This document shows positions 1 to 46,554 of a stretch of DNA of 46,554 nt, one piece after another; the stretch's first letter is position 1; each line of letters opens with the position of its first letter. The notes below the pieces were generated by a model. That model saw only the letters and a program-made list of their open reading frames with translations. It had not been told where the DNA came from and did no database searches. The position numbers were made by a program, and so were the translations under genes. This stretch comes from a virus: IMG/VR virus record IMGVR_UViG_3300009370_000050, positions 1 to 46,554 of that record; one strand, 5' to 3'.

Positions 1-119
1 ATCATTGTTAATATCTACAATGGGATTAATGCCGTTAGAAACTCAACAATTCGTTAAGCGAGTACCAAATTATATCGCAATGACTAAAGATGAGATTGGT
101 ACACAACTTCATAAATGTA
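1..119. repeat. 119-bp terminal direct repeat, left copy
   Basis: Identical to 46436-46554. The repeat lies inside the ligase gene and joins its halves in frame, so the genome is circular or circularly permuted in this assembly. 119 is also a k-mer size used by a common metagenome assembler, so the repeat is most likely the overlap of a circular assembly path rather than a physical end. Confidence 0.95.
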
Positions 120-493
120 TGGAGGAAGGATACGAAGGTGTTATCATTAGAGACTCAAAAGCAATGTATAAAGGTGGGAGGTCTGTAAAGATGTTAAAGT
201 ATAAGCCTACCAAAGAAGATAAGTATATGGTTATAGGATATAATCAAGAAGAGACTATACACGGACAACCTAAAGAATCTATCGGCTCTTTCATATGTAA
301 ATGTGATAAGAGTGGAGAACTATTTAATGTAGGAACAGGTCCATATTTAACTAGACAACAAAGAGAAGATTGGTGGAATAAAAGAAACCAACTTATGCTA
401 TGTCAGCATTATGCTCTAGTTAAGTATCAAGAGCTTACAAAGGATAGGGAGATACCTAGATTTCCTGTGATAGTAGACTTAATAACAAAATAA
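1..493 (+). CDS. ATP-dependent DNA ligase, C-terminal part (gene split by the window ends)
   Basis: This is the 3' part of a ligase gene whose 5' part lies at 46044-46554; the 119-bp overlap of the two ends restores one 294-aa frame. Visible here are nucleotidyltransferase motif IV (EGVIIRD) and motif V (KMLKYKP), followed by a short C-terminal OB-like region (SIGSFICKCD, LFNVGTGP). The other part carries motif I (PKLDGIR, with the lysine that is adenylated) and motif III (LDGELY). Family knowledge: these motifs define ATP-dependent ligases, which seal nicks in duplex DNA. About 294 aa is the minimal size seen in small phage ligases. The gene belongs to the plus-strand replication arm and is followed by palindromic element copy 1 and the 143-aa gene. 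A TTG at position 5 is only an internal codon and not a start. Confidence 0.93.
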   Translation, partial: SLLISTMGLMPLETQQFVKRVPNYIAMTKDEIGTQLHKCMEEGYEGVIIRDSKAMYKGGRSVKMLKYKPTKEDKYMVIGYNQEETIHGQPKESIGSFICKCDKSGELFNVGTGPYLTRQQREDWWNKRNQLMLCQHYALVKYQELTKDREIPRFPVIVDLITK

Positions 494-497
494 CTAT

Positions 498-512
498 GTT
501 CATAATATGAAC
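498..512 (+). promoter_or_regulatory. Palindromic element copy 1 (GTTCATAATATGAAC)
   Basis: Perfect GTTCA/TGAAC inverted repeat around TAATA, flanked by CTAT on the left and AAAG on the right. It lies in the 38-nt gap between the ligase stop and the next start (532), just before the ribosome binding site GGAGG. It is one of seven copies in the genome. Operator, RNA processing hairpin or another function cannot be told from sequence alone. Confidence 0.6.
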
Positions 513-531
513 AAAGCGGAGGTAAGAATAA

Positions 532-963
532 ATGGACAATAATAAAGTGTTCGTAATTAATAAAGGAGGGCACGACTTTACAGGTGCAATATCATATGGA
601 GATATTATTTATCTATCGGAAGGAAGTCTTAACCGATATGCTGTAACTAATATGTATAGAAAGTTTGCTCCATTGATAGCTGAAAGTAAATCAGATGACT
701 ACATATTAATAACAGGACTAACCACAATGGCTTGTATAGCTTGTGCTATGTTTGCTCATTTACACGGCAAACTTAATTTGTTATTATTTAAGTCAGGTAA
801 ATATGTTGAACGAAAGATAGTGTTAGAAGAACTATTAGCAGACAAACCATTTACTAAGTTTGAAGAGATGGAAGAGAAGGAAAGGATAAGTAATATAATA
901 CAAGAATATGATATAACTACAGAACAGTTAGACATATACATAAGGAGCAAAAATGAAGAGTGA
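532..963 (+). CDS. Hypothetical protein, 143 aa
   Basis: I do not recognise the family. The start ATG has a good ribosome binding site (GGAGG, then TAAGAATAA). The N-terminal half is strand-rich (KVFVINKGGHDF, YGDIIYLSEG). A hydrophobic stretch at about residues 57-88 (LITGLTTMACIACAMFA, then LNLLLF) looks like the core of an alpha/beta fold rather than a membrane helix. The C-terminal third is charged and helical. It overlaps the next gene by 11 nt, so it is probably co-translated with the Cas4-like nuclease and belongs to the replication/recombination operon. Confidence 0.85.
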   Translation: MDNNKVFVINKGGHDFTGAISYGDIIYLSEGSLNRYAVTNMYRKFAPLIAESKSDDYILITGLTTMACIACAMFAHLHGKLNLLLFKSGKYVERKIVLEELLADKPFTKFEEMEEKERISNIIQEYDITTEQLDIYIRSKNEE

Positions 964-1930
964 AAAGGAACTAGCAGGAACAGGTGTCAAGTATCACGAA
1001 ACACTAGACATCCACGATAGTAGTAAACTCCAATGTTTTATGGACTGTCCTCGTCAATACTTCTATAGGTATGTATTAGGTTGGAGTCATCAAGGCTCTA
1101 ACATACATCTTATATTTGGAGAGGGGTGGCATAGAGCTATGGAACATATATTAAGGAACGGATATGGTACTGAATCTATACGAGATGGATACAATGAGTT
1201 CCTTTCATATTATAGAGAACATTACCACGAAACAGAAGATGCAAAGAATTTCCCTAAAAGTCCAGATGCTGTACTACCTGCACTTGTAGAGTATTGTCAT
1301 AGATATGCAGGAGATGAGTTTGAAGTACTACATACGGAAGTTGCAGGTAAGGTACCTATTGATGATACAGGTAGGAAATTACATTTCAGATTAGATGCTG
1401 TATGTAAAGATGAGAAAGGTATCTATGTATTGGAACATAAGACTGCTTCACGATTAACATCAACTTGGTCTAATCAATGGAGTCTAAGTATGCAAGTCAG
1501 TTTGTATACACACGCTCTTCATATGATGTATGACCCTGATGAAGTGTATGGAGTAATAGTTAATGGTGCTGTGTTCCGTAAGACAGGTAATGAATACATA
1601 CGAGTACCTGTAAGGAAAGCACCTGAGATGATGAAGGCTTGGTGGTGGAATGTACTTCACTTTCTTGATATGTTAGAATGGAACTATCAACAACTATCAG
1701 AGATGACACCTGATGAGGAGATAATGACTGCATTTCCAATGAACACTCAAAGTTGTACAAAGTACTTTGGATGTATGTATCAGGACTTCTGTAAGATGTG
1801 GCCTAATCCATTGAAGAGAGCTGACCAACCTCCATTAGGATTTAAAGAAGATAGATGGAACCCTGCAGATAGGGATGAAGATAAGAAACAAGTAGATTTA
1901 AAATTAAAGGGAGGACCTAATGACAAGTAG
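953..1930 (+). CDS. Cas4/RecB-like PD-(D/E)XK exonuclease with a probable 4Fe-4S cluster
   Basis: The 325-aa protein shows the PD-(D/E)XK nuclease signature: D148 in RLDAV, E161-x-K163 in LEHKT, and the QxxxY-type motif QVSLYTHAL at 181-189. One N-terminal cysteine, C32 in DCPRQYFYRY, plus C268, C274 and C280 near the C-terminus match the iron-staple layout of Cas4 and AddB nucleases. Family knowledge: such phage nucleases process DNA ends for recombination or degrade host DNA. The neighbours are a Sak4-like ATPase and an SSB-like protein, so a role as the exonuclease of a recombination module is the best inference. The ribosome binding site is AAGGAGC. Start is ATG at 953, overlapping the previous gene by 11 nt. 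The C-terminal about 40 residues are charged and probably disordered. Confidence 0.88.
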   Translation: MKSEKELAGTGVKYHETLDIHDSSKLQCFMDCPRQYFYRYVLGWSHQGSNIHLIFGEGWHRAMEHILRNGYGTESIRDGYNEFLSYYREHYHETEDAKNFPKSPDAVLPALVEYCHRYAGDEFEVLHTEVAGKVPIDDTGRKLHFRLDAVCKDEKGIYVLEHKTASRLTSTWSNQWSLSMQVSLYTHALHMMYDPDEVYGVIVNGAVFRKTGNEYIRVPVRKAPEMMKAWWWNVLHFLDMLEWNYQQLSEMTPDEEIMTAFPMNTQSCTKYFGCMYQDFCKMWPNPLKRADQPPLGFKEDRWNPADRDEDKKQVDLKLKGGPNDK

Positions 1931-2072
1931 ACTAGGACCTACCGATTGGTTGAGATATATAAGTCGAAACCTACATAAATTATCTCGGACAACTTTACTT
2001 TCATTAGAAGTAAGTTACGAACTGTGTCAACGAGATGCAGAGAATAAAAAAGAAGGAGATAACAATGGCTGA
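1920..2072 (+). CDS. Small hypothetical protein, 50 aa
   Basis: A short frame bridging two confident genes: ATG at 1920 preceded by GGGAGGACCTA (good Shine-Dalgarno), stop TGA at 2070-2072. It overlaps the nuclease gene by 11 nt and the Sak4-like gene by 8 nt, a packing typical of phage operons, and it fills a gap otherwise left empty. The product is basic at its N-terminus (MTSRLGPTDWLRYISRN) with no motif I recognise. Translation could couple the nuclease to the downstream ATPase. Confidence is moderate because it is short. Confidence 0.6.
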   Translation: MTSRLGPTDWLRYISRNLHKLSRTTLLSLEVSYELCQRDAENKKEGDNNG

Positions 2073-2856
2073 AATAAATGTAAATGATGAGGTTAAGAAA
2101 CTTCGTCAACTTTATAAAGAGTCAAAGACTAGCGGAACATTCAATGCTATAGTATATGGCGATATTGGTACTGGCAAAACTAACATTGTTAGAACTGCAA
2201 GACAACCTGTACTCATACATTCATTCGACCCAGGTGGTACGAAAACTGTACGAGATGAGATTGACAAAGGTAACATCATTGCTGATACTAGGTATGAGAA
2301 TGAAGATGCTAAATCCCCAACTGCATTTGCTGCTTGGGAGAAAGAGTTTGATAGATTAAGAAGGACTAAGTTCTTTGAGTCTATTGGAACTTTCGTAATC
2401 GATAGTGCGACCACTTGGTCAGATGCTATGATGAATGAAATACTGAAGCGAGGTGGTAGGCAAGGAACTATACCTCAAATTCAAGATTACCTCGTACAAC
2501 AAAACACGATAAGAGATACTATCAAGGCTTTTACAAATCTGCCTTGTGATTGTATCCTTACAGGTCATATCTCTTTAGATAAAGACGAGGTGTCAGGTAG
2601 AATGCATTCATCTATAATGGTTGCAGGTAAGAGTGCTATCAAAATGCCCTTGCTGTTTGATGAGATATATGTTGCTGTTTCAAAGAACACAGCGAAGGGT
2701 GTAGAGTACAAGTTGATAACTAGAAACGATGGTGTCTACAAGGCAAGGACTAGACTTGGAAAAGGAGATGTCTTTGAGACTTATGAAGAACCTGATATCA
2801 AAGCATTACTAAAGAAGTCAGGATTATCTTGTGAAGATAAGCCGTCAATTAAATAA
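2065..2856 (+). CDS. Sak4-like RecA-fold ATPase (AAA_24 type)
   Basis: A 263-aa P-loop ATPase. Walker A is GDIGTGKT at residues 32-39, and a Walker B strand ending in D113 is seen in GTFVIDSAT. The overall pattern (HSFDPGG, then ILTGHIS, then a late beta-rich part with KLITRNDGVYKARTR) matches phage Sak4/AAA_24 proteins. Those proteins are small RecA-like recombinases that anneal or pair single strands together with an SSB. The start is set at ATG 2065 rather than an upstream codon, because AGAAGGAGATAACA supplies a ribosome binding site. The DUF669/SSB-like gene follows 17 nt downstream, the usual partner. No motif is missing. Confidence 0.85.
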   Translation: MAEINVNDEVKKLRQLYKESKTSGTFNAIVYGDIGTGKTNIVRTARQPVLIHSFDPGGTKTVRDEIDKGNIIADTRYENEDAKSPTAFAAWEKEFDRLRRTKFFESIGTFVIDSATTWSDAMMNEILKRGGRQGTIPQIQDYLVQQNTIRDTIKAFTNLPCDCILTGHISLDKDEVSGRMHSSIMVAGKSAIKMPLLFDEIYVAVSKNTAKGVEYKLITRNDGVYKARTRLGKGDVFETYEEPDIKALLKKSGLSCEDKPSIK

Positions 2857-2873
2857 AAAAGGAGGTCACTTAA

Positions 2874-3266
2874 ATGGGACTATTACAATACAACCTAGAC
2901 AATGTAAAAGAGCTAGCTACTGTTCCTGAAGGAGAGTATCAAGTTCGAGTTGTCAATGCTGAGATGAAAACATCACAGAAGACAGGTGGTCAGTATCTTA
3001 ATATAAGATTAGAACTACCTGATGAGTCTGACTCTAAAGGAGTAACACATATTATTATGTTACCTGCTGAGGATGATGACGATAAGAAAAAGAATGGTAG
3101 ACTTAGAAACCTCAAGACTTTCTATGAGTGTTTTGGAGTAGACTATGCTAATGGAGTTGAGACCGAAGACTTAATCGGCTTAACAGGATGGGGACTTATC
3201 ACTGAGGAAGATGGTGGGGAGTACGGAATACAGAACAGAGTAAAGAGATTCGTACAAGGTAAGTAA
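2874..3266 (+). CDS. DUF669/SSB-like OB-fold single-strand DNA binding protein
   Basis: The 130-aa product has a pattern typical of phage DUF669-type proteins: an N-terminal PEGEYQVRVVNAEMKTSQKTGG with alternating strands, then YLNIRLELPDE, an acidic loop (EDDDDKKKN), and a C-terminal LTGWGLITEEDGGEYGIQNRVKRF. Family knowledge: these proteins are OB-fold SSB-like partners of Sak4/AAA_24 ATPases and sit beside them in many phages. A strong ribosome binding site AAGGAGG precedes the ATG. Unlike classical SSB, no acidic C-terminal tail is seen; the end is basic. Assignment rests on pattern and position. Confidence 0.75.
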   Translation: MGLLQYNLDNVKELATVPEGEYQVRVVNAEMKTSQKTGGQYLNIRLELPDESDSKGVTHIIMLPAEDDDDKKKNGRLRNLKTFYECFGVDYANGVETEDLIGLTGWGLITEEDGGEYGIQNRVKRFVQGK

Positions 3267-3283
3267 CTATAAATAAATAAACC

Positions 3284-3352
3284 AGTAAGGGTGGAGTTAT
3301 CATTCCCCACACACAGACGAATGATAGTACCTCGTAAGTCTCTGCCCTTACT
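3284..3352 (+). ncRNA. Structured leader RNA: nested hairpin upstream of the RHH gene
   Basis: In the 105-nt gap before the RHH gene, AGTAAGGGTGGAG (3284-3296) pairs with CTCTGCCCTTACT (3340-3352) as 13 consecutive pairs, two of them G-U. Inside, TATCATT (3298-3304) pairs with AATGATA (3320-3326) as 7 Watson-Crick pairs, closing a C/A-rich loop, with a 13-nt bulge at 3327-3339. The wobble pairs exist only in the plus-strand RNA, so the transcript is the functional form. It ends 20 nt before the start codon at 3372. It could be a cis-acting leader controlling the RHH protein or an independent small RNA. Confidence 0.6.
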
Positions 3353-3371
3353 CAACCACAGGAGAATAAGA

Positions 3372-3608
3372 ATGTCAAATGATTGGAGACCTAGATTGTC
3401 CATTAATATAGATGATGAACAATATAAAAAGCTACAAGCATTAATTCCTTGGGGTGTCAAAGGTCAGGTATTTCAAATAATAATAGACGACCTCATCAAG
3501 CTATTAGAAACACACGGCACTGAAGTATTGGGTGCTATACTACATAAGAAAGTATCACTAGAAGACTATTCAAGTCTTGTTAAAAAGGAGGAGAAAAAAG
3601 ATGGCTAA
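3372..3608 (+). CDS. Ribbon-helix-helix-like DNA-binding protein, 78 aa
   Basis: The start is placed at ATG 3372, preceded by AGGAGAATAAGA; the open frame upstream runs through the structured leader and is not likely coding. The N-terminus RPRLSINIDDEQYKKLQ reads as a short beta strand followed by a helix. IPWGVKGQVFQIIIDDLIKLLE reads as the second helix of an RHH fold, the layout of Arc/MetJ/CopG-type dimers that bind DNA with the strand. A charged tail follows. It is the only clear transcription-regulator candidate in the genome and could bind one of the repeated operator-like sites described here. It overlaps the next gene by 8 nt. Confidence 0.7.
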   Translation: MSNDWRPRLSINIDDEQYKKLQALIPWGVKGQVFQIIIDDLIKLLETHGTEVLGAILHKKVSLEDYSSLVKKEEKKDG

Positions 3609-3831
3609 GATAGATGACCTAAAGAAATCACTAAGTGAAATGAGTGATGATGAATTAATGGAAGCACTAAAAGAAGTAAGAAGTAAACGAAGAACACCTG
3701 CCAGAAGTAAAGCTAAGAAAAAGAAAAGTCAGACTATTAATGTTAAGGGATTAACAAAAGGAATGAGTGCTGACGACATACAACAACTACTATTAGACTT
3801 GGGAGGTGATAATGAAACTAAAACAGATTGA
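3601..3831 (+). CDS. Small basic hypothetical protein, 76 aa
   Basis: Start ATG 3601 sits after AAAAAGGAGGAGAAAAAAG, a strong ribosome binding site; upstream in-frame codons have none. Residues 1-27 (IDDLKKSLSEMSDDELMEAL) are an amphipathic acidic helix. A very basic stretch follows (RSKRRTPARSKAKKKKSQ), then a second helical part with ADDIQQLLLDLGG. The basic middle suggests nucleic-acid binding, but I do not recognise the family. It overlaps the ParB-methyltransferase gene by 20 nt, so the two are likely translated together. Confidence 0.75.
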   Translation: MAKIDDLKKSLSEMSDDELMEALKEVRSKRRTPARSKAKKKKSQTINVKGLTKGMSADDIQQLLLDLGGDNETKTD

Positions 3832-5179
3832 TACCAATGACTTATTGGTGGAGGATAGAGCTCGTGAACAGTATGGTAACATAGATGAACTTGTTACTTC
3901 AATTAAACAGGAAGGATTGATACAACCACTAGCAGTAGTGGAAGTAACTTGGAGTCCTGATGAAGGGTTAGAACCTGCACACCACTATAAGTTATTAGCA
4001 GGTGGTAGAAGATATGAAGCTTGTGTTCAAGCAGGCTTTAAGAAACTACCTGTTAGGATATACAACAACAACCTCAGTACATTACAGATTAAATCTATTG
4101 AGTTAGCAGAGAACATATATCGTAAAGACTTTGAGTGGGATGAAGAAGTTAAACTGAAGAAAGAGATACACGAACTTCAGACAGAGATATATGGAGAGAA
4201 AGTAACTACGAAACAAGGAACACCTGAAGAGATTGGTTGGTCTAAAAGAGATACAGCTTCATTATTAAATGAAAGTCCTGCAGGTGTGGTACAAGACTTA
4301 CAATTAGCAGATGCAATAGATGCTATACCTGAACTATCCAATGCAAAGAATAAAAGTGAAGCAATGAAACTTGTCAAGAAAGTACAGAAGGATATGATAG
4401 AAGAAGAACTTGCTAAACGATTTAAAGATAAGAAAGCTAACACACCAACAGAGAAACTTGAAAAGAATCTTGTTGATAATTTTATCATTAGAGATTTCTT
4501 TAAAGGAATTGAAGCTGTACCTGATGGGTCTATAGATATAGTTGAACTAGACCCTCCGTATGGTATAGACTTACAAGGTAAGAAAAAGAAAGAAGGTTCT
4601 GTTGAAACAATCACTCGTGATTATAATGAGGTAGATGCTAAAGAATATGTAGAGTTTATGGATAAAGTATTTAAAGCTTGTTATAAAAAGATGGCTACTA
4701 ATAGTTGGATGTTATGTTGGTTTGGTCCTCATCCTTGGTTTGATACAATGCACTCACTTATTGAGGGAGCAGGATTTCAATGTCGTATGATACCTGCAAT
4801 ATGGTATAAAGGTACTGGGCAAACTATGAATCCTCATATGTATTTAGCTAACGATTATGAGATGATGTTCTATGCACGGAAAGGTAACCCTGTTATATCA
4901 AAGCAAGGTAGTGGTAATACATTCTCATATAAGCCTGTGACTGCAGGTAAGAAGACACACCCTACTGAAAGACCAATCGAGATGATACAAGATGTACTCG
5001 CTACATTTGGTTGGACAGGTGCAAGAGTCCTTGTTCCTTTCTTAGGTAGTGGTAACACATTACTATCTGCTAGTAATTTAGGTATGGATTGTTTTGGATT
5101 TGAGTTATCTAAACAATACAAGGACAGCTTCATTGTGAAGGTATCCGAACAGGAATATGGGAAGTACTCAAGCATATAA
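3812..5179 (+). CDS. ParB-like domain fused to a DNA methyltransferase
   Basis: The 455-aa protein has two parts. Residues 1-110 form a ParB/Srx-type N-terminal domain: IKQEGLIQPLAVVE, then GGRRYEA at 64-70 and VRIYNNN, IELAENIYRKDF. A helical region with a possible HTH follows (WSKRDTASLLNESPAGVVQDLQ, about 143-165). Residues about 220-440 form a methyltransferase with DPPY at 247-250, WFGPHPWF, THPTERPIEMI and the SAM-binding motif PFLGSGN at 409-415. DPPY before FxGxG is the beta-class order of N6-adenine/N4-cytosine enzymes. No restriction enzyme is adjacent, so it is a solitary methyltransferase, perhaps for protection against host restriction or for marking DNA. Start is ATG 3812 with GGGAGG 5 nt upstream; the GTG at 3806 is inside that site. 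Confidence 0.88.
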   Translation: MKLKQIDTNDLLVEDRAREQYGNIDELVTSIKQEGLIQPLAVVEVTWSPDEGLEPAHHYKLLAGGRRYEACVQAGFKKLPVRIYNNNLSTLQIKSIELAENIYRKDFEWDEEVKLKKEIHELQTEIYGEKVTTKQGTPEEIGWSKRDTASLLNESPAGVVQDLQLADAIDAIPELSNAKNKSEAMKLVKKVQKDMIEEELAKRFKDKKANTPTEKLEKNLVDNFIIRDFFKGIEAVPDGSIDIVELDPPYGIDLQGKKKKEGSVETITRDYNEVDAKEYVEFMDKVFKACYKKMATNSWMLCWFGPHPWFDTMHSLIEGAGFQCRMIPAIWYKGTGQTMNPHMYLANDYEMMFYARKGNPVISKQGSGNTFSYKPVTAGKKTHPTERPIEMIQDVLATFGWTGARVLVPFLGSGNTLLSASNLGMDCFGFELSKQYKDSFIVKVSEQEYGKYSSI

Positions 5180-5191
5180 TTTTTAAAATGG

Positions 5192-5211
5192 TGTCGTATA
5201 TGGTGTCATTT
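5192..5211 (+). promoter_or_regulatory. Direct-repeat upstream site (TGTCGTAT / TGTCATTT, 12-nt period)
   Basis: Two TGTC-type half sites one helical turn apart in the 120-nt gap before the polymerase gene. A closely similar pair, TGTCGTAT/TGTCGTAA with 11-nt period, lies in the gap before 43727, and TGTCATTTA recurs at 44137 before 44247. The rest of this gap (5212-5287) is AT-rich with no clear hairpin. Candidate operator or activator site; no promoter consensus could be assigned with confidence. Confidence 0.35.
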
Positions 5212-5299
5212 ACGAGGTTTTTTATGTGGTGGTATATGTTGGTATTACATTAAAAAATCTGTCCATATTTACGATTACCACAATTAACAGGAGGTTAGT

Positions 5300-7726
5300 A
5301 TGAGCATAGTAAATACAAGACCTGCTACTCTTATTGGACCTGAAGGTAACCCTGATAGTCCTATTATGTTTGTTGGCGAAGCTCCAAGTAGTATAGAGAT
5401 GAAACTCCGAAGACCTTTCTCAGGTCCTCCTGGAGATTTACTAATGGAATGTATGAGAGTTGTAGGTATACCTAGGTCTGAATGTTATATGACTACACTG
5501 ATAAAGGAACAACCCTATCGTAATGATATGGGAGACTTCGTAAGTCTAAAGAAGAAGTTACCATATGTATCAGTGAAGGCTCAGGTATATATAGAAAAAT
5601 TAAAACGAGAGATAGAACAATCTAATTGTAATGTTATTGTTGCTTTCGGAACGATAGCCTTATGGGCATTGACTGAGGAACGAAGCATTACAAAGTGGAG
5701 AGGTTCGGTACTTGATTGTACATTAGTACCAGGTAAGAAAGTAATAGGTTGTATACATCCAGGTTCTGCAATGAGAAACTATTTGTATAGACATTATATT
5801 ACTCACGATATGAAAAGGATACAAGAAGAAAGTAAGTTCCCTGACATAAGAGAACCTGCTAGGAATTATATCATAGCTCCAAGTATGGCTGATACAATGA
5901 TATACCTTGAGCGATGTTTAGAATCTGATATGGTTGCATTTGATATTGAGGTATCGAATATGGAAATGAGTTGTATTTCATTTGCAGTAGACTCAACAAG
6001 TGTTATATCTATTCCATTCATTGAAGGTGGTCGTGAGTACTTTAACATTACACAAGAGATGGAAGTGATGAGAAAGATAACTGAAGTTCTTGAAAATCCT
6101 AACATAATTAAACTTGGACAGAATGTAATATTTGATACTACTTTTTTGTTCAGAAAGTATGGGATAAGAACACGACCTTGTCACGACACTATGATTGGTC
6201 AAGCAATACTATTACCTGAGTTTCCTAAGGGATTGGATTTCATTACGAGTATCTATACAAAAGAAAGATACTATAAGGATGAAGGTAAGCATAGGATTAA
6301 GACAGGTCGAGGTAGTGATAGAACCTTTTGGTTATACAATGCTAAGGATAGTATAGTATTAATGGAAGCTTTCCCAAGTATATATAAAGAGTTGGAGAAG
6401 CAAGAGAACCTTGACACATATACTAGACAAGCAGGGTTAATAGAACCATTAGTATTCTGTAGTGAGCACGGAATTAAAATGGATACTAACGGACTAAAAG
6501 ATGAACGAGTTAAAGTACAAGAACAGATTGATGTATTGTATAAAGAACTATGTGAGTTGTGTGGCTTTGAAATTAACTTCAATAGTCCTAAGCAATTAAA
6601 AGATTACTTTTATATAACGAAAGGACTTAAACCATACAAAGATAGAAAGACACATAGGATATCTACCAATGAGGAAGCACTCAAACGGATAGCAAGGAAG
6701 GGACATAAGGAAGCATCTATATTATTAAAGTTAAGAGGCTTGAATAAATTAAAGAGTACTTACCTTGATGTTACATTAGATGATGACAAACGATTGAGGT
6801 GTTCATACAATCCTGTAGGTACAAGGAGTGGGAGACTATCAAGTGGTAAAACAATCTTTGGTACTGGAACTAACCTACAAAATCAACCACCAATTATGAA
6901 GAAGTATATGATTGCAGATGACGGCTATGTTATATATAATGTAGACCTCTCACAAGCAGAGAATAGAATCGTAGCATACTTAGGTCCTGATGAAACAATG
7001 ATTAGTGCTTTTGAAAGTGGTAGAGATATTCATAGTCAAACAGCTGGTTTAGTATTCAATAAACCTATCGACCAAATCAGTCGTAAGGCAGGGTCTTGCT
7101 CTATTGGTAGTGGAGAATATAGTGAAAGGTTTTGGGGAAAGAAAGCCAATCACGGATTAAACTATGACCTTAGTTATAAATCTTTTGCATTGATATATGA
7201 GATACCTGAGAAAGAATCTAAGTTCATTGTTGAAAGATATCATACGGCTTATCCTGGAGTACGAAAGTTTCAAGCTGCTATACGAAATCAATTAGAACAA
7301 AACAGAACATTAACTAATTGCTTTGGTAGGAACAGAGTGTTTATGGATAGATGGGCTGACCCTATGTTTAAGGAGGCATATAGTTTCCTTCCACAATCAA
7401 CAGTTGCTGATATGATTAATGAGTGGGGAATGATATACATATATAATAACACAAAGGTATTTGGTAAGGTGGAGATACTTAATCAAGTACACGATAGTAT
7501 TGTATTTCAAATCCCTATAGATGCAGGTTGGGAGTACCACTATAATGCTTTAATGTATTTAAAAGATAGTCTTCAGAAACCTATAAAGTATAACGGACTT
7601 AAGTTTAGTATACCTATGGATTGTGAGATGGGATTAAATATGAAGGACACAATAACAACAGAACTAATAATGTCAAATGAACTTGAAGAAATATATGGGA
7701 GGTTAAAGGATGGCTCGAAAACTTAA
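5300..7726 (+). CDS. polA: DNA polymerase A with N-terminal UDG-like domain and 3'-5' exonuclease
   Basis: An 808-aa replicative polymerase. Residues 1-180 resemble family 4 uracil-DNA glycosylase (VGEAPSS at 25-31, RPFSGPPG at 38-45, HPGS at 153-156) but lack the Fe-S cysteines usual for that family. The exonuclease follows: Exo I D215-x-E217, Exo II GQNVIFD with N275/D279, Exo III Y346-x3-D350. The polymerase has motif A DLSQAENR at 549-556, motif B R610-x3-K614-x3-H618-x3-Y622, and motif C VHD at 730-732. By alignment to E. coli Pol I, H618 takes the place of Phe762, where Phe, Tyr or Leu is usual. Family knowledge: UDG-PolA fusions occur in some phages such as SPO1. The ribosome binding site is AGGAGG. 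It overlaps the next gene by 17 nt. Confidence 0.95.
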   Translation: MSIVNTRPATLIGPEGNPDSPIMFVGEAPSSIEMKLRRPFSGPPGDLLMECMRVVGIPRSECYMTTLIKEQPYRNDMGDFVSLKKKLPYVSVKAQVYIEKLKREIEQSNCNVIVAFGTIALWALTEERSITKWRGSVLDCTLVPGKKVIGCIHPGSAMRNYLYRHYITHDMKRIQEESKFPDIREPARNYIIAPSMADTMIYLERCLESDMVAFDIEVSNMEMSCISFAVDSTSVISIPFIEGGREYFNITQEMEVMRKITEVLENPNIIKLGQNVIFDTTFLFRKYGIRTRPCHDTMIGQAILLPEFPKGLDFITSIYTKERYYKDEGKHRIKTGRGSDRTFWLYNAKDSIVLMEAFPSIYKELEKQENLDTYTRQAGLIEPLVFCSEHGIKMDTNGLKDERVKVQEQIDVLYKELCELCGFEINFNSPKQLKDYFYITKGLKPYKDRKTHRISTNEEALKRIARKGHKEASILLKLRGLNKLKSTYLDVTLDDDKRLRCSYNPVGTRSGRLSSGKTIFGTGTNLQNQPPIMKKYMIADDGYVIYNVDLSQAENRIVAYLGPDETMISAFESGRDIHSQTAGLVFNKPIDQISRKAGSCSIGSGEYSERFWGKKANHGLNYDLSYKSFALIYEIPEKESKFIVERYHTAYPGVRKFQAAIRNQLEQNRTLTNCFGRNRVFMDRWADPMFKEAYSFLPQSTVADMINEWGMIYIYNNTKVFGKVEILNQVHDSIVFQIPIDAGWEYHYNALMYLKDSLQKPIKYNGLKFSIPMDCEMGLNMKDTITTELIMSNELEEIYGRLKDGSKT

Positions 7727-8888
7727 GGATTGGATAGATGCTTATATGCAATATGTAGATAATACTGAGCCTCCTGATATGTATAAAGAATGGGTAGCTA
7801 TATCAACCATAGCATCTGTACTACAAAGGAAGTGTTATTTAGATTGGGGACCTATGGTGTTCTATCCTAATATGTATGTGGTACTATGTGGACCTAGTGG
7901 TAAGGCTCGTAAGTCTACAGCGATAGGACCTGGTATGAAGATGCTTAGGACATTGGGTATTAAATTAGCAGCTGAGTCTGTAACAAGGGAAGCATTGATA
8001 AGAGAACTTAAGAATAGTAATGCAACTCAGGTAGACCCTGAAGATGGTAGTATGCACCTTCACGCTAGTTTAACAATCGTGAGCCCTGAACTAACTGTGT
8101 TCCTAGGATATAACAATAGCACACTATTATCAGACTTAACAGACTGGTATGATTGTCGTGATAGGTGGACATATCGTACAAAGAATATGGGTACGGATGA
8201 CATAGTAGGAGTATGGGTTAACTTGATAGGTGCTACGACACCTGAGTTACTACAAACAACTATGCCTAGAGATGCTATAGGTGGTGGACTAACATCAAGG
8301 ATTATATTTGTATACGAAGAAAAGAAAGGTAAGATTGTACCTGCTCCATTCCTAACAAATGAAGAGGTTGAGTTAAAAGAATGGTTAATATCTGACTTGG
8401 AAAAGATAGGTATGTTATCAGGAGAATTTAAGATAACCAAAAAGTTTTTAGATAAATGGATTGAATGGTACACTGCTCAAGAAGATAACCCTCCCTTTAA
8501 AGATTTAAGATTCAGTGGGTATATTGAAAGACGACCTAACCATATACTAAAATTATGTATCATTGTTAGTGCAAGTGAAAGTGATATGAAAGTTATAACC
8601 GATAAACATTTAGACAGGGCATTGGACATACTTAAAAGGACAGAGAAGAAAATGCCATATACCTTTAGTGGTGTCGGTAAAATGGAGACGGCTGATGTTA
8701 TGGCTCGAGTTATGGCTACCATTGCAACACAAGGACAAATGTCATTCTCCTCTCTGTTAGAAATATATTACTATGATGCAGACCAAGATACATTACAAAA
8801 GATATTAGCAACATTAAGTGCTATGAAGTATTGTAAGTTAGCATACAATTCAAAGGAATGTATAATAACATATATTAAAAAGCCATAG
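7710..8888 (+). CDS. DUF3987-like P-loop ATPase, probable replication helicase
   Basis: The 392-aa product has the start typical of phage DUF3987/primase-helicase proteins (DWIDAYMQYVDNTEPPDMYKEW) followed by a P-loop region, VVLCGPSGKARKSTA at 57-71. The loop is unusual: GPSGKARKST has an inserted residue and lacks the normal GK[ST] spacing. Later segments VWVNLIGATTPELLQ and GGGLTSRIIFVYEE match the family core. The last about 80 residues look like a winged helix (FSSLLEIYYYDADQDTLQKILATL). It is the only helicase candidate in the genome and directly follows polA (17-nt overlap, GGGAGG site), so replicative helicase loading or unwinding is the likely role. No separate primase is visible. 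Confidence 0.75.
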   Translation: MARKLKDWIDAYMQYVDNTEPPDMYKEWVAISTIASVLQRKCYLDWGPMVFYPNMYVVLCGPSGKARKSTAIGPGMKMLRTLGIKLAAESVTREALIRELKNSNATQVDPEDGSMHLHASLTIVSPELTVFLGYNNSTLLSDLTDWYDCRDRWTYRTKNMGTDDIVGVWVNLIGATTPELLQTTMPRDAIGGGLTSRIIFVYEEKKGKIVPAPFLTNEEVELKEWLISDLEKIGMLSGEFKITKKFLDKWIEWYTAQEDNPPFKDLRFSGYIERRPNHILKLCIIVSASESDMKVITDKHLDRALDILKRTEKKMPYTFSGVGKMETADVMARVMATIATQGQMSFSSLLEIYYYDADQDTLQKILATLSAMKYCKLAYNSKECIITYIKKP

Positions 8889-8895
8889 CTCTATG

Positions 8896-8910
8896 TTCAT
8901 AATATGAACG
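8896..8910 (+). promoter_or_regulatory. Palindromic element copy 2, between the convergent arms
   Basis: Identical core to copy 1 (GTTCATAATATGAAC) with CTAT before it, in the 27-nt gap where the plus-strand and minus-strand arms meet. It is joined on its left to the palindrome CATAGCTCTATG (8885-8896). For minus-strand transcripts this is followed by T5, so the composite could act as a weak terminator of the late arm. Confidence 0.55.
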
Positions 8911-8915
8911 AAGTG

Positions 8916-11900
8916 CTAATCGATTGGAAGTAGTCTATACTTTTGTCTATTCTTTTTACCTTCAGGCATATTCTGTTTAACTCCATCAAAGTTTATATTA
9001 AGAGTCTGTTGTGATTTAACATACCTATCTAGACCAGGAAACATTAAGTGAGTTTGTTTATCGTATACATCTACAACTATTGGATTAGATAGTATACTAT
9101 TATAAGGGTCTGCATTATAAATTAGTTCACTTACATCTTCTAATTTACCACTCCATTCGTGTAGTAATTTTCTTACCTCGTGCATAGGAAATGGAACATC
9201 ATTACCTGCCTTCTTTTGTTCTATATACAATTCCTTTATATCATTTATACTTGTTTCTAATTCAGCCACTGTCCTATTTATTCTAGCAGCATCTTTAACA
9301 TCAACAATATCAGTCATATATTTAAATGTTAGAACATCTGCCATACTAAGTAGTAAGTCTAATGTCTCAGGGAACTCTTTATGGAAAGCCTCTCTAGCAT
9401 ACTCATCTCTAATCTTAGAAGTTGCATCTGCATATCCCATATCAGTACCTTCAGTAATAGTCATACACTCTTTTATTATGTGTTGCATACCTGCAAATAT
9501 TTTAGTATCTAAAGCATTACCATCTAAGAATATAGGATTACCTCCTGAGTCTCTACCATCAAGTGCTTCCATTACAGCCCTATGAAGTGGGTGGAACTCA
9601 TACTTAAATGCTCTGAATAAAGTACCTGGGTCTGCATCTGGTTGGTAAGCTTTATCAAACCTTTCATAGAACCTTTGTAATAAATTAAAAGGATGTGATA
9701 CAGTAACATTTAACTCTTGAGGTTCTCCTAAAGCATTCTCAACTTCCTTCTTCCATCTCCTCCCATACATATCTTCTTCCCAACCTAGCCCTTTCATTAT
9801 CATTTGAAAAGCAGATGTAACTGCTAACACAGTTATTGCAGAGTATCCATATCTAGATTTAATCTTTGTCTGCCTACCTCCCACATCTTTACCACTAATT
9901 ATATTGAATATATCTACAGGTACGAATGCAGTTCCCTCTAACATCTTACCATATAATTTAAACATAGCAATCTTAAATGTTGGTGTATATAAAAACTTAT
10001 TTAATATCCTACGAGTTTCAGCTGGAACACCAGCATAGTCTCCGTGAAAGTTAGCAGCTGTTTGTGCAGCTTCTTGTGGTGTATATCCTTGAGCCCTTAA
10101 GTACCTGTAAGTTATCTGTCTTACCATACCATCTAAAGTCCAAGCAGTATTAAAAGCAACTTGATACACAGAGCCTAACAATTCAAATCCAATCTTAGCA
10201 CTATAACCTTCTGTGTTGACTAATTGTTTTAGAGGCTTAAGTAGTATACCTAAGAATTTACTATTCAGATAAGTATTCATATTCTGCATATACTCAAACC
10301 ATTCCTTTTCAGACTGATATGGATTACCAAAAGGTGTGGACCTTAATCCAAATCGCTCAGCCAATATCCATTCATCACTTGTCTGATAGAAATCTTTTAG
10401 ACCATCATAAAAAGCTCTCGGTATTGACTTATTACCTTTAATCCAATTCAAAGGATTTAAAGCATTAACAGCTACAGCTCCTTGAATAGCATCATACATA
10501 GGTAGGAATAAAGGATTAAAGAATGTCATCAGTTTCATACTAGCTAAGAAGGTATCTACCTTAGTCATCATCTCACCTTGATTATATACACCTGTAAAAG
10601 ATGTAAGGAATTGATTTAACATAGGACTTAAATGCCAACCTTGAAATACTTTCATATGACTATTGGTTACAGGTATCATAGTAGGGTTCATTGTCTGCGC
10701 TAGTTCAAAGTCATCAGGAGATATAGCCATACCTTCCTTCTGAGCTGCTCTAATAATTTCACCCATAGCAATATCGTGAGCAAACCTTCTAGAATAATTA
10801 AACATTATACCTGCTAATGTTAGATTGTTTACATCAATGAAGCCATCATTAATCAAATCAGATATGTATATAGTATCCCTTCTGTCTTTCATATATTGTC
10901 TAAACTTTTTAACTTGAGCACCTTGAAAATTACTTGACTCAGTTATATTTTCTAAAAGGAATAGTACAGGAAGGTGTACATAATTTAAGTTCTCGCTTAC
11001 CTCTTTAAGTAAGTCATCAAAATATTTAAGTTCTTTCTTAAGTTCTTCTACTTTAGTATTCTCGCCTACGACACCATCCTTCTCTATCAACTCAATGTCT
11101 TCTGTTATCCTAACAATAGTTGTTGCAATTTTTGTCTTTAAGTTTTCAACAAAACCATTTTTAAGTATACCAAATCTTTGTAACTGTTTTAAACTTGATG
11201 TCCAATAGTTCTCCCAAATCCTATAAGCTTCTTCCCATCTATCTTGTTCATCTTTATTGTACTTATTTATATGGTTAAAGAACTCTTTTGGTTTCTCAAA
11301 TAGTAATATAAATTGTCTTACCTTATCCATATCATTACCAAGTAGTTTAGATATCTGAGCAGTTACTTTCATTGCAATCTCAGTTTCAGTATTAATTCTT
11401 GAGAAGAAATTTTTAATATGGAAACCTGTTTCAGTTGCTCCCTCTAATTTAAAAGGACTTTCAACATCAAACTTACTAAAGAAAGAGTTGGTCATATACC
11501 TTACATTATGTTTAAAAGTATCATACCACCCTCGCCACTCTTGTGTATCTTCTTCTATTGTAGTATGTCCTAATAGATTTTTAAATGCTTCTCTCATTTC
11601 AGGTGTTAGTCCTACATCAAGTTTAGTACCTCTTATATTTTTATATAAGTCCTTAAGTGTATCTGCTAGTTGATGAAAGATTTCTTTCTGTCTAGGGGAA
11701 TGACTCTTAACATCACCACCACTTCTTAACCATCTGATAATACCTCTACCAAGTTTATCCATATCTTTCTTTTTCCAATTACCATCTTTAACACCTGCCC
11801 ATTCTTCTAATATATTAAGTTCGCCTTTAGTTAATGACTTTGTAAATATAGGTACAAGGCTAGATACGAAATCTTCAAAGGTACCATTCTTCATTACCTT

Positions 11901-14180
11901 TAATATAGCAGCTCCATCTTTTGTGAAGTTAGGCACACCTCTCTTCTTCTCTTTAACTGATTGTATAAAGTTTGCAATGACTTCATCTGCTGTAACTTTG
12001 TTACCTGTTTGGGATAATTTAAATGCAGTTGAATTAGCCCAAAGTTCTAGTAACTGAACTGCCATATCTAATTCTTCAGTAGACATCTTATTATTTATAG
12101 CTCTTATTCTTTGTTTAATCATATTAGTATCATATATAACATTACCATCTGCAATCTGTTTATCCAACCACTGCTCTACAAACTTTGAATTACCTGTAGC
12201 TTTAATTATATCATCTACAAATTGTGTAGTAGGTATACCCTTCTGTTTATAGTCTCTCCATAGTTGGTCTAATGTTTCTAATATATCAGTAGTTATTTCT
12301 AATTCTGTACTATCTATTTTCTTCCCATCATTCTTAGCTTTATCTATTAACCTTTGTTTTATATCATTCACAAACTTTACAAATGCTTTACCTGTAGTCT
12401 CTCCAATCTTAAATGCTCTATCTTCTCCTTTAACATTTCGATAGTCAGCCCAAGGGATACCACTCTCCCAAGAGTATCTTCCTTCATTATTACCTGATAG
12501 TATCTTAAACATCTCTGAGAATTGTTCTTGACCATACTTTTTAAAGTCTCTATTGTGCATCATCTCGTGAGTTATTGTGTTTATTATTCTCTCTAATTTT
12601 TGAGGGTCTCTATTTTCATCAGTCATCTTAATGTTAACATCTCCAGGATTCATCTGACTGAAGTAACCAAATGTACCATCTCCACTAACATTAAAATCTC
12701 CGTCACTCCAGTTGTTTGTAAAGTTAGCATTGTTTAATGTCATAAAATAATTAGGTGCTTTTCTTTTTATAAAAGACATAGCAACAAGAGCCTTCTCAAT
12801 ATCTGCCTTAGACATATTAGGATTAAAGTTAATCCTTACCTTTGTACCAGCTTCATTGTTAGGGTCATTAGGATTTATGAACTCAAAGTACCCTTGCTTT
12901 TTAATATCATCTATAGTTGTTTCGCCTAATGTATCTCCAAGTAATTCATCTTTACTTATATCCATAGCTTCATTTTGGTCAAAGAGTTCTGGGTTTGTAG
13001 CCCAAGGTTGTAGTGCTTTCCATTCATTGTATTTATCTATAAGATGTTGTGTACCTCCCAAGAAGTTTTCAGATATCCATATCTCTTCAGGAGAAGCAAT
13101 GTTCATTATCCTTCTTGATAGTTCTCCTATAGTTATATTCTCTTGTTGTGCTATATCAAGTAAGTCACTATGTTGATTAAGTCTTACAGTAGTTGATATA
13201 GGTCCTAACATACCACCAGAAAGGAAACCATAACCATAGGACTGTAATACATTCTCAAATAAGTGAGAGAACCTTCTATCATATAAAGCTACATCTATAA
13301 TATTATGTAAACCTTGTTCAAACATTTCTTCAGTACCTTCAATGTTAGCAGTAGTAAACATATCCTTACCAACTATCTTCAGTATCTGAGTAAATTTATT
13401 TTTGTTACCTAATAAATAAGCCTCACCTAAATCCATTATAAGACTTTGATGCTTAGCCATATTACCTTCCCAACCTTTAAGAGCATACCTTTCAGCGAAT
13501 AGTGTTACTAAAGCATAACCAGTACCAGCACTTGCTTTCTGTATATCATTAAAGCCTTCGAAGTTAGGGTCTTGTTCAAACATTAATTTTTCATACTCAT
13601 TAATTCTAGTAACACCTTGACCAAAAGATACTGTAGACATATAACCTAAGTAAGTATTACTTAACCAAGATGCAGCTGTTGATTTTCCAGCACCTCTTAA
13701 TAGAGTACCTGTAACAGATGTACCAACTGTAGGAGCTAAGTTAACTGTAAATGAACCTAGCGAAGACCACCCTGAAGCAGGGTCATACGGATAAGCATTA
13801 TACCAATCTTGACTATCTTGTATATATTCATCGTGAGTATATGTACCATCCTCATCAAAGAGATTAAGAGGTACACCAGTAACTTCAGATATAAATCCTG
13901 GAAATCTTGCCCCACTATTCCACATACTAACTCCAGTATTAATACCAGAGTTTATTAGGTCCTGCTTCCAGTCATAATCCTTCTCACTTAAAAATAATCC
14001 AAAGTCATCCATAGCCTGCCCTTGTGATTGTGCATAATTAATAGGATTATAATTTGTACTTGTTAGGTCAGGTCTTTCATCTTCCTCTTCAAGATTCTCA
14101 AGTGCATAATCTTTATTTTGATTAGGCTCATTAATATCAAGAGGGTCATCTAGTTCTAAAAGTTTATATTTTTCGCTCAT
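8916..14180 (-). CDS. Giant ejection/internal virion protein with HExxH metalloprotease motif, 1754 aa
   Basis: The last and largest gene of the late block. The N-terminal about 60 residues are acidic and disordered. Residues about 100-330 contain small hydrophobic helices (TGTLLRGAGKS, GYGFLSGGMLGP). H538-E539-M-M-H542 inside INTITHEMMHNRDF is a zincin motif. The middle is long helical coiled-coil sequence (YFDDLLKEVSEN). The part at about 1200-1450 has hydrophobic segments and FLYTPTFKIAMFKLYGKM, a pattern I associate with large polyvalent/ejection proteins of aquatic phages. Position after the nozzle and other ejection genes suggests it is packed in the capsid and injected. Its ATG overlaps the stop of the 407-aa ORF (ATGA). 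The protease role is inferred from the motif only; a third zinc ligand was not identified. Confidence 0.85.
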   Translation of the reverse strand: MSEKYKLLELDDPLDINEPNQNKDYALENLEEEDERPDLTSTNYNPINYAQSQGQAMDDFGLFLSEKDYDWKQDLINSGINTGVSMWNSGARFPGFISEVTGVPLNLFDEDGTYTHDEYIQDSQDWYNAYPYDPASGWSSLGSFTVNLAPTVGTSVTGTLLRGAGKSTAASWLSNTYLGYMSTVSFGQGVTRINEYEKLMFEQDPNFEGFNDIQKASAGTGYALVTLFAERYALKGWEGNMAKHQSLIMDLGEAYLLGNKNKFTQILKIVGKDMFTTANIEGTEEMFEQGLHNIIDVALYDRRFSHLFENVLQSYGYGFLSGGMLGPISTTVRLNQHSDLLDIAQQENITIGELSRRIMNIASPEEIWISENFLGGTQHLIDKYNEWKALQPWATNPELFDQNEAMDISKDELLGDTLGETTIDDIKKQGYFEFINPNDPNNEAGTKVRINFNPNMSKADIEKALVAMSFIKRKAPNYFMTLNNANFTNNWSDGDFNVSGDGTFGYFSQMNPGDVNIKMTDENRDPQKLERIINTITHEMMHNRDFKKYGQEQFSEMFKILSGNNEGRYSWESGIPWADYRNVKGEDRAFKIGETTGKAFVKFVNDIKQRLIDKAKNDGKKIDSTELEITTDILETLDQLWRDYKQKGIPTTQFVDDIIKATGNSKFVEQWLDKQIADGNVIYDTNMIKQRIRAINNKMSTEELDMAVQLLELWANSTAFKLSQTGNKVTADEVIANFIQSVKEKKRGVPNFTKDGAAILKVMKNGTFEDFVSSLVPIFTKSLTKGELNILEEWAGVKDGNWKKKDMDKLGRGIIRWLRSGGDVKSHSPRQKEIFHQLADTLKDLYKNIRGTKLDVGLTPEMREAFKNLLGHTTIEEDTQEWRGWYDTFKHNVRYMTNSFFSKFDVESPFKLEGATETGFHIKNFFSRINTETEIAMKVTAQISKLLGNDMDKVRQFILLFEKPKEFFNHINKYNKDEQDRWEEAYRIWENYWTSSLKQLQRFGILKNGFVENLKTKIATTIVRITEDIELIEKDGVVGENTKVEELKKELKYFDDLLKEVSENLNYVHLPVLFLLENITESSNFQGAQVKKFRQYMKDRRDTIYISDLINDGFIDVNNLTLAGIMFNYSRRFAHDIAMGEIIRAAQKEGMAISPDDFELAQTMNPTMIPVTNSHMKVFQGWHLSPMLNQFLTSFTGVYNQGEMMTKVDTFLASMKLMTFFNPLFLPMYDAIQGAVAVNALNPLNWIKGNKSIPRAFYDGLKDFYQTSDEWILAERFGLRSTPFGNPYQSEKEWFEYMQNMNTYLNSKFLGILLKPLKQLVNTEGYSAKIGFELLGSVYQVAFNTAWTLDGMVRQITYRYLRAQGYTPQEAAQTAANFHGDYAGVPAETRRILNKFLYTPTFKIAMFKLYGKMLEGTAFVPVDIFNIISGKDVGGRQTKIKSRYGYSAITVLAVTSAFQMIMKGLGWEEDMYGRRWKKEVENALGEPQELNVTVSHPFNLLQRFYERFDKAYQPDADPGTLFRAFKYEFHPLHRAVMEALDGRDSGGNPIFLDGNALDTKIFAGMQHIIKECMTITEGTDMGYADATSKIRDEYAREAFHKEFPETLDLLLSMADVLTFKYMTDIVDVKDAARINRTVAELETSINDIKELYIEQKKAGNDVPFPMHEVRKLLHEWSGKLEDVSELIYNADPYNSILSNPIVVDVYDKQTHLMFPGLDRYVKSQQTLNINFDGVKQNMPEGKKNRQKYRLLPID

Positions 14181-15400
14181 TTGTTACTCCTTAATAAATA
14201 AATATCTCCAGCTTCATCGTTTACTAATTCATAAGATACAGGTTTAGATAAATAATTTTCGTATCCCATTTGTTCTATATCAGAAAAATATGTAAGTGTA
14301 AAGTCTCTATTGTCTGCATACTCAACATTTATACCTGCATCTTTTAATAAATTAGGATGACTTAACAATAACATATCCATATACTGAGGGTTATCTATAG
14401 CATACATCATAGCATAGTAATTTTTAAATGCAGGATGTCCGTGTTTTTGATATGTCTTTTCTCCAATATCAAGAAGTCCATTTAAGAAATATACTACACC
14501 TTTACCATTAGCTTTCTTGCTTCCCTCATTAGTAGCATCGTGGATATATGAAGGTGCTGTATAAACCATCTTACCATTAACAAATTCATATTGAGGCTCT
14601 CCTAATATAGTCCACTCTATATACTTATCTTTAGATATATTCTTTAACTCGTGATGTAAGCTTTGATTCATTACCTTCTGCCTCCAATAACCTAACTCAG
14701 TATGACCCCAAGGAAAACTACTAGATTGAAAAGCCCAATTAATAGCAGGACTTAATTTATTAGTATGCCCTTTTATATACTCCCAAAACTGTTCTATAGT
14801 AGGTACATAATTATAATCCCACATCTTGTCTTGTTCGAATTCATACTCACTAGATTTAAACTCATCAGGTGTATCAACAATAGCAAGTCTAGGGTCAGTA
14901 GTAGGATTCATAATCTCATTAGAACTTAAATTAGATGTTCTAAATGGAGTAGGTTCAATATTAAAATCAGTAACTAGTATAGGATTATTAAAGAAATCTT
15001 TTCTTTCTTCTGTACCAAATGGAGTATCCGCTCCACTAAGTAAATAGAAAAAACTATGATGAGGTTGTATATCAAAGTTCTGTACTTTCACTTTATTAAC
15101 AGGGTCATCTGTAGCATCATCTGCTGAAAGTATATACGAAGGTTTATTCTCAACAACTTCTTCTTCTTCCTCAACTACTACCTCTGGTGTAATAACAGGC
15201 TCAATAGGTAGTGTACTATTTAATTGTTCTATGTTAGGCTCAGGTAATCCTTCTGTTTCTCCGTGAGCCCAGTACTGTTCAGGGTTATCCATATTAGCCT
15301 CTATATATTCTTTAATATGAGAATTGTCTGCCCAGTCTACAATAAATTTAGCAGGGTCATTATTGTCATAGTTCCAACTTAATCCAAATGGTAACTTCAT
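14177..15400 (-). CDS. Ejection-type virion protein, 407-aa ORF, probably made as a -1 frameshift fusion
   Basis: Open frame from ATG 15400 to 14177. The ATG has only a weak, distant GGAGA before it (about 16 nt). The same frame stays open upstream for 84 more codons, back to the frameshift heptamer at the end of the 549-aa ORF, with no ATG, GTG or TTG in that stretch. The simplest reading is that this ORF is the C-terminal part of a 549+84+407 = 1040-aa fusion. The sequence has an acidic spacer (about 66-90, rich in V and E) and a folded C-terminal half (FWEYIKG, YLNGLLDIGEK-like FLNGLLDIGEKTYQ, YAMMYAIDNPQYMD). No known domain is recognised. It lies between two ejection proteins and is therefore likely a virion component. 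Confidence 0.75.
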   Translation of the reverse strand: MKLPFGLSWNYDNNDPAKFIVDWADNSHIKEYIEANMDNPEQYWAHGETEGLPEPNIEQLNSTLPIEPVITPEVVVEEEEEVVENKPSYILSADDATDDPVNKVKVQNFDIQPHHSFFYLLSGADTPFGTEERKDFFNNPILVTDFNIEPTPFRTSNLSSNEIMNPTTDPRLAIVDTPDEFKSSEYEFEQDKMWDYNYVPTIEQFWEYIKGHTNKLSPAINWAFQSSSFPWGHTELGYWRQKVMNQSLHHELKNISKDKYIEWTILGEPQYEFVNGKMVYTAPSYIHDATNEGSKKANGKGVVYFLNGLLDIGEKTYQKHGHPAFKNYYAMMYAIDNPQYMDMLLLSHPNLLKDAGINVEYADNRDFTLTYFSDIEQMGYENYLSKPVSYELVNDEAGDIYLLRSNK

Positions 15401-15652
15401 ATTTCTAAATATCGCTTCTCCAACAGTACCTGAATAGTTTATAGTATCTATATCAACACCCTCTGCAGTTAATTGGAACTGACCATTACTATATGTAGTT
15501 AATGTAGGAGTAGAATTATTATTATTATTTTTAAGGTCAGGTACTTCCTCTATATTAGTTAATAGATTATCTTCCTCTGAGTTAAATATTATATCATCTT
15601 CTCCATTTAAGTCAACCTCACTAGACTCGGAGTTATTCTGTGAGGTATTTAC
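15401..15652 (-). other. Open -1 frame extension joining the 549-aa and 407-aa ORFs
   Basis: Reading the minus strand in the frame of the 407-aa ORF, all 84 codons between the heptamer and ATG 15400 are sense. The peptide is acidic and Asn/Ser-rich at first (residues such as SSEVDLNGEDD, a run of five Asn), then more ordered (NGQFQLTAEGVDIDTINYSG). Its composition matches the flanking ORFs. The frame is closed upstream by a TAA at 15662-15664, so entry needs a frameshift or a sequence error. Confidence 0.7.
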
Positions 15653-15658
15653 TTTCCC
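15615..15658 (-). promoter_or_regulatory. Programmed -1 ribosomal frameshift cassette
   Basis: On the minus strand, the heptamer G GGA AAG (15658-15652) fits X XXY YYZ in the frame of the 549-aa ORF and directly abuts its TAA stop (15651-15649). After a 5-nt spacer, ACCTCAC (15646-15640) pairs perfectly with GTGAGGT (15621-15615) around an 18-nt loop that can form an inner ACT/AGT pairing. GGGAAAG is also the slippery site of phage lambda G-GT. Slip into -1 keeps Gly-Lys and then reads GTA AAT ACC onward. Confidence 0.75.
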
Positions 15659-17298
15659 AATTTACGATACTCATTTAAGTCTTTAATAGGTACACCATTT
15701 ATTGTAGTACCAACTCCTTCAGTAGTCTCAGGGTCAGCATACCTTGCTATTATCTCTCCGTTCTCATAAGACCTTATCTCCATAATCTCACCTAACATAT
15801 TAGTAATGTATATGTCTCCTTGATGAGGACTATCTCCTAGCATCTGAGAATTAGAACCTTTAAACATATGATAGATTCCTTCTTGGTCTTTAACTGGTTT
15901 CCATACTATAGCATTTTTATCGTGTTCAAAGACATCCATACTATATAGCGCTGATTCAGTATCTATAGTAGCACCTTGTCTTGAATAGGCTGGATTATTC
16001 TTTAACTGATTAATATTTGGAAACAATAGAGCATTCCTTAAGAATTGAGCATAAGCAGGTTGAGCTGCAGTCCAATCTATATCTCCCAGATAGTCAGTAA
16101 CAAGTCCTTCAATTCCATATCCTACTAATGACTTATCTATACTATTCTGTATACTTGATACCTGAGATTTAATAGTAGGTATATAATTTTTTGATGACTC
16201 ACTTCCGTGATACACAGTTAACATCTTACCTGTAAACACTCCATTCTCAGTTTCCCATATACCTCTTACTTGTACATCAGACTCAACTGTAGTGCCTGCT
16301 AAAGGATTACCATTACCATCAGTACCATAAAAATTATCAGGATATTTACTACCTGCAGTAAGTGTGTAAGGCATTTGATTCTTACCAACCTGACCATCTC
16401 CTGAACTCTTTGCTATGTTAGTAGGACCTTTACCTACTTCAAATGAGTCATCAGATATACCATACTGTACAGGTTCTTCAGTGTTAACACCTTTCTGAAA
16501 CATAAGTGTACCACCTGAGTGTTCTATTATTTGGTCAATAGGTGAGATATATAAATACTTTCTTACTCCTTGGTCTGTTGTGTAGACATTACCATTCTTA
16601 TCTATTATAGGCTTAAGTCCCATACCTCTATAATAATTAGATACATTATTTATTTTATCTATCTCGGCTCTAACCTTATGATTTTTAAGTACCTCCCCTT
16701 CAAGTTTAACTCTATCTTCTATATTCATTCCTCCATAAGGGTCTATCCTATCTCCTTCAGGACCTACTAAAGGAGTAGGCATATTACCATTACCTTGAAG
16801 AACATTATCCATACTTAGTTGTCCGTTATTATTAACTATAGGATTACTATTACCTCTAACAGGCTCAAGGTCAGTTGTAGTATCAGTAACTACATCTTCA
16901 CTTAAAGCAGTCTGTACATCCTCAGGTTTATAGTTAACACCTCCAGGTAGATTTAAACTATTAGTATAATTTCTATATCCTTTATACTCAGGGTCTCCTA
17001 TATTAGTTTCATAAGGCACTGAAAAATCCTCAATACCTTCTGTATCATAGTCCTGATTCATTATACCTTGAACATCTATATTAGCATTAGCTACAGTCAT
17101 ATCTTGATAAGGGTCGTTTCTAAAATTAGCAGTTCTGTTTCCTGAAAGATTAGCAACATTACCTGCATTTCTTCTTTGAATTAAATCCAGAACATTAAAT
17201 TCATTATCATCATTCATATCCCTACTCCTACCTGGTATCTTTGTAGGGTCATCATCTGGATTATATTTCGTAGTTCTTAAGTCTATCTTCTGTGTCAT
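15649..17298 (-). CDS. Ejection-type virion protein, 549 aa (upstream frameshift partner)
   Basis: An acidic, Asn/Gly-rich protein. The first about 190 residues look disordered (PGRSRDMNDDNEF, LPGGVNYKPEDVQ). A more structured part begins near residue 200 (EDRVKLEGEVLKNHKVRAEIDK) and continues with beta-rich segments (YLYISPIDQIIEHSGGTLMFQ, GKMLTVYHGSE). The C-terminus GQIYIT-like DIYITNMLGEIMEIRSYENGEI ends at EYRKLGK, where the frameshift heptamer lies. No known domain is recognised. Its ATG overlaps the stop of the 750-aa gene by one base. The position between the nozzle region and the giant protein suggests an internal or ejected virion protein. It would be made both alone and as the N-terminal part of a 1040-aa fusion. 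Confidence 0.8.
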   Translation of the reverse strand: MTQKIDLRTTKYNPDDDPTKIPGRSRDMNDDNEFNVLDLIQRRNAGNVANLSGNRTANFRNDPYQDMTVANANIDVQGIMNQDYDTEGIEDFSVPYETNIGDPEYKGYRNYTNSLNLPGGVNYKPEDVQTALSEDVVTDTTTDLEPVRGNSNPIVNNNGQLSMDNVLQGNGNMPTPLVGPEGDRIDPYGGMNIEDRVKLEGEVLKNHKVRAEIDKINNVSNYYRGMGLKPIIDKNGNVYTTDQGVRKYLYISPIDQIIEHSGGTLMFQKGVNTEEPVQYGISDDSFEVGKGPTNIAKSSGDGQVGKNQMPYTLTAGSKYPDNFYGTDGNGNPLAGTTVESDVQVRGIWETENGVFTGKMLTVYHGSESSKNYIPTIKSQVSSIQNSIDKSLVGYGIEGLVTDYLGDIDWTAAQPAYAQFLRNALLFPNINQLKNNPAYSRQGATIDTESALYSMDVFEHDKNAIVWKPVKDQEGIYHMFKGSNSQMLGDSPHQGDIYITNMLGEIMEIRSYENGEIIARYADPETTEGVGTTINGVPIKDLNEYRKLGK

Positions 17299-19550
17299 TA
17301 CTCGCTCCCTCCTGTTAGCTTACTAACCAGTATATCATATTCAGCTTTATTTAATACATTCTGGTCTAATAATAAATTAAGTTCTTCTAAGTTACTACCT
17401 GCATATGTGGTTAAGTTTACATCTCTTGGAGGTGCATTCTGGTCAGGACTTAAATTGTTCTTTACATTAGCATTTGTATCATTAACTAATTTAGTCCCAC
17501 TCCTTTGCTTACCTCGTTCCACTGCGAAGTCAGCAGCTTTACCTTGCCAGCTACTACCTTGTTCTTTACCTGTTTGGTCCTCATAGAAACTAGAAAAGAT
17601 TTTAGCAATGTTACCAAAGTATGCTTGACCTTCAGGAGTCTTCTGATATTCCTTAGCCCATTCCCATTTATCTTTTAACCATTTACCTACTTTAGTCTTA
17701 GGTTCTTTTGTAGGAGTACCACCATCTGATAAAGCATCTACAACATCTTTTGTTTCTTCTACAACCAGTTTTGAATCTGAAGTATCATCATTAAGGTCAG
17801 TTGATATTGCTGAAGTTATTTCATTTGTTTCAGGATTATCAGTTACCTCAGCTAAGTCAGTATTAATAGATTCAACTTCTTCATCATCAATAACAGCCCC
17901 TCCATCTCCATCTCCCTCTGTAACAAGTTCAGGTCCATCACTATCAGAAGTAATCTCTAAATTACCTGCATCTGAGTCAGAGGTAATAGGCTCATTCTTA
18001 TCAGAAGTAATAGAACCTTTCTCTACCCATTGACCATCTACATATTCCATCTCAGTACCTGGGTCGTCTTTCATATAATCAACTATACCTTCTGCTTTCC
18101 TATCTTGTATATATTGTTTCTGTTGCTCAGGAGTAAGTTGCTCAAACTGTGCTTGGTCTATCTCTTGTTGGTCTTGAGGTGTATCTAATATCTCTTGCAT
18201 TGTATCGTGTACAACCTTACCATCCTCTAAAGATTCATACTTACCTAAATCAGTTCCTTTATTCCAATCATCAAGTTGTTGAGTAACATCCTCATCAGGC
18301 CTACCAAACCTCTTATGCATTATCTCCCCATTAGGTCCTGTATATAATCTCTTTCGATTAAAACCTTTAGGTAACTCAAGATTACTTCTTTGCATTTGTC
18401 CTGGAGTAAACTCAGGTACATCTGCTAGGTCCACATTAATAGGATTATTTTCTAAGTATTGTTCTTGTATACTTTTAATAGGCTTAGGTTGAAACTTTCC
18501 ATCTACATATTCATAATTATCTCCAAAGCTATGAGCTTGTCCGTCAACTGTATTAGTATTAAGTTGAGGGTCGAACTGAACTCCAAATGGATTATCCTTA
18601 GTTTTATTCTGATTGTTAATAATATTCTCATAACTAAAGTTAGGATTGTTAGATAAAGATATACCAGAACTATAATCATTACCACTTGTTATATCATTAA
18701 ATGTTTTAGCTTGGTCTAACCTCTCTTGAAATGTAAGATTAGGTTGGCCTGTCATAAAATTAAATCCTGGGTTATTTTCAGTAGGTACATCCCCTCCACT
18801 ACTTGTTGTAGTATCTATAGTGAATGGTTCTGATACACCTTCAACTGTTGCACTCTCACTTGTTATAGGTGGTGGTGGTTCTGTTGTAGCTCCATATGTT
18901 TGACCATACTTTGCATTCTGCATAGCTACATAATTCTCATAGCCAGGCATTCCAGGTATGACAGAATAATGCTCCTCCTGAGGTTGGTTATAATCAACAC
19001 CATCTACACCAAACATATCCTCATCACTTACAGGATTACCAAAGTCATCTAATACAGTTCCATCTTCTGTACTTGAGAACCCTGAATCATCAACACTTTC
19101 TCCATAAGAATTTCCAGGATTATTATTAATTAAATTAGATACAGGCTCTCCATTAACCACTTCTAAATTATTAACATCCTCAGCATTTAAAGGGTTACTA
19201 TTATCGTGTACTATTTCTGCATCTGTAATAGGTGGTAACCCTTCTGTATTCCCATATGTAGGGTCCTCAGAGTATCCATCTGGAGATATAACTTCAGGAC
19301 TACCATCCCATAAAGTCTGTCCTTGTATATCATCAGGGAATGTAGATGTTCCACTACCACTTAATGCTTGTGCAGGGTTAAGTTCTACATTTTCTGGAAT
19401 CTCTGTTAATGCTACATCTGTAGAATCAGCAGGTGCTCCTCCTTCACTAAAAGTAGATAGACTACTTATAGCATTTTGCAAATCTTCATCCTTCTTTTTG
19501 TTCATCTGATTCAGATGCTCATAAGGATTGTTAGAAGGTTGGTATGTCAT
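17298..19550 (-). CDS. Large acidic disordered virion protein, 750 aa
   Basis: Dominated by low-complexity acidic sequence rich in D, E, N, S, T, P and G (EGGAPADSTDVALTEIPEN, VEEVNGEP-like segments). A cluster of ITSD repeats occurs at about residues 510-540. The folded part seems limited to the last about 130 residues (KVGKWLKDKWEWAKEYQKTP, YFGNIAKIFSSFYEDQ), which are helical. The C-terminal region GSNLEELNLLLDQNVLNKAEYD is another helix. No enzyme motif is visible. The ribosome binding site AAAGGAG is formed by the right flank of palindromic element copy 3. It probably belongs to the ejected or internal protein set with its two downstream neighbours; the precise role is unknown. Confidence 0.8.
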   Translation of the reverse strand: MTYQPSNNPYEHLNQMNKKKDEDLQNAISSLSTFSEGGAPADSTDVALTEIPENVELNPAQALSGSGTSTFPDDIQGQTLWDGSPEVISPDGYSEDPTYGNTEGLPPITDAEIVHDNSNPLNAEDVNNLEVVNGEPVSNLINNNPGNSYGESVDDSGFSSTEDGTVLDDFGNPVSDEDMFGVDGVDYNQPQEEHYSVIPGMPGYENYVAMQNAKYGQTYGATTEPPPPITSESATVEGVSEPFTIDTTTSSGGDVPTENNPGFNFMTGQPNLTFQERLDQAKTFNDITSGNDYSSGISLSNNPNFSYENIINNQNKTKDNPFGVQFDPQLNTNTVDGQAHSFGDNYEYVDGKFQPKPIKSIQEQYLENNPINVDLADVPEFTPGQMQRSNLELPKGFNRKRLYTGPNGEIMHKRFGRPDEDVTQQLDDWNKGTDLGKYESLEDGKVVHDTMQEILDTPQDQQEIDQAQFEQLTPEQQKQYIQDRKAEGIVDYMKDDPGTEMEYVDGQWVEKGSITSDKNEPITSDSDAGNLEITSDSDGPELVTEGDGDGGAVIDDEEVESINTDLAEVTDNPETNEITSAISTDLNDDTSDSKLVVEETKDVVDALSDGGTPTKEPKTKVGKWLKDKWEWAKEYQKTPEGQAYFGNIAKIFSSFYEDQTGKEQGSSWQGKAADFAVERGKQRSGTKLVNDTNANVKNNLSPDQNAPPRDVNLTTYAGSNLEELNLLLDQNVLNKAEYDILVSKLTGGSE

Positions 19551-19563
19551 TGTTAGCTCCTTT

Positions 19564-19578
19564 GTTTAAATTATGAAC
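19564..19578 (-). promoter_or_regulatory. Palindromic element copy 3
   Basis: On the minus strand GTTCATAATTTAAAC, one mismatch from a perfect inverted repeat, with CTAT before it and AAAG after it. It lies in the 35-nt gap between the 318-aa and 750-aa genes, and its AAAG flank merges into the AAAGGAG ribosome binding site of the latter. Confidence 0.55.
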
Positions 19579-19585
19579 ATAGTTC

Positions 19586-20542
19586 TTATCCGAATAATCC
19601 AAGTAGACCTCCAATCCCTGCACCTATAGGACCACCCATAGCAAACCCTGAAGCTGCTCCTGACAAAGCACCAGCTATAGGATTTTTAGAAGGTTCATTA
19701 GGTACATACTGTCCACCACTCATAGCTGCTAAACCAGTCGCTGTTTTCTGTAATACATCAAGTTCCCAATTAGCGTCCTTGATATTCAAATCAGTCGAAG
19801 CTGCTTCATAATCTGTGAGTGCAGTTATTCTAGTTTTCTTAATTTCAGATGCAGTTGTTATTACAGTCGCTCCTAACTGTAGTTGCATTTGAAGTACTGT
19901 CATCATCATCTGAGATGCAGTGGCTATGAAGTTTAACCTACCCTCATAGTACTTGGTTTTCATTTGTTTCTTAAAATTACTTATATCTTTTAATCTTGTT
20001 ATTTCTAGATTAGCCATACCTTGTACAAATGCAGATGAGTACACTGCATTAATATCAGACATACCTGCTGAGAATGCTACGATACCAGTTGCATATTGGT
20101 CTTCTGTTTTATCCTCATACACATCTACCTCATCATCAATATAAGATGCACTATGAATAGTACCATCAAATGTCTGTGCAGCTTGTGTTGTAAAGTTAGC
20201 CCAATCAGTAACTGGATTAACATTTTGCCAAGCTGTTGTTAGTAAACCAGATAATGTATCCATACCTTGTAAATCTGTATTAGGATTATATGCTATCGCT
20301 GTAGTATAAGGATTAGCATTAAGTGAAGCAGGGTATATATTTTTATAATCATAAGGTGATGTAGGGTCACTACCTAATAAACCTTCGTGCCAGTCCTCTT
20401 GATATTGAGGATATTTAACCTCACCACTACTTCCTCCACCTCCTCCTTTACATTCTGATATAGGTCCACTATATTCATATGAATCTTCTGATATAATATT
20501 ACCAGTATTCATATCTATAGTAACCTCATTATATATCTTCAT
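19586..20542 (-). CDS. Ejection/internal virion protein with Gly-rich hydrophobic C-terminus, 318 aa
   Basis: The N-terminus MKIYNEVTIDMNTGNIISEDS followed by a Gly/Ser linker (CKGGGGGSSG) is a pattern I associate with podoviral ejection proteins. The middle (about 140-265) is long helix (NAVYSSAFVQGMANLEITRLKD, ATASQMMMTVLQMQLQLGA). The last about 35 residues are a glycine-zipper-like hydrophobic stretch (AGALSGAASGFAMGGPIG, GGLLGLFG) able to insert in membrane. The likely role is part of the trans-envelope DNA injection channel. The gene overlaps the GNAT-like gene by 14 nt and has the site GGAGAATATAAAA. Sure of the gene; the function is by pattern and position. Confidence 0.8.
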   Translation of the reverse strand: MKIYNEVTIDMNTGNIISEDSYEYSGPISECKGGGGGSSGEVKYPQYQEDWHEGLLGSDPTSPYDYKNIYPASLNANPYTTAIAYNPNTDLQGMDTLSGLLTTAWQNVNPVTDWANFTTQAAQTFDGTIHSASYIDDEVDVYEDKTEDQYATGIVAFSAGMSDINAVYSSAFVQGMANLEITRLKDISNFKKQMKTKYYEGRLNFIATASQMMMTVLQMQLQLGATVITTASEIKKTRITALTDYEAASTDLNIKDANWELDVLQKTATGLAAMSGGQYVPNEPSKNPIAGALSGAASGFAMGGPIGAGIGGLLGLFG

Positions 20543-21116
20543 TTTTATATTCTCCTTCTTTAATTAGAGTTTCTTTAAATCTATCTTCGTTGTACTCAGT
20601 CTTACCTTTATTTAAATTATTATCTATACCTGATATAATATTCCTTAAGTCATTAGGTTTAATAGATGTATGAACATCCCACTCTATAAACTTATAATTA
20701 GAATGTCCATTAGGTAATTGTTCTACAATATCTATTATCTTAGGTACATCAGTATAAGCAGTTACCCTTGCACAATTATTACCCTTAGCATACTTTGATA
20801 ATGTAAAGAATAATGATAAGTACATTTTACCTGTTAATAATTTCTTAGACCATAATGCATATATCATTAGATTTTTAACATCAGCTACATGGTCGTGTAC
20901 AATAGTTGTTACACATACTCCGTGTATCTTAGGGTCCTCAGGATTATAGTCCTCACATAGCACCCAACATTGAGACTCTTCCATTAACAAACTTGTAAGT
21001 ACATTATTCATTCTTTCAGGAGTCATATAAGTTGTAGCAGGATTTGCTAATTGTATAGCATCTCTTATCTCCTCCCAATAATCACTTACTTGTTGTGGTA
21101 ATAGTTTTAACATCAT
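20529..21116 (-). CDS. GNAT-fold-like virion-cluster protein, 195 aa
   Basis: The central pattern resembles the GNAT fold: CWVLCEDYNP, then HGVCVTTIVHDHVADVKNLMIYALW as two strands with a beta bulge, then a helix MYLSLFFTLSKYAKGNNCARVTAYT leading to a late strand. Small GNAT-like proteins at this place, next to the nozzle gene, are common in aquatic podoviruses. The R/Q-x-x-G-x-G/A acetyl-CoA loop is not clear, so acetyltransferase activity is doubtful. The C-terminal about 40 residues are charged and flexible. It starts 2 nt after the nozzle-like gene ends. An acetyltransferase or a structural adaptor are both possible. Confidence 0.65.
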   Translation of the reverse strand: MMLKLLPQQVSDYWEEIRDAIQLANPATTYMTPERMNNVLTSLLMEESQCWVLCEDYNPEDPKIHGVCVTTIVHDHVADVKNLMIYALWSKKLLTGKMYLSLFFTLSKYAKGNNCARVTAYTDVPKIIDIVEQLPNGHSNYKFIEWDVHTSIKPNDLRNIISGIDNNLNKGKTEYNEDRFKETLIKEGEYKNEDI

Positions 21117-21118
21117 AA

Positions 21119-22960
21119 TTAATAAGCCCCTCTTGTAAATCTTTTATCAGATAACTGCCACCTTAAATTTACAGAATCTGGTAGAACTGTATTAGCAATC
21201 TCTTTACTTAATGTATGTATTCTTATTTTAAAATAATAACCTTCAACACCAAAGTAATAAGAGTCTACTTGGTCGCTAAGTACTCTAACTGTTTTCTTTC
21301 TCCAATGTGTACTAGCACTATAATTTACTGTAGCTGCATCAGTATCACCTGCATATATAACTGCACTAGATTTATAAAATACAGTTATAAATATTTGAGA
21401 CCTACCTATAACAGGAGTAATATTGGAAGGGTCTAAATCTACATTACCTACAGAACCAAAGTTTATCTGTACCCAATTTAATCTACATAATCCTTTAGGA
21501 GCAAATGAAAATGCATCTGTTTGCAAATCAATACCTGTACGAGGACTAGGATAAGTATCTCCAGTTATCCAACAATTATCTACTATATCATTATCTACGG
21601 CAGCTGGGAATGATACACTATTTAAAGGATGTAAACTTGCTCTACCTGTAAATCTAAAAGAAGTTTCTGACATCCCTGTCTCAGTTAGTATCAATGATTT
21701 ATTAGGCATACTTATTACATACCTATTAGTAGATGTATCCCAAAAGCAATGTAAGTGTTCTGGCTCTATCTCTCCATTTAATACTATATTAGTAATCTCA
21801 GGTTTAATATGGTCTCTATAATTTTTATGTTCTAATTTACCTTTTTGATTTACACAACATACATTTCCTGTACTTGATACGAAGAAAACTTCTGTTCCAT
21901 TTTTACCTAAACATACTGAGGTAGGAGATTGTAATCCTATATCAGCTATATGTTCAAATCCATATGTAGCTATTGGTTTACTTTGTAATGTAAGCATACC
22001 TGTATGTTTTCTAGTCTGCACAATAACATTCTTACCAATAGGAGTTAAAGCAACAATAGGCTCGTGATAAGGTAACACCATCCACCCTGATTGATTCTGT
22101 TTAGTTCTTCTAAATTTATATGCATCTGTTTCAGAGCCATAGTCATCAAAATGTATTGTATCAGAACTGCCTGACTTTACTATATCAGGATAAAATAATT
22201 CAAGTGCATCTCCTCCACCTATACTAGACCACCAAACTGTCTGAGTTTGCCAGTCGTCATAAGAGATACTCATATCAAATGGAGACTGTTGTCCACTATC
22301 TACATTCCATCTATCGTAAATAGTTTTCATCTCAGTACTCATACCTTTTGCAAAATTAGCTAGTAATAATCTACCTCTATGTTCTGTACCACATTTAATA
22401 ATAGCTACATCATTCTGAGCTGTACCATTGTATATTATAATCTTATCTAAAGTATCAGCATATTTAGGATTAATCACACCTAATTGATGTTTCATTATAA
22501 CATCTGTACCATTAAATGCTAACCAAAAATTTTGATTAAAGTATGCAAACTTCCAAGGACCTGCTCCAGATATAGTATCAGTAGCACCTCCATCAGGTGT
22601 ATATAAAGTTATACTAGCAGATGAGAATGTAGTGTCAGATAGAACAGTTACTAACTCCATATCATTCTTACCAAACCAATAAAGTGTATGGTCTGTAGGA
22701 TGAGATACACCACTATCCATAGCTTGACCATAAGGCCAAGTATAGTATAATCCAGCACCTGTCATTGCAGCTGTAGTAAATGGATATATAAAATGTTGTA
22801 AGACAGATAAATGTTCTTTCTCAACAATACATTCCATAGCTGTCTCTAAATACTTTATTTTATCTTTAGCATCTTTTACATTCCAACCTCTAGGATGTCC
22901 TTCAGGTCTAAGCCCTTTCAGAAACATATCACTAATATCTAATTGAAATTCTTTAGCCAT
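21119..22960 (-). CDS. Tail nozzle-like beta-propeller protein, 613 aa
   Basis: A beta-rich protein with propeller-like repeating strands: TLYWFGKNDMELVTVLSD, FWLAFNGTDVIMKH, GRLLLANFAKG, TPIGKNVIVQTRK, and TEVFFVSSTGNVCCVNQKGK. The last about 150 residues form another beta-rich domain (LNWVQINFGSVG, RSQIFITVFYKSS). It follows the adaptor and a small beta protein, which is the place of the nozzle gene in SU10/phiEco32-like podoviruses. By analogy it would form the tail tip through which DNA leaves. Start MAKEFQLDISDMF at 22960, 8-nt overlap with the upstream gene. The assignment is by fold pattern and gene order. Confidence 0.65.
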   Translation of the reverse strand: MAKEFQLDISDMFLKGLRPEGHPRGWNVKDAKDKIKYLETAMECIVEKEHLSVLQHFIYPFTTAAMTGAGLYYTWPYGQAMDSGVSHPTDHTLYWFGKNDMELVTVLSDTTFSSASITLYTPDGGATDTISGAGPWKFAYFNQNFWLAFNGTDVIMKHQLGVINPKYADTLDKIIIYNGTAQNDVAIIKCGTEHRGRLLLANFAKGMSTEMKTIYDRWNVDSGQQSPFDMSISYDDWQTQTVWWSSIGGGDALELFYPDIVKSGSSDTIHFDDYGSETDAYKFRRTKQNQSGWMVLPYHEPIVALTPIGKNVIVQTRKHTGMLTLQSKPIATYGFEHIADIGLQSPTSVCLGKNGTEVFFVSSTGNVCCVNQKGKLEHKNYRDHIKPEITNIVLNGEIEPEHLHCFWDTSTNRYVISMPNKSLILTETGMSETSFRFTGRASLHPLNSVSFPAAVDNDIVDNCWITGDTYPSPRTGIDLQTDAFSFAPKGLCRLNWVQINFGSVGNVDLDPSNITPVIGRSQIFITVFYKSSAVIYAGDTDAATVNYSASTHWRKKTVRVLSDQVDSYYFGVEGYYFKIRIHTLSKEIANTVLPDSVNLRWQLSDKRFTRGAY

Positions 22961-23429
22961 CTTTAACTACCTCTTTTATAGCAACTTCACTTCTATCAGG
23001 ATATAATTTAAATGCTCCCCATAATCCACCTGCCCTAGCATCTATATTCTTTAAGTCGTTTTCGTCTGTATGTACAAGACTTACAGATAATCTATCTCCT
23101 GGTAATACTTCTAATATAAGGTCAGGGTATTCATTATCACCTTGCTTCATTGGTAAGTCTGTAAATGTTGATACTCCAGACCTAACAAGTGTAGCCCTTA
23201 CAGTTATTGTTTTTAAATTACCTGTTAGACTTTCAAGATGTATCTTTAATCCTTTAAGTATACCTCGAATAGCTATCATCCTTTTATATATAACAGGATT
23301 TTCAAAAGTCTCACAAGAGAAAGAAACTGAAGAAGGAGGTATTGTTACATATGTTCTCTTTGCTTCAGACTCTCGCCACTTGATATACTCAGGTCGCTTT
23401 CTAAAATTATGTCTATCTTCTCTAGGCAT
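22953..23429 (-). CDS. Small beta-rich head-tail joining protein, 158 aa
   Basis: Sits between the adaptor and the nozzle-like gene, one base overlapping the adaptor stop. The sequence is beta-rich after a basic N-terminus (MPREDRHNFRKRPEY): KRTYVTIPPSSVSFSCETF, GILKGLKIHLES, KTITVRATLVRSG, DLILEVLPGDRLSVSLVHT. That looks like a jelly-roll or Ig-like fold. It may be a tail or neck accessory. I recognise no family. Confidence 0.75.
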   Translation of the reverse strand: MPREDRHNFRKRPEYIKWRESEAKRTYVTIPPSSVSFSCETFENPVIYKRMIAIRGILKGLKIHLESLTGNLKTITVRATLVRSGVSTFTDLPMKQGDNEYPDLILEVLPGDRLSVSLVHTDENDLKNIDARAGGLWGAFKLYPDRSEVAIKEVVKDG

Positions 23430-24100
23430 TATAACCTCCTATCTAATTTATATTGTTCTGTCATTGTATTTACTTCAGCAAGTTCTTGGTCTACTATATC
23501 GAAATCAATATGCTTAACTGCCTCTTTAATTCCCTCATTCCAACCTTTAGCACCTTCCATATTTCTATAGAATACTTCTAATTTATATAAAGCTGATTGT
23601 ATAATTAAGTCAGGATAATTAATAGACAACCAAGTCTCTCCACTCTCAGCCCAATCAGTGCCTGTATTAAATCTATCATAGGATAATATAGTTAATCGAA
23701 AAGGTTGTGCTCCAATCGGTTTAGCTCCAATTTGTACAACTGCTCCACCATTAGGACTATTAGTAAAAGAAGGTACCCAATGTGCTGGAGTACTCTCTTC
23801 TTGATTAGCTTGATATAATGCTACAAACTCATCACTTGTTAGTTTAGTTAATTTAATGTAACTAGTACCATCAAACCAATACACTGATTTAACTGCTCTA
23901 GCCATTGGAGCAGATAGTGCATCTTTACCTGCTTGGTTTGAAATAGTTTCGTATCTATACATATTAGATACAGGAACAAGAGATGATAGATAATCATATC
24001 CTGCTTTAATAAAGAATTCACTTCGGTCACCTGAGGTATCCTCAAAATCTCCTCGACCGCTGATTTCTATAAATTTAGTTCTTAGGTCTGCAAATGTCAT
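23429..24100 (-). CDS. Phage adaptor (head-tail connector) protein, 223 aa
   Basis: The start MTFADLRTKFIEISGRGDF, then AGYDYLSSLVPV and long helical stretches, matches the SU10-type adaptor family that docks under the portal ring. The middle is beta-rich (VYWFDGTSYIKLTKLTSDEF, GAVVQIGAKPIGAQPFRLTIL). Helices follow (PDLIIQSALYKLEVFYRNME, AVKHIDFDIVDQELAEVNTMTEQY). Length and position between the capsid region and the nozzle agree. GGAGATGATAG upstream provides the ribosome binding site. Confidence 0.75.
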   Translation of the reverse strand: MTFADLRTKFIEISGRGDFEDTSGDRSEFFIKAGYDYLSSLVPVSNMYRYETISNQAGKDALSAPMARAVKSVYWFDGTSYIKLTKLTSDEFVALYQANQEESTPAHWVPSFTNSPNGGAVVQIGAKPIGAQPFRLTILSYDRFNTGTDWAESGETWLSINYPDLIIQSALYKLEVFYRNMEGAKGWNEGIKEAVKHIDFDIVDQELAEVNTMTEQYKLDRRL

Positions 24101-24119
24101 CTATCATCTCCTTTTCTCA

Positions 24120-24395
24120 TTAGTATTTCTTACCTTTTGCTGGTTGTTCTTTCTTACCACTCTCTTCTTTTTTCTTCTCAGGTGGTTTTGCTTCGTCTTT
24201 CTTTTTCTCTACAGGTTCTTTCTTTTTCCTATTGTCAACTCCGTGACCTTTACTTTTATTAGTGTCTTTTTTAGAGCCACCTCCACCACCACGATTACCT
24301 GAGCCACTACCACTACTACCTGTACCACCAGTGGCTTGTCCTGATTTATTTTGTTTACCGAGTTCTTTTAAAAACTCATCTACTGGTCCTGCCAT
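24120..24395 (-). CDS. Lysine/glycine-rich low-complexity protein, 91 aa
   Basis: After a short helix (PVDEFLKELGKQN) the product is a Gly/Ser stretch (GGTGSSGSGSGNRGGGGG) followed by a highly charged K/E/P tail (KKKEPVEKKKDEAKPPEKKK). It is intrinsically disordered. The ATG has the site ACGGAGG just after the capsid hairpin. It may be a minor capsid-associated or DNA-condensing protein; that is inference from charge and place next to the major capsid gene. No family is recognised. Confidence 0.75.
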   Translation of the reverse strand: MAGPVDEFLKELGKQNKSGQATGGTGSSGSGSGNRGGGGGSKKDTNKSKGHGVDNRKKKEPVEKKKDEAKPPEKKKEESGKKEQPAKGKKY

Positions 24396-24412
24396 ATTAA
24401 CCTCCGTTAATT

Positions 24413-24440
24413 AAGGGAGAGGCTCCGAACACTCTCCCTT
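24413..24440 (-). terminator. Strong hairpin after the major capsid gene
   Basis: A perfect 9-bp stem, AAGGGAGAG with CTCTCCCTT, and a 10-nt loop lie in the 66-nt gap downstream of the capsid stop. On the minus strand it is not followed by a U-run (AATTAACGG), so it may be a leaky attenuator or a 3' end stabiliser that keeps capsid mRNA abundant. Confidence 0.6.
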
Positions 24441-24461
24441 TAGATTAAAGAATACTAAAGA

Positions 24462-25739
24462 TTAGGATGGGTTATCCAATCCAATACCTTTTAATATTCC
24501 GAAACATTCTGGATGATGAACTTCAAGTCCACATTCAGTTAGATACTCTTCTTTCAAACCATCAATACCAGCTTGTGTTACATCACTAAATTTAGTGTCT
24601 GTAATGTATCTGTATTTAAGTTTATCAGGTTCTAATACAATCATTTGATTTCTAGTACCTGACTCATAACTTAATAATGGATGAGTCTTAAGAGTAACTG
24701 TTCCAAATGGTGTTATCCATTCAACAACTTTAATACCATAAGCTTCGCTTGTAGGTTTAAGTTGGATATTACCAGTTGCTTTAGCTATCTTTTGAATACC
24801 TAATAAAGCACCACTTCCACACAAGGCTAACTTTTCAGATGAGCCGTGTCTGAAGATTTGCTCAAGAGTTGAATCTAAGAAAGCCTCACCACTAGCAGTC
24901 CAATCATCTCCTGAAGCACCACCGTGAGCAACTATATCAGTATCATTAACAAAGTCTAATACATTACCACTCGCATTAGCATTAATGAAATTGATTAAGC
25001 CATCTGTAGTTCTTTCAGGTAGACCATTAGAACCTGTGTTCTCTGATTTAACTCCCCAAAGAAATGCTTTTTCCATTTCGATAGAGTGTAATTCAAGAGC
25101 CTCTCTTTTTAACTCTTTATAAGCATCACCAGTTCTTAACCTAGTTGCTTTCGCAGTACGAGATATTTCCAATGGAGTTCTAAAAATTTGTGTAAAATTT
25201 GTGAACTTAGTTGGGTCGTATGTGATAGCTTCAGGTGAACCAGCACCCTCAGAATTAACTGTACCAATCACTTGACAATAATTAGCAGTTTGCACTAAAC
25301 CATTATTCGCTTCAAGCAATTTGATAGCTGCATAAGATGAAGCACCAGCTACTGATATACCAGTTACTTTACCTACTGTATCTTGTGCTTGGTTAGTAGT
25401 TAATCTTAATAGTACAGTTTGACCTGCTCTAAAATTAGCTACCTCAGTTGCTGTCATCTTTTTATACAGAGTTGTACCTGCAATATCAGAACCTGTAGGG
25501 TTACCACTTAATCCTGAAGATGTGTACAAACCTGCTGTAGTTGCAGTCTGTGTTGGAAGTGTTTTTGTCCACCAATTATACTCTGGGTCATCAGTAGACT
25601 CTTCACTTATTTTACTTAATACCGCTGTTAATGGAGCAGAACCATTAGGATATAAATATAAAATCATCTCCCTCCAATTCTTAGGTCGCTGGTCGGTAAC
25701 CCAACTTCCTGTTCCCCTCATTCCAAGAAATCCAGCCAT
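24462..25739 (-). CDS. Major capsid protein (DUF5309/SU10-like), 425 aa
   Basis: The N-terminus MAGFLGMRGTGSWVTDQRP followed by REMILYLYPNGSAPLTAVLSKI and DPEYNWWTKTLP is the pattern of DUF5309 major capsid proteins with the HK97 fold. Later parts fit as well: FTQIFRTPLEISRTAKATRL, a long spine-type helix region AYKELKREALELHSIEMEKAFLWG, and the C-terminal EEYLTECGLEVHHPECFGILKGI. It follows scaffold and decoration genes and precedes the adaptor, the usual order. The ribosome binding site is AGAAGGAGG. It is likely the most expressed late gene; a 9-bp hairpin follows it. Confidence 0.88.
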   Translation of the reverse strand: MAGFLGMRGTGSWVTDQRPKNWREMILYLYPNGSAPLTAVLSKISEESTDDPEYNWWTKTLPTQTATTAGLYTSSGLSGNPTGSDIAGTTLYKKMTATEVANFRAGQTVLLRLTTNQAQDTVGKVTGISVAGASSYAAIKLLEANNGLVQTANYCQVIGTVNSEGAGSPEAITYDPTKFTNFTQIFRTPLEISRTAKATRLRTGDAYKELKREALELHSIEMEKAFLWGVKSENTGSNGLPERTTDGLINFINANASGNVLDFVNDTDIVAHGGASGDDWTASGEAFLDSTLEQIFRHGSSEKLALCGSGALLGIQKIAKATGNIQLKPTSEAYGIKVVEWITPFGTVTLKTHPLLSYESGTRNQMIVLEPDKLKYRYITDTKFSDVTQAGIDGLKEEYLTECGLEVHHPECFGILKGIGLDNPS

Positions 25740-25771
25740 AGCTACATTCCTCCTTCTTTTTTAGTTATTGT

Positions 25772-26164
25772 TTACGATTGGACAATAGCCCAGCTATCTC
25801 CATCACTTGTGCAAGTGCAAAGTTTACTTGTCGATACTACAGTATCACCTGCTCCACCACCATTATCTACTATTGTTAAATTAGTAGTGGCTTTAGTGAA
25901 GTTAATTACTACCTTTGCATTTGCTCCCATCTCATTAGCATTTGGAAGCTGTAAACTTATAGCTCCTGATGCTGACGAGGTGGCATTTACATAACCTTGA
26001 TAATGTTCCAACACTTTAGTTATTGGAGCACCATCTGAGGTGTATGTACTTATTTCGTACTTGTGACATTTGGTTCTATTTAGATGCCTAGTCCAAGTTG
26101 CTGATGTACTACCAGCTCCTGGAATAGGGTCTACATATTTACCAACTACTATTACTTCTGCCAT
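25772..26164 (-). CDS. Capsid decoration/head fibre-like protein, 130 aa
   Basis: Located between scaffold and major capsid. The product is beta-rich and Gly/Ser/Thr-rich (IPGAGSTSATWTRHLN, AKVVINFTKATTNLTIVDNGG). It ends with TSDGDSWAIVQS, a motif I associate with phage head decoration or fibre proteins. It may trimerise on the capsid surface. The ribosome binding site AGGAGG lies just before the ATG. Two cysteines (LCTC) near the end are unusual but not diagnostic. Confidence 0.7.
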   Translation of the reverse strand: MAEVIVVGKYVDPIPGAGSTSATWTRHLNRTKCHKYEISTYTSDGAPITKVLEHYQGYVNATSSASGAISLQLPNANEMGANAKVVINFTKATTNLTIVDNGGGAGDTVVSTSKLCTCTSDGDSWAIVQS

Positions 26165-26188
26165 CTATGTACCTCCTGTTAGGTTGAT

Positions 26189-27127
26189 TTACATTAAGTC
26201 CTTCAACTCTTTCTCAAGGTCTGTGATAGGTTTCTGAGTGTTGTCTCGTGTAGCGCTTTTCTTAGTCTTAGCAAAAGCTGGCTTTGTTTTAGCCGTGCCT
26301 TTACCTGAAGGGTTTGTAGCCTTATTAAGACTTAATCGCTTACGAGTTTCTTTTTCAACATTATCAAATAACTCATCAAGTCCCCAAGTAGGGTTTTTGG
26401 ATGACAACTCATTCGCAACGAAACCAATAAACTTCCTATAAGGTACTAAGTCATTATGCTTCTTATAGAAGTCATCAACCTTAGCATTCAAAGTTGTTTG
26501 TTGGTTTATTAACTTTTGAACCATCCTAGGTACATTAACGATTGTATTCTCAACTGCAGTATTATACACTTGACTTAACACACCATTAAACTTTGCAGGG
26601 TCTTTCATAACTTCAGCATAATTCTCTTTAGTTATAAATTTCCTTACACCACTAGGATTCTGTGGAACTTCTGGTGGTGGTTTAACATTACCTTTAGGCT
26701 CTTGTTCTTTAGGAGTCTGTGAAAATGTTTTAGGTTTAGGAGTACTAGTTGCTTGATGAGACATACTTTCAATAGTTTTATCTCTAGCAGCTAATTGTGC
26801 TCTTAAATTTTCCAACTCACCTTGAGGTTCTTCATCTTTTTCAACCTGTTCTTTAGTCTCTTTTTGTTCCTGAACTTTGTTGTCCTTATCCTCTTTTGAA
26901 GATGATTCTCGTACTGGCTCTTCATCCTCTTGGGCAGGTTCTTCAACAGGTTCTGGTTTTTCTTTTACTTCTTCTTTAACATCCTCTTCCTTAGGACTTT
27001 CATCCTCTTTCTTTTCTGAAGTTTCTTCTTTAGGTTCTTCAGGCTCAGGAGTTTTCCCTTGCATATCATCAAACATTTCATCAAGCCCCTCCTGATTGTG
27101 TTCTTCATTTGTTTTTTCATCTATCAT
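26189..27127 (-). CDS. Scaffolding protein, 312 aa
   Basis: Acidic, P/E/K-rich first third (KTPEPEEPKEETSEKKED), a short coiled coil (ELENLRAQLAARDKTIESM, about 104-122), a Pro-rich linker, then a helical region (YAEVMKDPAKFNGVLSQVYN, IVNVPRMVQKLINQQTTLNAK) and a basic C-terminus (KTKPAFAKTKKSATR). This highly helical, charged layout directly upstream of the decoration and capsid genes and downstream of the portal is typical of podoviral scaffolds. The basic C-terminal end is where scaffolds commonly bind the coat. The start overlaps the preceding gene by 4 nt (ATGA). Confidence 0.75.
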   Translation of the reverse strand: MIDEKTNEEHNQEGLDEMFDDMQGKTPEPEEPKEETSEKKEDESPKEEDVKEEVKEKPEPVEEPAQEDEEPVRESSSKEDKDNKVQEQKETKEQVEKDEEPQGELENLRAQLAARDKTIESMSHQATSTPKPKTFSQTPKEQEPKGNVKPPPEVPQNPSGVRKFITKENYAEVMKDPAKFNGVLSQVYNTAVENTIVNVPRMVQKLINQQTTLNAKVDDFYKKHNDLVPYRKFIGFVANELSSKNPTWGLDELFDNVEKETRKRLSLNKATNPSGKGTAKTKPAFAKTKKSATRDNTQKPITDLEKELKDLM

Positions 27128-27348
27128 TTTAACTCTCCTTTACTATCTTTATCATTGATTATATTGTCAGGCAGTTCTATTAGAAATCTAACTTGGTCAG
27201 CAGAACCTTGTAGGTTACGAATAACCATCTCATCTTTCTCCATTTCCAAAGCATCTCTAATTTGACTCAACCTCTCTTTCAAAGTTCTTTCAATCTCAGT
27301 CCAATGTTCAGACTTTCTAAATTTATCCCAACTTATTGATGTTGCCAT
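27124..27348 (-). CDS. Small hypothetical protein between portal and scaffold, 74 aa
   Basis: The true start is ATG 27348 (MATSISWDKFRKSEHW), with AAGGAGGACAAG right before it; the longer upstream frame is only the shadow of the portal C-terminus. It overlaps the portal by 26 nt and the scaffold by 4 nt. The product is helical and charged (TEIERTLKERLSQIRDALEMEKDEM). It resembles the small proteins often found between portal and scaffold genes in podoviruses, of unknown role. Confidence 0.75.
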   Translation of the reverse strand: MATSISWDKFRKSEHWTEIERTLKERLSQIRDALEMEKDEMVIRNLQGSADQVRFLIELPDNIINDKDSKGELK

Positions 27349-29356
27349 CTTGTCCTCCTTGTGCAGGTTGTGGTTTAGCAGGTGGTCCTTCAGGTTGTTC
27401 AGGTTGTTGAGGTTGTCCTCCCATTTGTGCTTCAGCCATTGCTTGTTGGTCAGGAGCCATCTGTTGTGGTTGAGGAGCATCATTCATCCTCTTACCAAAC
27501 TCTTCAATACCCTTAGCACCCATCTGATATGCTATATGTTTAAATATCTTAACCATATCAAATTGTTGAGCGACCTCTTGATTTTGTGCTAGTATCTGAT
27601 ATAACTGTACCCACAAGTCTGTAGGCTCACCACCTGGCATTGCTCCGTCATAAGGCACTACATCAAAATCTATAAGTATATCTAATGGAGATACTCTTGC
27701 TTCATTACCTTCATCTCCATAAACTTTCTTAAGGTCCTCTTCCCATCTTCCCATTATCTCAACATAAGTATCTTCTTCCATTAATTGTTGTGTATGAGAA
27801 GCAAACATATATCCAATATCTTGTATACATTGCATACTAATTACTTGAGCCATTTTATCTAATCTAGATACAGCACCAGCCCTAGCTGCACTTGTCTCAG
27901 CAGCTGACTTTGCTTCACCTTTATTATATGTCATACCTTGTAATGAGTCTGAAGCACCTGACACACGATTTATAAGATCTGATAAAAATTGACTATCTTG
28001 TATATTACCTTTAGTTATATCATTAACTGCAAGTTGTTTAACTGAACCTTCAACTCCACGACCCCAAGCACTTCGTCTTGTTCTAATTAACTTACCTGGC
28101 TCAGGACTTTGTAAGTCGTTTATATTAATCATTGAAGGGTCTACAATTAACATATCATTTAAACTCTTTCTAACATTAGCCATATGACTTGAGAATAACC
28201 AATCCATTGTTTCTTGTAAAGGATACACTACTTCTAATCTTGAATTTGGTTGAGTACTATATCCATCAAAATCAGGAGAGGCGACACACACAGGATACAT
28301 CTCGTGATTGAGACCTAGGGGCTTAGCAGAAATAATAACTTCATCTCCTGCCAAGATGAATAACCATTTCTCAGGATATTCTCCATCACCTAAGCCCCAA
28401 TCTGTAGGAACTAAATTAACATACAAATACACTAAATCAACTGGGGATGATGTAGTAGCAGGATTAGTGTCGTACTTGGATTGTGCGGTATTATCGAGGT
28501 CGTATATTAGTGTACTTTTAGCATCCATATTTTTAAGATATTTAACATTAAAAAGTTCTCCGTGTTCATCGCCTTCTTCCTCTAATAAAGAATAATAATT
28601 ATTTCTATCTACCCAACCAACCCACTCTCCTTCTTGTACTTTATGTATAGGTACATTAGGGTCTGGTAGATACATATAAGGGTCTATGTTCTCTAAACCA
28701 TTTCCTTCATAAACTAATTTTCTTGTTGTAGTCTTTTCAAATCCTGTAGATTCATAATTACCTGTCATCCTTGCAAAGAAACCTGTCTTTGATTTGGTAG
28801 CTTTATAACCATACCTTGCTATCCAAGTAGGGTGTACAATACCTACACCATATACTAATGAATCTCTAAATAATGTATGCATAGCTAAACCAACCTTAGA
28901 TTTAGTACATTGATTTTCAACTAACTTCTCTAATAATATAGCACCTAATCTATCTTCAGGTCCAACTGCTTTATATTTGAATATAGGCATTTGTAAAAAA
29001 GCTTTAGTTAAATATGTTAATAATGTTTCTAATGTAGAATACAATACAGGAACTGTTATTGGTGTATCAGCATCTATTCTATTCTGACCATCTAATGTAG
29101 CATCACTATTGTGTGCAATTAAAGCTTTATCAATTCTTTCCCACTTCTTATATTTAACCTGCATTTTATCTCTACTATCTCTAGCTCTCCTTAAAATCTT
29201 TCGAACAAGTTTATCGTGTTCCTTTGTTCCTGGTTTAAAATTCTTCCCAAGAAATTCAGGGTAGTCATATTTATGGTCTACATCACTCCAATTTTTATTG
29301 GTAGCTGTAGAACCTTGAGCTTCCTGATTACTACTTGGGTCTAAAATATTCGGCAT
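27323..29356 (-). CDS. Portal protein, 677 aa
   Basis: A long portal of podovirus type. The N-terminal helical region contains DKLVRKILRRARDSRDKMQVKYKKWERID. The clip/wing part has GLENIDPYMYLPDPNVPIHKVQEGEWVGW. The stem region is VVYPLQETMDWLFSSHMANVRKSLNDMLI, and crown helices follow (ETSAARAGAVSRLDKMAQVISMQ). The C-terminal about 55 residues are Gln/Pro-rich and disordered (QMAPDQQAMAEAQMGG, PQQPEQPEGPPAKPQPAQGG). The portal ring is the DNA entry and exit vertex. It sits downstream of the terminase and a fibre-like gene, and upstream of the scaffold. Start at 29356 with AAGGAGAT upstream. Confidence 0.85.
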   Translation of the reverse strand: MPNILDPSSNQEAQGSTATNKNWSDVDHKYDYPEFLGKNFKPGTKEHDKLVRKILRRARDSRDKMQVKYKKWERIDKALIAHNSDATLDGQNRIDADTPITVPVLYSTLETLLTYLTKAFLQMPIFKYKAVGPEDRLGAILLEKLVENQCTKSKVGLAMHTLFRDSLVYGVGIVHPTWIARYGYKATKSKTGFFARMTGNYESTGFEKTTTRKLVYEGNGLENIDPYMYLPDPNVPIHKVQEGEWVGWVDRNNYYSLLEEEGDEHGELFNVKYLKNMDAKSTLIYDLDNTAQSKYDTNPATTSSPVDLVYLYVNLVPTDWGLGDGEYPEKWLFILAGDEVIISAKPLGLNHEMYPVCVASPDFDGYSTQPNSRLEVVYPLQETMDWLFSSHMANVRKSLNDMLIVDPSMININDLQSPEPGKLIRTRRSAWGRGVEGSVKQLAVNDITKGNIQDSQFLSDLINRVSGASDSLQGMTYNKGEAKSAAETSAARAGAVSRLDKMAQVISMQCIQDIGYMFASHTQQLMEEDTYVEIMGRWEEDLKKVYGDEGNEARVSPLDILIDFDVVPYDGAMPGGEPTDLWVQLYQILAQNQEVAQQFDMVKIFKHIAYQMGAKGIEEFGKRMNDAPQPQQMAPDQQAMAEAQMGGQPQQPEQPEGPPAKPQPAQGGQDGNINKLG

Positions 29357-29357
29357 T

Positions 29358-30353
29358 CTAAATCTCCTTATAATTAATTGTTATAGAAAATGCAGGCTCA
29401 AATGTATTGATAGCGCTAGATACTGTATCCTGTAATTTTGATACTCCTATTCCCCAAGTATATCCACTAGTTATCTGATAAGCATTAGGGAAATGAGTAG
29501 CACCATCAAATGTATAATTAATAGTAACACCTGATGTAGCACCTACATTTGTAAACATTATATCCTGCTTACTTGCAGAAGAATTATTAGGTGCTGAAAC
29601 ATTTAAAGGAAAATTATGTATCGAAGGCATCTTCCATATGTATATCCTCATTGAAGGGTCAGCTGTTGCTGGTAACACTGAAGAGCCATCAGCACAAGCT
29701 GTAACCTGTACACTAACAATTTCATAACTACTTGTAGCATTTACACCTGGTTGACCTCCTAATAAAAACTTACTTAAAACAATAGAATCAAACTTCTGTG
29801 TAGCACTAACATAATTAGCATACCAAGTATTGTCATTCCAATCTCCATTACCAGATAAGTCCCTATAAATTCTACCAGCTCCATTACCACTAGCAGTGTC
29901 CCAAGTAGGACCTCCAACTTTACCTGATACTGTATAAGCAACTGTATCTGTTGATGTTGAAGCTGTTTGAACTTTAATCCACATAGAAGTACCTACACCA
30001 TCTACAGTGTCAGGTACACTTTCACCTGCTGATGAAGTTTCATCTCCAATATATAAAGCTTGTGAATTATCTCCTGCACCTACTTGAGATACAATTAGTA
30101 ATGTACCATTCTCAGCATCTAATAAATTAAGTTCAGCACTAGGGTTATTAATATTTGCTACAGTTACTCTTTTAATTACTTTAGCTAAGTAAGTTTCATT
30201 AATAAGTTCATCTCCAGTAGGGTCGGCAGTTGCAGTAACAGTAATACCTGTTTCACTAATCAATCCTTGATGAGTTTGCCCATTACTAAATGTGCTTACA
30301 TCATTAAATAAAAAAGGTCCTGTACTTCCTTGATATACTTTCTTTGTCGCCAT
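29358..30353 (-). CDS. Beta-rich tail fibre/appendage-like protein, 331 aa
   Basis: A beta-rich, Thr/Ser/Asn-rich protein with no charged core: HQGLISETGITVTATADPTG, NGTLLIVSQVGAGDNSQALYI, TSGVTINYTFDGATHFPNAY. It has the look of adhesion or fibre domains and is inserted between large terminase and portal. The ribosome binding site AAAGGAG comes from the right flank of palindromic element copy 4. It may be a tail appendage or head decoration; no family is recognised. Confidence 0.7.
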   Translation of the reverse strand: MATKKVYQGSTGPFLFNDVSTFSNGQTHQGLISETGITVTATADPTGDELINETYLAKVIKRVTVANINNPSAELNLLDAENGTLLIVSQVGAGDNSQALYIGDETSSAGESVPDTVDGVGTSMWIKVQTASTSTDTVAYTVSGKVGGPTWDTASGNGAGRIYRDLSGNGDWNDNTWYANYVSATQKFDSIVLSKFLLGGQPGVNATSSYEIVSVQVTACADGSSVLPATADPSMRIYIWKMPSIHNFPLNVSAPNNSSASKQDIMFTNVGATSGVTINYTFDGATHFPNAYQITSGYTWGIGVSKLQDTVSSAINTFEPAFSITINYKEI

Positions 30354-30364
30354 TAGTCTCCTTT

Positions 30365-30379
30365 GTTCATAATGTGAAC
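30365..30379 (-). promoter_or_regulatory. Palindromic element copy 4
   Basis: On the minus strand GTTCACATTATGAAC with CTAT before and AAAG after, in the 30-nt gap between the large terminase stop and the 331-aa gene start. As at copy 3, the AAAG flank leads into the AAAGGAG ribosome binding site. Confidence 0.55.
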
Positions 30380-30383
30380 ATAG

Positions 30384-31856
30384 TTATGCAATTCTCCAAT
30401 CCTCTAATGCTGGAGGGTCTTGCCTGTTTAATTCTCTATACTCTTCTTCAATCACTGCAGGGTCATCAAATGTCTCATCAGTAGGTTCAAAGTACCTATA
30501 ACCTAATTCTAACATTTCAACAATGTAAGCAAAAGCATCCATAGCATCAAAATACTTTGACCTAGGGAATGACATTAATTGGTCTTCTAATACATCACAT
30601 ACTCCTTCTCTGTGATATATCAGACCTTGTCTGTAAAAGGAAGCTAATGCAGCTATCCTATCTTCTTTCTTTGCTCTTGCTTTTAATTCTATTAATTCAA
30701 ATACACTATTCCTTCTTAACATTTCATTTCTTAATGGATATGTTATAAACTCATTTAAAGATGTTACTTCTAATCCAACTACTCTAACATTCCAAGCTTT
30801 CTGCATTTCAAATATCTCATCATATAACTCATCAGGATATAATCTTTTAACACACATATCTCTTACATATAACTTATTAGAGTCACAATCAACTCCCACA
30901 CATACAACAGCACTAAATGCTGAATGTAATTTAACTGACTTAGCAGGGTCGACTAATATAACATTCTCAATTTTATGGTCGTTCTTCCATAAATCTTCTT
31001 CTTTATACTTCTGAAAATAGTCAGGTTTAAATACTGCGTCTTCAACTGATATAGGTACATTCATATACTCACGATAGAATACATCAAGTAATCCTTGCTC
31101 ACGATACTCTCCAACTAAACTCTTAACCTTCTCATCAGGCATAAAGTCAGGCCAATTAGATTCGTACACTTCATTACATAATGATAACTTTAATTTAGTC
31201 CAATCACTTTCTTCCAAAAGATTTTGTAGTAAAGCATCTTCGTGTAGTACTGTACCAATCATTATAATTCTCCAATCATCTCTTGCTCTATTAACTGAGT
31301 TAGTTACATCAGCAAAAAACCACTCTCTTAATTTTTGTCTTTGCTCTTCACTTCTTACAGATTCAGCATTTTCCAAATCATCTATGATAATTAAATCAGG
31401 TCTCTCATTTCCGTGTAGTAGTCCACGAACTTGTTGTCCACTACCTCTAGGCATTACCATTGTACCACCTTCTGTAATCCATTGGTCTTTAGAGAATTGG
31501 TCTGACTTAACACTACCAAATAACTTTGTAACATTCTCATTCTGCATTAATTCTCTTTTCAAATTCTCTGCTTGTAGTACAGCACTTGTTGCACTAGATG
31601 ATATTGGTATAATAAACTTCTTATCTTGAAATAACATATACCTTGAAGGTAATGCTAAATTAACTAATGATGTTTTACCAAATCCCCTAGGTGCAGCTAT
31701 TACTAATTTCTGTACAGTATTATCATCCAACACTTCAAATAATTGTTCGTGCATTCTACTGAATGGTAAATAGAATCTGTCAGGAAATAAAACCTTCGCT
31801 GTCTTAGCTGTAGACATATAACATTCACTCATTATTCTTTCGACTTGTTTATTCAT
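30384..31856 (-). CDS. terL: Terminase large subunit, 490 aa
   Basis: The ATPase domain shows the viral Walker A PRGFGKT (56-62), Walker B LIIIDDLE (155-162) with D159/D160 and E162, and a coupling-type motif IIMIGT (197-202). The RNase H-like nuclease has acidic residues D303 (ILVDPAKS), E363 (VVGLEVTS) and D437/D440 (KYFDAMDAFAYI). The packaging motor moves DNA into the procapsid and cuts it. Length is usual. Placement is odd: it is separated from the small terminase by about 8 kb holding lysis and tail genes. Confidence 0.95.
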   Translation of the reverse strand: MNKQVERIMSECYMSTAKTAKVLFPDRFYLPFSRMHEQLFEVLDDNTVQKLVIAAPRGFGKTSLVNLALPSRYMLFQDKKFIIPISSSATSAVLQAENLKRELMQNENVTKLFGSVKSDQFSKDQWITEGGTMVMPRGSGQQVRGLLHGNERPDLIIIDDLENAESVRSEEQRQKLREWFFADVTNSVNRARDDWRIIMIGTVLHEDALLQNLLEESDWTKLKLSLCNEVYESNWPDFMPDEKVKSLVGEYREQGLLDVFYREYMNVPISVEDAVFKPDYFQKYKEEDLWKNDHKIENVILVDPAKSVKLHSAFSAVVCVGVDCDSNKLYVRDMCVKRLYPDELYDEIFEMQKAWNVRVVGLEVTSLNEFITYPLRNEMLRRNSVFELIELKARAKKEDRIAALASFYRQGLIYHREGVCDVLEDQLMSFPRSKYFDAMDAFAYIVEMLELGYRYFEPTDETFDDPAVIEEEYRELNRQDPPALEDWRIA

Positions 31857-32774
31857 CTAAGGTACCAACACTTTCGCACTAACACAATGAGTACCATAGT
31901 AAGTAGAACTAGTCCCATTCTTAATAAGCCATACTAATCCATAACCTGCAGGAATAACAACTGCTGATACAGTTCCTGTAACATTATAACTATAATCACC
32001 TGCAGAAGGATTAACAGATACTTTACCTACACAAGTAAAATCAGGTGGGTTACTAGTTGAGCTATTATTAGGAATAGCGAACTTAAATAGATAAGCAGTA
32101 TAATCTCCTGCTGTTCCTGAAAATCCTCCCATAGCTCTTACACTATGTATAACTGTATCTGAGTGAGTTATATGACCTCCACTACAAGCCCAAGCATATG
32201 TTAAATCTTCTGTATAGTATTGCCAGTTACTACCGTTAGCTACTGATGAATCTATAGCAGGATTTCCCCAACCACTTGAGTTGTAATAACTTTCTAAATC
32301 TCTATCATCTACATTAGGATAACTAAAATTAGTACTACTACCGTACAACTTTGTGAAACATAAGTTTGCAAATGTCTGTACTTCTAATCCTGTTACTGAT
32401 GTTGGAAAACTTCCTTGTGAAACATAACTACCAGCAACTCTTTTTTCAAATGATATTTCATTACTACCTGAAGGATTATTTCTTGATATCCTCCAAGAGC
32501 CGTTAGTACTACTATCTCCTATATAAAATCTTCTATCACTAGCTGTCTGAATTGATTTAGTATTCTCTAATTTACCATCTAAGTTAACTGCAGTATTCCA
32601 CTGAGTTTTACCTGCACCTGTAGGTTGTAATACCTTTGTTGTAGTATTCTCAGTTGTACCTACTTCATTTAAATCTATAGCATCTAAAGCTCCTGCTTCG
32701 TGTGAGGCTTTATGTAACTTAGGTTCGTGTAAGTCAGCTTGATTTGTTAAGTCTGAATGTTTCTTTACTGCCAT
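31857..32774 (-). CDS. Tail fibre-like protein with N-terminal LHEPK motif, 305 aa
   Basis: The N-terminus HSDLTNQADLHEPKLHKASH contains the DLHEPK motif that recurs in phage tail and fibre proteins. A short Gly/Thr linker follows, then a beta-rich domain with aromatic and Gly residues (GSWRISRNNPSGSNEISFEK, YYNSSGWGNPAIDSS) and a C-terminal beta sandwich (YSYNVTGTVSAVVIPAGYGL). It may be a receptor-binding or fibre tip protein next to the large spike gene. It overlaps the spike gene by 10 nt and ends one base before terL. Confidence 0.7.
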   Translation of the reverse strand: MAVKKHSDLTNQADLHEPKLHKASHEAGALDAIDLNEVGTTENTTTKVLQPTGAGKTQWNTAVNLDGKLENTKSIQTASDRRFYIGDSSTNGSWRISRNNPSGSNEISFEKRVAGSYVSQGSFPTSVTGLEVQTFANLCFTKLYGSSTNFSYPNVDDRDLESYYNSSGWGNPAIDSSVANGSNWQYYTEDLTYAWACSGGHITHSDTVIHSVRAMGGFSGTAGDYTAYLFKFAIPNNSSTSNPPDFTCVGKVSVNPSAGDYSYNVTGTVSAVVIPAGYGLVWLIKNGTSSTYYGTHCVSAKVLVP

Positions 32775-35700
32775 AATAATTCTCCTGAATCTGAAGTTAA
32801 TCTTTCGCCACTCTCAGCTACTACGGCTTCTATATAATCAGGTATTCCTGCATTACCTAATGAACTATTATATTCATCTATAGAAACATCACTGTATGTA
32901 GTCTTTGCAACATTAGTATAATAAGTATTATTAGAGTGAGCATAATTAATATCATAATAAGTATTTAAATATAAGTTATTAGAAGGCCATAAATTAAATA
33001 AATCAATTTCTCCAAAAAGATGTACAGTTGTAGCACCTGTTATATTAGCACCTAACTGTTCACTTCTTGCTCTTGTAGCATAATTGATAACAGACTTTAC
33101 AGAATATTTAAGTGGCTCTCTTGTCCAACCTTGACTCTCTACTGATGTCGCTACAGCAGTACCTCTTTTAACTAATGAATTACCATAATGGAAGTCAGGT
33201 GTAAATGCACTTTGTTCTAAATTCTGTTGGTCATACCAAACACTATCAGCTATTAAAAATCCTAGATGTTGGTCTCCGAATTGAATTCTTGCTTTATAAA
33301 AACAAACTTTTAAATAATTAGGTAAGCTATCATTATAACCTCCGTGTCTATCATTTATCCATTGTTTACTAAATGTAACTTCCCAAGTAGTTCCAGTAGT
33401 AAATTTAAGATTACCAAATCCAATCGCTTCATTAAACTTAGCTTCCTCTACATCATTATCTATACTATCGTGAGGTTGAGGTAAGAAAGAAAAGTTAGCT
33501 CCAGCTCCATTAGACTTAACATAAAAATGCTCCATCCATCTTTGGTCTTCCAACTGATAAGGAGCATCATTCATTATAATTAGTCCGTAACAATGACCTG
33601 GGTCTATTCTTGTATTATCAGTAAAATCATTAGTCATATCTACTTCCCACTTTACTGTATCTACTGTAGGTTGTGTATAAGTATCAGCAGGCTTCTCAGT
33701 TCCGTGCATATAGATATATCTAATTGAAGGTACATTAATTTTATAAAAATGATTTTTAGTACTCTGTCCTATACCTGCAAATTCAGGTTCTCCTGAGTTT
33801 AATAATCCCCACTCAGAAGGTAATTGGTCCTGCATAGACTTAGGCCAGAATAAATAATTTTGAGGCATTAACTGTTTAGCATCCCATCGCTTAGGGTGGT
33901 GCCATACACCTATACCTAGATAAGGGTTCCAACTACCACCTGAATAATTCATCCAATCTATATTATGATATATACTTGAACGAGCCATAAAGTAATTCTC
34001 AGGAGCCCATATATCATCTGTTGCATAATTACCTAATTGGTCCTCAGCATATTCACTATAATTTACATAAGTGTATAATAATGGTTTAGCGTGAGTTAAC
34101 TTTCCTGGTATTACCATTTGTTTGTATCCTGCTGTAGCATTACTAATCTCACTAAATACTAAACTACTAAGATGGTAATCTTCAATCTTAGCAGCTGCAT
34201 ATCCATAATCATTAGAGTCTTGTTTACACCACTGACCTTGTGTAGCAAATGCAGTCCATCTAGGTGAAAACCCTTGTTGTCTATGGAATTTAATTTTCTT
34301 TCCACTAGTGTTAGGAATATACTTCTTCATCCAATCAGCTTCATAAGTATGAGCTCCACCTCTACAATTCCAAGTCATTTCACTTGCACAATCTTTATTA
34401 ACTATTTGATGATGACTATAACAACCTGATGGAAGAAGGGCTAAAGTAGCTGCTGTCATATATGTCCTTATATCTTCTGATATATCAAGACCAGCAGTAC
34501 CATTTCCGTGATATAGAGGATGGTCATCATAAGAATACTTCCACTGATGTTGCATAGGTAAAGGCTCTGGTAAAGGTTGACCTTCAGCATCTATTGACTG
34601 CCATAAGAACTCTGCAGTATGATGAGTTCCGTCATATCTCATTTGAGGTTCTTTCTTTGTAGCAGTAGCACCTAAATAATCATAACCAAATGTTCTTGCA
34701 GGATGAGATATTAAAACAGGACCATTAACTCTTTCTACATAACCTTGTTGTTCTTCTGTACAAGTCCATTCATAATCATCAGTACCAGATGGTGTTCCTT
34801 CTCCTGCATCTCTTGATTTAGTTGATGTTATAGTTCCTGCATCTAATATTCTCCAACCTTCAGCCCAACACATTATACCAAGTTGACTTTGAAATAAATC
34901 TATATCCTCTCCACCTTCTTCAGGAGGTAAAGTAAATGAATGCTCATCAACATAATCATAACCATCTACAAAATGCATCCAAGTTAGATTACCAATAAAC
35001 CCAACATTAGTTCCTAAATTAATCACTTCCCCTTGATGTTTATCTGCATAAACTCTCCAAGGTACTACTTGACCTGTTCCAAACTCACTAGCACTATCTA
35101 CTCCAACTCCAGGATTTAAATCATACTTACTATTTTCTAACTTGGTCATAGCGTGAGATAATCCGTGCCATTGATAAGTTCCATAACCATAAGCTCTTAT
35201 AGCATCATAGTTACGACAATCAGAACCTACATCAATATGTTTATAAAGTTTATTCATACCATTCTGGTCAAGGTTATAAAAATCTCCACTCTTCTTAGCT
35301 ATTACTGCTCCTATAGCTGGATAATATGAGTCAGCGTTTAAATGGTCATTACAATAAGAGTTAGCCCATAATCCTACATCATAATGTTTTATTTCTTCAC
35401 AATCAGTTTCAGGGTCATAAGTACCTCCAATAGTTCCGTGATTGATTTCATACTGTTCAGTAGCATTACGACCTTTCTCTCCATTAACCTTATTATCATC
35501 TGTGCTTTGTGCTTGGTTTAGAAATATTAATCTTCTCTTATTGATATCTCTATCTTCTACTCTTTGATGACAAACACTAGGGTCCCAAACATATTCAGGA
35601 TGATGTTTATTTGCTTGAGGTCCTACAAATACTACATCAGGTCTAGTCCAATAAGTACCTGGAGTACTACATCCAGCAGAGCTAAACTCATTACCTTTAC

Positions 35701-37201
35701 CTATTGCAAATATTAAAGGGAATGTATGATTGTGCTGATACATTCTCCAATAAGCTGGTGGTACTGAAGTTCCATCTGAGCCTGTAGGTAAATCCATACC
35801 ATACTCATTATTTATACTTAAATCTGAATTTTGCATATTAGCTGACCTATTAAACTTATCATCCATAAACATATATAAACTTCTCTTATCACTACTTCTT
35901 CCTCCAGTCTCACAAATTGATACAGGCCTAAAACCTGAAGGTATTCTAGAACTATTAAAACCTCCCAAGTGATGATATGATTGTTGAAACTCTAATTGAT
36001 TATTAGGTGAGTTTAATGTACCATATACTTTCTCTCCGTTATCATATGGAGGGTTAGGTCCGTGAGTACCTCTTGGGTCTAAAGTCCAAGCAAAAATAGA
36101 CTGACAATTAAATTCAATCTTACCTGAAGCAGGTTTAACTCCTGTATTAAACCAATTAGATAACTCTACATTATTTATCTTAAACAAATAAGCAGGTACT
36201 GTACCACACCACCACTTACCAAATACACCTAAACTTAAATATGTTGGGTCTTCTTCAGGGTCATCCCAATTAAGTTTCCAAGGAACTGTGGGAGTTCCCA
36301 CTCCTTCCGTATCACTTATATAATGACCTAATGCCCAAAATGTTCCATCTGCATAAGCATTACCACAAGGAGCACATACATCATAAATATACTTACCATC
36401 TCTATCTGGTAGTGTAGGAATAACATCTCCTTGTAAAGCAGGTTTAACTGTACTTCCATCTGTCCAAGGTATTGTCAATGTATATAACTGACCATTCTGA
36501 GGAGGTGGTATATCTGTAGTATAATTAACCCACCAACCTCCACCTGCAGTTCCAATTATATGCCCACCTAAATCTAAATCACATTCTTCGCCATAGTAAG
36601 GGCTACTTATATCATCATTAACTACACTAAACTCTCTTTGTCCAAAGTGTTTCCAATTAACAATAACCTTATCATAATAACTATCTGTTCTAGCTAACCT
36701 AAATGTTTTACAAGATGTATTAGTATTCATATTACCTTGTGTGGAATTATAAGTCCTTCCTCTTAAACATACATTTGAATCTTTATAAGGATAGTCAACA
36801 CCTAAAGAAAACTTACCTTCTCTTACTCTAACATCACTTATTTTTAAAGAAATCTCCCAAGGGTCTCCAGGTCTAGGTAATGCAATCTCTTGTGACTTTA
36901 CTCTTGTTCTAGTAGCTAAAGCACATCTACCTTGCATATTAGTAATACCATAGAATTGTGGAGTTGTTGAATCTTCTAATATATAATAATCTTCATCTTC
37001 CCAGCTAACATAAGTTTTAACTATCTCCTCACTTAATGTGACATAAGTTGCATCATCACCTTCTCCTAAGTTTATATCAACTTCATCTCTACGAATATCA
37101 TTAACTATCCTTGTTGGTCTAATCGTAAAGTTATCTTTTTCGAAAGCGTGTATTATACAATCGAAAGATGGTTTATTATTATCTATCCACTCAATAGCCA
37201 T
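32765..37201 (-). CDS. Giant tail/spike-like structural protein, 1478 aa
   Basis: Second largest protein. The N-terminal about 180 residues look like a folded attachment domain (FTIRPTRIVNDIRRDEVDIN, EKVTYV-type strands, DPWEISLKISDVRVREG). The rest is unusually rich in Trp, Tyr, His, Gly and Asn, with many cysteines and few long helices (e.g. GTYQWHGLSHAMTKLENSK, HQWKYSYDDHPLYHGNG). This is typical of large extracellular beta proteins. It sits in the tail-appendage cluster, so a receptor-binding spike or fibre is the best inference. No catalytic motif or known repeat is recognised. It overlaps the upstream gene by one base. Confidence 0.75.
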   Translation of the reverse strand: MAIEWIDNNKPSFDCIIHAFEKDNFTIRPTRIVNDIRRDEVDINLGEGDDATYVTLSEEIVKTYVSWEDEDYYILEDSTTPQFYGITNMQGRCALATRTRVKSQEIALPRPGDPWEISLKISDVRVREGKFSLGVDYPYKDSNVCLRGRTYNSTQGNMNTNTSCKTFRLARTDSYYDKVIVNWKHFGQREFSVVNDDISSPYYGEECDLDLGGHIIGTAGGGWWVNYTTDIPPPQNGQLYTLTIPWTDGSTVKPALQGDVIPTLPDRDGKYIYDVCAPCGNAYADGTFWALGHYISDTEGVGTPTVPWKLNWDDPEEDPTYLSLGVFGKWWCGTVPAYLFKINNVELSNWFNTGVKPASGKIEFNCQSIFAWTLDPRGTHGPNPPYDNGEKVYGTLNSPNNQLEFQQSYHHLGGFNSSRIPSGFRPVSICETGGRSSDKRSLYMFMDDKFNRSANMQNSDLSINNEYGMDLPTGSDGTSVPPAYWRMYQHNHTFPLIFAIGKGNEFSSAGCSTPGTYWTRPDVVFVGPQANKHHPEYVWDPSVCHQRVEDRDINKRRLIFLNQAQSTDDNKVNGEKGRNATEQYEINHGTIGGTYDPETDCEEIKHYDVGLWANSYCNDHLNADSYYPAIGAVIAKKSGDFYNLDQNGMNKLYKHIDVGSDCRNYDAIRAYGYGTYQWHGLSHAMTKLENSKYDLNPGVGVDSASEFGTGQVVPWRVYADKHQGEVINLGTNVGFIGNLTWMHFVDGYDYVDEHSFTLPPEEGGEDIDLFQSQLGIMCWAEGWRILDAGTITSTKSRDAGEGTPSGTDDYEWTCTEEQQGYVERVNGPVLISHPARTFGYDYLGATATKKEPQMRYDGTHHTAEFLWQSIDAEGQPLPEPLPMQHQWKYSYDDHPLYHGNGTAGLDISEDIRTYMTAATLALLPSGCYSHHQIVNKDCASEMTWNCRGGAHTYEADWMKKYIPNTSGKKIKFHRQQGFSPRWTAFATQGQWCKQDSNDYGYAAAKIEDYHLSSLVFSEISNATAGYKQMVIPGKLTHAKPLLYTYVNYSEYAEDQLGNYATDDIWAPENYFMARSSIYHNIDWMNYSGGSWNPYLGIGVWHHPKRWDAKQLMPQNYLFWPKSMQDQLPSEWGLLNSGEPEFAGIGQSTKNHFYKINVPSIRYIYMHGTEKPADTYTQPTVDTVKWEVDMTNDFTDNTRIDPGHCYGLIIMNDAPYQLEDQRWMEHFYVKSNGAGANFSFLPQPHDSIDNDVEEAKFNEAIGFGNLKFTTGTTWEVTFSKQWINDRHGGYNDSLPNYLKVCFYKARIQFGDQHLGFLIADSVWYDQQNLEQSAFTPDFHYGNSLVKRGTAVATSVESQGWTREPLKYSVKSVINYATRARSEQLGANITGATTVHLFGEIDLFNLWPSNNLYLNTYYDINYAHSNNTYYTNVAKTTYSDVSIDEYNSSLGNAGIPDYIEAVVAESGERLTSDSGELLWQ

Positions 37202-37896
37202 TATTCAAATGGATGAGCTTCAGATGTTGTCACTTCTTCTGTTACTGACACTCCACCTCCTATTATTTTTTGAGCATAATTAACATCAGGTCTTATAAGT
37301 ACCAATTCAGCATTAGTTGCTGCTCCACCTACAAAACCTGTATTCAAATGAGCTGCACAAGTCATCTCAGTAGCAGTACATAATATAACTTTATAGTACC
37401 CATCACATACACCTCCATCAATTGTAGAACCTCTTACGATAAGTTTATTCTTCGTAGCATCTGCAGGAAACCAAACTGTATCAAAAGCTGAATCAATATG
37501 ATTAGATGTTATCTTTAATTGAGTACTATTAAAAATTGTTAATGTCGCATTAGTATAATTAGTACCATATGTAGCTACAGCTGCAGGAGGAACTACTTCC
37601 ATATCCCATACACCACTTCTAAAACCTCCTGCGATAGCCGCTGCGATATCAGTAGCGCTAAATAATACATCTATAATACCATTAGCAGCAGTTGTCGTAA
37701 TTATACTAGTGCCTGCTCCTGTTTCGTCTGTAGTCGCTAACATCTCATTTGATGTAGATTGATAAGTTTTCTTAATCGCACTTCTTATCCAATAGTTAGT
37801 TAAATTGATTGCATTATTATTAGCATCTGTCCATACAATCCTTTTAGACCAAGCAGACCCTTCATCTAGTACTATATTTAATTTTGCGCTTGCCAT
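37201..37896 (-). CDS. Beta-rich tail-associated protein, 231 aa
   Basis: The start MASAKLNIVLDEGSAWSKRIVWTDANNN, then INLTNYWIRSAIKKTY and FRSGVWDMEVVPP, is the pattern of small Ig/beta-sandwich tail proteins that often precede fibre genes in aquatic phages (DQGSTF-type N-termini). A second beta part runs at about residues 110-215 (LTIFNSTQLKITSNHIDSAF, GYYKVILCTATEMTC). It may be an attachment protein for the spike. The gene begins 2 nt after the stop region of the 50-aa gene and overlaps the spike gene by one base. Confidence 0.75.
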   Translation of the reverse strand: MASAKLNIVLDEGSAWSKRIVWTDANNNAINLTNYWIRSAIKKTYQSTSNEMLATTDETGAGTSIITTTAANGIIDVLFSATDIAAAIAGGFRSGVWDMEVVPPAAVATYGTNYTNATLTIFNSTQLKITSNHIDSAFDTVWFPADATKNKLIVRGSTIDGGVCDGYYKVILCTATEMTCAAHLNTGFVGGAATNAELVLIRPDVNYAQKIIGGGVSVTEEVTTSEAHPFE

Positions 37897-37898
37897 AC

Positions 37899-38051
37899 CT
37901 ATTTACCTAATTTAAATGTATTAAATAAAGGTTTAATCACTGCATCGAATAGTATATCATCTTTCTTACTAGGCGATAGTTTAACTACTTTCTCTAATGT
38001 GTAGAATGAAAGTAAAATCCATTCCCAGTTACTTGTTAAGAAATTTAACAT
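37899..38051 (-). CDS. Small membrane-like protein, 50 aa (holin candidate)
   Basis: A short gene filling the gap between two confident ones: ATG at 38051 with a strong GGAGGAAATAA site, stop TAG 2 nt before the next ATG. The N-terminus has one hydrophobic segment with Trp (FLTSNWEWILLSFYTLEKVV). The C-terminus is KKDDILFDAVIKPLFNTFKLG. Together with the endolysin and the 96-aa membrane protein upstream it may serve lysis as a holin or antiholin. No family is confirmed. Confidence 0.65.
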   Translation of the reverse strand: MLNFLTSNWEWILLSFYTLEKVVKLSPSKKDDILFDAVIKPLFNTFKLGK

Positions 38052-38342
38052 TTATTTCCTCCTTGTTTTTTTGATTTTATCTTTTAACCCATTACCAGTA
38101 AAAGCAGCCATTATGTCTACGATTGTAGATATCTCTGTGTGAGACCTTTTATTTTCTAATTGACATTTCTTTTGCTGGTCAATAAGTTTTATTACGATAC
38201 CTTCTAACCTATTAAATTTATTATGTATATCTTTAGTTAAATCATTCTGGATATACTTATTTTGTTTCCAAATAAAGTAACCAAATCCAACAGCTACCGA
38301 TACAGGTATTCCTATAGTTTCAAATATTTCTAGCCAATTCAT
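38052..38342 (-). CDS. Membrane protein with coiled coil, 96 aa (holin/spanin-like)
   Basis: Residues about 8-25 (ETIGIPVSVAVGFGYFIW) are a transmembrane helix after a very short N-terminus. Residues 30-70 are a charged coiled coil (NKFNRLEGIVIKLIDQQKK), and the end is strongly basic (LKDKIKKTRRK). This type is common among phage holin or hemolysin-XhlA-like proteins. Position just after the endolysin cluster supports a lysis role. Its ATG overlaps the stop of the preceding gene by one base and its stop abuts the 50-aa gene. Confidence 0.75.
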   Translation of the reverse strand: MNWLEIFETIGIPVSVAVGFGYFIWKQNKYIQNDLTKDIHNKFNRLEGIVIKLIDQQKKCQLENKRSHTEISTIVDIMAAFTGNGLKDKIKKTRRK

Positions 38343-38797
38343 TATGGTATCTGCTTTATTAAGTTATTATTTAATCTAACCACTCCTTCTGGAGGGTCAG
38401 TTCCTTCAAAAGTTATTTTTAAGTTTGCATAATGATTCTTCCTAGGCAGGATAGAAGAACCTAAATCTACACCAACAGCACCTGCATCTTCCTTTGAAAA
38501 GATACCTCCACCACATCTTGACTTTCTTTTACCATAATTAGTTAACCTTACTTTTAATTCCATTGTTAACTCTTTTATTCGTATACTACTTTGTGGTGCT
38601 AGTGTAGCTAATGGTACATTTACTTTTTCTCCATTGATTTTCATCTTCATACATTTAGGTGTACCATCCTTATTAATGTATTTACTAAGTGCTTCTATAT
38701 GCTGGTTCTCAGCTAACGATTGTGCCTGAACTACTGCATCATAGAGACCCTTAGTTAAGTGGTCTAAGAAATTACCTTGCTTAACTTCCTGAGCCAT
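38342..38797 (-). CDS. DUF2589-like protein B, 151 aa
   Basis: Resembles the second type of DUF2589-associated protein: an N-terminal helix DHLTKGLYDAVVQAQSLAENQHIEALSKYI, then a strand-rich domain with VNVPLATLAPQSSIRIKELTMELKVRL and HYANLKITFEG. It overlaps the 182-aa DUF2589 gene by 17 nt, so the pair is co-translated and likely forms one complex. Known members are mostly bacterial and of unknown function. The place between endolysin and holin-like gene is odd. Confidence 0.65.
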   Translation of the reverse strand: MAQEVKQGNFLDHLTKGLYDAVVQAQSLAENQHIEALSKYINKDGTPKCMKMKINGEKVNVPLATLAPQSSIRIKELTMELKVRLTNYGKRKSRCGGGIFSKEDAGAVGVDLGSSILPRKNHYANLKITFEGTDPPEGVVRLNNNLIKQIP

Positions 38798-39329
38798 CTG
38801 CTGGAGGTGGTGTCTTAGTTTTACCTATACCACTATTTAATATATCTAACACTTTCATTAAACCTTCTGGTTTCTCTTGTTTACCTTTAACTGATATACT
38901 ATACTTTGCAGATGTATCAGAACTTCTATTACTTTCAGTATGATGAGAAACTTTACCTTCAAAACTTGCTTTCCAACAAGCAAATCCACAAGAGGCATTT
39001 ACTGTAGCACTTGAATCGGTTGATGATTTAGTTGAAGATTGTGTTGATACTTCCATATTAAACTCAACATCAATACTATCTACACATAAACTTGGAATGT
39101 TTATAATAGATAATAATGGAACATCTAAAACAACTTTCTCAGAACCATCTTCATAATTGAATGTTACTGATTTAGTTTCTCCTGTTGAAGCATCTAATCC
39201 CACTTCAGTTATAAACTGGGCAGTTGTGGATGCTAGTGACTTCTGACCTTCGGCAGCTGCTAACAATGGAGCTGCTATTAGGTTCTCTATTGGTAAACCA
39301 GTAAACTGATTCGCTATAGTATTCGCCAT
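38781..39329 (-). CDS. DUF2589-like protein A, 182 aa
   Basis: The N-terminus FTGLPIENLIAAPLLAAAEGQKSLASTTAQFI is the typical start of DUF2589 proteins (GLP, LI..PL.AA..AQ..LA). The core is beta-rich: VTFNYEDGSEKVVLDVPLLSIINIPSL, SIDVEFNMEVSTQ, then a Ser/Thr-rich loop and WKASFEGKVSHHT. The tail is Gly/Pro-rich. Function is unknown in the family. It begins directly after the endolysin stop with AAGGAGAAG as ribosome site. Two paralogous-looking proteins side by side suggest a hetero-oligomer. Confidence 0.75.
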   Translation of the reverse strand: MANTIANQFTGLPIENLIAAPLLAAAEGQKSLASTTAQFITEVGLDASTGETKSVTFNYEDGSEKVVLDVPLLSIINIPSLCVDSIDVEFNMEVSTQSSTKSSTDSSATVNASCGFACWKASFEGKVSHHTESNRSSDTSAKYSISVKGKQEKPEGLMKVLDILNSGIGKTKTPPPADGSGS

Positions 39330-39734
39330 TTACTTCTCCTTCTCTTTTATTAGTTCAAAATGAGGAAAATCATCAAATCGATTATCCTGTACTTCAAAAT
39401 CTCTATCCCAATCTCCACCCCATCTTAGCGTAATTCCCATTTGTCTAGCAAGTCCGAGGACAAATCCAGCAAATAAAGTTTGCCTTTCTCTATCATCCCA
39501 ATCAACAGGGTAAGGAGTGACATCAACAGCTCTAGAAGGTTTAGTATTATGACGACCATCAGGAAAGCGGACTTTGGTACGACCTTGGTCATAATATTTG
39601 TTTTGAGTCTTTTCATTTCTATGCCCCTCTAATATTGAGCAATCAACATATTTGATTACTTCGTTAAATATCTTCTGTAAATCTGGATGACAAGAAGATA
39701 AACGACCTTTTGATTTAGTACTATACTTTGGCAC
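39330..39734 (-). CDS. Endolysin: L-alanyl-D-glutamate endopeptidase (M15C), 134 aa
   Basis: The sequence MPKYSTKSKGRLSSCHPDLQKIF is the start of VanY/M15C cell-wall peptidases. Zinc ligands are H62 (GRHNTKPS), D71 (AVDVTPYP) and H125 (DFPHFEL), with catalytic acid near D121/D122. It hydrolyses the L-Ala-D-Glu bond in peptidoglycan at lysis. The start is placed at GTG 39734 (GAGG, 6-nt spacing) because that gives the canonical MPKxS beginning; an upstream TTG at 39740 has poorer spacing. It overlaps the small terminase gene by 14 nt. No signal peptide, so a holin is needed. Confidence 0.88.
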   Translation of the reverse strand: MPKYSTKSKGRLSSCHPDLQKIFNEVIKYVDCSILEGHRNEKTQNKYYDQGRTKVRFPDGRHNTKPSRAVDVTPYPVDWDDRERQTLFAGFVLGLARQMGITLRWGGDWDRDFEVQDNRFDDFPHFELIKEKEK

Positions 39735-40206
39735 TATCAACCTCTACAACATTACCAGTATCTATACCAATCTTTAAAGCTCTTTCTTTTATCTTTAATA
39801 TATCCTCTTTACTAAAATGTTGATGGGCAATAGCACCTATTACTTTCTTCGGAGGAGAATATCCAGCTCTGTCCAATAAGTCTGTGGCGACTTTAGCCTT
39901 TAATGTTTCAGCAGTTTCCTCGTCATTCATTATATTTTCTAGGACCTCTAGAGCTTGAGGTGCTATTTCCCTGATTTGCCTAGCGACATCTATTGTGTCA
40001 GCATCTCTTGCTACTTTCATAATTGACAACTCCTTCTGTGCCAGTTTACTATTTTTAGTATACGACACTGTAGCTTCGGTTATACCCATCTCTTTTGCAA
40101 TCTCTTTAGACTTTTGTCCAAGTAATAATCTACGATTAATTTCGTGGTGTCTTTCCCACATACCTTTAATCTGATACTTTCTTTTATTTGTTGGTAACTT
40201 AGCCAT
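39721..40206 (-). CDS. Terminase small subunit-like protein, 161 aa
   Basis: The N-terminus is basic (LPTNKRKYQIKGMWERHHEIN). A helix-turn-helix at about 29-50 (LGQKSKEIAKEMGITEATVSY) would bind the packaging site. A helical oligomerisation region follows (DADTIDVARQIREIAPQALEVLENIM, VATDLLDRAGYSPPKKVIG). This matches many small terminases and other phage HTH proteins of that size. It recognises phage DNA and stimulates TerL. The ribosome site is GTGAGGATAAG. TerL is far downstream in the same block. Confidence 0.75.
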   Translation of the reverse strand: MAKLPTNKRKYQIKGMWERHHEINRRLLLGQKSKEIAKEMGITEATVSYTKNSKLAQKELSIMKVARDADTIDVARQIREIAPQALEVLENIMNDEETAETLKAKVATDLLDRAGYSPPKKVIGAIAHQHFSKEDILKIKERALKIGIDTGNVVEVDSAKV

Positions 40207-40213
40207 CTTATCC

Positions 40214-40333
40214 TCACTTCATAATTAATAACATAAATAACATAATGATTTTATCTAATACCCATAAGGCAATTATAATAGTTAATCTTCTTTCAATCTT
40301 TTGCTTATGCCTTGTTTGGGAGGCAGACCTCAT
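40214..40333 (-). CDS. Tiny membrane protein, 39 aa
   Basis: A short frame in the 123-nt gap between the SAP-domain gene and the small terminase. Its ATG overlaps the upstream stop (ATGA), suggesting translational coupling; the ribosome site is weak. The product has a basic N-terminus (RHKQKIERR) and then a hydrophobic segment (LTIIIALWVLDKIIMLFMLLIM), so a single membrane helix. The role is unknown. Moderate confidence because of length and the weak ribosome site. Confidence 0.5.
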   Translation of the reverse strand: MRSASQTRHKQKIERRLTIIIALWVLDKIIMLFMLLIMK

Positions 40334-40551
40334 TCTTCACAAGCGTCTGCAATCTTATCAAGTATATCTGATTTCGTATCGCCAGAATTAATTGTATCAA
40401 CTCCGTGCTCTCCACACCATTCAACTAATTTAACTTTAGTCCATTTATCGTTTGGTAAACCTTTAACAACTTCCTTTACAGCTTCCTCAACAACTTTAGT
40501 TTCGTGTGAGTGTACATAACAAAGTTTCTCATTTGACCAGACTTTCGCCAT
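40330..40551 (-). CDS. SAP/HeH-like DNA-binding protein, 73 aa, first gene of the late block
   Basis: Residues about 36-70 (KWTKVKLVEWCGEHGVDTINSGDTKSDIL) match the SAP/HeH/LEM two-helix fold (helix, NSGDTKxDLxxxI). Such domains bind DNA in several phage proteins. It lies first in the minus-strand block, right upstream of the small terminase, so it could act in packaging or late transcription. The site AGGAGAACTATC precedes the ATG. A promoter candidate and an AGTACT hairpin lie upstream. Confidence 0.75.
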   Translation of the reverse strand: MAKVWSNEKLCYVHSHETKVVEEAVKEVVKGLPNDKWTKVKLVEWCGEHGVDTINSGDTKSDILDKIADACEE

Positions 40552-40582
40552 TGATAGTTCTCCTAATTGTGTTTTTAAATTA

Positions 40583-40597
40583 AGTACTATTAGTACT
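40583..40597 (-). promoter_or_regulatory. AGTACT hairpin/operator in the late-block leader
   Basis: AGTACT-N3-AGTACT, where each half is itself palindromic, about 30-45 nt upstream of the SAP gene start and just downstream of the -10 candidate. It could be a repressor site or the 5' hairpin of the transcript. Confidence 0.35.
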
Positions 40598-40604
40598 ATT
40601 TAAT

Positions 40605-40633
40605 AATATAATATATAATAATCTTCTGCACAA
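40605..40633 (-). promoter_or_regulatory. Putative sigma70-type promoter of the late block
   Basis: On the minus strand TTGTGC (40633-40628), 17-nt spacer, TATATT (40610-40605), pointing at the SAP-domain gene. Palindromic element copy 5 lies about 30 nt upstream of the -35. In such AT-rich DNA chance matches are common, so this is tentative. Confidence 0.35.
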
Positions 40634-40663
40634 GGAACAATTTACCACAAATACTATTGCTTT

Positions 40664-40678
40664 GTTCAAATTGTGAAC
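40664..40678 (-). promoter_or_regulatory. Palindromic element copy 5
   Basis: GTTCACAATTTGAAC on the minus strand, flanked by CTGT and AAAG, about 113 nt upstream of the first late gene. This position, just upstream of the late promoter candidate, fits a transcription-factor site. Confidence 0.55.
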
Positions 40679-40964
40679 ACAGTAGTAAGCAATTGTGGAA
40701 ATTGGTGGTATTATAATAACTGTCCATAGTGTAAAGGTGGTAGTGCAGTATAGGCTGGACCTCCACTCCCCAAAGCACCCACCCCCAAAACCACACACTT
40801 TTTTATTTTTTATCGTGTGTATAATACAATCACTAAATTATTTTTATGTCGAGAAAGTGGTGTGTGTATAAAATAAATTAATTTTTTACTTGTGTATGTT
40901 ATTTATTATGTTTAATATATGGTATCGCTTTTTGAAATATGGTCGGTATATAAGGAGACATAAT

Positions 40965-41369
40965 ATGTCAAACAAACCGAATAAACCAAAACAAACAGTA
41001 TCACACGGAATGGTTGTGGACTTATCGCAAATGTTACTTGGACTGGTACAAACACGAGTGTTTAACATTAAAGCGGATAGTGAAAGTCCAACGAGAAAAG
41101 TCAATATGAAGTTGGATTTTTCTCAATGTTCAATCGAATGGTTGTTAGGAAAAGCATTACGAACAATCATTATTGACCAACAACGAGTACTTCGTCAATT
41201 AGGTGATGACGAATTACTTGCACTCGAAGAAAGTGGTGTTAAAAATGTTTTACTTGACCCAACACCAACACGAGTGAAATTAACCGAAAAGCAAAAAGTT
41301 GAACGATTGCTTGGAAAGTTAAGTGAGGAAGATAAACAAAAGTTAATTGAAACATTAACAACTAAATAA
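40965..41369 (+). CDS. Hypothetical protein, first gene of the plus-strand arm, 134 aa
   Basis: The start is ATG 40965, with AAGGAGACATAAT; the in-frame region upstream is AT-rich leader. The N-terminus is basic and hydrophilic (SNKPNKPKQTVSHG), followed by a helical region (SIEWLLGKALRTIIIDQQRVLRQL) and a C-terminal helix (KQKVERLLGKLSEEDKQKLIETL). A standalone terminator follows directly, so it is a single-gene transcript, likely an early, highly expressed protein. Family unknown. A weak layout likeness to the 113-aa protein at 44247 is noted. Confidence 0.8.
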   Translation: MSNKPNKPKQTVSHGMVVDLSQMLLGLVQTRVFNIKADSESPTRKVNMKLDFSQCSIEWLLGKALRTIIIDQQRVLRQLGDDELLALEESGVKNVLLDPTPTRVKLTEKQKVERLLGKLSEEDKQKLIETLTTK

Positions 41370-41395
41370 CAATAACCGAAAAGCGATATTAAGAG

Positions 41396-41426
41396 AAGGA
41401 GCAGATAACACCGACCACTGCTCCTT
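41396..41426 (+). terminator. Rho-independent terminator after the first early gene
   Basis: AAGGAGCAG pairs with CTGCTCCTT (9 bp, core GGAGCAG/CTGCTCC) around a 13-nt loop, followed by eight T (41425-41432, the first two shared with the stem). It lies 27 nt past the stop of the 134-aa gene. The strongest intrinsic terminator in the window. Confidence 0.88.
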
Positions 41427-41515
41427 TTTTTTAGTCCAGATATTATAATACATTAAAACTTGGGGGGGGGAGCGACTACCCGTGTGCGAGCAACTTGCTG
41501 ACACCCTGCAACTTT

Positions 41516-41530
41516 GTTCAAAATATGAAC
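41516..41530 (-). promoter_or_regulatory. Palindromic element copy 6
   Basis: GTTCATATTTTGAAC on the minus strand with CTAT before and AAAG after. Like copy 2 it is preceded by CATAG-N2-CTATG, so these two copies share about 26 positions with few differences. It lies in the non-coding region before the 51-aa gene. Confidence 0.55.
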
Positions 41531-41541
41531 ATAGAACTATG

Positions 41542-41568
41542 TGTAGGTATTGTAGGGAATGTAGGCTA
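41542..41568 (+). repeat. Three tandem 9-bp repeats TGTAGGNNN
   Basis: TGTAGGTAT, TGTAGGGAA and TGTAGGCTA directly follow one another. The last is repeated inverted as TAGCCTACA at 41692-41700. Candidate iterons or operators. Confidence 0.5.
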
Positions 41569-41814
41569 CCTAAACACTGATATTTCAAATTGTGATGTAA
41601 TGTAGTGGAGTGTAATTGTCTTTAAAAAAAAATAAGAAAAAATAAATAATAAAATACTACTATTCACACCAATAAATACAACAACACCGAATAGCCTACA
41701 ATACATACATAGCATACATTAATTAGTACAAAACAATGTACTTGTTGTTTAATTCATTTATTATCTGTATATTATATACATATATTAACAATAAATATAA
41801 ATACGAGGTACAAA

Positions 41815-41970
41815 ATGAAAAAACTAATAACATCAATACCAATAGTAGTTATTACATTATGGACAGTACTAGTATTAAATCATATGAGTAGAGGTTTAAT
41901 GTGGTATCCATTAGTAGTAATGTATGTGGTATTAATACCTTGGGTTATGTTGGGAGGCGAGGATGAGTAA
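41815..41970 (+). CDS. Small membrane protein, 51 aa
   Basis: ATG 41815 after GAGGTACAAA, stop TAA 41968-41970 overlapping the next start by 8 nt. Two hydrophobic segments are clear: IPIVVITLWTVLVLN (8-22) and WYPLVVMYVVLIPWVML (30-46), with a short SRG turn and an acidic end. So it is a two-helix inner-membrane protein. It may be an early takeover or superinfection-exclusion factor, but this is only a guess from position and topology. Confidence 0.65.
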   Translation: MKKLITSIPIVVITLWTVLVLNHMSRGLMWYPLVVMYVVLIPWVMLGGEDE

Positions 41971-42202
41971 AGAAATTCCACTACCTAAGGGTTGGAAATG
42001 GTCTGATATGATGTTATCAGAACATAATGTAAAAGTTAGAAATCCATATACAGGAGTAGAACGAGAACTAACACCAATACAAGAAGCAGTATATTCTACA
42101 ATTATAGGTGCTGAAATGGTTGGACACTATACTATAATGCAACAAGGATTAAATTGGTTTAGACAATACTATGCAGATATTTATATGGACTTATTAGATT
42201 AG
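41963..42202 (+). CDS. Hypothetical protein, 79 aa
   Basis: Overlaps the 51-aa gene by 8 nt with the ribosome site GGGAGGCGAGG just upstream. The sequence (PLPKGWKWSDMMLSEHNVKVRN, then GVERELTPIQEAVYSTIIGAE, then NWFRQYYADIYMDLL) is soluble and helical, and resembles small proteins often seen in aquatic phage early regions. No family name or motif known to me. Confidence 0.75.
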   Translation: MSKEIPLPKGWKWSDMMLSEHNVKVRNPYTGVERELTPIQEAVYSTIIGAEMVGHYTIMQQGLNWFRQYYADIYMDLLD

Positions 42203-42228
42203 TACTATCACATAATGAAAGGAACATA

Positions 42229-42507
42229 ATGTTAAAGAAAAGACATTTAGTTCAAATGAGGAGAAATAACCTCAAAGTACGAAACAAGATGTTAAAAGAT
42301 AGTCTTGCGAGTGAAAGTCTAGATGAAAGTAGAAACATAAGTGAAGCACGAACTTGGTTTGAGAAAATAGATGTTTTGCTGTCTTTTATTATAGATGAAA
42401 GAACAAAGGAAGACTCAGAAGATTTACCTTATTGGTGGATTGGAGAGTTTCAAATGGAGAATGGAGAAGGTTGGCTTGATTTTATAGTCAAAAATAAGAA
42501 AAAATAA
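42229..42507 (+). CDS. Hypothetical protein, 92 aa
   Basis: ATG 42229 with AAAGGAACATA upstream. The N-terminus is very basic (LKKRHLVQMRRNNLKVRNKM), the middle is acidic (SLASESLDESRNISEA), then helix and aromatic residues (DLPYWWIGEFQMENGEGW). The basic start could bind nucleic acid. No recognised family. It lies 10 nt before the peptide deformylase gene in the same direction. Confidence 0.75.
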   Translation: MLKKRHLVQMRRNNLKVRNKMLKDSLASESLDESRNISEARTWFEKIDVLLSFIIDERTKEDSEDLPYWWIGEFQMENGEGWLDFIVKNKKK

Positions 42508-42517
42508 GGAGGATACA

Positions 42518-43099
42518 ATGCCTAGGAATAAGGGTCGTATCAAAGATATTGTTGAGGGAAGATGTCCTACATCATTAAACTACCTTAACAATGGAACTAA
42601 TGGTATCAAATGGAGTAAAGTTAATGATACTACAGATGGTCAATCGTACAAAGAATTAAACATTGACCTAATGATTGATGTAGGAAATGAGTTACTATTT
42701 AATGCGAAATACTACGAGAAGCAACCAAGAGGATGTGTTGGTTTAGCATCTATTCAAATTGGACACGATTATACTAATCAATTCGTAGCTAAAATAAATG
42801 GTGTATGGGAGGTGTTTACAGAACCTCAATTAGGTATATCAAGTACATCATATCGGACTAAGGAGGGATGTTTATCATTACCTAAGAAGAAACATCAACG
42901 AGTATCTGTAGTTCGATTTGAAACTGACCATATTCAATATCTTGATTGGGAACGATTACAAGAAGGAGAAATGGTATTTAAGATACTAAAGAAGTACAAC
43001 GGAGATTTTACCGAGTTCGAAGGTCAAGTGTTTCAACACGAGAAAGACCATTTGGACGGAATACTAATAACAGAACATAAGGAGATATATAATGGCTAG
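42518..43099 (+). CDS. def: Peptide deformylase, 193 aa
   Basis: All three deformylase motifs are present: GLASIQ at 75-80 (GxGLAxxQ type with V at the second position), EGCLS at 116-120 and HEKDH at 174-178. Metal ligands are C118, H174 and H178; E175 is catalytic. The enzyme removes the formyl group from nascent N-terminal methionine. Family knowledge: aquatic phages often carry short deformylases, thought to speed maturation of proteins during infection. The N-terminal about 70 residues are longer than in minimal phage forms. Strong site AAGGAGG. It overlaps the next gene by 8 nt. Confidence 0.93.
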   Translation: MPRNKGRIKDIVEGRCPTSLNYLNNGTNGIKWSKVNDTTDGQSYKELNIDLMIDVGNELLFNAKYYEKQPRGCVGLASIQIGHDYTNQFVAKINGVWEVFTEPQLGISSTSYRTKEGCLSLPKKKHQRVSVVRFETDHIQYLDWERLQEGEMVFKILKKYNGDFTEFEGQVFQHEKDHLDGILITEHKEIYNG

Positions 43100-43439
43100 T
43101 GAAATGCATAGATGGGTATGTGAAGACCCTAGTTGTAATCATACATTGTATGCTACACAACAACCAGACCCTTCAAGGTCAAAATATAAGTTCAAAAACC
43201 ATATCTGTTCATTCATACCTGTTCCTCACATAGAAGAACAACCTACATATGAAATGGATGGAAGGAAAGTCGAAGGTACTATGTTGGGATGTGGATTAAA
43301 AGAGATAATTCACGCTAACTACATTTGTGGTGGGTTTTTAGATTACACACGACTTCGTGCAGTAGTAATGTTAAATCCTGGCGAGGTTGTAACCTTTCAA
43401 TCAGGCGATAGTACTTGTGATATCAGGAGGTTAACCTAA
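43092..43439 (+). CDS. Cysteine-containing hypothetical protein, 115 aa
   Basis: Overlaps the deformylase gene (8 nt) and the next gene (1 nt). It has cysteines at 10, 15, 39, 67 and 79 plus a late one, and several histidines (MHRWVCEDPSCNHTLY, then FKNHICSF), so metal binding is possible, but no standard zinc finger spacing is complete. The C-terminal third is beta-rich (RAVVMLNPGEVVTFQSGD). I recognise no family. The tight packing suggests a shared function or expression with deformylase. Confidence 0.75.
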   Translation: MASEMHRWVCEDPSCNHTLYATQQPDPSRSKYKFKNHICSFIPVPHIEEQPTYEMDGRKVEGTMLGCGLKEIIHANYICGGFLDYTRLRAVVMLNPGEVVTFQSGDSTCDIRRLT

Positions 43440-43654
43440 TGTTATGGACTTGCTGTCAATGTGGTAATACTTACGACTATGATGAGGGCGATACTGAAGA
43501 ACGAATGTGTTTTGAGTGTTTGTATGACGAGTGTGATGAAGAATACGAGGACTATGTTCAGAATTTGAACAAAGTTCCTCATCAAGTTGGAGACCTGATG
43601 TTCTTTATTCTGTTTTTCCTCGTATGCTGGTACTTCTTCTCGCATTTGTGGTAA
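43439..43654 (+). CDS. Zinc-ribbon membrane protein, 71 aa
   Basis: C5/C8 and C24/C27 form two CxxC knuckles (TCCQCGNTY, MCFECLYD), a zinc ribbon, followed by an acidic linker (CDEEYEDYVQNL) and a C-terminal transmembrane helix (LMFFILFFLVCWYFFSHLW, about 53-71). It would expose the zinc ribbon to the cytoplasm at the inner membrane. Palindromic element copy 7 lies inside the gene. Its start overlaps the previous stop by one base. Role unknown. Confidence 0.75.
   Translation: MLWTCCQCGNTYDYDEGDTEERMCFECLYDECDEEYEDYVQNLNKVPHQVGDLMFFILFFLVCWYFFSHLW
43556..43570 (+). promoter_or_regulatory. Palindromic element copy 7 (inside a gene)
   Basis: GTTCAGAATTTGAAC with CTAT before and AAAG after, within the zinc-ribbon membrane protein gene. 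It is the only copy inside coding sequence, yet it keeps both flanks. Confidence 0.45.
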
Positions 43655-43669
43655 ATGGTGTATTGTCTA

Positions 43670-43688
43670 TGTCGTATATATGTCGTAA
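43670..43688 (+). promoter_or_regulatory. Direct-repeat upstream site (TGTCGTAT / TGTCGTAA, 11-nt period)
   Basis: Two near-identical TGTCGTA half sites in the 72-nt gap before the 132-aa gene, followed by AAATTATATAAC, a plausible -10 region. It resembles the pair at 5192-5211 and the single TGTCATTTA at 44137. Likely an operator or promoter element of plus-strand transcripts. Confidence 0.4.
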
Positions 43689-43726
43689 ATTATATAACCT
43701 GTCAAACAACGAGGTACTATTAAAAT

Positions 43727-44125
43727 ATGTCTAAACCAAAAACAGCAGTAATAGAAGGAAGAGTAGATATTCGCGACTTAGCGACTATTGCTCGTTACTT
43801 CCAACTTATCAATCAACTACCTCAATCGAAAAGTGCTCTCATAACTGAAGTTGTGGGAGCTTGGGCAGATGTGTTAGTAATGAATAATATGATTGATAGA
43901 ACAACTGATACAATTAAAGCAGTACAAGAATTAGAAAGACTAGGTTTCAGTATGGGAGGCGAAAGTCGTAGTGGTGCTAGAAATAGACGAACATATCTGA
44001 AGCAAATACAAAAGGAAACTATTGAGGCAGACCAAATTAAAGGTCCTCAAATTGCAGTGGATAGTCCTGAAGCACAAGATGCTATGAAGATGTTTGAACA
44101 AATGCAAAAAGACCAAAAAGAATAA
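43727..44125 (+). CDS. Hypothetical helical protein, 132 aa
   Basis: The sequence is helical: VDIRDLATIARYFQLINQLPQSKSALITEVVG, WADVLVMNNMID, TIKAVQELERLGF, then a basic loop (SRSGARNRRTYLKQIQKE). This reads like a DNA- or RNA-binding protein, with a faint resemblance to RHH-like proteins (SKSALITEVVGAW), but I cannot assign it. It stands alone, with gaps of 72 and 121 nt carrying shared upstream motifs, so it may have its own promoter. ACGAGGTACTATTAAAAT precedes the ATG. Confidence 0.75.
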   Translation: MSKPKTAVIEGRVDIRDLATIARYFQLINQLPQSKSALITEVVGAWADVLVMNNMIDRTTDTIKAVQELERLGFSMGGESRSGARNRRTYLKQIQKETIEADQIKGPQIAVDSPEAQDAMKMFEQMQKDQKE

Positions 44126-44246
44126 CTTGTTGCAAATGTCATTTATTCGCTGTAAATTATAAATAATGATATAAAAGAATTAATCACGAGTTGTGGTTAG
44201 TAAATGAAAACAATAACTATAATATAAATAATGAAGGAGTAATACA

Positions 44247-44588
44247 ATGGCTGATACAAGTATCAAAGCTACAAAAAACGACAACTCCGCTACTATAACA
44301 TATAACTTCGGAGAAAATTGTTCTGAAGCTATTGAGTTATTTGGTGAGGATGTTGTACTTGCAGGTTTCGTTAAATCTGCTACAATAACTGCACAGGCTA
44401 ATATGAGACGACATTTAGAAGCTGGTGGGTCTGAAGAAGACATACAAGCTAAAATGGCTGATTGGAAACCTGGAGTTGTTGCTAGAAGAACTAAAGACCC
44501 TGTAGGTGCAATCAAAAACAAATTTGCTAACTTAGATGCAGATGCTCAAAAAGAACTTATTAAAGCTCTTAAGAGTCAACTTGCTTAA
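44247..44588 (+). CDS. Hypothetical protein, 113 aa, probably highly expressed
   Basis: ATG 44247 with AAGGAGTAATACA. The N-terminus is beta (NDNSATITYNFGENCSEAI), then helices (VLAGFVKSATITAQANMRRHLEAG), and a C-terminal helix (KNKFANLDADAQKELIKALKS). Its own upstream gap and the strong terminator right after it suggest a single-gene transcript, like the 134-aa gene at 40965, with which it shares a loose layout. The upstream 121-nt gap (44126-44246) is AT-rich with TGTCATTTA at 44137 and no other clear feature. No family recognised. Confidence 0.8.
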   Translation: MADTSIKATKNDNSATITYNFGENCSEAIELFGEDVVLAGFVKSATITAQANMRRHLEAGGSEEDIQAKMADWKPGVVARRTKDPVGAIKNKFANLDADAQKELIKALKSQLA

Positions 44589-44614
44589 GTAAGTAAATAG
44601 TCGGAACAAATAGA

Positions 44615-44639
44615 AGGGAGGCTTCGGTCTCCCTCTTTT
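44615..44639 (+). terminator. Rho-independent terminator with UUCG tetraloop
   Basis: AGGGAGGC and GTCTCCCT pair (8 bp, one G-U) around a TTCG loop closed by C-G, followed by TCTTTT. It lies 27 nt past the stop of the 113-aa gene and before the next ribosome site. Confidence 0.85.
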
Positions 44640-44678
44640 GTGTGCTAAATACCACCAAATTTAACTAGGAGAAAACTA

Positions 44679-44996
44679 ATGTCAGATATTGATAAAGATA
44701 TAAAAGAGCATTTACTTGATGATTACACAGATGCTACTTATTACGGAATTAAAGAAACTATAGAAAACTCAGGTCCTGATTATGGACACGGACAACTCTT
44801 CCAATTAGGTAAGATTATACTTCAAAGACAAACACCTCAAGATGAAAGAATTAATGCTTACAGGTTAATCATATTAGCTTCATTAGCATTGCTACAATAT
44901 AATTTAAAAGACTATGATAAAGAAGAACAAGATGCTGTTAAAAAGCAACTAAACCTATGGGAGAAAAATGGGATTAAAGACGATACAAAAAACTAA
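44679..44996 (+). CDS. Hypothetical protein, 105 aa
   Basis: ATG 44679 with CTAGGAGAAAACTA. The product is helical and acidic: IDKDIKEHLLDDYTDATYYGI, GHGQLFQLGKIILQRQ, DERINAYRLIILASLALLQYN. The last is a hydrophobic helix that may be buried. No motif I recognise. It overlaps the next gene by 29 nt, beginning an operon that continues into the ligase. Confidence 0.75.
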   Translation: MSDIDKDIKEHLLDDYTDATYYGIKETIENSGPDYGHGQLFQLGKIILQRQTPQDERINAYRLIILASLALLQYNLKDYDKEEQDAVKKQLNLWEKNGIKDDTKN

Positions 44997-45339
44997 TAAA
45001 CAAATTCAAGCAGAAGAAACACTTCGTGAACTTCGTATGAGGTTCTGTAAGGAATGTAATGATATTGTACCACTATCTGATTGGGATGGTAGAACTAATC
45101 AATGTAGAAAATGTACACACGAAGAAGTTACAAGACCTCAAGATGAAGTGGTATCTGTATATAAAGGACTAATTAAAGTAATGATATCTTATAGTTATTG
45201 TACTAATAATATGATGTTAATGGTTGCTAATAAAGATGAGGAGCCTAATGTTGTTTTACAAGGTAGCTATGAAGATGTATATGAGAAGTTACAATGGGTA
45301 CTAATAGATTTAGGACTTGGCGATTACGAGTGGGAGTAG
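44968..45339 (+). CDS. Zinc-finger-like protein, 123 aa
   Basis: C27/C30 and C46/C49 (RFCKECND, QCRKCTH) form a two-knuckle zinc finger of the type seen in small phage or HNH-associated proteins, but no endonuclease motif follows. The C-terminal part is mixed alpha/beta (YKGLIKVMISYSYCTNNMMLM, YEDVYEKLQWVLIDLGLG). It could bind nucleic acid or be an adaptor. It overlaps its upstream neighbour by 29 nt and its stop overlaps the next GTG. Confidence 0.75.
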   Translation: MGLKTIQKTNKQIQAEETLRELRMRFCKECNDIVPLSDWDGRTNQCRKCTHEEVTRPQDEVVSVYKGLIKVMISYSYCTNNMMLMVANKDEEPNVVLQGSYEDVYEKLQWVLIDLGLGDYEWE

Positions 45340-45500
45340 TGACTGAGGACCAGTTGTATATTTTAATTAAGAAAGTTTTGTGGGACTACAAACAATGTAA
45401 CCTTCAAAGTAATGCCGTTAGAGAACGGATAACTAATGAAATCAAACGAGATATTAAAGTTTTCGTTTGCAGAGAACAAGAAAATAATAAGGAGAAATAA
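45339..45500 (+). CDS. Small hypothetical protein, 53 aa
   Basis: Start chosen at GTG 45339, which overlaps the upstream stop (TAGTG), a common coupled arrangement; an upstream ATG at 45294 lies inside the previous gene without a ribosome site. The product is helical and charged (TEDQLYILIKKVLWDYKQ, VRERITNEIKRDIKVFV). Role unknown. Start uncertain. Confidence 0.6.
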   Translation: MTEDQLYILIKKVLWDYKQCNLQSNAVRERITNEIKRDIKVFVCREQENNKEK

Positions 45501-45502
45501 TA

Positions 45503-45754
45503 ATGGATGTAATATACTATCAAACTGTGGAAAGTATAACTAATGGGATAATATGTATAGGTTTTTTAGGTATGGTGGCTTGGTTTGCACTTAAAGCTTA
45601 TACAATGTATTTAAGGTCTCAGGAACAAAAGCATATCCAAGATAGAATTCATTCTGAATCTATGGCTAAAGTTAATTATGAAGGATTAATTGACGGACTT
45701 AAAAGAGAAATACAATTACTTAAAAATCAAATGGAAATGAGAGGTAAGAAATGA
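45503..45754 (+). CDS. Membrane-anchored coiled-coil protein, 83 aa
   Basis: ATG 45503 after AATAAGGAGAAATAATA. A transmembrane helix spans about residues 14-33 (NGIICIGFLGMVAWFALKAY), followed by a charged helix and coiled coil (LIDGLKREIQLLKNQMEM). It is likely an inner-membrane protein with a cytoplasmic helix. Small membrane proteins of this sort occur in phage early regions. It overlaps the next gene by 4 nt (ATGA). Confidence 0.75.
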   Translation: MDVIYYQTVESITNGIICIGFLGMVAWFALKAYTMYLRSQEQKHIQDRIHSESMAKVNYEGLIDGLKREIQLLKNQMEMRGKK

Positions 45755-46044
45755 GTAAGGATTATGATGTAAGTAAAGACATAGAAAGAGCAGGTGGTAA
45801 ACAGGCTTGGGAGAATGAAGGTCGTATCGCTGACCTAACAATGACAGTTCAAGGTAAGCAAATGATACTTGATGATTGGGAAGAATTACTTGCTGGTGCT
45901 TATTGGTTATTAAATCGTACTGACAGAAAAGATTTCCCTGCACTTTTAAATAAGTGGAAGAAGTGCTATCGTGAATGGTACGAGACTGAGGAAGAAATAG
46001 ATAGAGTGATACAACAGATGATTGATAAGAAGCGAGGTAAGTAA
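45751..46044 (+). CDS. Hypothetical protein, 97 aa
   Basis: Helical and charged: SKDIERAGGKQAWENEG, then MILDDWEELLAGAYWLLNRTD, then WKKCYREWYETEEEIDRVIQ. The start overlaps the membrane protein stop; the stop overlaps the ligase start by one base (TAATG). The tight coupling with ligase suggests the same operon. No family recognised. Confidence 0.75.
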   Translation: MSKDYDVSKDIERAGGKQAWENEGRIADLTMTVQGKQMILDDWEELLAGAYWLLNRTDRKDFPALLNKWKKCYREWYETEEEIDRVIQQMIDKKRGK

Positions 46045-46554
46045 TGGCTCGAAGTAAACATATAATGTTAGCATACCCATATGATAAAGGTAGGTTGGAA
46101 AGAATGTCAAGACCCTTCATTGTACAACCAAAGTTAGATGGTATAAGATGTATGACTTTTGTTACCGATAAAGGTGTTGCTATGACATCCTCGCAATCCA
46201 ATATAATCAACTCAGTACCACACATACAAACTGCTATTGAAAGGTGGTTTGATGTTATGAACTCAACCAATGATATAGTTGCATTAGATGGAGAACTGTA
46301 TGTACACGGAATGAACTTCCAAGACATTGTTAGCATAGCTAAGCGAACAAAGAATAAACATAGAGATTTTCTTAAAATGGAATATCATATCTTTGATTGT
46401 ATTCATAAAGAGCCTATGAGTCAAACTCAAAGGATATCATTGTTAATATCTACAATGGGATTAATGCCGTTAGAAACTCAACAATTCGTTAAGCGAGTAC
46501 CAAATTATATCGCAATGACTAAAGATGAGATTGGTACACAACTTCATAAATGTA
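46044..46554 (+). CDS. ATP-dependent DNA ligase, N-terminal part (continues at 1-493)
   Basis: Begins at ATG 46044, overlapping the previous stop by one base, with AAGCGAGGTAAGTA upstream. Ligase motif I is PKLDGIR (catalytic K at about residue 30), motif III is LDGELY, then MEYHIFDC. The frame continues across the window end into position 120 via the 119-bp overlap, giving 294 aa. The full description is in the entry at 1-493. Confidence 0.93.
   Translation, partial: MARSKHIMLAYPYDKGRLERMSRPFIVQPKLDGIRCMTFVTDKGVAMTSSQSNIINSVPHIQTAIERWFDVMNSTNDIVALDGELYVHGMNFQDIVSIAKRTKNKHRDFLKMEYHIFDCIHKEPMSQTQRISLLISTMGLMPLETQQFVKRVPNYIAMTKDEIGTQLHKC
46436..46554. repeat. 119-bp terminal direct repeat, right copy
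   Basis: Identical to bases 1-119; see that entry. Confidence 0.95.

Follow-up and report, generated by a model that had tools for sequence, protein, structure and literature searches.

A large family of podovirus-like phages appears to carry an old −1 frameshift signal, made up of a variable slippery heptamer and a conserved hairpin, in a gene of the ejection module, from which short and long forms of a protein would be produced. On this account, which we consider somewhat probable, selection would keep both forms and not the frame that encodes the longer one (−1 in most lineages, frame 0 elsewhere, even between sisters), and split genes driven by Shine-Dalgarno (SD) sequences would replace the signal elsewhere. 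The virus of the window, by which we mean the whole stretch of DNA analyzed (46,554 nucleotides, positions 1 to 46,554 of IMG/VR record IMGVR_UViG_3300009370_000050), would have evolved a second, lambda-like cassette in the neighboring gene pair. As judged from the sequences compared, the putative family-wide signal is a stronger and more interesting result than the window site itself.

The window cassette and its gene neighborhood

The virus record is 46.5 kb long with 34.7% G+C, and its ends (1-119 and 46436-46554) are identical over 119 bp, so that it is probably a complete genome. Its capsid, terminase and primase are similar to those of Desulfofustis phage LS06-2018-MD01, with a more distant likeness of the capsid and primase to Microcystis phage Mel-JY34, PaP2-like Pseudomonas phages and EBPR podovirus 3. 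The structural genes lie on the minus strand, beginning with the portal and capsid genes and ending with ORFs of 318, 750, 549, 407 and 1754 aa. This order (a 318-aa protein, middle proteins and a giant last protein) is similar to that of T7 genes 14-15-16, and it is from this likeness that we speak of an ejection module. The first-pass annotation had called the 549- and 407-aa ORFs ejection-protein ORFs. The gene order agrees with this and suggests an ejection role, so that their products probably form part of the virion and of the DNA-ejection module, but neither ORF matches a PHROG or Pfam family: a scan against both gave no above-threshold family for any of the five ORFs from 318 aa to 1754 aa. 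Elsewhere in the window, a single ORF at 3806-5179 combines two parts, one a ParB-like nuclease and the other a DNA methyltransferase, and a 119-aa ORF (27124-27483, with a tentative start), homologous to one in L010, shares 161 nt with the end of the portal ORF (27323-29356) in another frame. The features of the region are:

24462-25739, capsid gene, distinct from the cassette genes and uninvolved
19586-20542, minus strand, 318-aa ORF at the gp14 position, with a glycine-rich C-terminus; its family is present in most relatives and serves as a landmark
17298-19550, minus strand, 750-aa ORF, the upstream neighbor
15649-17298, minus strand, 549-aa ORF, the zero-frame short product, with SD sequence AGGAG 10 nt before its ATG
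15662-15664, minus strand, TAA, the nearest upstream stop of the −1 frame, limiting the 0/−1 overlap to 10 nt
15652-15658, minus strand, candidate slippery heptamer G_GGA_AAG, in phase with the 549-aa ORF
15649-15651, minus strand, zero-frame stop TAA, directly 3′ of the heptamer
15615-15646, minus strand, hairpin ACCTCAC / GTGAGGT, 5 nt past the heptamer
15401-15658, minus strand, bridge in the −1 frame, coding-like and without ATG, GTG or TTG
14177-15400, minus strand, 407-aa ORF, the C-terminal part of the predicted 1040-aa fusion
8916-14180, minus strand, 1754-aa giant ORF at the gp16 position, the next downstream gene

The 549-aa ORF (17298-15649, minus strand) ends in ...CGT AAA TTG GGA AAG TAA, and the heptamer that the first-pass annotation described here, in phase and followed by the stop, is found exactly at 15658-15652. 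The remaining elements are also present as described: a 5-nt spacer (TAAAT, 15651-15647) and a stem whose arms (15646-15640 and 15621-15615) pair perfectly at all 7 positions and enclose a loop of 18 nt. Only 10 nt separate the zero-frame stop from the point upstream where the −1 frame closes, which leaves TTG GGA AAG as the one place for a −1 slip. In-phase heptamers of the form XXXYYYZ make up 0.36% of codons in this genome, and in-phase GGGAAAG occurs twice in 11,324 codons, this site included; the chance of finding one in the three possible codon positions is ∼1% for any heptamer and ∼0.05% for GGGAAAG. The window hairpin, taken alone, is weak evidence: an equally good stem arises in 8% of shuffles (P 0.08), with a fold z of about −1. 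Rfam gave no relevant match, nor did an exact search of viral contigs for part of the hairpin.

Past the heptamer the −1 frame is open and has no start codon for 83 codons up to ATG 15400 (84 in the first-pass annotation); it continues to 14177, and the predicted fusion is 549 + 491 = 1040 aa long. The bridge scores 0.346 per codon in the −1 frame, compared to 0.363 ± 0.084 for true genes and −0.98 ± 0.34 for off-frame reading, and the coding-frame preference switches from 0 to −1 at the heptamer. None of 1268 off-frame stretches of 84 codons in large genes is stop-free (0/1268). The ribosome site of the 407-aa ORF had been judged poor, and ATG 15400 does lack an SD, whereas most genes here, including both flanking neighbors, have one 5-12 nt upstream. 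Direct searches of viral contigs with the 407-, 549- and 1754-aa ORFs gave no relatives, genome contigs gave no relative of the 407-aa ORF (ORF2), and the predicted structure of ORF2 is uninformative (pLDDT 32).

Readings of the window junction

A real −1 programmed ribosomal frameshift is the best reading of the window site, and we think it likely. It is supported by the phase of the heptamer, the minimal overlap of the frames, the coding statistics and the missing start site, to which the architecture of the relatives (below) can be added. Against it, the site is known from a single contig (a near-identical contig, G002, does not span it), and the heptamer and stem of the cassette are not conserved even in L013, the only close relative that spans the site (primase 93% identical), so that the conservation looked for by the first-pass annotation was not seen in this close relative. 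The weakness of the hairpin, the lack of detectable homology between the window pair and the signal gene of the relatives, and the place of the window in the 318-aa family tree (below) also count against it. In L013, ORF1 ends at the equivalent place and ORF2 is homologous to that of the window, but there is no heptamer, and ORF2 stands in a +1 relation with start codons overlapping the end of ORF1.

That arrangement, in which ATG codons of ORF2 adjoin the ORF1 stop, would suit two separate proteins, the downstream one made by termination-reinitiation at ATG 15400 or from a non-standard codon near the 549-aa stop. Six other loci (L028, L051, L093, L123, L138 and L149) have a split gene with a normal SD and start codon at the stop and no heptamer. 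The window itself fits this poorly: reinitiation would have to contend with 83 codons lacking ATG, GTG or TTG, with the missing SD at ATG 15400 and with a stretch before that ATG which is coding-like from its first codons, and it would make the in-phase heptamer inside the 10-nt overlap a coincidence. We therefore regard two separate proteins as unlikely. Less likely again is an indel introduced into the G3A3 tract (GGGAAAGTAA as read) by assembly or sequencing, with a single 1040-aa ORF as the true gene. One extra base would join the frames, the evidence is a single contig, and the syntenic second genes of L016 and L021 are single ORFs of ∼490 aa, although homology of these to the window pair was not detected. 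However, ORF1 of L013 also ends at the equivalent place, and since L013 too has two ORFs, the two-ORF layout looks natural, unlike a sequencing slip. In addition, the near-identical contig is 99.9% identical over the overlap, with no sign of frequent errors, and short-read errors do not typically arise at 3+3 tracts. It is very improbable that the frames are correct and the downstream part is a decaying remnant, with little or no fusion made; both ORFs are poorly conserved (23-33% aligned identity to L013), but the codon signature of the bridge is normal, and ORF2 is intact and alignable in L013.

Under the preferred reading, that of a −1 frameshift, ribosomes on the 549-aa ORF would meet G_GGA_AAG with a hairpin 5 nt ahead. 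The majority would stop at the adjoining TAA and release the 549-aa protein, and a minority would move back by one base, pair with GGG AAA and read on through the bridge and the 407-aa ORF to give the 1040-aa protein. The two products would have a common N-terminus and a set ratio. Both the occurrence of slippage at the window site and its rate are what we infer.

Frameshift-type signals in distant relatives

Approximately 130 further loci were reached via primase, capsid and giant-ORF searches, and terminase relatives were also used. The 318-aa family served as the landmark, and the interval from it to the giant ORF was read in each. Many loci have one gene of roughly 350-500 aa in that interval, and others have two ORFs. 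In 14 loci (∼13 lineages) the gene is split in −1 phase, and a heptamer lies where the two frames overlap:

L011, L027 (near copy L074), L033, L083 (contig stops inside the second ORF), L089, L090 and L052
L106, L115, L113, L117, L121, L126 and L128

L134 is an additional, truncated case. The heptamers of the relatives are C_CCT_TTY, A_AAC_CCT and A_AAT_TTT, and the frequency of in-phase CCCTTTN in these genomes is 1.2e-4 per codon. Heptamer loci mostly have no SD and start codon at the junction, whereas the heptamer-less split genes (the six named above, L025 and L076) mostly do. Three loci (L015, L026 and L086) have neither heptamer nor SD start, but keep the hairpin. The split gene of L086 is in a +1 relation (TTC CCT CTT CAA TAG), with its stop ∼483 nt after the 318-family gene and the same hairpin, and could represent a +1 shift or an assembly indel. 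At L076, a GGGAAAG at a gene end was rejected as a candidate; the GTG of the next large ORF follows it closely, which suggests ordinary coupling.

In most loci the hairpin begins 4-6 nt past the heptamer, with a stem of 6-16 bp and z values down to −4.4. On the outer pairs, 95% of alignment cells are paired, and the covariation score, counted on stems cut at these pairs, is 0.325, compared to 0.198 ± 0.029 in shuffles (0/500) and 0.04-0.14 in slid controls, the latter being the better guide since shuffles ignore relatedness. By the shuffle test, L115, L128, L106, L089 and L090 have a weak hairpin or none, and part of the sequence conservation of the hairpin arms is accounted for by an encoded motif, SPxGL ... 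LAGL. An alignment of the L126 −1 fusion with the L023 single ORF covers 397 residues (32%), and the fusion can be aligned with L034 and L109 as well, in each case without a break at the junction; such fusions match single-ORF homologues from one end to the other. The −1 split in these relatives should yield one protein in two lengths, as far as can be read from the alignments. The predicted structure of the gene is uninformative (pLDDT 41), and the capsid relatives in genome contigs gave no new case of the signal.

The signal also occurs inside uninterrupted ORFs, where an in-phase heptamer lies 12-16 codons before the LAGL motif and is followed by a stem. L092 probably belongs here as well. 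The five genes are:

L034, 15332-16669
L109, 18768-19970
L060, 16106-17395
L048, 16176-17216
L135, 17791-19248

In these single-ORF relatives it is frame 0 that holds the long form, and slipping by −1 would cut the product short. The combination of heptamer and stem has a frequency of 3.3e-4 per codon in the long ORFs of all loci. Early −1 stops in the single-ORF relatives were dropped as evidence, since such stops are common there (product 0.024), and L100, which was first counted as single-ORF and also stands in the 318-aa family tree, was left out of the argument, its gene being tail-fibre-type-like. In the 318-aa family tree, the sister pairs L109/L126 and L121/L135 differ in the frame of the long form, and both are on starred branches; the tree is a quick one with many weak forks, so the number of frame switches is uncertain. 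Relatives that differ in this way offer a natural test of what is selected.

Three observations concern other genes of the relatives. In L122 (7390), L125 (7915) and L127 (11309), no stop interrupts the −1 frame for 123 codons past the end of the capsid gene; this extension was rejected as a candidate, as it lacks a heptamer and contains a strong terminator-like hairpin, and is probably due to chance. In L149 (PP438425.1, Microcystis phage Mel-JY34; 7977-9309), the annotated 349-aa CDS leaves a 282-nt gap, and an in-frame ATG with an SD overlaps the previous stop (TAATG), so that the protein is probably 443 aa long. On the minus strand of L017, a −1 shift interrupts the giant ORF, with the stop at 12724 (AGG ACT TTC TGA AAA), which may be an assembly indel or real.

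The window cassette and the signal of the relatives occupy the same gene-order interval, from the gene at the gp14 position to the giant ORF. However, profile comparisons of the 549- and 407-aa ORFs with the signal gene of the relatives gave probabilities of 0.3% or less, and with no detectable homology between them, the window cassette may be independent. There is a weak match (E 0.05) between the C-terminus of the 750-aa ORF (622-653) and the N-terminal motif of the relatives' gene. The 318-aa family tree places the window in a group of ten, of which eight are single-ORF relatives without the signal. From these comparisons, the window cassette most plausibly arose separately within the same module, or else is a relic diverged beyond recognition. 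If two-length coding is conserved in the ejection module, the proteins that form the DNA channel or cargo across the cell envelope would be made in two lengths at a set ratio. Gene callers miss such proteins, listing them as two unrelated ORFs.

Comparison with known frameshift systems

Known phage frameshifts are mostly those of tail chaperones and capsid proteins. The window heptamer is that of lambda G/GT, in which a G_GGA_AAG frameshift yields the tail-assembly chaperone (Xu, Hendrix and Duda 2004, as cited in PMC9965538), and G_GGA_AAG is highly shift-prone in E. coli (review PMC5009743). Common to both are the heptamer, a −1 shift close to where the first ORF ends, and short and long products (predicted, for the window) with a common N-terminus. 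Unlike in lambda, the window genes lie among the distal structural genes of a podovirus-like genome, the stop directly follows the heptamer, and the extension is 491 aa. The chaperone products of lambda-type systems, moreover, belong to long-tailed phages and are absent from the virion (PMC5009743). The window is not such a setting: the relatives of its capsid protein and primase include podoviruses (EBPR podovirus 3), and no match to a tape-measure family was found among the structural ORFs scanned. A second comparison is with the major capsid frameshifts of T7 (10A/10B) and of Kuravirus-like podophages, with GGGAAAG in the kuravirus-like phages and two virion products reported (PMC7881722, PMC9965538). 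These are also −1 shifts in short-tailed phages, but in the capsid gene.

The closest precedent found is a −1 fusion in Alteromonas phage vB_AspP-H4/4 (Foturvirus, MF278336), where a putative frameshift joins genes 39/40 into an internal virion protein (PMC5658483). The suggestion in the first-pass annotation that frameshifting among internal virion proteins had not been described was therefore nearly right, with this annotated fusion as the exception. It resembles the window as a podophage −1 fusion in which the stop directly follows the heptamer (...GTA AAA AAG TAG, with A_AAA_AAG). It is unlike the window in that its short product is annotated as an endolysin and its fusion is ∼1,950 aa long (gp16-like by size); it concerns different genes in one phage of the T7 supergroup, and the frameshift is given as putative in PMC5658483. 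Open-licence full-text literature yielded no description of the conserved signal in the gene of the relatives.

The single-ORF relatives bring to mind a different system. In a dnaX-type frameshift, the long form is encoded in frame 0, and slippage leads to a truncated form. L034, L048, L060, L109, L135 and probably L092 share this layout, although their gene is one of a phage structural cluster and, unlike in dnaX, sister phages instead carry the long form in the −1 frame.
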